Below are positions 1 through 35,049 of a stretch of 35,049 nucleotides of DNA, piece by piece. The stretch comes from an uncultured Verrucomicrobia subdivision 3 bacterium (GTDB lineage: Bacteria; Verrucomicrobiota; Verrucomicrobiia; Limisphaerales; UBA11358): contig CAISEZ010000059.1 of assembly GCA_903884535.1 (NCBI GenBank), positions 1-35,049 on the forward strand, in the 5' to 3' direction. Each line of letters starts with the position of its first letter. Positions within the stretch are counted from its first letter, which is position 1. The translations under genes and the position numbers were made by a program. The notes below the pieces were generated by a model, which had not been told where the DNA came from, made no database searches, and saw only the letters and a program-made list of their open reading frames with translations.

Positions 1-5
1 AAGAA

Positions 6-80
6 TGGCGACCCTACCGGGAATCGAACCCGGGCTATCTCCGTGAAAGGGAGATGTCCTAACCGCTAGACCATAGGGTC
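6..80 (-). tRNA. tRNA-Glu (anticodon TTC), CCA encoded
   Basis: Read on the minus strand, the sequence folds as a complete tRNA cloverleaf. The acceptor arms are GACCCTA and TAGGGTC, followed by discriminator G and a genome-encoded CCA (positions 8-6). The anticodon arm is TCTCC-CTTTCAC-GGAGA, giving anticodon TTC, which reads GAA/GAG glutamate codons. The T arm is CCGGG-TTCGATT-CCCGG. The 5' end is at 80 and the mature 3' end at 6. A good promoter lies just upstream (94-121). Confidence 0.97.
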
Positions 81-93
81 GCAAAGGGCGTGC

Positions 94-121
94 AATATAA
101 CCATTCAAACGCGCTTGTCAC
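94..121 (-). promoter_or_regulatory. Sigma70-type promoter of the tRNA-Glu gene
   Basis: On the minus strand a -35 box GTGACA (121-116, five of six consensus bases) and a -10 box TATATT (99-94) are separated by 16 nt. The -10 box ends 13 nt before the tRNA 5' end, so transcription should start a few bases upstream of the mature tRNA. The stretch after the -10 is GC-rich (GCACGCCC), which is typical of stable-RNA promoters under stringent control. That regulatory reading is inference. Confidence 0.6.
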
Positions 122-176
122 GCGGAAATTCACGTTTGCCTCGGTTCATTTTTTCGCGTAGCTTGTGCCTCTTTGC

Positions 177-1046
177 ATGAAAATTTTCATTGATGGCAAA
201 TTATGCAGCGAACAGGACGCCAAAGTGTCCGTGTTCGATCACGGCCTGCTTTACGGCGACGGCATTTTTGAGGGCATCCGCATTTACAATGGCCGCGTGT
301 TCAAATTGAAGGAACATATTGACCGGCTGTTTTATTCCGCCAAGGCGATTTTGTTGGACATTCCGATGTCGCACGCGGAATTGATGAAGGCCACGGTGGA
401 CACGTGTCGCGCGAATGATCTGCGCGTCGGCTACATCCGGCTGATCGTCACGCGGGGTGTGGGCACGCTCGGCTTGAATCCGCGCAGTTGCAAAAATCCG
501 TCGGTCATCATCATAGCCAACACCATCCAGGTTTATCCGGCGGAACTTTACGCGCACGGCATGAGCATTGTGACGGTGCCGACCGTTCGTAATTTGCACA
601 GCGCGCTGAATCCGGCGATCAAATCGCTGAATTATCTCAACAACATCCTCGCCAAAATCGAGGCGAACAATGCCGGCGTGGAAGAGGCCGTCATGCTGAA
701 CTCCGAAGGTTTCGTCGCCGAATGCACGGCGGATAATTTATTTATTTTGAAAAATGGCGCGCTGCTCACGCCGCCGCTTTCGGCGGGCGCGCTTTACGGC
801 ATCACGCGTGGAACGGTGATGGAACTCGCGGAAAAAGCCGCCCTCAAAGTTTCGGAGCCGAACCTGACGCGCTACGATTTATTCAATGCGGACGAATGTT
901 TCCTGACCGGCACGGGTGCGGAAATCATGCCCGTGGTGAAGATTGACGGCCGGGTGATCGGCACCGGCCAGCCCGGTCCGCTCACGCGCAAGCTGGTCGA
1001 GGAATACCACGCCTTGACCAATTCAACCGGCGAGCCGATATATTAA
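177..1046 (+). CDS. ilvE: Branched-chain amino acid aminotransferase (class IV PLP enzyme)
   Basis: The protein is 289 aa and belongs to the fold-type IV PLP aminotransferases. These transfer the amino group between glutamate and the keto acids of leucine, isoleucine and valine. The N-terminal MKIFIDGK, the FDHGLLYGDGIFEGIR block, the catalytic lysine in AIKSLNYLNN (K149) and the EAVMLNSEG-FVAECTADN cofactor region are all present and correctly spaced. I start at the ATG at 177 because MKIFIDGK is where family members begin. An in-frame GTG at 165 would add only four residues. D-amino-acid transaminase or aminodeoxychorismate lyase are alternative members of the fold, but the overall pattern fits IlvE best. 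mcsA follows after 3 nt. Confidence 0.85.
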   Translation: MKIFIDGKLCSEQDAKVSVFDHGLLYGDGIFEGIRIYNGRVFKLKEHIDRLFYSAKAILLDIPMSHAELMKATVDTCRANDLRVGYIRLIVTRGVGTLGLNPRSCKNPSVIIIANTIQVYPAELYAHGMSIVTVPTVRNLHSALNPAIKSLNYLNNILAKIEANNAGVEEAVMLNSEGFVAECTADNLFILKNGALLTPPLSAGALYGITRGTVMELAEKAALKVSEPNLTRYDLFNADECFLTGTGAEIMPVVKIDGRVIGTGQPGPLTRKLVEEYHALTNSTGEPIY

Positions 1047-1049
1047 TAC

Positions 1050-1574
1050 ATGAGCGCAAAAAAAATCTGTTCCGTCTGCAAAGAAAAACCGGCCACGGTT
1101 TTCCTGACGAACATTTCCGCCGACAACAAAGTCCAGGCAATGGATTTGTGCGATGATTGCGCCAAGGCCAAGGGCGTGAACGACCCGGCGAGTTTTGCGA
1201 TGGCGGATTTGATGCTCGGTCTCGGCGCAGCGCAGGGCTTGGACACGGCGGCCGGCGGCACCGAGTTGAAATGTCCGCGCTGCGGATTTTCGCAGGCGGA
1301 TTTCAAGAAGTCCGGCCGGCTCGGCTGCCCGGAATGTTACCGCACGTTCGCGGAAGGATTGTCCGGCCTGCTCAAGACCATGCACAAAGGCGTGCGCCAT
1401 GTCGGCAAGGCGCCGGAAGCGCTGCGGCAGACACGCGAAAATGTGGACCGTTTGAAAACCCTCCAGAAAAAACTGGCCAAGGCGGTCGAGGAAGAAAATT
1501 ACGAGGCGGCCGCGGCGTTGCGCGATGAAATCAAATCCATGAGCAGTCCGTCCACGGCCAAAACACCGCGATGA
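1050..1574 (+). CDS. mcsA: McsA-like activator of protein-arginine kinase (zinc-finger, UVR motif)
   Basis: The protein is 174 aa. It has four CXXC pairs (CSVC, CDDC, CPRC, CPEC), as expected for the zinc-binding part of McsA. A C-terminal UvrB/UvrC (UVR) motif follows, with the LAKAVEEENYEAAAALRDEI helix pair (about residues 135-165). In Bacillus McsA binds and activates the arginine kinase McsB and helps ClpC. The stop codon overlaps the mcsB start in an ATGA arrangement, so the two are almost certainly co-translated. The operon partner makes the call firm. Activation of McsB in this organism is inferred from the family. Confidence 0.88.
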   Translation: MSAKKICSVCKEKPATVFLTNISADNKVQAMDLCDDCAKAKGVNDPASFAMADLMLGLGAAQGLDTAAGGTELKCPRCGFSQADFKKSGRLGCPECYRTFAEGLSGLLKTMHKGVRHVGKAPEALRQTRENVDRLKTLQKKLAKAVEEENYEAAAALRDEIKSMSSPSTAKTPR

Positions 1575-2665
1575 AAGACATTCATTCCTTTCTTTGTTCG
1601 CCGGCGGAATCCACGCACCGGCATGGGCCGAACGACCGCATCGTGATGTCCAGCCGCGTGCGGCTGGCGCGCAATCTTCGCGAATCGGCGTTTCCCGGCT
1701 GGGCCAAAAAACCCGAGCGTGTCAAAGTCTGGGAGACCATTCAACCCGCCGTCAGTGCGTTGCCGGAGATGGCGGATTCCTTTGCCGAGGCGATGGATAA
1801 TCTGACCGCTCTGGACAAACAGATTTTGGTGGAGCGCCATTTGATCAGCCGCGAGCACGCGGCGAAAAATGTCGGCAGCGGCGTGGTGTTGAACCACGAC
1901 GAAACCTTCTGCGTGATGATCAACGAGGAAGATCATCTGCGGATGCAGGCATTGCGACCGGGTTTTCAAATCCGCGAAGCATGGCAGGCGGTGGACCGTT
2001 TGGATTCCGGGCTGGAGAAAAAATTGAATTTCGCCTTCGACAACGAGCTGGGTTATTTGACGGCGTGTCCGACAAATCTTGGCACGGGCATCCGCGTCAG
2101 CGCGATGTTGCATTTGCCGGGTCTCGTGCTGGCGGAGCAAATCAATCCGATCGTGCAATCGGTCAATAAACTCGGCCTTGCCGTGCGCGGGCTTTACGGC
2201 GAAGGCACCGAGGCGCTGGGAAATGTTTTTCAGGTTTCCAACCAGATGACGCTGGGAGAAAGTGAAATGGTCATTGTCGAGCGGCTGGAAAAAGTCATGG
2301 CGCAGATCATCGAGCACGAGGAAAATGCGCGGCAGACGTTGCTGGAGAAAAAACCGAAAGTCGTTTTCAACCATATCGGCCGCGCCTACGGCGTGCTGGC
2401 GAATGCGCACAGCATTTCATCCAAGGAAACGATGAACCTGCTTTCACTGATGCGGCTGGGCGTGGACTTGGAATTATTTCCGGGCGCGCATCGCGGCTTG
2501 ATTGACGAATTGTTTCTGATGACGCAGCCGGCGCATCTGCAAAAATCGCTGTCGGATAAATTGTCCGCCGAGGAGCGCGACCTGGTCCGCGCCGACATGG
2601 TGCGCGACCGTTTGAAAAATGTCAGCCGGCCGGTGACCAAGCCGCCGGGCAGCGCGGCTAACTGA
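1571..2665 (+). CDS. mcsB: Protein-arginine kinase McsB
   Basis: The protein is 364 aa, the usual McsB length, and belongs to the ATP:guanido phosphotransferases. It phosphorylates arginine side chains on proteins and so marks them for ClpC/ClpP. Visible motifs are SSRVRLARN (27-35), the guanido-kinase signature NEEDHLR (118-124), the CPTNLGTGIRVS active-site block (166-177) and a C-terminal RDLVRA (336-341). The last matches the RDXXRA phospho-arginine pocket that is specific to McsB and absent from creatine or arginine kinases. Overlap with mcsA and clpC downstream support the role. ctsR, found with these genes in Firmicutes, is not present here. Confidence 0.93.
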   Translation: MKDIHSFLCSPAESTHRHGPNDRIVMSSRVRLARNLRESAFPGWAKKPERVKVWETIQPAVSALPEMADSFAEAMDNLTALDKQILVERHLISREHAAKNVGSGVVLNHDETFCVMINEEDHLRMQALRPGFQIREAWQAVDRLDSGLEKKLNFAFDNELGYLTACPTNLGTGIRVSAMLHLPGLVLAEQINPIVQSVNKLGLAVRGLYGEGTEALGNVFQVSNQMTLGESEMVIVERLEKVMAQIIEHEENARQTLLEKKPKVVFNHIGRAYGVLANAHSISSKETMNLLSLMRLGVDLELFPGAHRGLIDELFLMTQPAHLQKSLSDKLSAEERDLVRADMVRDRLKNVSRPVTKPPGSAAN

Positions 2666-2726
2666 TTCCCGCTGCTTTTTGTTGCGTGGGTTTCCGGCTC
2701 CCGGTTTCCCCGCGCGCGATTTAAAA

Positions 2727-2747
2727 GATCGATGCCGGCCGATCGAT
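2727..2747. promoter_or_regulatory. Dyad-symmetric element upstream of clpC (possible operator)
   Basis: Two copies of GATCGAT flank GCCGGCC. The ATCGAT cores are self-complementary, so the element is also an inverted repeat. It sits about 115-135 nt before the clpC start, in the 195-nt gap after mcsB. It does not resemble the CtsR heptad operator or the CIRCE element. Operator function is a guess based only on symmetry and position. Confidence 0.25.
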
Positions 2748-2770
2748 TCGCGTCTTTCGGAATTATTTTG

Positions 2771-2810
2771 GCGGGCTTGAGGATAAAAAAGCCTGCACTT
2801 TCTGATTTTT
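2771..2810 (+). terminator. Weak hairpin plus T-rich tract between mcsB and clpC
   Basis: GCGGGCTT (2771-2778) can pair with AAGCCTGC (2789-2796) through 8 bp including one G-U wobble, around a 10-nt loop. An interrupted T-rich stretch follows that includes six consecutive Ts. It could be a leaky terminator or attenuator that partly separates mcsAB from clpC transcription. The stem is short and the T tract is displaced, so confidence is low. Confidence 0.35.
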
Positions 2811-2860
2811 TCCTGTTGGCATTGGACAAATCTACCGACTCATAGCAGAATGTTTTAAGT

Positions 2861-5374
2861 ATGAGCGATGAAGCAATGAGCAATTTTACGCCGCGCGCCC
2901 AGCAGGTGCTGGCGTTGGCGCGTAAGGAAGCCGACCGACTGAACCACAATTTCCTCGGCACCGAGCATCTGCTGCTCGGCCTGATCAAATTGGGGCAGGG
3001 CGTCGCCGTCAATGTTCTCACCAAGATGGGACTGGATCTCGAAACCGTTCGCTTGGAGGTCGAGAAACAGGTCGGCACCGGGCCGGATCAGAAAATGATT
3101 GGCAACATCCCTTACACGCCGCGCGTGAAAAAAGTCATCGCGCTGGCGCAGAAGGAGGCGAAAAATCTCAATCACACCTACGTCGGCACGGAGCATTTGC
3201 TGCTCGGGTTACTGCGCGAGGGTGACGGCGTGGCGGCGAAAGTGTTGCGTAGTCTTGACGTGGACATAGAAGTCGCGCGGCAGGAAACTTTGAAGGAACT
3301 GGATCCGAATTTCACCGGCCAGCCCGGTGAAGAACCACAGCCGCCCGGCGAAGCCGCTCCCGAAAAGGCCTCCGCTGGCACGGAGAAGAAGGGCGAGGTT
3401 AAAACGCCGGCGTTGAAAGCATTTGGGCGTGATCTGACGGAAATTTGTCGCAAGGGCGACATGGACCCGGTCATCGGCCGCAAAAATGAAATCGAGCGCG
3501 TCATCCAGATTCTCTGTCGCCGCACCAAAAATAATCCAGTTCTGCTTGGTGAAGCGGGCGTGGGCAAGACGGCTATTGTCGAGGGGCTTGCGCAGGAAAT
3601 TGTCAAAGGCAATGTGCCGGAACTGCTGCTGACCAAGCGCGTCATCACTTTGGATCTTGCGCTGATGGTGGCAGGCACGAAATATCGCGGACAATTTGAA
3701 GAGCGCATCAAAGCGGTGATGGACGAAATTCGTCGCGCCAAAAATGTCATTCTCTTCATTGATGAGCTGCACACGATCGTCGGGGCTGGTTCTGCCGAAG
3801 GCACGATGGATGCGAGCAATATCATCAAACCCGCGTTGTCACGCGGCGAAATGCAATGCGTCGGCGCTACCACCCTTAACGAATATCGCAAATACATCGA
3901 GAAGGACGCCGCGCTCGAACGCCGTTTTCAATCGGTGAAAGTCGAAGCCCCTTCGATTGAAGACGCAATTGAAATTTTGAAAGGCCTGCGCCACAAATAC
4001 GAGGAGCATCACAAGGCGGAATTCACCGATGCTTCCGTGGAAGCGGCCGTGAAATTGTCTGATCGCTATATCACCGACCGGTTTTTGCCGGACAAGGCGA
4101 TTGACGTTTTGGACGAAGCCGGTTCCCGCGCCCGCATCAGCACGATGACACGGCCGCCGGAAATCAAGGCGATGGAAGCCGAGATCGAGGAGATCAAAGG
4201 CAAAAAAGAAAAATCCATCAAGAACCAGGATTTCGAGGGCGCCGCACAGATGCGCGACAAGGAAAAACAGGCCAAGGAAAAAATGGAAACGCTGCTCATA
4301 GAATGGCGCACCAAGGGTGACGAAAAACGCATCAAGGTGGACGAGGAAGAAATTTTGCACGTCGTTTCGAAGTGGACCGGCATTCCGCTTCAGCGCATGG
4401 GTCAGGGCGAGATGCAGCGGCTTCTCACGGTCGAAGTGGAAATGGAAAAAGTCGTCGTCGGCCAGCGCGAAGCGGTGTCATCGCTATGCAAGGCGCTGCG
4501 CCGTTCACGCGCTGACTTGAAAGATCCGCGCCGCCCGATCGGAACTTTTCTTTTGCTCGGCCCAACCGGTGTCGGCAAAACCCTGCTCGCCAAAACGCTC
4601 GCGGAGCAGATGTTCGGCGACACGAAATCGCTCATCCAGCTCGACATGAGCGAATACATGGAGAAGTTCAACGTGTCGCGACTCGTCGGTTCGCCACCGG
4701 GCTACGTTGGCTACGAGGAAGGCGGTCAGCTCACGGAAAAAGTGCGGCGCAATCCGTATTCCGTCGTGCTGTTCGACGAAATCGAAAAGGCGCATCCCGA
4801 CGTGTGGAACATGCTGCTGCAAATTTTGGAGGAAGGAAAATTGACCGACAGCCTCGGTCGCGTCGTGAATTTCCGCAACACGATCATTTTGATGACGTCG
4901 AATGTCGGCTCGGACACGCTGCGGAAATCGTCCACGCTCGGCTTTGCGCCGATCACCGACGAAGCCAGCTACGAAAAAGCGCGCGAACGCGTTTTGGAAG
5001 AGGCCAAGAAAACCTTCCGGCCGGAATTTTTAAACCGCCTCGACGACCTGATTGTGTTCCGCTCGTTCACGAAGCCCGATCTCATTGCCATTTTGAGTCT
5101 GGAAGTCGAAAAGGTTTTGGAGCGGTTACGCAAAAAAAATCTCCGGCTCGAATTGGACGAGAAGGCGAAGGATTTTCTCGTGGAGAAGGGTTACGACCCG
5201 CAATACGGCGCGCGGCCGATGCGCCGCGCGGTCGAGCGATTCTTCGAGGATCCGCTCGCCGAGGAAATTCTCAAGGGCGTGCTGCACGAAGGCGATCTGA
5301 TTTTGGTCACCGCCGACAAGGACAAGCTGATCTTCAATCAAACGGCCGCGACGCCGGATGCCATGTCGAAGTGA
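2861..5374 (+). CDS. clpC: ClpC-type AAA+ unfoldase, ATPase subunit of the Clp protease
   Basis: The protein is 837 aa. It unfolds substrates and feeds them to ClpP. Two Clp_N repeats (about 7-150) each carry GTEHLLLGL. Their glutamates E35 and E111 align with the two phospho-arginine docking glutamates of Bacillus ClpC. Next come D1 with Walker A GEAGVGKT (230-237) and Walker B ILFIDE (297-302), a middle domain with a UVR-like motif (about 443-478) that distinguishes ClpC from ClpA and ClpB, and D2 with Walker A GPTGVGKT (567-574) and the [16 protein letters not shown] block. The ATG at 2876 is an equally plausible start, and no clear Shine-Dalgarno decides. The neighbouring mcsA and mcsB supply the tag this protein should recognise. 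Confidence 0.95.
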
Positions 5375-5390
5375 TCCGAAGTAATTTAAC

Positions 5391-5418
5391 AAGCCGCGTT
5401 GAAAAACGCGGCTTTTTT
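5391..5418 (+). terminator. Rho-independent terminator after clpC
   Basis: A perfect 10-bp stem, AAGCCGCGTT (5391-5400) with AACGCGGCTT (5405-5414), closes a GAAA tetraloop. The T run goes to 5418. It begins 16 nt after the clpC stop codon. Confidence 0.92.
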
Positions 5419-5458
5419 ATTGGCGGAATTTATTCGCTAAATTTACACTGTTGCACAA

Positions 5459-6334
5459 ATGAAAGGCATCATCCTCGCTGGCGGCGCCGGCTCGCGGCTG
5501 TATCCGCTCACGCTCGTGGCGAGCAAGCAGCTGCAGCCGGTTTATGACAAGCCGATGGTTTATTATCCGCTGACGACGCTCATCGAAGGCGGCATTCGCG
5601 AACTGTGCCTAATTTCCACGCCGCAAGACCTGCCGCGCTTCCGGCAACTGCTCGGCGACGGCAGCCGCTTCGGGCTGACGATTGATTATCGCGAGCAGGA
5701 AAAACCGGCGGGCATTGCGCAGGCGTTTCTCATCGCGGAAAGTTTTATTGGCAAAGCCAACGTGACGCTGATTCTCGGCGACAACATTTTTTACGGTGGC
5801 GACACGTTTCAAAATGCGTTTGCCGAATTCAAGTCCGGCGCGACGATTTTTGGCTACCACGTCAACGATCCCGAGCGTTACGGCGTGGTGGAATTTGACG
5901 CGCACGGCAAGGCGGTTTCCATCGAAGAAAAACCCAAGTCGCCCAAGAGCAATTTCGCTGTGCCGGGACTTTATATTTTTGACAACCAGGTCATTGGCAT
6001 CACAAAAAATTTGAAGCCTTCCGCGCGCGGCGAACTGGAGATCACGGCGGTGAATGTCGAGTATTTGCGGCGCGGCGAGTTGCGCGTGCAGCGGCTCAAC
6101 CGCGGTTTTGCGTGGCTGGACGCCGGCACGAGCAGCAGTCTGCACGACGCCAGCGCCTATGTGCAGACGATTGAAAAACGCGCGGGCATCAAGATCGGCT
6201 GTCCGGAAGAAACGTCGTTTCGGCAGAAATTTGTCTCGCTGGCGCAGTTGGAAAAGATTGTCGAGGCGATGCCGCACTGTGAATACCGCAGTTATCTGGA
6301 AAACGAGGTCGTGGCCGAGGCCAAACGCCAATAA
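5459..6334 (+). CDS. rfbA: Glucose-1-phosphate thymidylyltransferase
   Basis: The protein is 291 aa, the typical RmlA length. It makes dTDP-glucose from glucose-1-phosphate and dTTP, the first step towards dTDP-rhamnose and related deoxysugars of surface polysaccharides. The N-terminal nucleotidyltransferase signature ILAGGAGSRLYPLT is intact. LILGDNIFYG, the YGVVEFD region and the EEKPKSPKSNFAVPGLYIFD block characteristic of RmlA follow. It starts about 40 nt after the clpC terminator and begins a three-gene run with 2 nt before the next gene. It could prefer another nucleotide, but the residue pattern is that of RmlA. Confidence 0.94.
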   Translation: MKGIILAGGAGSRLYPLTLVASKQLQPVYDKPMVYYPLTTLIEGGIRELCLISTPQDLPRFRQLLGDGSRFGLTIDYREQEKPAGIAQAFLIAESFIGKANVTLILGDNIFYGGDTFQNAFAEFKSGATIFGYHVNDPERYGVVEFDAHGKAVSIEEKPKSPKSNFAVPGLYIFDNQVIGITKNLKPSARGELEITAVNVEYLRRGELRVQRLNRGFAWLDAGTSSSLHDASAYVQTIEKRAGIKIGCPEETSFRQKFVSLAQLEKIVEAMPHCEYRSYLENEVVAEAKRQ

Positions 6335-6336
6335 TT

Positions 6337-7284
6337 ATGATCTTACTTCTCGGTGCCACCGGCTACATCGGCGAGGCGTTTGCCAAAGAATTGCAGCAAC
6401 GCCAAAAGGAATTTCTTCCGCTGTCGCGCGCGCAGATGGATTACACCCGCTTTGATTTGCTGCTGGAATTTCTCCGCACAAAAAAACCTGCGTTCGTCGT
6501 CAACGCCGCCGGCTACACCGGCAAGCCCAACGTGGACGCGTGCGAACTCGACAAGGCGGGCACGCTCGTGGGCAACACCCTGCTGCCGCAAACCATCGCG
6601 CACGCTTGCGCCGTGGCCGGCATTCCGTGGGGCCACGTTTCGAGCGGCTGCATTTTCAGCGGCGCGAAGGTTTTTGAGAACGGCAAAACGCGCACCGAAA
6701 AAGATTTCACCAAACCGGAATTGCGCGCGCTTGTGGAAAACAATCCGGCGGTGATCCGCGGTTTCACCGAAACGGACACGCCGAATTTTTCCTTTCGCGA
6801 CCAGCCGTGCAGTTTTTACAGCGGCACCAAGGCGCTCGGCGAAGAGGCGATGGCGGGACTTGGCCAGAGCTACGTCTGGCGGCTGCGGATTCCCTTTGAT
6901 GAGTTCGATAACAAGCGGAATTATTTGAGCAAGGTGCAACGATATCCAAAGGTATACGACAACGTGAATTCCATTTCGCACCGCGCCGATTATGTGAAGG
7001 CGTGTCTCGACACGTGGGAACTGCGTGCGCCGTTCGGCATTTACAACGTGACCAATCCCGGCTTTGTGACGACGCGGCATGTGGTGGAAACGCTGGAAAA
7101 AATCCTGAAGCCCAAACATAAATTTGAATACTGGTCGAGCGACGAGGAGTTTTACAAAGTGGCTGCCAAAACGCCGCGCTCAAACTGCGTGATGGATGTT
7201 TCCAAGCTGCTGGCGGCGGGCGTGAAAATCCGCGGCGTCGAGGAAGCGCTTCTGGACTCGCTGAACAATTGGAAAGCGGAGTAA
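6337..7284 (+). CDS. NRS/ER-like nucleotide-4-keto-6-deoxyglucose 3,5-epimerase/4-reductase (RmlD-related SDR)
   Basis: The protein is 315 aa, an extended short-chain dehydrogenase with GATGYIG at the N terminus and catalytic YSGTK (161-165). It resembles ordinary RmlD only distantly. Several blocks match the plant bifunctional epimerase/reductase (NRS/ER, the C-terminal half of RHM): [16 protein letters not shown] (55-70), SGCIFSG with a cysteine at 105 where RmlD has a STDYVF-type motif, ETDTPNFSF, a [16 protein letters not shown]-like block (194-209) and [10 protein letters not shown]. In plants this one enzyme does both the RmlC and RmlD steps. Its position between rfbA and rfbB, with no rfbC, fits that role. 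Many databases would call it simply a sugar nucleotide-binding protein or dTDP-4-dehydrorhamnose reductase. The bifunctional activity is inferred. Confidence 0.75.
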
Positions 7285-7307
7285 CTTTCAACCTGCAACT
7301 TTCAACC

Positions 7308-8321
7308 ATGAACTTACTCATCACCGGCGGCGCGGGCTTTATCGGCTCCAATTTAATCCACCATGTCATCGACGACACGCGGATCGCCAAGCTCGTTAAT
7401 CTGGACTGCCTGACTTACGCCGGCCGTTTGGAAAATCTGGAAACGGTTGCCCGGCACGCGAAATATATTTTCGAGAAAGTGGATTTGCGCGACAAGGCGG
7501 CGACGCTGCAAGTCGTGGAAAAACACGCCATCACGCACGTCATGCATCTCGCGGCGGAATCGCACGTGGATCGTTCCATTACCGGGCCGGGCGATTTTAT
7601 CACGACGAATATTCTCGGCACCTTTAATTTGCTCGAAGCTTGCCGGGGATTTTGGAACGGCAAATTTGCCGGTAAAAAATTTCATCACGTCTCGACCGAT
7701 GAGGTTTACGGTTCGCTTGGCGCGACCGGGCTGTTCACCGAAACGACGCCTTACGCGCCGAACTCGCCGTATTCCTCGAGCAAGGCATCGTCGGATTTTT
7801 TGGTGCGCGCGTATCATCACACTTACGGCTTACCGACGGTCATCACGAATTGTTCGAACAACTACGGTCCGTTTCAATTTCCGGAAAAATTAATACCGGT
7901 TGTGATCCAAAGCGTGCTCGCGCGCAAAAATGTTCCGGTCTATGGCGACGGCATGAATGTGCGCGACTGGCTTTACGTCCGCGATCATGCGGAGGCGCTG
8001 TGGACGGTGGCGAATCGCGGCGTGCTCGGCGAGACTTACAACATCGGTGGCCACAATGAGTGGGCCAACATCCACATCGTGCAGTTGATCTGCGACACGA
8101 TTGACGAATTCGCGCCGCAGCTCGGCGGCAATTCACGCAAGCTGATCTCGTTTGTCACCGACCGGCCCGGCCACGACCGGCGTTATGCGATTGACGCGGC
8201 GAAGATTCAGCGGGAGCTCGGCTGGACGCCGGCGCATAAATTTGAGGACGGCATCCGCGAAACCATCCGCTGGTATCTCGACAACCAAGCCTGGGTGAGC
8301 GCGGTGACGGCCAAGAAATAA
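7308..8321 (+). CDS. rfbB: dTDP-glucose 4,6-dehydratase
   Basis: The protein is 337 aa. It converts dTDP-glucose to dTDP-4-keto-6-deoxyglucose. The NAD-binding GGAGFIG (7-13), the family-specific catalytic TDE within HVSTDEVYG (T130, D131, E132), YSSSK (155-159) and [17 protein letters not shown] are all present. I place the start at the ATG at 7308 because [13 protein letters not shown] is the normal N terminus. An in-frame TTG at 7269 would overlap the previous gene and add unlike residues. It is the last gene of the deoxysugar group. The plant-like partner raises the possibility that UDP-glucose is also a substrate, but the TDE motif favours dTDP-glucose. Confidence 0.93.
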
Positions 8322-8359
8322 ACTGAACGTGACCGCCGATTTAACGCTCCAAACCACCG

Positions 8360-9733
8360 ATGTTTAAATTGCGCCAAATTGTTTTTTGTCTTCTGCTGGC
8401 TGCCGGTTTGAGCACGCAAGCGACGGAGACAAACTCGCTCGTCTGGCTTGTCGCGAACGATTCGGTGAGCGCGGAACTGCGCGGCGAACCGCTCTGGCCG
8501 ATGCTGGAAGACATTGCGCATCAGACCGGCTGGCATATTTTTGTGGAGCCGGGCGCGACGCATCTTGCGTCCACGAAATTTTCCGGGCTGCCCGCCGGCG
8601 AGGCGTTGCACAAACTGCTGGGCGATTTAAATTTTGCGCTGGTGCCCAAAACCAACGGCCCGACGCAGCTTTATGTTTTTACCACGGCGATGGAAAACGC
8701 CACACTGCCGGTCCGGTTGGCCAAGCCGGTGGTGAAACGGCAGGCGCACGTTGCCAACGAATTGATCGTGAAACTCAAGCCGGGCGCGGACATTGACGCG
8801 CTGGCGAAAGCCATCGGGGCGAAGGTGACCGGGCGCGACGACAAGACGGGTATTTACCGGCTGCAATTTCCCGATGCCGCCGCGACCGACGCCGCGCTGG
8901 CAAGCTTGAAAAGCAACGGCGACGTTGCCGCCGTGGATTACAATTATATTTTCGATCCGCCGCCCGCGCCGCAGCTGGTGGCCAATCCGCCACCGAGTTC
9001 TACACCGGCGCTCACGCTGGACACCTCGACGCCGAACGATCCGTGCAGCCCGGTGGTTGGCTTGATTGACACGCAGGTGCAATCGCTAGGCAGCCAGCTC
9101 AACCCGATTTTGTTGCCGGCCATTTCCGTGGTAGGTGATTTGCCGGCCAACACATCGGCGGTGCCCACGCACGGCACGGCCATGGCCAATGCGATGGCGC
9201 AGGCGATCGCGCAATCCGCGAATGGAAAAAGTCCGGTGAAAATTTTATCCGTTGTGGTTTATAATCAGGGCGAAACCACGACGAGCTGGAATGTGGCGCT
9301 CGGCATTCAGGCGGCGGTGAACGGCGGCGCAACCGTGCTCAACATGAGCCTGGCCGGCACCACAGACAGTCCCATTCTTGACAGCATCGTCCAGCAGGCG
9401 CTCGCCAAAGGCATCGTCATTTTTGCGGCGGCGGGCAATCAGCCGGTCAGCGCGCCGAGTTATCCGGCGGCGATTCCCGGCGTCAACGATGTCACCGCCT
9501 TGGGCCAACCGGGACAGTTGGCATCGTATGCCAATTTTTCCCCGCAAGTGGACATGGCGCTGCCCGGCACGACGATTTTTTCTTACGGTGGACAAACTTT
9601 TGCGGTGCAGGGGACGTCACCGGCGACGGCTTACGCCACCGGCGTGGCGGCCGGAACGAAAGGATTAAACTGTCCGACGTGGACGCAAATTCAGGCGGCA
9701 ATGCAGCAGAAATTTCCGGTGCCGGCGCCTTGA
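8360..9733 (+). CDS. Secreted S8 family serine peptidase (subtilase) with N-terminal STN-like domain
   Basis: The protein is 457 aa. A signal peptide (about 1-22) is followed by a 75-residue segment (about 30-108) that resembles the STN domain of secretins and TonB transducers. Next comes a propeptide-like stretch (NELIVKLKPGADIDALAKAI..., about 133-197) of the kind found in fervidolysin-type subtilases, then a proline-rich linker and a compact peptidase domain. The triad is visible: D237 in VVGLIDTQ, H271 in THGTAMA, oxyanion N360 in FAAAGNQ and S420 in QGTSPATAYATG. The usual DSG at the Asp site is DTQ here, and the domain is short. Role and substrate are unknown. It lies 38 nt after rfbB, probably without functional connection. 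Confidence 0.82.
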   Translation: MFKLRQIVFCLLLAAGLSTQATETNSLVWLVANDSVSAELRGEPLWPMLEDIAHQTGWHIFVEPGATHLASTKFSGLPAGEALHKLLGDLNFALVPKTNGPTQLYVFTTAMENATLPVRLAKPVVKRQAHVANELIVKLKPGADIDALAKAIGAKVTGRDDKTGIYRLQFPDAAATDAALASLKSNGDVAAVDYNYIFDPPPAPQLVANPPPSSTPALTLDTSTPNDPCSPVVGLIDTQVQSLGSQLNPILLPAISVVGDLPANTSAVPTHGTAMANAMAQAIAQSANGKSPVKILSVVVYNQGETTTSWNVALGIQAAVNGGATVLNMSLAGTTDSPILDSIVQQALAKGIVIFAAAGNQPVSAPSYPAAIPGVNDVTALGQPGQLASYANFSPQVDMALPGTTIFSYGGQTFAVQGTSPATAYATGVAAGTKGLNCPTWTQIQAAMQQKFPVPAP

Positions 9734-9736
9734 AAA

Positions 9737-9892
9737 TCAGTGCGAGAGACAGCCGTATTTGATGAACGTGCCGATGAACAGGAGCAGGGCGCAGATGAGC
9801 AGCAACGGATGCCCCGCCAGCAGCAGCAGGATGCCCCAGCTGATGAAGAAGGCGAACGAGACAAATACCGCGATGGCCATAGCAAATTTCAT
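9737..9892 (-). CDS. Possible 51-aa membrane protein
   Basis: An open frame on the minus strand from an ATG at 9892 encodes MKFAMAIAVF followed by about 30 strongly hydrophobic residues in two predicted membrane segments, ending KYGCLSH. It fills most of the space between the convergent subtilase gene and the plus-strand fumarase gene. No Shine-Dalgarno is visible and I recognise no family. The hydrophobic composition and a start just before the first segment make it plausible but not proven. It could be chance. Confidence 0.4.
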   Translation of the reverse strand: MKFAMAIAVFVSFAFFISWGILLLLAGHPLLLICALLLFIGTFIKYGCLSH

Positions 9893-10004
9893 CGCGCTGA
9901 TTGTATGAATATTTGTCCGCCGCGCAAGAATTTGAATTGGCCCGGAAATGCGGACGAAAGAATCTTGGTGCATCTGCGGCCAGAAATATTATTTTGAAGC
10001 CGCC

Positions 10005-10580
10005 ATGACCAAATTAAGTTTTCCCTTCACCGAAGAAAAAATGCGCGCGCTAAAAGTCGGCGACGAGGTGTTGATCACCGGCACCGTGTTCACCGGGCGC
10101 GACGCGGTCCACAAGTATTTGCATGAAGGTGGCACATTGCCGCCGGGTGTGAGTTTTAAGGATGGCATTATTTATCACTGCGGCCCGGTCATGATGAAGC
10201 AGACCGACGGCAGTTATGTCTGCACCGCCGCCGGGCCGACGACCTCGATTCGCGAAGAGCCATATCAATGGCAGGTCATCCGCGATTTCGGTCTGCGCGG
10301 CGTCATTGGCAAAGGCGGCATGGGCGAACGCACGCTCGCGGCGTGCAAGGAATACGGCTGCGTCTATTTGCACGGTGTCGGCGGTGCGGCGCAGGTGTTG
10401 GCCGAGTGCATCAAGAAAGTGCGCAATGTCTATATGATGAAAGAATTTGGCGCGCCCGAAGCCATCTGGGAACTGGAGATCGTGGATTTTCCGGCGGTGG
10501 TGACGATGGATTCACACGGCCGTTCGCTGCATCAGGAGGTTTTTGAGGCAAGTCAGGCAGCATTGGCGGAAAGATTGTAG
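10005..10580 (+). CDS. Fumarate hydratase class I, beta subunit / C-terminal domain family protein
   Basis: The protein is 191 aa and matches the C-terminal (beta) half of iron-sulfur class I fumarases and tartrate dehydratases: GRDAVHKYL (31-39), IIYHCGPV, AAGPTTSIR (75-83), GVIGKGGM (99-106), YLHGVGGAAQVLA and WELEIVDFPAVV. These enzymes hydrate fumarate to malate. The beta part needs the alpha part, which holds the Fe-S cluster cysteines. No alpha gene is adjacent or in the window. I start at the ATG at 10005, where the family homology begins, rather than an in-frame ATG at 9948. The TAG stop lies inside an inverted repeat shared with the next, convergent gene. Confidence 0.85.
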   Translation: MTKLSFPFTEEKMRALKVGDEVLITGTVFTGRDAVHKYLHEGGTLPPGVSFKDGIIYHCGPVMMKQTDGSYVCTAAGPTTSIREEPYQWQVIRDFGLRGVIGKGGMGERTLAACKEYGCVYLHGVGGAAQVLAECIKKVRNVYMMKEFGAPEAIWELEIVDFPAVVTMDSHGRSLHQEVFEASQAALAERL

Positions 10581-10639
10581 CGGCGCGTCGGCAGACCGCT
10601 GCTGACCAAAAATGGCTGCGCTCTGCCGAGCCGCCGCTA
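10578..10639. repeat. Imperfect inverted repeat between convergent genes; carries both stop codons
   Basis: The left arm (10578-10595) and right arm (10622-10639) are 18 nt each and complementary at 16 positions, with the two mismatches adjacent. The 26-nt centre contains CCA-AAAA-TGG, which can extend the hairpin. The first three bases are the TAG of the fumarase gene and the last three are the TAG of the lipoate ligase gene on the other strand. It may act as a bidirectional terminator or mRNA stabiliser, or be a copy of a REP-like repeat. There is no T run. Confidence 0.65.
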
Positions 10640-11362
10640 CGCAATTTTATAATTCCATTCCCGCGTGGAATACTTTTCGCGGGCGAGTTCGGAGATTTTT
10701 TCCCGCGGCGGATTTTTCAATGCTTCATCGGCATTCCATTCCGCGGCTAGCGCGGCTTTCACTGTTTCGGCGGGCAATTTCAAGTTGGTCACAAACTTTT
10801 CGTGGGCGCGGCTGGCGCGGTAGTCGGGTTGCAGCGACGGCATCCGCAGGAGCTCGCCGATCAGTGCTAGGTCACAGTCGAGCAGCAGCGTGCCGTGAAA
10901 CAATAGGAAATTTTTCCGGCGGCGCTGCGAGTTGCCGGCAAACTTCAAATCGCCGAGACAAAGGTCGGTGTGGCCTCTGACTGAAATTTTGGATTCCGGC
11001 AGAAGGGATTCAATCGCAACACGGTTTTTCTCCATGATGAATTGGTTTGCCGCAGTGATGTTCCGCGTCGGGCCGGTTTCGGTGATGCGCAAAATCAGGC
11101 TGTAATTCAATCCGCCCGGCATTTGCACCACCGTGCCACCGCCGGAGCAGCGGCGGTAGATAGGAATGCCTCGGGCGGCGCACGTGGTCACGTTCACTTC
11201 CGTTGCCACTTTATTCGCGTAGCCGACGACGACGAAGGTTTCGCGCGGTTCCCAGAAAATGAGCGTTTCCCCGCCGTGACCGGCTTCGCACACATCCAGC
11301 AAGACTTCGTCTGCCGCCAGATTTTCGGCGGGCGAGGGAAGTTCAAGGTTCAACCGTTGCAT
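10637..11362 (-). CDS. Lipoate--protein ligase A family protein (BPL/LplA catalytic domain)
   Basis: The protein is 241 aa from the ATG at 11362, or 252 aa from an ATG at 11395. The extra residues look unconserved, so I prefer the shorter form. It has the lipoate/octanoate transferase fold: PAENLAADE near the N terminus, RRCSGGGTVVQMPGGLNYS (70-88), the GDLKFAGNSQ block with the catalytic lysine (K140) and FHGTLLLD. It attaches lipoate, or transfers octanoate, to E2 subunits and GcvH. The divergent neighbour encodes pyruvate dehydrogenase E1, whose complex needs lipoylated E2, so the placement makes sense. LplA, LipM and LipL cannot be separated by eye. Confidence 0.82.
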   Translation of the reverse strand: MQRLNLELPSPAENLAADEVLLDVCEAGHGGETLIFWEPRETFVVVGYANKVATEVNVTTCAARGIPIYRRCSGGGTVVQMPGGLNYSLILRITETGPTRNITAANQFIMEKNRVAIESLLPESKISVRGHTDLCLGDLKFAGNSQRRRKNFLLFHGTLLLDCDLALIGELLRMPSLQPDYRASRAHEKFVTNLKLPAETVKAALAAEWNADEALKNPPREKISELAREKYSTREWNYKIA

Positions 11363-11450
11363 CCGGTTGCAATTTGGCTGGTGTTGGGAGGACAAAATCG
11401 GTTTAATGTTTCACGCATTGTCTTTGCGTTTGCAAAAATAGTTTAGCCAA

Positions 11451-14144
11451 GTGAAAGCATCAAAAAAAGAAATATCCGGTTCGCGCGGCGCATCCGCCTC
11501 CAACAGCAATGGCGACAAATGGTCGCAATCTTTGCAGTCGGTTTTTGAATTGTCGCTGCAAAGCCAGGGGCCGGAGCGCACCGCGGAGTTGCTCGAAAAA
11601 CTCGCCGACCAGTTGCGCACCACGCCACGCGCGTCGGCAGGCTTGACGACGGCTTACGCCAACACAATTCCGCCGGAACAGCAGGCGGCGTTTCCGGGCG
11701 ACCGCGACATCGAACGCCGCATTAAGAGCCTTATTCGCTGGAATGCGATGGCGATGGTCGTGAAGGCGAATTCCACGACGAACGTCGGCGGCCACATTGC
11801 GTCGTTTGCTTCGTCGGCGACGCTTTACGAAGTGGCGCAAAACCATTTTTTCCGCGGCGCGACGGACGAGTTTCCCGGCGACATTGTTTATTTTCAGGGC
11901 CACGCCGCGCCCGGCATGTATGCGCGCGCTTATCTCGAAGGCCGCATCAGCGAAAAACAGTTGCAAAATTTCCGGCAGGAACTCGCCGAGGGCGGCGGGC
12001 TGTCGTCGTATCCGCATCCGTATTTGATGCCGGAGTTCTGGCAGTTCCCCACGGTCTCGATGGGCCTCGGCCCGATCATGTCGCTGTATCAGGCGCGCTT
12101 TAATCGCTACCTGATGGCGCGCGGTTTGGTGAACTGGAAGGAAGAACCGAAGGTCTGGGCGTTCCTGGGCGACGGTGAATCCGATGAACCGGAATCACTT
12201 GGCGCGATCACGCTCGCGGCGCGCGAGAATCTCGACAACCTCATTTGGGTCGTGAACTGCAATTTGCAGCGGCTCGACGGGCCGGTGCGCGGCAATGGCA
12301 AAATTATCCAGGAACTCGAAGGCTTGTTCCACGGCGCCGGCTGGAATGTCATCAAGGTGATTTGGGGCACCGAGTGGGACGAGATTCTCAAACGCGACAA
12401 GACCGGCCTCTTGCTCAAACGCATGGAAGAATGCTGCGATGGCGATTACCAGAAATACATCGTCGAACCCGGCAGCTACACGCGCAAACATTTCTTCGGT
12501 AAGTATCCGCAGTTGCTCGAACTCGTGACGCATTTGAGCGACGAGCAGATCAGCAAGCTTTTGCGCGGTGGTCATGACGTGCGCAAAATGTATGCGGCCT
12601 ACAAATCCGCGATGGATCACAAAGGCCAGCCGACCGTCGTGCTCGCGAAAACCGTCAAGGGCTACGGCCTCGGCGAAGCGGGCGAAGGCAAAAACATTTC
12701 GCACCAACAGAAAAAAATGAACGAAAAGGAACTCCGCGAGTTCCGCAAACGTTTTGACATTCCGTTGAGCGACGATGTCATTGCCGACATGCCATTTTAT
12801 CGTCCGCCCGCCGACAGCCCGGAGATGAAATATCTTTTGGCGCAGCGCAAAAGGCTGGGTGGCTTTGTGCCGGCGCGCATCGTCAAGCCAGCCAAGCTTG
12901 ATGTGCCGACGATGGCTCACTTTGCCGAAATGGCGCGCAGTTCGACGCGCGAAGTCTCAACGACTATGGCCTTCGGACGTTTGTTGAGCCTGATGCTTCA
13001 GCACAAAGGTTTGAACAAGCATCTCGTGCCGATCATTCCTGACGAGGCGCGCACGTTTGGCTTGGACACGCTGTTCCGCGAAATTGGAATTTATTCGTCC
13101 AAGGGCCAGCTTTACGAACCGGTGGACAGTAAGACGCTCTCGTATTATCACGAAGCCAAAGACGGACAAATTCTCGAAGAAGGCATCAGCGAAACCGGCG
13201 CGATGTCGTCGTTCATTGCCGCTGGCACGAGTTACGCCACGCATGGCGTGCCGATGGTTCCGTTTTACATTTACTATTCGATGTTCGGTCCGCAGCGCGT
13301 CGGCGATTTGTTCTGGCTCGCCGGGGATATCCGCGCCAAAGGCTTTTTGCTCGGTGCAACATCCGGCCGCACTTCGCTCAACGGCGAAGGCTTGCAACAT
13401 CAGGACGGCCATAGCTTGCTGCACGCGAGCACGATTCCGACCTGCCTGCCATACGATCCCGCGTTTAGCTACGAACTCGCCGTCATCGTCACGGACGGTT
13501 TGCGCCGCATGTATGTTGAGAACGAGGATATTTTTTATTATCTCGCCGTCTATAACGAAAATCATCCGATGCCCGCGATGCCGGCGGGTTGCGAAGACGG
13601 CATTTTGAAAGGGTTGTATAAATTCAAGCCCGGCGCGGAAGGCAAAAAAATCAAGGCGCACATTTTTGGCAGCGGCTCGATCATGCAATCGGCGTTGAAG
13701 GCGCAGGAAATTCTCGCGGAAAAATATGGCGTGAGCGCTGATGTGTGGAGTGCGACCAGCTACAAGCTGCTGCGCGCTGACGCGATCCGTTGCCAGCGCT
13801 GGAACATGCTGCACCCGACGCAGCCGGCGAAAAAATCCTACGTCGAAACGCTGCTCTCTAAAGAGCAGGGCGCATTCGTCGCCGTTTCCGATAACATCCG
13901 CACTGTCCCGGATCAGATCGCCACGTGGGTTCCCGGCGGTTTATTCACACTCGGCACGGACGGTTTTGGTCGCAGCGACACGCGGACGCGGTTGCGCCGG
14001 TTCTTCGGCGTGGATGTGGAGTCCACCGTCATCGGCGCGCTTTACGCGCTGGCGGAGAAAAATCTGATCGAGCGCAAAGTCGTCGCGCAGGCGATCAAGG
14101 ATTTTGGGATGGATTCTGAGCAGTTGCAGCCGCAGCTCGTTTAA
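11451..14144 (+). CDS. aceE: Pyruvate dehydrogenase E1 component, homodimeric type
   Basis: The protein is 897 aa, close to the 887 aa of E. coli AceE. It decarboxylates pyruvate with thiamine diphosphate and passes the acetyl group to lipoyl-E2. Seen are NVGGHIASFASSATLYEV (111-128), DIVYFQGHAAPGMYARAYLEGR, the ThDP/Mg motif GDGESDEPE (240-248) with NLQRLDGPV (271-279), and conserved C-terminal blocks such as LNGEGLQHQDGHSLL. The start is a GTG at 11451, because no ATG occurs before the conserved N-terminal region. The first 20 or so residues are Ser- and Lys-rich and not conserved. E2 and E3 genes are not in the window. The 55-nt gap to the divergent ligase gene must hold both promoters, but I see no clear boxes. 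A strong terminator follows. Confidence 0.95.
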   Translation: MKASKKEISGSRGASASNSNGDKWSQSLQSVFELSLQSQGPERTAELLEKLADQLRTTPRASAGLTTAYANTIPPEQQAAFPGDRDIERRIKSLIRWNAMAMVVKANSTTNVGGHIASFASSATLYEVAQNHFFRGATDEFPGDIVYFQGHAAPGMYARAYLEGRISEKQLQNFRQELAEGGGLSSYPHPYLMPEFWQFPTVSMGLGPIMSLYQARFNRYLMARGLVNWKEEPKVWAFLGDGESDEPESLGAITLAARENLDNLIWVVNCNLQRLDGPVRGNGKIIQELEGLFHGAGWNVIKVIWGTEWDEILKRDKTGLLLKRMEECCDGDYQKYIVEPGSYTRKHFFGKYPQLLELVTHLSDEQISKLLRGGHDVRKMYAAYKSAMDHKGQPTVVLAKTVKGYGLGEAGEGKNISHQQKKMNEKELREFRKRFDIPLSDDVIADMPFYRPPADSPEMKYLLAQRKRLGGFVPARIVKPAKLDVPTMAHFAEMARSSTREVSTTMAFGRLLSLMLQHKGLNKHLVPIIPDEARTFGLDTLFREIGIYSSKGQLYEPVDSKTLSYYHEAKDGQILEEGISETGAMSSFIAAGTSYATHGVPMVPFYIYYSMFGPQRVGDLFWLAGDIRAKGFLLGATSGRTSLNGEGLQHQDGHSLLHASTIPTCLPYDPAFSYELAVIVTDGLRRMYVENEDIFYYLAVYNENHPMPAMPAGCEDGILKGLYKFKPGAEGKKIKAHIFGSGSIMQSALKAQEILAEKYGVSADVWSATSYKLLRADAIRCQRWNMLHPTQPAKKSYVETLLSKEQGAFVAVSDNIRTVPDQIATWVPGGLFTLGTDGFGRSDTRTRLRRFFGVDVESTVIGALYALAEKNLIERKVVAQAIKDFGMDSEQLQPQLV

Positions 14145-14160
14145 GATTGGAAAATTTTCC

Positions 14161-14190
14161 AACGCGCCATTTTTCAATGGCGCGTTTTTT
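14161..14190 (+). terminator. Rho-independent terminator after aceE
   Basis: AACGCGCCAT (14161-14170) pairs perfectly with ATGGCGCGTT (14177-14186), extendable by one T-A pair to an 11-bp stem with a TTTC loop. The T run reaches 14190. It lies between convergent genes and its T run overlaps the stop codon of the minus-strand gene. In the minus direction no clean T tract follows, so it mainly serves aceE. Confidence 0.9.
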
Positions 14191-17110
14191 ATTTTGCCGG
14201 TTCGCGGCCGGCGGGATTTTTCAATGCCTCCAAACGCGCGTGGATTTCCTCCCACCGGATCGTTCCCGCCGGCGAGTTGGTGAGGCAGATGCTGAAATGA
14301 CGGATGGCCTGATTGGTGTCGTGCCGTTGTTGGGCGATTTCGGCGAGGCCAAAATGAACGCTGAAAACATTCGCCGGTTGGCTTTCCAGTAGGTGGTAAT
14401 CCGCCTCCGCCGATGGCAGGTCCCGGTTTTGCAGATAGGCGATGGCGCGATTGAGCCGGATTGACGGCGCATTGGTGATGGCCAGCGCCCGGTTCAAAAC
14501 CGGAATGGCATCGGCGGGGTGGTTCATCTGAATCAAGATGGCGGCCTGATTGTTCAACGCGGGAATGTTTTTGGGTTCACTGACGAGCTGGTCATTTACG
14601 ATTTGCAACGCGTTGGTCAGATCGCCGAATGCCAGATACGCCTTGAAGACCAGGTTCGCCGTCGGCGTGTCGTCCGGGTGCTGTTTCAAAATGGACTGCA
14701 AGATGCGCCGCGCGTTGGGAAGATTCGTTTGCGACATCCAAGACTTGGCTTCCAACAGGGACAGTTCCACGTCCACTTCCGCCAGTTGGTTGGTGGGCAG
14801 CGCGGACGTGGTGGCGCGCAGGCGTTTGACGCTTTCAAAAACCTTGTCGTCCATCCGGTAGTGGGAATACAACTCGGCCAGCAATAGTTCCGGCGGCAAC
14901 GCGCCGGGCGCGAGGGTTTTCGAGCGTTCCAGTTGCTGCACGGTCTGGCGTGGCCAACCGGCCTGTTCGCAGGCGCGGCCCAGCAGAAAACACAGCCCCG
15001 GTTCGTCAAACGACCCGCAACTGTTCATGGTCAGGATGAGGTGCGGCAGGTCTTTAAACCGGCCCACCATGGCTTCCAGTCGGTCGAGCGTCATTTTTTT
15101 GCCGGCCTGAAGATTGGTGTTGCACTCCAGATTGATGGCGGCCGCCACATTGTTGGTGTTCAACACCAGCGCCTGTTCAAAGCGGCGCTGGGCTGCGGGC
15201 AACCGGCCGCTGCGCTGCAATTCCACGCCCCAATTGTCGAGGGAAATGGAATGCCATTGGCTGAGCAGCCGGTTTTGCGGGGCGGGCATCGGCTCCAGAT
15301 AAAAACAGTCCGCCAAGGTGCCGCAGATTTTTCCCCAAACCGATGGTCGTTGCGCCTCCGGCGGGCGGAGCGGTGCCATTTGATTTTGCCAGGCATCGTC
15401 CCAGAATTTTTCACCGTCCGCAAATTCCTGCGCGGTCAGCGCTGGTCCGCCGGTCTGGTCCTTCTCGTAGAATTTCAATTCCGTAATGGCGGCGTGCGGC
15501 TGCGGATAAAATTGCTCGAAGAAATATCGTCCCGGACTCGGCTGCAAATAAAACACTCGGCGCGCGCGCGCCATTTGGTCGAGCAGGCGGATCTGCTCCA
15601 GCGGCTTGAGATCATGCTGGGTTTGCGCTGTCACCCAGCCGAGCGGCTGCCGGCGTTCGAGCGCGGCGCGGTAGGCCGGAAACGGCAGATACCGGAGATC
15701 CACCACCAGCGTTGGGTGGCCGGCTTTTTCGTGCGCCAGGGCTGCTTGAAAAACATTGAGCTTGTTGACGTCGTCGCCCAAAACAATGCCGCCGTCGGCC
15801 GGCAACGAACGGACTGCGAGCGCGCCGAAAGTTTCCAGCGCCGGCCGGCGGGCCGAAAAAATAGCCGGCGCATTGCGGGTCGCCAAAGCGATAATAATTA
15901 TTCCCGCCGCGATGGCCAGCAGCGTTGGCGCGCCATGCCTCACCCAGGATTCAATTTTTTGGGAGAGATTACGCCCGCGCCGTTCGGGCCGGATTTGCGA
16001 GACGAACAAAAGATTGCCCGCCAGAAAACCGATGCCGAGCGCGTTCAAATAATCGAAGCTGAGCAGCGGCAGTGAAATGCCAAATTGCTGCCGCAAGACC
16101 TGCTGCGGGCCGATGCTGGGGTCGAACGCCAGCCAGAGGCACGCGAACAGCAGCCCGCCGCGCAACGTCCGGTAAATCCAGATCTGCAACCGTTCGACTC
16201 TAGATTTATTATTGGCTCCGCGATCCTGCAATCGCACCAGACAGGTCAGCGTGGGCACCAGAAAATACAGCAGCACCGCCACCGTCATCAGCCGGTGTTG
16301 CGCCCAGAATTCCACGTAGAGCACCCAAAACGTGTTCTTGGTATATTTCACGGCGACCAGCCAGCCTTCGCCAAAACTCCAGGGCGAATGCGGGTTGAAA
16401 CCGTTGACCAGCGGCGGCAGCGCATAAACGGAAAATCCCGCCAGCCCCAACAGCGCCATGCGCAGCAGGAAATCCCATTTTAAAAAACGCTTCCGGCGCA
16501 GCCAGATCAGCGCCGCCACAAACAACGGCAGGTTGAGCAGCATCACCCAGCTTTCCGCCATGCCCAGACCCCAGATCACTGCTGCGGCGTTCAGCCAGCG
16601 CGAATCCTTGTCGGCGCGATATTCCAGCAGGCACCAGATTCCCGCCGCGAGCAGCAACTGGTTCAGCATGACGCCGCCGCCCGCCGTGGCCTCCTGCCAG
16701 AAATTAAATTCCAAACCGCCGACCGCGCAGGCCAGCAGCACCGGCAGGGATTTGATCCACGGTTTGTTTTCGTCCGGCGGACAATCCCACGGCAACAGTT
16801 CGATGGAGCGCGCCAGCAAGCCGAGCGTCAGCGCCCCGGTGACGGCAAAAAACAAATGGAGGCCGGCGGGAATCCAGCCCGCGGGCAGCCCGCGCAACGG
16901 CGCGATGAGCAGCCAGAGCAGCGGTTCACCGGTCAGCGGTTGCCAGTCCCAGCCCGCCACCTTGGCGGCCAGCGACAGGCTATTCAACGTGACGCCCCAG
17001 CTCAAGGTCAGGCCATAAACCAGCAAGGCGGCCACGGCCACCAGGCGAGGAAGGCGATGCGGAAATCCAGTCACGGCGAAATTGTTTGGGAAAGCCAGGA
17101 GAAAAGCCAT
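14189..17110 (-). CDS. DUF2723 family multi-pass membrane protein with C-terminal TPR repeats
   Basis: The protein is 973 aa. The N-terminal half (about 20-412) has around ten hydrophobic segments. With WDWQPLTGEPLLWLLIAP, the charged first loop and EFNFWQEATAGGG, it looks like the DUF2723 / TMEM260-like group of polytopic proteins related to glycosyltransferases that use lipid-linked sugars. The remainder is soluble. Its last third (about 640-960) shows degenerate tetratricopeptide repeats, for example NNVAAAINLECNTNLQAGK, IPALNNQAAILIQMNHPADA and SIRLNRAIAYLQNRDLPSAE, ending in a basic lysine-rich tail. A role in protein O-glycosylation or envelope assembly is a family-based guess. The start is the ATG at 17110. 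Confidence 0.75.
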   Translation of the reverse strand: MAFLLAFPNNFAVTGFPHRLPRLVAVAALLVYGLTLSWGVTLNSLSLAAKVAGWDWQPLTGEPLLWLLIAPLRGLPAGWIPAGLHLFFAVTGALTLGLLARSIELLPWDCPPDENKPWIKSLPVLLACAVGGLEFNFWQEATAGGGVMLNQLLLAAGIWCLLEYRADKDSRWLNAAAVIWGLGMAESWVMLLNLPLFVAALIWLRRKRFLKWDFLLRMALLGLAGFSVYALPPLVNGFNPHSPWSFGEGWLVAVKYTKNTFWVLYVEFWAQHRLMTVAVLLYFLVPTLTCLVRLQDRGANNKSRVERLQIWIYRTLRGGLLFACLWLAFDPSIGPQQVLRQQFGISLPLLSFDYLNALGIGFLAGNLLFVSQIRPERRGRNLSQKIESWVRHGAPTLLAIAAGIIIIALATRNAPAIFSARRPALETFGALAVRSLPADGGIVLGDDVNKLNVFQAALAHEKAGHPTLVVDLRYLPFPAYRAALERRQPLGWVTAQTQHDLKPLEQIRLLDQMARARRVFYLQPSPGRYFFEQFYPQPHAAITELKFYEKDQTGGPALTAQEFADGEKFWDDAWQNQMAPLRPPEAQRPSVWGKICGTLADCFYLEPMPAPQNRLLSQWHSISLDNWGVELQRSGRLPAAQRRFEQALVLNTNNVAAAINLECNTNLQAGKKMTLDRLEAMVGRFKDLPHLILTMNSCGSFDEPGLCFLLGRACEQAGWPRQTVQQLERSKTLAPGALPPELLLAELYSHYRMDDKVFESVKRLRATTSALPTNQLAEVDVELSLLEAKSWMSQTNLPNARRILQSILKQHPDDTPTANLVFKAYLAFGDLTNALQIVNDQLVSEPKNIPALNNQAAILIQMNHPADAIPVLNRALAITNAPSIRLNRAIAYLQNRDLPSAEADYHLLESQPANVFSVHFGLAEIAQQRHDTNQAIRHFSICLTNSPAGTIRWEEIHARLEALKNPAGREPAK

Positions 17111-17199
17111 GCGGAAATGCTGGGCGGAAGATTTGCTAGAAACGGCGGCTTGCTTTTGAAAAGCAAATTTAGAAATCGCTTCGTGAAATGAAAGTGGCA

Positions 17200-17258
17200 G
17201 CGGACGTGAGTCCGCTCACTCTTCTCCGGCGGAAAAGTCAGAGCCGGCTCACGCCGGC
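17200..17258. repeat. REP-like pair of hairpins in the 160-nt gap between two minus-strand genes
   Basis: Two short hairpins lie in tandem: GCGGAC-GTGA-GTCCGC (17200-17215) and GCCGGC-TCAC-GCCGGC (17243-17258). GTGAGTCCGCT in the first is also nearly complementary to AGCCGGCTCAC in the second (9 of 11), so the whole segment can fold as one longer stem. This looks like an intergenic repetitive palindrome. No second copy was seen in this window. Confidence 0.5.
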
Positions 17259-17270
17259 GGCCACGCGAAT

Positions 17271-20200
17271 TTATTGAAACTGCAAATAAACCCGGCTGCC
17301 GTCCGAGCGCACGCCGCCGGTCTGGCTTTCGGTCAGGAAAAGTCGCGCCGCTTCCACGTTGCCGGTGGCCACCAGATACGCTTGGACCGCCTTGGCGCGC
17401 GTTGCCGCCAGCGTGGCGAGGTCGCCATCGTTCACCGGAATCAGCGCGGCCAGCAAGGCTTCTTTCGGGTCGGCCGGCGCGGCCAACTTGAGCGGAGCCA
17501 AAACCACCGCGGGCATAGCGGGCGCGGTTTCCACTGGGTTCATCAAAAGCGTTGCGCCTTTTTTTATCTGGCTGGAACGCGACGGAATTTGCGCCGCGAT
17601 GGCCGCCAGATCGGTGTTCGTCGCAAGGATGGCCGGCGTGATTTTACCGCTGAGCGCTTCGGCATAAAGTTTTTTCACGAGCGACGCGCGGTCGTCCGGC
17701 GTCAAAATTACCTGATCCACCGTGTTTGTGCCTTGTTCGGACTTGCGGAGCGAGAGCCATTTTTTCGCGCGCAGCTGACGGTCGAGTCCGGCGCGCTGCA
17801 AACCGTCGCGGTCGTTGACCGGGTCCACGCTGCCGGCAATCGCCAGTTGCAATGCGGGCCGCTCGTTCAAACCCTTCACCAGCGAATCCAATTTTTTCAT
17901 GTTGTCGGGCGACAGTTCCGCGTTGCCCGGCGCAAAATCCTGGTAGCTCATTTCCTCGCCACCGCCGCCAAACGCCGCGCCCAGCAAGGAGAACGGCGAG
18001 GTCGCCACTTTCACCAGAATGTTTTCGATGACGCGCACGACAACTTTGCCGATGCGGAATTTCGGGTCGTCGAGGCTGCCTTCAATCGGCACGTCCAAAA
18101 CAATTTTTCCTTCGCGGTCCTTCAAAATGGCGATGGCCAGCCGCACCGGCAAATGCGTGGCGTCGGGGCTTTGAACTTTTTCGCCAAACGTGAACTGGTC
18201 GAGCGTGATGACATTTTTCGATGCCAGTTTTTTGCCGACCAAATTGTATTCGAGATCCAGATTCAATTTGCCGCGCGTGATGCGGTAGCCGGCAAATTTC
18301 CCGGCATACGGACTCGCCGGCGTCAGGTCCATGTCTTTCAGGGAAATTTTGATCTGGTTGGTTTGCGTGCCGCTGAACGGATTGATATGGCCGGTGATGT
18401 CCACCGGACCGACGTTGTCCACCAGGGCGTGCAGGTTCAGGTCGGCGTGCTGCAAATCTTCAGTGGAAATGCCGGCGATGGTGCCGCTGGCTTGCTGGAC
18501 GGCCAGATTCACGTTCGGCGTCAGCGAGCGGTCGGTGAAATTGATTTGCGCGTTGGTGAGGACGATGCTGGCGATGGAAATTTTCGGAAGTGAATTGGTG
18601 GCCGGCGCGGCAGAATATTTTACGACGACCGGCGCGTTGGTTTCGGTCGGCGAACTGGCATTGGCCGGATGCAGCGCGGTGATCAGGTTGATGGCTTTGT
18701 TCGTTTCGATGACGACGCGGACGTAGGCGTTGTCCACGGCGATTTCCTGAATGGCGACCGTCGGCGGATTCAAATTTGCGTCAATGGCGTTGAAGCGGAG
18801 CGAACCCCATTTCAACAAATCCTCGGCCGTCTCGCCATCCACGGTGTGCAAGTCGTCGAGCCGTGCGTTGCCGTGAAATGTGACGGCGGGCAATTCGCCC
18901 GGCGGCGTGCGCAAATGAATCTGCCCGTCAAGGCCCAGCCGGCTGTCGAGGATGAGCAGATTAACCATCGGTTCAAGATACGGATCAAGCGTGCCGAGAT
19001 TGAGATTGGTCAGCGCCAAATTGATGTCAGCGGTCGGCGGCAAAAAGGACGCGGTCACGGCGGTGTTGATCGAGCCGTTGGTATTCCAGCGCAGCGACAG
19101 CGTCGCCGTGAGATTCGTGCCGGGAATATTGGAAATGTTTTTTGCGTTGAGCGAAATCTGGTCGAGGTCCAGTTTCGCCGGGCGGGAATTGACAAGGTCT
19201 TCGACGTGCAGTGCGCAGTTGGTCACGGCGACTTCGTGGATTGTGCCGCTCCACTGGTTCGTGCTGTTGAGCAGCATCGCGACGGCGTTGGTCACGGAAT
19301 GCAGCAGCAGCAAAATGCCGCCCGACGCATTGGCTGCGGTTGCCGGCGGCTTGGAAATTTCAACCAGGTTGATAGCTTCAGTTTTGCTCCGGCTCAAAAA
19401 TAATTTGCCGTCCGCTGCCATGATTGAATTGACCGAAGCCTGATGTTTTTGCAGGTCCACGTTGGCGCCGGTCACATTAAACAGCGGCAGGTCCACGAGG
19501 TTGTTGCTGTCGCCGGACACGCCAATCTTGAAATCGCGCAGCGCGAACGCCGAGTCCTCCACGGCGGCGACGCGGTTGGTGGCGCTCAATTCCATGCGGT
19601 ATTTCGTATCCAGCGCGATGGTGCCGTCGCGGATCTGGAAGCGCACCAAATCCTGATATAGCGGCGCGTATTTATTCAGCGTGAAATGGAACAGTTTTAA
19701 TTCGCCTTCCGAGCGGAGCGGAGTGAGCGAGAAAAATCCGCTCCACGAAATCATTTCACCGGCGTCCGTCGTGCCGCTGAACGAGTAGGGATTTTTGTTG
19801 TCCGGATCGGTGCGGAAATTATCCAGCGTGATGTCGAGCGGACCGACGATGCGCTTGAACGGTTCACGCGTGGTGAAATCCGCCAGCGCGGCCGAAGCGC
19901 GGCCGATATGCAGGCGGTCCACATGCAAAATAAATGGTTTGCCGGCCGGCTTGGGCGCGGCGGCGACGGCGGGCGCATTGGTGGAAAATTTCGTCAGGAT
20001 GTCGGAGAAATTAAACGTGCCGTCCTGATTCATCCGCACGGAAACATAGGGCTTGGTCGTGCTGATTTCCTTGAACACCCAGGCTTTTCCGAAACACGAG
20101 GCGAGCTGGAAATTCACATAGACTTCGTCCCACGACACGAAAGGTTCGCCGTCCTTGTCCTTGATGAGCAATCCGTCCACGGTGACCGACAAGACGAACG

Positions 20201-20390
20201 GATTTACTTTTATTTTCGCGATGGAAACGTCGCGGCCAAGCTGCTGGGAAATTTGTTTCACCGCCACGCTGCGGAGGATTGGCGGCAAAATGAGAAAGCC
20301 GACCACCGTGTAAAAAAACAAAAGTCCCAGCGTCCAAAGAATGAGTTTGCGTTGTCGGGGTGTGAGCGAACTCCAAATGACGGCCTTCAT
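17271..20390 (-). CDS. DUF748 domain-containing (AsmA/TamB-like) envelope protein
   Basis: The protein is 1039 aa from the ATG at 20390. A TTG at 20405 in frame would add five residues. One membrane segment (about 15-37) follows a short basic N terminus. The rest is predicted periplasmic, rich in beta strands and in short amphipathic blocks like those of AsmA-like proteins, which carry or organise lipids between the two membranes. The opening QISQQLGRDVSIAKIKVNPF and the RMNQDGTFNFSDI block are typical of DUF748. Near the C terminus the stretch FAPGNAELSPDNMKKLDSLV looks like an OmpA-type domain. Exact function is unknown. The gene follows, in transcription order, the 80-nt gap after the kinase locus. 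Confidence 0.78.
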   Translation of the reverse strand: MKAVIWSSLTPRQRKLILWTLGLLFFYTVVGFLILPPILRSVAVKQISQQLGRDVSIAKIKVNPFVLSVTVDGLLIKDKDGEPFVSWDEVYVNFQLASCFGKAWVFKEISTTKPYVSVRMNQDGTFNFSDILTKFSTNAPAVAAAPKPAGKPFILHVDRLHIGRASAALADFTTREPFKRIVGPLDITLDNFRTDPDNKNPYSFSGTTDAGEMISWSGFFSLTPLRSEGELKLFHFTLNKYAPLYQDLVRFQIRDGTIALDTKYRMELSATNRVAAVEDSAFALRDFKIGVSGDSNNLVDLPLFNVTGANVDLQKHQASVNSIMAADGKLFLSRSKTEAINLVEISKPPATAANASGGILLLLHSVTNAVAMLLNSTNQWSGTIHEVAVTNCALHVEDLVNSRPAKLDLDQISLNAKNISNIPGTNLTATLSLRWNTNGSINTAVTASFLPPTADINLALTNLNLGTLDPYLEPMVNLLILDSRLGLDGQIHLRTPPGELPAVTFHGNARLDDLHTVDGETAEDLLKWGSLRFNAIDANLNPPTVAIQEIAVDNAYVRVVIETNKAINLITALHPANASSPTETNAPVVVKYSAAPATNSLPKISIASIVLTNAQINFTDRSLTPNVNLAVQQASGTIAGISTEDLQHADLNLHALVDNVGPVDITGHINPFSGTQTNQIKISLKDMDLTPASPYAGKFAGYRITRGKLNLDLEYNLVGKKLASKNVITLDQFTFGEKVQSPDATHLPVRLAIAILKDREGKIVLDVPIEGSLDDPKFRIGKVVVRVIENILVKVATSPFSLLGAAFGGGGEEMSYQDFAPGNAELSPDNMKKLDSLVKGLNERPALQLAIAGSVDPVNDRDGLQRAGLDRQLRAKKWLSLRKSEQGTNTVDQVILTPDDRASLVKKLYAEALSGKITPAILATNTDLAAIAAQIPSRSSQIKKGATLLMNPVETAPAMPAVVLAPLKLAAPADPKEALLAALIPVNDGDLATLAATRAKAVQAYLVATGNVEAARLFLTESQTGGVRSDGSRVYLQFQ

Positions 20391-20485
20391 AATTCCAATG
20401 CCCAAAGCATCCGGCTAAATGCCGGCGACGTCAATTCAGGAAGCAACCGTCCGGCGTGACGCAATTTACCGGCCGCGTGTTCCGG

Positions 20486-22432
20486 CTAGGCCTGGTCAAG
20501 GATGCCCCGCACGGTGCGAACAATTTCATCGAGTTGGTAAGGCTTGGTGATCAGTCCCGCGGCGCCTTCCTGCCGGGCGCGATCCGCCAGATTCTGGCCG
20601 CCATAACCGGTCGTGAGCAGCACCGGGATTTGGAGATTGATGGCGCGCATTTGTTTCAGGCATTCCCATCCGCCCATGCCGGGCATGCCGAGATCCATCA
20701 CCACGAGTCGAATGGCATTATCCGATTCTTTGAAACGAAGCAGCGCACTTTCCCCGTCGCTGGCGGAAATGACCGAGTAACCGAGCTTGCTGAATGCCCG
20801 CTGCACCACGGTCCGTATGGGCGCTTCATCATCCACGATGAGCAGGGTTTCATTCCCGCTCGGCGCGGTGGACTTGGTTTGGGGCGATACTGTCACCGTT
20901 CCGCCGATAGCTTTCAATACGGGGAACAAAAGTTTGAAAGTGGTTCCGGCGCCGACTTCGCTGTGGCATAAGATGAGGCCGCCGTGATCTTTGATGATGC
21001 CGTAAACCACGGCCAGCCCCAGCCCGGTGCCCTCGCCGACTTGCTTGGTGGTAAAGAACGGTTCGTAAATCCGCTGCATGGTTTGCTCGTCCATTCCGTG
21101 GCCGGTGTCCGACACGGATACCTGAACGAACGCGCCGGGTTGCAGTTCCGGATGCGGCCGGCAGTAGGCGGCATCCAAATGCACATTGCGGGTTTCCAGC
21201 GTGAGCGCACCGCCGGCGGGCATGGCGTGGGACGCATTCACGGCCAGATTCATGAGGACTTGGTGCAGTTGATCGGCCGAACCGTGGATCAATGACAAAT
21301 CCTCCGCGAGCTTGGTGCCCAGCGTGATGTTTTTCGGGAACACGCGCTGGAGCATTTTTTGCAGGTCCCGGATCAACTCGTTAAAACGCAGCGAACGCTT
21401 TTCTTGTTTGGCCACGCCTTTCCGGCTGAAGGTCAGGAGTTGGCGCGACAACGCCGCGCCGCGATCCGCCGACTCGGAAATCAGATCCGCAAATTCCCGC
21501 TGCTCGCCGCCGGTCGGGGCATCATTCCGGATCATTTCCGCGCAGCCGGAAATGGCCATGAGCAGGTTGTTGAAATCATGCGCGATGCCGCCGGCCAGCG
21601 TGCCCATGGCTTCCATTTTTTGCGCGTGTAAAAATTCCCGCTCGAGCAATTTCTGTTCGGTCTGGTCCCGCGCGATGTGAACCACATGGAGCAGGTTCCC
21701 CTCCGCGTCGGTCACCGGAGTGCCGGTCAGCAGATAGTCGGTGGCCGGAGCGCGATAATTTTTCTCGGCCGAGACCGTTGTGCCCGTCTGGATCGCCTGC
21801 AGAATCGGACAGTTCTCGCAGGGCTCGCCGGCACAGTGGAAAAGTTCGTAGCAGCGCCCGCCGATAATTTTTTCCAGCGGCTGCTTGAGCGCCTTGACCG
21901 TCGCCGCATTGGCGCGGATCACTTTCAAATCCGGACTCAACAGGGTCACCACATCCGAGAAGGAATTGAACGTGCGTTCCCAATCCTCTTTGGCCAGCCG
22001 GGTTTCCTGCTCTTTGGCTTTGAGCAACTGGGCGGACTCCGCCACGCGCAGCATGTAGCGGAGGCGATGCGTTTCCACCGCCCAGTTGAGCGGTTTGGTG
22101 GCGAAATTGGTGGCGCCGGCTTCATAGGCCCGGGTGATCGAATTATGATCCTCCAGCGAAGTGGCCATCAGCACTGGAACATCCGCGCTGGCCGGATGGG
22201 AACGCAGCCGGGAGCAGAATTCAAAACCATCCATACCCGGCATCATCACATCCAGAATGATAATGTCCGGCAGCCGCTGCGCGATGGTTTTCAGGGCGTC
22301 GGTCGGATTATTGAACGTCTCCACCTGAAAACCCAGTTCCGCCAGCACGCCCTCGGCCAGCATCAACACGGTTTCGTCGTCATCCACGACCCAGACTCTT
22401 TTTTGAACTTCGTCCCTGGTTGGTGTTTTCAT
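20486..22432 (-). CDS. Soluble hybrid kinase: REC-PAS-HisKA-HATPase-REC
   Basis: The protein is 648 aa with no membrane segment. An N-terminal receiver (about 12-128) has phospho-acceptor D61 in DIIILDVMMPGMDG. A PAS domain (about 150-255) carries a cysteine cluster in CYELFHCAGEPCENC (194-208), a pattern known from PAS domains that follow F(S)HC-type motifs. The kinase has H285 in AHDFNN, typical of the HisKA subgroup in NtrB-like hybrid kinases, and an HATPase with GTGLGLAVVYG. A second receiver at the C terminus has D580 (VVMDLGMPGMGG). It has no DNA-binding or enzymatic output domain. It lies 112 nt downstream of the HPt-bearing kinase and its receivers are natural targets of that HPt. 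GGAG precedes the ATG by about 10 nt. Confidence 0.9.
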   Translation of the reverse strand: MKTPTRDEVQKRVWVVDDDETVLMLAEGVLAELGFQVETFNNPTDALKTIAQRLPDIIILDVMMPGMDGFEFCSRLRSHPASADVPVLMATSLEDHNSITRAYEAGATNFATKPLNWAVETHRLRYMLRVAESAQLLKAKEQETRLAKEDWERTFNSFSDVVTLLSPDLKVIRANAATVKALKQPLEKIIGGRCYELFHCAGEPCENCPILQAIQTGTTVSAEKNYRAPATDYLLTGTPVTDAEGNLLHVVHIARDQTEQKLLEREFLHAQKMEAMGTLAGGIAHDFNNLLMAISGCAEMIRNDAPTGGEQREFADLISESADRGAALSRQLLTFSRKGVAKQEKRSLRFNELIRDLQKMLQRVFPKNITLGTKLAEDLSLIHGSADQLHQVLMNLAVNASHAMPAGGALTLETRNVHLDAAYCRPHPELQPGAFVQVSVSDTGHGMDEQTMQRIYEPFFTTKQVGEGTGLGLAVVYGIIKDHGGLILCHSEVGAGTTFKLLFPVLKAIGGTVTVSPQTKSTAPSGNETLLIVDDEAPIRTVVQRAFSKLGYSVISASDGESALLRFKESDNAIRLVVMDLGMPGMGGWECLKQMRAINLQIPVLLTTGYGGQNLADRARQEGAAGLITKPYQLDEIVRTVRGILDQA

Positions 22433-22544
22433 AGTTCAAACTCCGAATGCGAGTGTGAGAAATAGCGCTTCCATTCGCAACTCTTTCATTGCTGGGCCGC
22501 CGGCTTTTGCCAATGGTGTTTTCAGGTTGGTCATCATGCCGGTT

Positions 22545-25500
22545 TCAGGTGGACGCGATTTTTATGTTTTCCAAGTTCGCGCGCAATTGGTCCAGAAGTT
22601 CGGGAGTCGCTGCCAGATTTTTTTCGCGGCCGGCGAGTTCCAGCCGGCTGGCGCTTTCGCGCACGGCGTCCGCCGACACGTTGGCGGCGGAACCTTTGAT
22701 GCGGTGCGCGACCAACTCGACGCGACTGGCGTCGCGTTCGCGAATCGCCGTTTCCAGTTCCAGCACATCGGCACCGGCTTGAATGAGTAGTTTTTTAATC
22801 AGGCGCTGGGCCAGTTCATTTTTCCCCATGCAACGGTGCAATAAACTGGGATAGTCAATGCCTGCTGGCGATCTGTCAGCGTGGCTGGCTTCAGCGGGAT
22901 GGTCATCTGTTCGCGGGTTTGCAGCCATGGCCGCCGGCATCCAATGCGCCAGCATCTTGGCCAGCACACCGGGTTCCAATGGCTTGGTGAGATAATCATC
23001 CATGCCGGCTTCGAGGCACCGCGAACGGTCGCCGATCATGGCGTGCGCCGTGAGCGCCACAATTGGCAGATGCGGTTTGCGACCGGCGACCGGCGCAACC
23101 TGCTGTTCCCATTGCCGGATGAGCCGGGTGGCTTCGTAGCCGTCCATCTCCGGCATCTGGCAATCCATCAACACCAGATCCGCCACGCCTTGTTGCGCGA
23201 GTGCCAACACTTCGCGGCCGGTTCGGACGCGCACGCACCGGTAGCCCAGCGCGGCGACCATTTCGCCGGCGACTTCTTGATTGATCTCATTGTCTTCGGC
23301 GAGAAGGATGGTTCCCGAATTTTTCATGGCCACAACTCCGTCGGCCGGCAACCGGGGCAGCGCCGGCAATTTTGAGAGCTGTGGAGATTGTTGATTCGCC
23401 GCCCGAATAATGGCGTCGTAGAGTTCCGACTTGCGGGCCGGCTTGGGCAGCCAGGCGGTAAAGCCGGCGGTTTGGCATTCCTCGGCCAGATTTGTTTGGG
23501 AGAAGCTGCTCAGCAAAACCAGGCCGGTGGCGCGCAAGGCCGATTCCTGCTTGATCAGCCGAGCCAGGGCAAAGCCGTCCAAACCGGGCATGTGCCAATC
23601 AATCACGGCGACAGCAAAAGGCTCGCCGTGCGCCGACGCCTGGCGGAGTTTTTCCAGACCGGCGGCGGCATCCGCGGCTTCTGCCGGCACGCCTTTCCAA
23701 GTGCGCACATAGTCGCAAATGATTTCCCGCACCACCTGGCAATCATCCACCACCAGCACGCGTAGGCCCCGGAAATCTACGAGGGCGGAAGCGGTGGCGG
23801 CTTGCTCGGGGTCGGCGGTTTTTTTAAAGCGGGCGGTGAACCAAAACGTGGAACCTTCGCCGGGAACACTCTGCACGCCGATCTGCCCGTCCATCAACTG
23901 GACCAACTGCCGGCAAATGGTCAGGCCCAGGCCGGTGCCGCCGTGGGCGCGGCTCATGGAATTGTCCGCCTGGCAAAACGCATCGAAAATCAGCGACTGC
24001 TGTTCAGGTGCGATGCCCGCACCGGAATCCTTTACTGCAAACCGCAGCAGCGTTGAATCGTCGCGGGTATCCGCCACGGTGCAGGAGACGAGCACCGTGC
24101 CGTGGTCGGTGAATTTGACGGCGTTGCTCAAGAGATTGAGCAGCACCTGGCGCAACCGGTTGGGATCGCCTGACAGTTGCCGGGGCACTTCGGGTGCCAA
24201 GTGGCAGGCAATTTCCAAGTTCTTGACTTCCGCTTTTTCCGCCAGCAAACCGACCGCCATGTCCAGCGTGTCGGGCAGCGAAAATGCGGTTTCGTTCAAC
24301 TCCAGTTTGCCCGCCTCAATTTTGGAAAAGTCCAGCACGTCGCCGATGACCGACAGCAGCGCGTCGGCCGAAGTCAAAGTATTGCTCACATAGCGGCGCT
24401 GTTTTTCGTCGAGCGGCGTGTGCTGCAATAATTGAAGCATGCCCATGACGCCGGTGATCGGCGTCCGGATTTCATGGCTCATGTTGGCCAGGAATTGGGA
24501 TTTGGCCAGACTGGCGGATTCGGCCGATTCTTTTGCTCGGAACAGGGCATCCTGTGTGCGCTGGCGGGAAATGGCCGCGCCCAGCATGTCCGCCGCCGCG
24601 CGCAAACTGTCGCGCTCCGCCTCCGTCCACTGGCGGGCAGCGTGGCAGTCGTCCAACCCCAAAAATCCCCACCAGACATTTTCGACGCGAATGGGAATCA
24701 GCAGCACGGAATAAATGCCGAGGGGTTCGAGCACCGCCCGTTCGGGTGGCGTCCAAGTCGGGGAGGAAATCGCGACGAATTCGCCGCCCTGGAGTTGCGC
24801 GGCCCAGTGGGTTAATCCGGTCCGGCTCCAGGAAAAATTTTGCAGGTCCGGATTGGTGGCGTGCGACTGAACCCCGTTGTCATTCCAGACAAACCGCTGG
24901 GAAGTCAGCGCGCCGCTCTCGTCCGCATGATTTTCAAAAACGCAGACCCGGCTGGCCGTTGCTGCCGAACCGATCGTGGCCAGCACTTCGGGAATGACGG
25001 TTTCCCAGTTCGAGGTGTTGAGGAATTGTTGCGCCGCAAACCGGACGCTTTGCAGGATGCGGTCGCGGTGCCGGAGCGCTTCGGTCATGGCGTTCACAGA
25101 ACCGGCCAGATTGCCGAGTTCGTCGCTGCTCTCGATTTCCGCCCGCGCCGACAGGTCGCCGCCGGCCACTTGCTGGAGCACTTGGCGGAGACTCAAAATC
25201 GGGCGGACGAGCCGCTTGGCATAGACGACCGAAGCCAGCAGGCTCAGGGCCACGCAACAAATTGCCAGCAGCCCGGTGCGGTGATAGACCATCGCGACGT
25301 TCCGATCATAACTTTCCAGCGAGAGGCCGACGTGAATCCAGCCCCACTGGATGCCGGAGTAATCAAACGGTTGTGAATAATGAAATACCCGGCGGTTGAA
25401 CAGCGGCACGACGCCGATGCCGCTGACCGGCTCGCGTTTTTCCGGCCGCCAGGTTTTGTCGGCATCCGCTTCCATGCGCCAGCCGCCGATCCGGTCGAAC

Positions 25501-25808
25501 CTCACCGAGAAGCCGTCATTCTTGGTGACCACGATGTAGTCCAACGATTCGTCCCCGGCGAGCATGTCTTTGCAGTGGTCCACCACGCTGCTGTAATCCT
25601 CGTTCACGGCGGCGCCGGCGGCCACTTCGTGCAGCGACACCGCCACGCCGTGCGCTTTGGATTCAAGGTTCTCCAGAAAAATCCGTTTTTGCTGCGGGAT
25701 GATCACAAGGACGAAGAGCAGCAAGGTCGCGCTGGTGACAAGCCACGACAGCAAGGCCGTGCGCAGAGTGATGCCCAGTGTCCATGATTTTATGCGTTTC
25801 GGTTTCAT
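22545..25808 (-). CDS. Membrane hybrid sensor kinase: TM-periplasmic sensor-TM-HAMP-GAF-HisKA-HATPase-REC-REC-HPt
   Basis: The protein is 1087 aa with BarA/EvgS-like organisation. TM1 (about 15-37) and TM2 (about 178-197) bracket a periplasmic sensor of about 140 residues, followed by HAMP (198-250), a GAF-like domain (about 258-415), HisKA with H445 in ANMSHEIRTP, and an HATPase (NAVKFTDHG, GGTGLGLTICRQL). The first receiver has D737 in VAVIDWHMPGLDG and the second D882 in LVLMDCQMPEMDG. The HPt domain has H1035 in AHRIKGSAANV. All relay residues are intact, so a full His-Asp-His-Asp route is possible. It lies 85 nt after the six binding-protein genes. I infer that its periplasmic part reads one or more of them. 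No output regulator is adjacent. Confidence 0.93.
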   Translation of the reverse strand: MKPKRIKSWTLGITLRTALLSWLVTSATLLLFVLVIIPQQKRIFLENLESKAHGVAVSLHEVAAGAAVNEDYSSVVDHCKDMLAGDESLDYIVVTKNDGFSVRFDRIGGWRMEADADKTWRPEKREPVSGIGVVPLFNRRVFHYSQPFDYSGIQWGWIHVGLSLESYDRNVAMVYHRTGLLAICCVALSLLASVVYAKRLVRPILSLRQVLQQVAGGDLSARAEIESSDELGNLAGSVNAMTEALRHRDRILQSVRFAAQQFLNTSNWETVIPEVLATIGSAATASRVCVFENHADESGALTSQRFVWNDNGVQSHATNPDLQNFSWSRTGLTHWAAQLQGGEFVAISSPTWTPPERAVLEPLGIYSVLLIPIRVENVWWGFLGLDDCHAARQWTEAERDSLRAAADMLGAAISRQRTQDALFRAKESAESASLAKSQFLANMSHEIRTPITGVMGMLQLLQHTPLDEKQRRYVSNTLTSADALLSVIGDVLDFSKIEAGKLELNETAFSLPDTLDMAVGLLAEKAEVKNLEIACHLAPEVPRQLSGDPNRLRQVLLNLLSNAVKFTDHGTVLVSCTVADTRDDSTLLRFAVKDSGAGIAPEQQSLIFDAFCQADNSMSRAHGGTGLGLTICRQLVQLMDGQIGVQSVPGEGSTFWFTARFKKTADPEQAATASALVDFRGLRVLVVDDCQVVREIICDYVRTWKGVPAEAADAAAGLEKLRQASAHGEPFAVAVIDWHMPGLDGFALARLIKQESALRATGLVLLSSFSQTNLAEECQTAGFTAWLPKPARKSELYDAIIRAANQQSPQLSKLPALPRLPADGVVAMKNSGTILLAEDNEINQEVAGEMVAALGYRCVRVRTGREVLALAQQGVADLVLMDCQMPEMDGYEATRLIRQWEQQVAPVAGRKPHLPIVALTAHAMIGDRSRCLEAGMDDYLTKPLEPGVLAKMLAHWMPAAMAANPRTDDHPAEASHADRSPAGIDYPSLLHRCMGKNELAQRLIKKLLIQAGADVLELETAIRERDASRVELVAHRIKGSAANVSADAVRESASRLELAGREKNLAATPELLDQLRANLENIKIAST

Positions 25809-25893
25809 CGTTTTTTCTTTCTCGTTTGCCCGGCCCGTTCCCGGGGACGCGCTTCATTTTTTTCCAGCCGGACCAGTCGATGCAAAAATAGTT

Positions 25894-26838
25894 TCATGGG
25901 GATGGTTTCTTCCGCAAGGACTCATACTTCGCCCGTAATTTCTGCACTGGCAGGAGTTGCGCTTCGTTCAGCGGAACAAACTTGTCCAATTTGAACAGGG
26001 TGAGAATCTGCTGTCCGGCGGGCGTGAGCGGCATTTCGTTCAACGCTTTGATCGCATCGGCTTTGGCGTGCGCATTCGCCCAGCCTTTGTCGCTCAAGCA
26101 GACCACGATGCTGTTAAAGTTTTCGGAAGCCAGCACCACTTGCAGTCTTTGGCCAACTTGCGGATTCAACTCTTTCATCACTTCAAAGCTTCCCTCGTCC
26201 ACCACACAGGCCGATTTTTTGCCGAAGAACACCGGCAAAACCGCCGCCGTCGGCTTGGCCACTTCCTCGACGCTTGCAAAAAAAGTTTCCGGGCGACCGA
26301 GGTGGGCGGCCATCAACTCCGTGGCGAGCCAGTGTTCACCGACGTTTTCGCAGGCCGTGTCCAATTTGACAATGGCTTGTCCGCGCAAATCGGCCAAGGT
26401 CTTGAGTCCGCTGTCGCGGCGGGTCAGCACGAGATACTTCCGGCCGATCTTTCTGTTTTCCGAAATGGTAAAAAACATTTTCACCTGCGGATGAATGTCC
26501 ATCGCGAGATATTGCCAGGCGTCCATGACCAACAGGCTGATGGGTTGCTGCCGGATGGCGGACTCGAAGGTGGGCGTGTCCTCAAAAATCTGCACGTCGC
26601 TCACGATTTTGTAACCGTAATTGAGACTTTCGCTTTCGAGAAAGGCGCGAAAGGCGGCGGCCGCATCGTTGTGGTTCACGTTGTGGAAGCTGGCCTCAGC
26701 CATGCCCACATGAAAAATGATCGGCTGGGTTTCCAGGTTCGTCTCGGCTGACCGCGCGGGCGGCGGTGACCAAAGCAGCAGCGCCAGCGCTGTCAGCAAA
26801 CAACACTCCGGCCATCGGTTGAGGCACAGCCTGGTCAT
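25894..26838 (-). CDS. PhnD-like periplasmic binding protein, copy 1 (subgroup A)
   Basis: The protein is 314 aa with a signal peptide (about 1-31, cleaved near PARSA-E). It belongs to the PhnD/phosphate-phosphonate binding protein superfamily and shares with its five neighbours VNHND (54-58), AVLPVFFGKKSACVVD and KELNPQVGQRLQVV. It lacks the STSG ligand loop of true PhnD; that place reads KLDTACENVGEHWL. With copy 2 it forms a subgroup marked by VMDAWQYL or IVDAWQFL and a RAKYESL tail. A near-perfect Shine-Dalgarno (AAGGAGGTTGA) inside the end of copy 2 precedes it, and the two genes overlap by ATGA. With no permease or ATPase nearby, a sensory role is more likely than transport. The ligand is unknown. 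Confidence 0.8.
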   Translation of the reverse strand: MTRLCLNRWPECCLLTALALLLWSPPPARSAETNLETQPIIFHVGMAEASFHNVNHNDAAAAFRAFLESESLNYGYKIVSDVQIFEDTPTFESAIRQQPISLLVMDAWQYLAMDIHPQVKMFFTISENRKIGRKYLVLTRRDSGLKTLADLRGQAIVKLDTACENVGEHWLATELMAAHLGRPETFFASVEEVAKPTAAVLPVFFGKKSACVVDEGSFEVMKELNPQVGQRLQVVLASENFNSIVVCLSDKGWANAHAKADAIKALNEMPLTPAGQQILTLFKLDKFVPLNEAQLLPVQKLRAKYESLRKKPSP

Positions 26839-27800
26839 GGTTCAACCTCCTTTTGTAACGACTCATACTTCGCCCGTAATTTCCGGATGGTGTCGAGTTG
26901 CGCGTCCGCGAACGGAACCATGCGGTCAATTTTGAATAGCGTGCAGATCTGCTGGCCGGCCGGATCCTGATCCAGTTCCTCCAGCGCCGTGATCGTATCG
27001 GCCTTGAGCTTGGCCGAGCTCCAATGTTCTTCGCGCAGGCAGACCACGACATCGACGTAAGTGTCGGAGCAGGCTACCACCTGAAGTTGCTGGCCGACCT
27101 GCGGATTCAATTCCTTCATCAAGTCAAAGCCCGCTTGGTCCACCACACAGGCGGGGGTCTTGCCGAAGAAAACCGGCAGCACCGCCTCCGTGGGTTTCGT
27201 CACCACCTTGACGTGGCCGAAGAAGGTTTCCGGAGTGCCCAGCTTTTCGGAAAGCAGCAAGGTGTCAAACCAGGCTTTGCCCACGCCGGCACCGGCGTAT
27301 TCCAATTCCAGGATGTCTTTGCCGCGCAGGGCTGCCAGGTTGGTGAGGCCGCTGTCGCAGCGGGTCAGCACCACATATTTTCTCCCCATCTTGCCGTTCT
27401 CCACGACGGTGAAAAACGGCTTCACCTGCGCATGAATGTTCATCGTGAGAAACTGCCAGGCGTCCACGATCGTCACATTCATGGGCTGACGCTGAATCTC
27501 CGCTTCGAAGGTGGGCGTGTCATCATAAACCACCGGATCGGCTTTGTAGATGTTGCCAAACCGGCGGCCGCAGCTTTCCAGAAAACCCCGGTAGGCGGCC
27601 ACGGCGTCGTTGCGGTTCACATTGCGGAAACAGACCTTGGCCATGCCCACCGAGAAGATGTCCATCGCGGGTGCCTGATTCGTTTCAGCGGAACGACCAT
27701 GCCACGAAGGCCAAAAAAATAACGACAGTCCCAGCACTCCTGCCAATGGCAGGCAGAGTCTGACTGGCCGGAATAAAAATATTTTTTTAGCGTGATTCAT
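26835..27800 (-). CDS. PhnD-like periplasmic binding protein, copy 2 (subgroup A)
   Basis: The protein is 321 aa with an N-terminal signal or anchor (about 12-37, GRSA-E). It is closest to copy 1: VNRND (61-65), MNVTIVDAWQFLTMNIHAQVK, GRKYVVLTRCDSGL, AVLPVFFGKTPACVVDQ, KELNPQVGQQLQVV and a C terminus with LRAKYESLQKE. The loop that holds phosphonate in PhnD reads ELEYAGAGVGKAWF. It starts 6 nt after the end of the frameshifted copy 3, with no obvious Shine-Dalgarno, so translation probably depends on coupling. Its stop overlaps the start of copy 1. The ligand is unknown. Confidence 0.8.
   Translation of the reverse strand: MNHAKKIFLFRPVRLCLPLAGVLGLSLFFWPSWHGRSAETNQAPAMDIFSVGMAKVCFRNVNRNDAVAAYRGFLESCGRRFGNIYKADPVVYDDTPTFEAEIQRQPMNVTIVDAWQFLTMNIHAQVKPFFTVVENGKMGRKYVVLTRCDSGLTNLAALRGKDILELEYAGAGVGKAWFDTLLLSEKLGTPETFFGHVKVVTKPTEAVLPVFFGKTPACVVDQAGFDLMKELNPQVGQQLQVVACSDTYVDVVVCLREEHWSSAKLKADTITALEELDQDPAGQQICTLFKIDRMVPFADAQLDTIRKLRAKYESLQKEVEP
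26842..26852 (-). promoter_or_regulatory. Strong Shine-Dalgarno for binding-protein copy 1
   Basis: AAGGAGGTTGA on the minus strand matches the anti-Shine-Dalgarno almost fully and ends 3 nt before the ATG at 26838. It lies within the last codons of copy 2. This predicts strong independent initiation on copy 1, unlike copies 2 and 3, which have none. The very short spacing measured from the end of the match is normal if pairing uses the GGAGG core. Confidence 0.6.
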
Positions 27801-27806
27801 GTTGAA

Positions 27807-28827
27807 TCAAGGTTTGAGATGAGACAGCTGGCCGTTCGCCGCCGGCCCGTGGACAGAGCGTGCATACTCCGCCAGCAATTGCCGACTACTCTCCAGAATG
27901 GCGACTGGGCGTTTCAACATGCCGTCACTTTGAAACACGGTCAGCACCTGGAGGCCGGCGGGGGATTCGCCCAGTTTCAGAATGGCGGGTTCCATTTGTT
28001 TGCGCACGCTTGCGGTGTAGCCCGGCCGGAAAAAAAAACAGCGACGGAATCACTTCCGGTGAGACAGCCAGCACCCGGAGTTCCTTGCGCAGTTGCGGAT
28101 TGAGCTCGCAGGCCAGGTCAAAAACATTGGAGGTGACCAGGCAGGCGTCGGCCTGATGGAAAAAAACCTGGAGCACCGCTTTGGAGGGACTTTCGATTTT
28201 CGTCATCGTTCCCAAAACCTGTTCCGCCGGTCCGAGTGAACTGCGCGCCAGCAGCACGTCCAGCCATTGTGACGCGAGACTGGTGCGCGCGTTGGCTTCC
28301 AGCACTAGTTTTCGTCCGGCCAAACCGGCCACTTGGTTGATGCCGCCGTCGCACTGCACCAGCAGCACATATTGTTCGGTCATCAGATGGTCCTTGGTCG
28401 CCAGGAAAACTTCAGCGGGCTGGAGCTCCGGGTCCAGCGTCAGGAACTGGTCGGTGAGCATGGACACCGCGTCAATGGACCCGTTCTTCAGGGCCTGGTG
28501 CATTTCTTCCGGGGTTTCAAACAGTTGCGTGTCCACGGCAGCGTTGATCTGGCTTTGTTCCAAAATGGTTTTGGCCCAGACCGAAATCGCCGCCTTCCCG
28601 TCGTTGGGGTTCACGCCTGACCAGGTGCCCGGCGCGATGCCAATGTGGATCACCACCGGCGCGGGCGGGTTGGTTTGGTTCGCGTCAGCAGCGGTGGCGG
28701 GAACGGTGCTGAGCCAAGCCACCAGTGCGGTGGCGGCCCAGATGATTGACCGCGTTGCGCGGATAATGACTGTTTTTTGTGACTGTATAAAAGGGGAAGA
28801 TTTCATGGTTATATCTTGATTGGACAT
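27807..28827 (-). pseudogene. PhnD-like periplasmic binding protein, copy 3 (subgroup B), interrupted by a +1 frameshift at T9
   Basis: The open frame from 28827 gives 300 aa and ends at 27925 with a tail unlike its paralogues. After the phenylalanine run at residues 264-266, a different frame continues RPGYTASVRKQMEP...SPAGLQVLTVFQSD, exactly as in the sister genes, to a stop at 27807. Removing one T from the nine Ts at 28038-28030 restores a 339-aa protein, the same length as copies 4-6. Signal peptide, VNPND (72-76), ARTSLASQWLDVLL, VLQVFFHQADACLVT and CELNPQLRKELRVL are intact. The gene starts directly after the stop of copy 4; an ATG at 28806 is an alternative. It may be a real mutation, transcriptional slippage or an assembly error. 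Confidence 0.75.
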
Positions 28828-29850
28828 TTATTTTGCACTTCCTTCCGACCCGCCCGGCGCGCTGCCCGATTCCGCCGCTGCAATTTTAATTTGATTCGTC
28901 CCGGCACGGAGTTGCTGATAGGTGGAGATGAATGTTCGTGTGCCTTCCAGCGCGGACAGGGGCTGGCGCACAAGGCTATCCGTTTTGAACAGCGCCATCA
29001 ACTGCTTGAATTCAGGTTTGACGGAGGAAAGATCCACCGCCTTGATGATCTTTTCCTTGAAACTGTCGGTGAAACCGCTGCGGAAACAAGTCAGCGTGGG
29101 CACCAATGGTGGTGAAACCGCGATGACGCGCAACTGCTTTTTCAATTGTGGATTCAACTCGCACATCACCTCCCAGCCGGCGCGTGTGACAATGCACGCA
29201 TCCATTTTGCGGAAGAATACCGGCAACACCACCTGGGTGGTTTTCGAGTGGTGTGCGATTCGCGCGAGCACGCCCGCCGCCGGTCCCAGTCCGTGCTCGC
29301 GGCACAACACCTCCAGCCATGCGCTGGCCAGCGAGTTCCGCGCGTCGCTGGCCACAATCAGGCTGCGACCGGTCAAATCCTCCACCTGGCTGATGGTGCT
29401 GTCCGTGCGCGCCAGCAGCAGGTAATCTTCCGTGTAAGCGTTTTGGACTTTGGACAGCAGCAACGGCCCTTCCAGCCCCAGTTTTTCCAGGGCGAAAAAT
29501 TCCTCGGCGGTCAGGATGAGCACGTCCGCCTTTTTCTGTTCCAGCAGCCGGGCGATGGCGTTGGTGCCATCGGGCAAATCCGGTTGGTCATACACATAAA
29601 TCCCGTTTTCGTCCCCGATGTTTTGCGTATAAACTTTCATCGCGGCCTTCGCGTCATTCTCGTTGACGTCCACGAACATGGCCTTGGAATAGGCGAAATG
29701 CACTTCCGTGCGCGCAGCGGTCCAGTCAGCATCGCCGGCGAAATCTTGCTGCGCCGCCGCCATCAGCAACCAGATCACCGCCAGTCGGACCCTCAGGCGG
29801 GTGGTCCAGCGCGGCAACCAAATCGCGGCTAGGATAATTGGGGTGATCAT
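28828..29850 (-). CDS. PhnD-like periplasmic binding protein, copy 4 (subgroup B)
   Basis: The protein is 340 aa with a hydrophobic N terminus (about 20-38) serving as signal peptide. Conserved with its neighbours are VNEND (62-66), ADVLILTAEEFFALE, DARNSLASAWLEVL in place of the PhnD ligand loop, VVLPVFFRKMDACIVT, MCELNPQLKKQLRVIAVSP and the C-terminal LMALFKTDSLV. The tail after about residue 310 is low-complexity (Ala, Gly, Ser). It overlaps copy 5 by ATGA and has a strong Shine-Dalgarno, AGGAGGAG, at 29865-29858. No transport partner is nearby. The ligand is unknown and the changed loop argues against simple phosphonate binding. Confidence 0.82.
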   Translation of the reverse strand: MITPIILAAIWLPRWTTRLRVRLAVIWLLMAAAQQDFAGDADWTAARTEVHFAYSKAMFVDVNENDAKAAMKVYTQNIGDENGIYVYDQPDLPDGTNAIARLLEQKKADVLILTAEEFFALEKLGLEGPLLLSKVQNAYTEDYLLLARTDSTISQVEDLTGRSLIVASDARNSLASAWLEVLCREHGLGPAAGVLARIAHHSKTTQVVLPVFFRKMDACIVTRAGWEVMCELNPQLKKQLRVIAVSPPLVPTLTCFRSGFTDSFKEKIIKAVDLSSVKPEFKQLMALFKTDSLVRQPLSALEGTRTFISTYQQLRAGTNQIKIAAAESGSAPGGSEGSAK

Positions 29851-30839
29851 GGCTGGACTCCTCCTCTTAACATTCGCGGCGCACCAGCCTGGGACAACGA
29901 GTTTGACGCGCCGGCGCGATTGACGAGGCGTGCCTGCAAGGCGAGCAACTCCAGCGCGCTGTCCAGGCAGGAAGCCGGCTGATCTTCCACTTTTTCACTT
30001 TGGAAAATTGTCATCACCTGAAGCCCGGCGGGTGTCTTGTGCAGATCCCGCAGCGCGGAATACAACTGCTCCTTGAACGTCGGCGCATAGTCGGCCCGAA
30101 AACAAAACGACGACGCCACCAGCTCGGGCGACCGGCTGAGAATCTTGAGCTGCTGGCCGATTTGCGGATTGAGTTCGCACATTGTCTCATACTCGGTGCG
30201 CGTGGCCACGCAGGCATCAATCCGATGAAAAAACACCGGCAGGATCACCTGAGCCAGTTTCGGCGATTGCGTGATTTGGCCAAACCACCCGGTGGCGGGC
30301 AGGCCGTCTTCCTGAAGCAGCAGCGTGTCTAGCCACGGCTGCGCCAGGCAGACTCGCGAGTTCAGATGCAACACCAGGCTCCGTCCGCGCAGGTCTCCCA
30401 AACGTTCAAGCTTGCTGTCGCGGTGGACGAGAAGCAGATATTGCTCCCGCGTTCGCCCGGAGTTGTGAGTGACAAAGATGGGATTGAATCGCACTTCCCG
30501 GCTCAAGGCGGCGTATTCAACCATCGTAATTCCGACGGCATCCACCGATTTATCTTTCAGCGCTTGCAATATTTCCGAGGTGCTTTGGAAAATGTGCGAG
30601 CCCGTAACCGTGGGGATGCCGCGTTCCTTGGCAATGGTCTGACCCCAGACTTTCACGGCGGCCTCGGCGTCGTTTTCATTGACGTCAGTGAACAGCGAGT
30701 GCGAGAAACCGACGTGGAAGGTGTTGGTATCCGGTTCCGCCGCCTGACTGGCGCGCAAAAAAACAGCCGCCAGCAAAATCAGCCGGATGAAAAATCCAAG
30801 CGGCGATCGAGCGGCGTGAGGCGGTGGGCACTGTTTCAT
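29847..30839 (-). CDS. PhnD-like periplasmic binding protein, copy 5 (subgroup B)
   Basis: The protein is 330 aa with signal peptide 1-34 (ASQAA-E). Shared features are VNEND (53-57), VDAVGITMVEYAALS, LNSRVCLAQPWLDTLLLQ at the ligand-loop position, VILPVFFHRIDACVAT, MCELNPQIGQQLKIL and AGLQVMTIFQSEKV. The two cysteines of the DAC and MCEL motifs are 11 residues apart, as in copies 3, 4 and 6. A Shine-Dalgarno GGAGGAGC (30853-30846) precedes the ATG. Both ends overlap neighbouring genes by ATGA. The ligand is unknown. Confidence 0.82.
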   Translation of the reverse strand: MKQCPPPHAARSPLGFFIRLILLAAVFLRASQAAEPDTNTFHVGFSHSLFTDVNENDAEAAVKVWGQTIAKERGIPTVTGSHIFQSTSEILQALKDKSVDAVGITMVEYAALSREVRFNPIFVTHNSGRTREQYLLLVHRDSKLERLGDLRGRSLVLHLNSRVCLAQPWLDTLLLQEDGLPATGWFGQITQSPKLAQVILPVFFHRIDACVATRTEYETMCELNPQIGQQLKILSRSPELVASSFCFRADYAPTFKEQLYSALRDLHKTPAGLQVMTIFQSEKVEDQPASCLDSALELLALQARLVNRAGASNSLSQAGAPRMLRGGVQP

Positions 30840-31861
30840 GGTTTAGCTCCTCCGGATTCGGGGTGAACGTTCTCACTTTGTTCGGCAAGTGTGCGACTCT
30901 CGGCGGCAGCGACCTTGAGACGTTGGTGGACAGCCAGCAAGTCGCGGGCGCTGTCCAGAAGCGTTGCCGGCGCCTCTTGTAGCTGGTCGCTTTGAAACAG
31001 CGTCAACACTTGCGTTCCGGCCGCAGTCTGCTCCAGGCCCTTTAGTGCGGCCAACATCGCAGCGCGCAACGGTGATACATAGGTGCGCCGAATGAAGCCC
31101 ACCGCCGGCACCAGTTTCGGCGACGTGGCCAAGATGCGCAGTTGCATGCGCACCTGCGGATTTAATTCGCACATGGTGTCGAAGCCACGCCGGGTGACGA
31201 GGCACGCGTCCTGTTGGTGAAAGAACACCGGCAGCACCACCTTGACTAATTTCTGCGCTTTGAGCACTTGGCCAAAAAAGCCGGCGGGGACGCCTAGATG
31301 ATTTTGCAATAGAATCACCTCCAGCCACAACGGCGCGAGCGACGCTCTAGGATTCTCGAATAGAATGATCTTGCGGTTGTGCAGTCCGTCCAAATTGGTG
31401 ATGAGCGAGTTGGCATTAACCAACAACAGGTATTCTTCCGTGAATTGGCCGCCAATGAAGGACATAAACAAATTGGTGCTTTGCAATTCCAGATCCAAGC
31501 CGAGGTATTCTTCCGTGGTCACGGCCGCACCATCAATCGTGGCGTCGTATAATGCCTGTTTTAGTTGTGCCGTGCCCGCAAGCACAATCGGTTCGGTGCT
31601 CATCGGCACCTGTCGTTCCCGGGCGATCGCCAAGGCCCATGCCTTTACCGAAGCCTTGGCGTCGTTTTCTTTGACATCCGTGAACATTTGGGACGAGAAG
31701 GCAAATCGAATGGGTTCCAAATGATTCGGTTCCGGCGCGTCCGCACCCCGGACGCGCATCGGCACACTGATCAACAGCAACAGCACTATCAGGCAGGTCC
31801 ACGCCACTCCGGCGGGCGTCGTCGGCCCCGGCAATTTTTTGCTGTAAGGCGCAGAAATCAT
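30836..31861 (-). CDS. PhnD-like periplasmic binding protein, copy 6 (subgroup B), first of the array
   Basis: The protein is 341 aa from the ATG at 31861. The frame stays open further upstream, but that part only shadows the kinase gene, and the signal peptide (about 18-40, RVRGA-D) fixes the start. It has VKEND (63-67), DGAAVTTEEYLGLD, NPRASLAPLWLEVILLQ, VVLPVFFHQQDACLVT, MCELNPQVRMQLRILATSP and AGTQVLTLFQSDQL. Its ATG overlaps the stop of the CHASE8 kinase gene (ATGA), which ties the binding-protein array translationally to the YfiR/kinase module. GGAG lies about 11 nt before the ATG. The ligand is unknown. Confidence 0.82.
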   Translation of the reverse strand: MISAPYSKKLPGPTTPAGVAWTCLIVLLLLISVPMRVRGADAPEPNHLEPIRFAFSSQMFTDVKENDAKASVKAWALAIARERQVPMSTEPIVLAGTAQLKQALYDATIDGAAVTTEEYLGLDLELQSTNLFMSFIGGQFTEEYLLLVNANSLITNLDGLHNRKIILFENPRASLAPLWLEVILLQNHLGVPAGFFGQVLKAQKLVKVVLPVFFHQQDACLVTRRGFDTMCELNPQVRMQLRILATSPKLVPAVGFIRRTYVSPLRAAMLAALKGLEQTAAGTQVLTLFQSDQLQEAPATLLDSARDLLAVHQRLKVAAAESRTLAEQSENVHPESGGAKP

Positions 31862-34242
31862 TTTGTTTTGGCTCCGTTGTTGGCCGTCGTCGCTTGACGA
31901 TTCGTCTGCCACCGTTGCAGTGTCCGGGCCACTTCCTCCGGATTCAGCGGCTTGGTCAAATAATCGTCCATCCCGGCCGCCAAACAGAGTTCGCGATCGC
32001 CCGTCATCGCATTTGCCGTCATGGCGATGATCGGCAAGCGGCGGGCGGCCAGACCGGCGGCGGACTGGCGGGCTTCTTCCGCGCGGATGGCCCGCGTGGC
32101 CGCATAGCCATCCATTCCCGGCATCATGCAATCCATGAACAACAGGTCAAAGCCACCTTCGCGAACCGCTTGCATGGCTTGCTGACCGTTGCTGACACAT
32201 TCGCATTCATAGCCGGAACACTGGATGATTTCACGAGCCAGTTCCTGATTAATCTCGTTGTCCTCGGCCAGCAGCACCCGTTTGGTGTCGGTCGCCGACC
32301 ACGGGCCGGAGGTCGGCAAAAGATTGGCGCCGGTGGTCAGCTTCGAACTTTCACCTTCAGTCATCCGCGTCGCTTTTTTGAACGGCGCTTCAAACCAAAA
32401 AGTGCAGCCCTGGCCAACGGTGGTTTCGACGCCAATGCTGCCACCCATCAATTCCACCAGTTGTTTGCAGATGCCTAGGCCCAGGCCGGTGCCGCCGTGC
32501 CGGCGCGTGCTGGAGTTGTCCACTTGGGAAAATGGTTTGAACAACTGTTCCCGTTGCTCCGGGCTCAAGCCATCGCCAGTGTCGGCCACTTCAAAACGAA
32601 CCACGGCGATTTTCACCGCTTCAGATTTGAGCGTGACCCGGAGGCTGACGGTTCCGGCATCCGTGAACTTGACGGCATTGCCCAGCAGGTTGCCCAGCAC
32701 TTGAGCGAGCCGGTCCGAATCCGCTTCCACCACTTGCGGGACGGTGGAAGCAATGGTCAGATTCCAAGCCAGCTTTTTGTGGGCCGCCTTGTGCGCAAAC
32801 GCGGCGGCGATCTGTTGAATCGTCGTGGGCAGTTGAATCGGCGTGGTCTGCAGGTCCAGCTTGCCCGCTTCGATTTTTGAGAAATCCAAAATGTCATTGA
32901 TCACGCGTAGCAACGTGTCGGCCGAGCTTTGCGCCATGTCCATCCAGCGCCGTTGCTGGTCGGTGGGGAGTTCGGGCCGCAACAGGTGCAGCATGCCGGT
33001 GACGCCGTTGAGCGGCGTGCGGATTTCATGGCTCATCACGGCAAGGAAACGCGACTTGGCCTGGCTGGCGGCTTCCGCGGCCAGCTTGGCTTGATTCAAT
33101 TCCCGCGTCCGCTCGCTGACCTTGATTTCCAGTTCATCGAATGCGTGGGCCAACTGCTGCTCGGCCCGTTTGCGCGCGGTGATGTCGAGGCACAACGCCA
33201 GTCGGGCTGGCTGGCCGGAAAACTCGATGCGATGGCTGGCCACGTCCACCTCGATGACCGTGCCATCGCGTTTGCCATGCCGGATTTGGCGCGCGGAAGC
33301 GGTCAAAGATTTTTCGTCGGGAGCATTGGCCGCATCCGGCTCCGGCTGACCGGGGGCCGCAAGATCACTGAATTTTATCTGCCGAAATTCAGCCGCCGAA
33401 TAGCCGTAGTGTTGGCGCGCTGCTTGGTTAACCGCGAGAATGGCCGAGGTCGCTTCCGCATAAACAAACATCGGCAGCGGATTGCTCTCGAACAGCAGGC
33501 GGTAACGTTCCTCCGAATCGCGCAGCGCGCCGTCCTGCTCGTGAATGCGCCCGAGCATCTGGTTGAACGCCTGGGTAAGCGTGCCGAGTTCATCGGCACT
33601 GCTGGATTCGGCGCGCACGGTGTAATCCTTATTTTCCGCGACCTGCCGAGCCGTCGAAGTCAGTTGCAGAATGGGGGCGGTGATGACGCGTTGGAAAGCG
33701 GAGGAAACCACGATGGCCGCGAGCAGGGCGGCGAGTAAGCTGCCACCGAGAATGATGATAAACGGCAAAATAATTTCTCGCTCCATCGCGCGGGAGTCGA
33801 ATCTCAAGTAGAGTGTGCCAATGTTTTTCCCATCCAACATCACGGGCCGGAGCAACACGAGTTGCGATCCTTCAATGCGAAAACCCACCGGCAAAGGGGC
33901 GGGGGGGAGTTCATCATTTTTTGCTACCGATCCGTAATGCGCGAAGAGTTGCCGGTCGGGCAGAAACAGCGAAGCCCCCAACACATGGGGTTGGGCCTTG
34001 AGCGCGGCCAATACTTCATTGCCCGCTTTCTTGTCTTCAAAGGTCAGGGCGGCGGTGCTGTTGGCAGCGATGATTTTCGCCTGCACTTCCAGGGTGCGTT
34101 GGATGGTCGCCCGGGCGTTGAACCATTGGAAAATCAGCAGGCTTACGGACCCCAGCAACAGCGTCACCATGCTGGCACCGATAATGGTCAGCATCACCTT
34201 GCGCTTGATCGGTAGGTCGCGAAATGGTTTAAGCATGGTCAT
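31858..34242 (-). CDS. Hybrid sensor kinase: TM-CHASE8-TM-HAMP-PAS-HisKA-HATPase-REC
   Basis: The protein is 794 aa. TM1 (about 15-38) and TM2 (about 157-180) enclose a domain of about 115 residues (TIQRTLEVQAKIIAANSTAALTFEDKKAGNEVLAAL...) that matches CHASE8, the periplasmic sensor known from the diguanylate cyclase YfiN. HAMP (182-236), PAS (about 243-362), a coiled coil, HisKA with H405 in AVMSHEIRTP, HATPase (GGTGLGLGICKQL) and a receiver with D704 (LLFMDCMMPGMDG) follow. There is no GGDEF domain and no HPt, so phosphate must pass to another protein, possibly the HPt kinase at 22545. It starts 5 nt after the YfiR-family gene and overlaps the first binding-protein gene. A second ATG lies two codons in. 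Confidence 0.92.
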   Translation of the reverse strand: MTMLKPFRDLPIKRKVMLTIIGASMVTLLLGSVSLLIFQWFNARATIQRTLEVQAKIIAANSTAALTFEDKKAGNEVLAALKAQPHVLGASLFLPDRQLFAHYGSVAKNDELPPAPLPVGFRIEGSQLVLLRPVMLDGKNIGTLYLRFDSRAMEREIILPFIIILGGSLLAALLAAIVVSSAFQRVITAPILQLTSTARQVAENKDYTVRAESSSADELGTLTQAFNQMLGRIHEQDGALRDSEERYRLLFESNPLPMFVYAEATSAILAVNQAARQHYGYSAAEFRQIKFSDLAAPGQPEPDAANAPDEKSLTASARQIRHGKRDGTVIEVDVASHRIEFSGQPARLALCLDITARKRAEQQLAHAFDELEIKVSERTRELNQAKLAAEAASQAKSRFLAVMSHEIRTPLNGVTGMLHLLRPELPTDQQRRWMDMAQSSADTLLRVINDILDFSKIEAGKLDLQTTPIQLPTTIQQIAAAFAHKAAHKKLAWNLTIASTVPQVVEADSDRLAQVLGNLLGNAVKFTDAGTVSLRVTLKSEAVKIAVVRFEVADTGDGLSPEQREQLFKPFSQVDNSSTRRHGGTGLGLGICKQLVELMGGSIGVETTVGQGCTFWFEAPFKKATRMTEGESSKLTTGANLLPTSGPWSATDTKRVLLAEDNEINQELAREIIQCSGYECECVSNGQQAMQAVREGGFDLLFMDCMMPGMDGYAATRAIRAEEARQSAAGLAARRLPIIAMTANAMTGDRELCLAAGMDDYLTKPLNPEEVARTLQRWQTNRQATTANNGAKTK

Positions 34243-34247
34243 CCGGG

Positions 34248-34871
34248 TTAGTGAACCGTCTCCACGAGACGCACGGTGGGCAGGTTAAGCAGCCGGGAAC
34301 TGATTTGCACGCCAGCAATCCGGGCGGCGGTGGGATTGATTTCCGGGTGAACGGTGCCGCTGGTTGACAGCACCAAGTTGATCATGCCGCCTTGTTCGCA
34401 AAACCGGTCGAGGTCGCTGACGGTCAGGACGGGTTTGTTTTTCAAAGCCGCGAGCAAGGTCGGCAGGTGATCTTTCTCCGAACGACTAATGAACAAAACG
34501 TGGCAGCCCGAGAAACCTTCGCCGTTGTTGAAGCACTTCACCACGAGTGCGTGGCCATTAACCGCCTCGCCTTTCACCAGTTCGTCGAGCGTGCGGTTGA
34601 AGGGATTTTCGCCGACCACGCCGATGACAATGGGTGCCGTGGCATTGGTAAATGCCGAAGCCGGCCAGTCGGTGAACTTGACGAAGTTAAATACAAAAGT
34701 AGCCTTGAGCTGATACTCCGTCAGGCCGGGAGCAGCCACCGCCGTGAGATTGGCCACCAAAACCAAGACAGTAAACATGCGCAGAACCACACGGATGAAC
34801 CGGACCAGCACAATCCTCCGGGACACGCCGACTGGCATGGCTCCGGGGAATAAGTTGGTCGTTCGGGTCAT
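34248..34871 (-). CDS. YfiR family (DUF4154) periplasmic protein
   Basis: The protein is 207 aa from the ATG at 34871. A basic stretch and hydrophobic core (about 30-47, cleavage near AVAA) form a signal peptide; an internal ATG at 34778 (M32) is an alternative start. Mature-part blocks are typical of YfiR: EYQLKATFVFNFVKFTDWP (52-70), IVIGVVGENPF, CHVLFIS, VLTVSDLDRFCEQGGMINLV and a C-terminal NPTAARIAGVQISSRLL. Cysteines 113 and 123 could form a disulfide. In Pseudomonas YfiR binds and inhibits the CHASE8-containing cyclase YfiN. Here the next gene is a CHASE8 histidine kinase, the likely partner. The gene starts 4 nt... after the receptor stop, with only ACCA-type bases between, so it should be translationally coupled. 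Confidence 0.88.
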   Translation of the reverse strand: MTRTTNLFPGAMPVGVSRRIVLVRFIRVVLRMFTVLVLVANLTAVAAPGLTEYQLKATFVFNFVKFTDWPASAFTNATAPIVIGVVGENPFNRTLDELVKGEAVNGHALVVKCFNNGEGFSGCHVLFISRSEKDHLPTLLAALKNKPVLTVSDLDRFCEQGGMINLVLSTSGTVHPEINPTAARIAGVQISSRLLNLPTVRLVETVH

Positions 34872-34875
34872 TGGT

Positions 34876-35049
34876 TCAAAAATGATAGGTCAGTTTCACG
34901 CGGAACTGCCGCCCGGCCTGCGGAACGCTGTCCAGCACAAAATCGCTGCCGACAGGGTCGCCGTATTGTTTGTCAAAAATGTTGTAGATGCTGGCGGAGA
35001 GGTCGAGGCCTTTGATAATTTCCCGGCTGAAGAGTGTAAAATTAGCCAC
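34876..35049 (-). CDS. TonB-dependent receptor, C-terminal end (gene continues beyond the window)
   Basis: The last 57 codons of a larger gene are visible on the minus strand, ending at a TGA at 34878-34876. The peptide contains GLDLSASIYNIFDKQYGDP and QAGRQFRVKLTYHF: the near-terminal strand with NIFDKQY and the final aromatic residue are the usual end of a TonB-dependent outer-membrane beta-barrel. Receptors of this kind import siderophores, vitamins, metals or oligosaccharides using TonB energy. Which one cannot be told from this fragment. Its 4-nt distance to the YfiR-family gene suggests one operon that includes the downstream kinase and binding proteins. Confidence 0.85.
   Translation of the reverse strand: MANFTLFSREIIKGLDLSASIYNIFDKQYGDPVGSDFVLDSVPQAGRQFRVKLTYHF

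Follow-up and report, generated by a model that had tools for sequence, protein, structure and literature searches.

The window, that is, the whole stretch of 35,049 nucleotides analyzed here, carries on its minus strand six consecutive genes (P1 to P6) for PhnD-like proteins of family PF12974, which score 49-78 bits against a Pfam cut-off of 27 and are the only PF12974 matches in the 3.9-Mb genome. P1 (30836..31861; 56.8 bits, scanned from a later start) falls outside the types A to D described below, P2 (29847..30839; 77.6 bits) is of type B (clade SH-aLRT 97), P3 (28828..29850; 59.7 bits) groups with copies L024_p2 and L031 in a clade named 'A2' (SH-aLRT 99), P4 (27925..28827; 49.3 bits) is a frameshifted type C copy (clade 100), and P5 (26835..27800; 69.4 bits) and P6 (25894..26838; 65.5 bits) are both of type D (clade 99). 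The alignment bears out the initial annotation of a six-gene tandem with three shared motifs: V-x-x-N-D, V-x-[PQ]-V-F-F...A-C and E-L-N-P-Q are common to P1-P6. N-terminal signal segments are visible in the sequence, and the AlphaFold2 model of P2 has a mean pLDDT of 91.6.

The tight spacing first reported holds at most junctions, in that P1 starts within the stop codon of an upstream CHASE8 kinase gene (ATGA overlap) and the array contains further 4-nt overlaps and a 0-nt junction, but P4 as annotated ends 124 nt short of the next gene. In the assembly, the reading frame of P4 breaks at a run of nine T, through either an assembly error or a true mutation; its C-terminal part resumes in another frame to ~27807, with a second-frame match of 47 bits at 27810-28049.

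Upstream, on the same strand, lie genes for a CHASE8-HAMP-PAS-HisKA-HATPase-receiver kinase (31858..34242; domains by Pfam), a YfiR-like periplasmic protein (34248..34871; PF13689, 148.8 bits) and a TonB-dependent receptor (34876..35049). The kinase and the YfiR-like protein reach both curated cut-offs for the YfiR-like TOL_0243 and its associated kinase (NF053592, 209.5 bits, cut-off 194; NF053591, 145.7 bits, cut-off 125). The receptor is present only as its last 57 codons because the window is an entire contig; this piece has no Pfam match of its own, but its assignment stands on 61% identity to the C-terminal 57 residues of a PF00593/PF07715 protein at locus L031 (15229-17304). Contrary to what had been proposed, nothing is fused between this module and the array; the genes are adjacent.

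Downstream, after an 85-nt gap between P6 and the annotated ATG, follows a minus-strand kinase gene (22545..25808; TM - Cache-like sensor - TM - HAMP - GAF - HisKA - HATPase_c - two receivers - Hpt by Pfam), here called the S-kinase after its Cache-like periplasmic sensor domain, S (25269..25718, about residues 31-180 of the protein, including parts of the flanking TM helices). It is followed by a gene for a receiver-PAS-HisKA-HATPase-receiver protein (20486..22432, minus strand; Pfam), and the gene order is equal in G006/L017. Pfam thus recovers the three histidine kinases that had been counted in the window. The S domain, delimited in profile rounds, has a Cache fold between two TM helices, ahead of HAMP, and its AlphaFold2 model (mean pLDDT 93.6) matches the folds of the WalK, Tlp3, CitA and DcuS sensors. 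Among 48 S proteins, 31 match sCache_3_2 (PF17203) with E no higher than 1 (best value, 2e-7), the window protein not being one of them, and 4 do so at the stricter E of 0.001. Most S proteins are kinases, while 6 of the 48 have GGDEF and EAL domains.

Conserved neighbors of the arrays

In 50 of 67 public loci found with PhnD as seed, the array is followed by an S-domain signaling gene whose immediate upstream neighbor, on the same strand, is a PhnD gene. Nine of the remaining 17 stop at a contig edge, and eight (L023, L025, L037, L050, L052, L054, L058 and L084) have no S gene despite at least 1.2 kb of sequence past the array; at L030, two PhnD copies precede other signaling genes. Seeding with the S domain in 24 genomes gave 28 sites, of which 27 have PhnD directly upstream; these genomes were chosen from array-carrying loci, and 24 of the 28 sites were already known through PhnD. 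The four further sites comprise three with PhnD (L101, L123 and L124) and one without (L125). Draws of 288, 395 and 297 genomes yielded five further strong S sites (L088-L091 and L133), all with PhnD; a sixth match, L092, is identical to the PhnD-found L049 and was not counted. Hence, of nine S genes not found via PhnD, eight lie immediately downstream of a PhnD gene; the one exception is L125/L131. Rather than lying scattered or unlinked to kinases in relatives, 79 of 85 strong PhnD copies adjoin the same kind of sensor gene in the 24 genomes, which were picked for carrying arrays. Linkage of PhnD arrays to signaling genes spans about a dozen phyla. Beyond kinases and receivers, no recurrent neighbor of the arrays was recognized, several large frame clusters being judged by eye to be shadow frames over kinases.

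The S-kinase is the array's conserved partner. This differs from the initial annotation, which had placed the sensory partner in the upstream module. There, the array would feed the CHASE8 kinase, with the TonB receptor and the YfiR-like protein in the same device, a reading to which the overlap of P1 with the CHASE8 stop codon lends itself and which is also favored by L031, where these genes occur within ~10 kb and the TonB receptor is kin of that in the window. We consider it unlikely. In array flanks of up to 10 kb, the YfiR profile matches clearly in the window and at 1 of 67 loci (L031), with one marginal match at L067 (E 1e-4); the G006 locus with a PhnD gene and an S-kinase gave no YfiR match; and a second TonB/YfiR/CHASE8 locus in the same genome stands without a PhnD gene. 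The triad was accordingly rejected as a core of the system: the YfiR and CHASE8 genes, the counterparts of the TOL_0243 pair, are no conserved part of PhnD arrays, and their presence near the array is incidental.

Paralog types, order and evolution

Searches gave 172 PhnD ORF hits, of which the trees use 154 copies (stretches of >200 profile positions; L017 was omitted as the same contig as L065, with which it agrees in length and layout). The copies cluster mostly by array position, not by genome, and form four anciently diverged types, A-D, named from an 82-copy tree that covers the window, 30 loci selected for their closeness to it, and the outgroups L043 and L069. The order A-B-C-D is kept in all 14 typed loci, in at least two phyla (two plus the window); P1, clade 'A2' and a type E fall outside A-D and were left out of this count. 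Among array carriers named as strains, Malonomonas rubra DSM 5091 (L034) has types B, C, D and D, and Desulfoluna limicola ASN36 (L056) has a single copy. For types and order, 174 pairs are concordant and 8 discordant (between phyla, 66 versus 5; shuffle mean, 0.5), counts that are not independent because the loci are related. Of 128 copies, only 25 are closest to another copy of their own array. Types, order and nearest-relative counts thus agree with the earlier proposal that several diverged binding proteins serve one kinase. Distances between S domains follow those between PhnD copies (Spearman 0.82 for the closest PhnD pair and 0.76 for the mean).

Alternatively, all copies could share one ligand, duplication only raising the amount of receptor. 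The tandem layout fits this reading, as do the pairs of sister copies that some arrays contain (L034_p3/p4, window P5/P6 and L083_p1/p2). It is nonetheless improbable, given that most copies are closest to a copy from another locus, that type and order are kept, and that a pocket column holds a type-specific residue: at PhnD Asn175, which an excerpt of PMC5908839 gives as equivalent to AioX Asp210, 17 of 20 type D copies have Asp and 28 of 32 copies of types A, B and C have Thr. As the whole story, dosage amplification was rejected on the nearest-relative and type data.

In 16 of 17 pairs from related arrays, dN/dS is 0.10-0.41, with several dS values near saturation (up to 3.1) and one pair not computable; these arrays, the window not included, are under purifying selection. 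In the S-domain tree, with phyla taken from record titles, Verrucomicrobiota rows need 5 changes versus 4.9 with shuffled labels, a scatter that speaks for transfer, whereas Acidobacteriota cluster (2 versus 8.5) and Thermodesulfobacteriota do so less (9 versus 12.5). Over all groups, the tree needs 23 changes against 31.3 with shuffled labels (none of 200 shuffles came down to 23), so that much of the inheritance is vertical. We also looked at base composition as a sign of an acquired island; array GC (0.57-0.59) shows no contrast with the window (0.55-0.61), and the evidence for transfer therefore comes from the tree and from rarity within the genus. We note that L067 (Calditrichota) and L068 (Actinomycetota) have nearly identical S and PhnD sequences, so some bins may be mislabeled. 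Row set A3 comprises the six window proteins and 108 of 148 other copies. Sets A2 and A5 each hold the window and 47 of 50 locus entries (A2, S domains without the partial matches L072, L073 and L075; A5, S proteins without L047, L063 and L068, which are cut by contig ends), and A4 holds the window and 39 of the 47 locus S domains of A2.

Transport genes, ligand pocket and known relatives

In line with what was stated at the outset, no ABC ATPase gene turned up in the window. With an Escherichia coli PhnC query and an ABC-motif search (0 motif matches), none was found in the window or at the array loci (67 loci, the window, L017 and L018, 1.07 Mb together), the sole ABC-like item being a 97-aa fragment at the contig edge of L084 (E 8.5e-5). 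In a control, query and motif recovered three of three ABC ATPases from elsewhere in this genome. A search with PhnE, represented by no more than the longest open stretch of the K-12 pseudogene, gave no match. In PhnCDE and PtxABC uptake systems, an ABC ATPase gene accompanies the binding protein, whereas none was found beside the arrays here; an orphan uptake array was rejected for want of a linked ATPase. The proteins could still be ordinary uptake proteins served by an ABC transporter encoded elsewhere, as their PF12974 fold and five BPD_transp_1 matches elsewhere in the genome would allow. We regard this as very unlikely, since the linkage across about a dozen phyla is to signaling genes and none was seen to ABC ATPases, and since P1-P6 score far under the cut-off of the PhnD equivalog TIGR03431 (best, 42.3 versus 261.1 bits). 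Sensing rather than transport, as first suggested, is what both the S-gene linkage and the lack of an ABC ATPase beside the arrays support.

Two alignments with E. coli PhnD (register +/- 1-2 residues) bear on the ligand. The columns of AioX/PhnD Ser161 and Ser163 are mostly non-Ser in types A-D, His is outside the four commonest residues in the column of His192, and PhnD Tyr93 has a conserved Tyr at a distance of two columns, to which it may correspond after a shift (the AioX pocket also includes Tyr88, Tyr131 and Cys106). One alignment dropped 11 E. coli PhnD residues, so that later residue numbers are offset by 11. A conserved Cys is present in 100 of 154 copies, with Ala in 44; types A and B have E-x-Y, of which the Glu is mostly missing from types C and D. 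Judged from these columns, the array proteins seem not to preserve the phosphonate pocket, which predicts new ligands.

The closest known systems are the AioX/ArrX three-component sensors, as judged on the binding protein and gene adjacency rather than on kinase sensor domains, although BstB matches equally well in structure. As excerpted from PMC5908839, the arsenic sensors AioX-AioS-AioR, ArxXSR and ArrXSR likewise have a PhnD-fold protein encoded beside a sensor kinase, and AioX-AioS is a precedent for a binding protein that signals through a kinase. They differ from the arrays in having one binding protein per cluster in that account, as against up to seven in typed order, and in the AioX/PhnD pocket, whose Ser-x-Ser and His are not kept by the array proteins in the alignments. 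No arsenic enzyme families were noticed among recurrent array neighbors in our general neighbor survey. Adjacency need not mean partnership: in the portion of PMC11113362 drawn on here, three tested Pseudomonas binding proteins showed no interaction with the sensor domains of neighboring kinases. In TtrS/ThsS, a PhnD-like domain is also a histidine-kinase input and, according to an extract of PMC5408782, is fused to the kinase, whereas here it is encoded by separate genes, next to a kinase that brings a Cache-like domain of its own; PF12974 was not among 25 of the 26 families found in the 48 S proteins.

BstB (PDB 7t1m; PMC10942540) shares with the array proteins its fold, an N-terminal VNxxDA motif and E-x-Y (types A and B) but is assigned, alongside BstA and BstC, to sterol transport in a paper whose main text does not contain 'histidine kinase', and array proteins stay below its NF045601 cut-off of 350 (best, 21.5 bits). 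That they are lipid or sterol carriers of this kind, also reporting envelope lipids, rather than small-solute sensors is the least probable reading, as the scores of ArrX, PtxB and AioX equal or come close to that of BstB, the Glu is mostly absent in types C and D, and no recurrent carrier-like neighbor was seen.

A proposed multi-input sensor

The occurrence of arrays in unrelated bacteria, the conserved type order and the finding of no transporter gene suggest one sensor fed by several receptors. We consider it fairly probable that the locus encodes a multi-input three-component sensor in which several binding proteins feed one Cache-domain kinase. The six proteins would be exported to the periplasm, where each, ligand-loaded or not, would dock to the Cache-like domain of the S-kinase (22545-25808). 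This presentation would switch the kinase's HisKA-receiver-receiver-Hpt relay, which probably leads onward to the receiver/PAS/kinase/receiver protein (20486-22432), the likely next step after the S-kinase. With receptor types A-D in conserved order, one kinase could answer several ligands, presumably a distinct one per type. Full-length copies number 1-7 per array over 50 S arrays, with at least two in 32 and a single one in 18 (some of which may be cut), so that several receptors are not essential. The Cache domain could itself bind a ligand.

More tentatively, with the chances somewhat against it, the array may be a horizontally spread cassette of at least four ordered, anciently specialized receptors, each with its own ligand, that compete for or jointly occupy one Cache domain, the kinase (or GGDEF/EAL protein) computing a response to the mixture. 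On this reading, the receptors possibly form a hetero-assembly in which the order of synthesis matters.

Among the open-license PMC papers listed in literature searches, none on such arrays was seen. The known three-component sensors compared here pair, in the excerpts cited, a single receptor with each kinase; the arrays, with up to seven receptors whose types and order recur between phyla, are tied to one type of kinase. Our results suggest that labels such as 'phosphonate ABC transporter substrate-binding protein' on such genes mislead. They also define a sensor domain to which one partner family is strongly linked, and they make it directly testable whether interchangeable soluble receptors integrate signals.

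Gene content and occurrence of the cassette

The genome comprises 3.9 Mb in 165 contigs, of which the window is the entire contig C59. On the minus strand, starting at the contig end, the window encodes the C-terminal 57 residues of a TonB-type receptor, a YfiR-like protein (34248–34871), a CHASE8-HAMP-PAS hybrid kinase (31858–34242), the six PF12974 (PhnD-like) proteins P1–P6 (25894–31861) and, 3' of these, a large hybrid kinase (S-kinase; 22545–25808) followed by a receiver-PAS-kinase-receiver protein. P2–P6 share 26–40% identity with P1, and all six PF12974 matches genome-wide correspond to P1–P6. P4 (27925–28827) is frameshifted at a T9 run, possibly an assembly error or an on/off switch by slippage. 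Genes for a DUF748 protein (17271–20405) and a TMEM260-like TPR protein (14189–17110) lie downstream of the cassette.

Among 58 other genomes of the relatives set, a P1–P6 profile detected one more copy, in one of the 35 other genomes from the genus of the window (G006), followed as in the window by an S-kinase and then a receiver-kinase protein. A scan of one genome per species across 84,980 species, seeded with two peptide patterns and thus blind to relatives fitting neither, identified 67 loci in 12 phyla as named in the records (Thermodesulfobacteriota, 25; Acidobacteriota, 14; Verrucomicrobiota, 6; Pseudomonadota, 6; Myxococcota, 3; seven more with 1 each) and 6 unassigned. Arrays with a counterpart of the S-kinase gene (S gene) contain one (18 loci), two (10), three (9), four (10) or five, six or seven (one locus each) full-length PhnD copies, with fragments excluded and five arrays possibly cut on the 5' side. 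The longest array seen (L077, 8886–15317; Tepidiphilus-named genome) has seven tandem PhnD genes before the S protein. The cassette is rare, with strong matches in 6 of 977 drawn genomes, draw centres excluded.

Linkage of the PhnD genes to the S gene

A profile of the S-kinase sensor domain converged on 52 proteins: one from the window, one from L017, and one from each of the 50 loci in which it found an S gene. It found none in the other 17 of the 67 loci. Nine of these 17 stop within 600 nt past the last PhnD copy, including L030, where two earlier copies are followed by other signalling genes; eight extend further (L023, L025, L037, L050, L052, L054, L058, and L084). The Desulfovibrionales arrays of L023, L025 and L030 are followed by receiver/kinase genes without a detected S domain. 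Extra PhnD genes also lie 3' of the S gene in L079, L080, L082, and L085.

Seeding with the sensor domain in 24 genomes of these loci gave 28 sites, 27 with PhnD directly upstream. Only four of these sites are independent, because 24 were already known through PhnD; PhnD is present at three and absent at L125 (the same site as L131). Draws of 288, 395, and 297 genomes, centres excluded, gave the strong sites L088–L092 and L133, all with PhnD, of which five are new since L092 is L049 again. Pooled, eight of nine independent S sites have PhnD. The four weak draw matches (L134–L137) are other Cache-type domains, two adjoining a weak PhnD-like gene. Conversely, these 24 genomes, chosen for carrying arrays, contain 85 strong PhnD matches (≥169 bits), of which 79 by hand count are on contigs of array S genes; the others are on G350:C502 (three; contig of L024, cut at the edge), G359:C180, G359:C8, and G354:C83. 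Eleven weaker matches (≤70 bits) belong to other members of the family or to fragments of arrays. S and PhnD distances correlate (Spearman 0.82; 1,128 pairs, 48 loci). It is unlikely that the linkage across phyla arose by pure chance. PhnD-kinase pairs extend beyond this family. At L127 (3376–6374), L129 (3311–6141), L136, and L137, other PhnD-like genes, each single and distant, adjoin kinases or Cache-type proteins of weak similarity.

Types and order of the PhnD copies

Of the 154 copies in a tree, 128 come from 40 multi-copy loci, and only 25 of these have their closest relative within their own array. When copies of two loci were paired as reciprocal best matches, 174 of 182 comparisons preserved the order, as did 66 of the 71 made between phyla; 500 position shuffles gave fractions of at most 0.64 and 0.85, respectively. 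A maximum-likelihood tree of 82 copies supported types D, C, and B with SH-aLRT values of 99, 100, and 97 and type A more weakly (85). Fourteen loci contain copies of two or more of the types, and all 14 follow the order A-B-C-D (ten in Thermodesulfobacteriota, three in Verrucomicrobiota, and the window). Four Acidobacteriota arrays (L039, L040, L046, and L047) also end in type D, preceded by another type. P1–P6 are unplaced, B, A2, C, D, and D. No type seems indispensable because the type found in single-copy loci varies; L033, L037, and L044 (possibly truncated) have B. At the compared positions, purifying selection acts on related arrays: dN/dS was 0.10–0.41 in 16 of 17 pairs (window excluded; several dS close to saturation) and not computable in the remaining pair. 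Our searches of open-licence PMC papers turned up no account of ordered arrays pairing several receptors with one kinase.

Transporter, neighbours and output domains

The initial annotation proposed a six-copy sensory array lacking a transporter, with TonB receptor, YfiR and CHASE8 kinase as parts; its observations mostly stood, and half of its interpretation did. The lack of an ABC ATPase was borne out: in the array loci (7,915 reading frames, 1.07 Mb), the only match to an Escherichia coli PhnC query was a 97-aa fragment (E = 8.5e-5). Searching the same 1.07 Mb for Walker A plus signature motifs found no ABC ATPase. Both tests recovered three of three ABC ATPases from this genome, whose 42 ABC_tran matches include none on C59. 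The permease test is weak, as the PhnE query is a piece of a pseudogene.

The role given to the TonB receptor, YfiR and CHASE8 kinase was not supported. Within flanks of up to 10 kb around arrays, a three-sequence YfiR profile matched only in the window, L031, and, marginally, L067; it also matched L018 (2146–8305, contig C58), where this genome has its second TonB-YfiR-CHASE8 locus, with a CHASE8-PAS kinase and no PhnD genes. The L018 YfiR scores below the NF053591 cut-off (NCBIfam NF053591/NF053592). Triads of this kind may form independent sensing units. Although L031 (9872–19910) has the same neighbours with the modules swapped (PhnD, S-kinase, receiver-kinase, TonB receptor, YfiR, CHASE8 kinase), the triad is a neighbour of the array and not a component.

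The array would work like the AioX/ArrX three-component sensors; we do not class it with them because neither a single receptor nor, in the alignments, the Ser/His pocket was found here. The proposed docking of the binding proteins on the S-kinase is the least secure step of this mechanism, since receptors and kinases encoded side by side at times do not interact (PMC11113362).

The S sensor domain is Cache-like, based on a confident structure model with structural matches to WalK, Tlp3, CitA, and DcuS; the Pfam sCache_3_2 signal is weak (31 of 48 S proteins, the S-kinase of the window not among them). Output domains vary among the 48 S proteins (HATPase_c, 42; GGDEF, 6; EAL, 6). A GGDEF-type motif in the S proteins of L072, L073, L075, L079, L080, and L082 (Desulfovibrio-type and Thiodiazotropha-type loci) agrees with the six carrying GGDEF and EAL in the domain scan. 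Enzymes of c-di-GMP metabolism may thus receive input from PhnD-type receptors.
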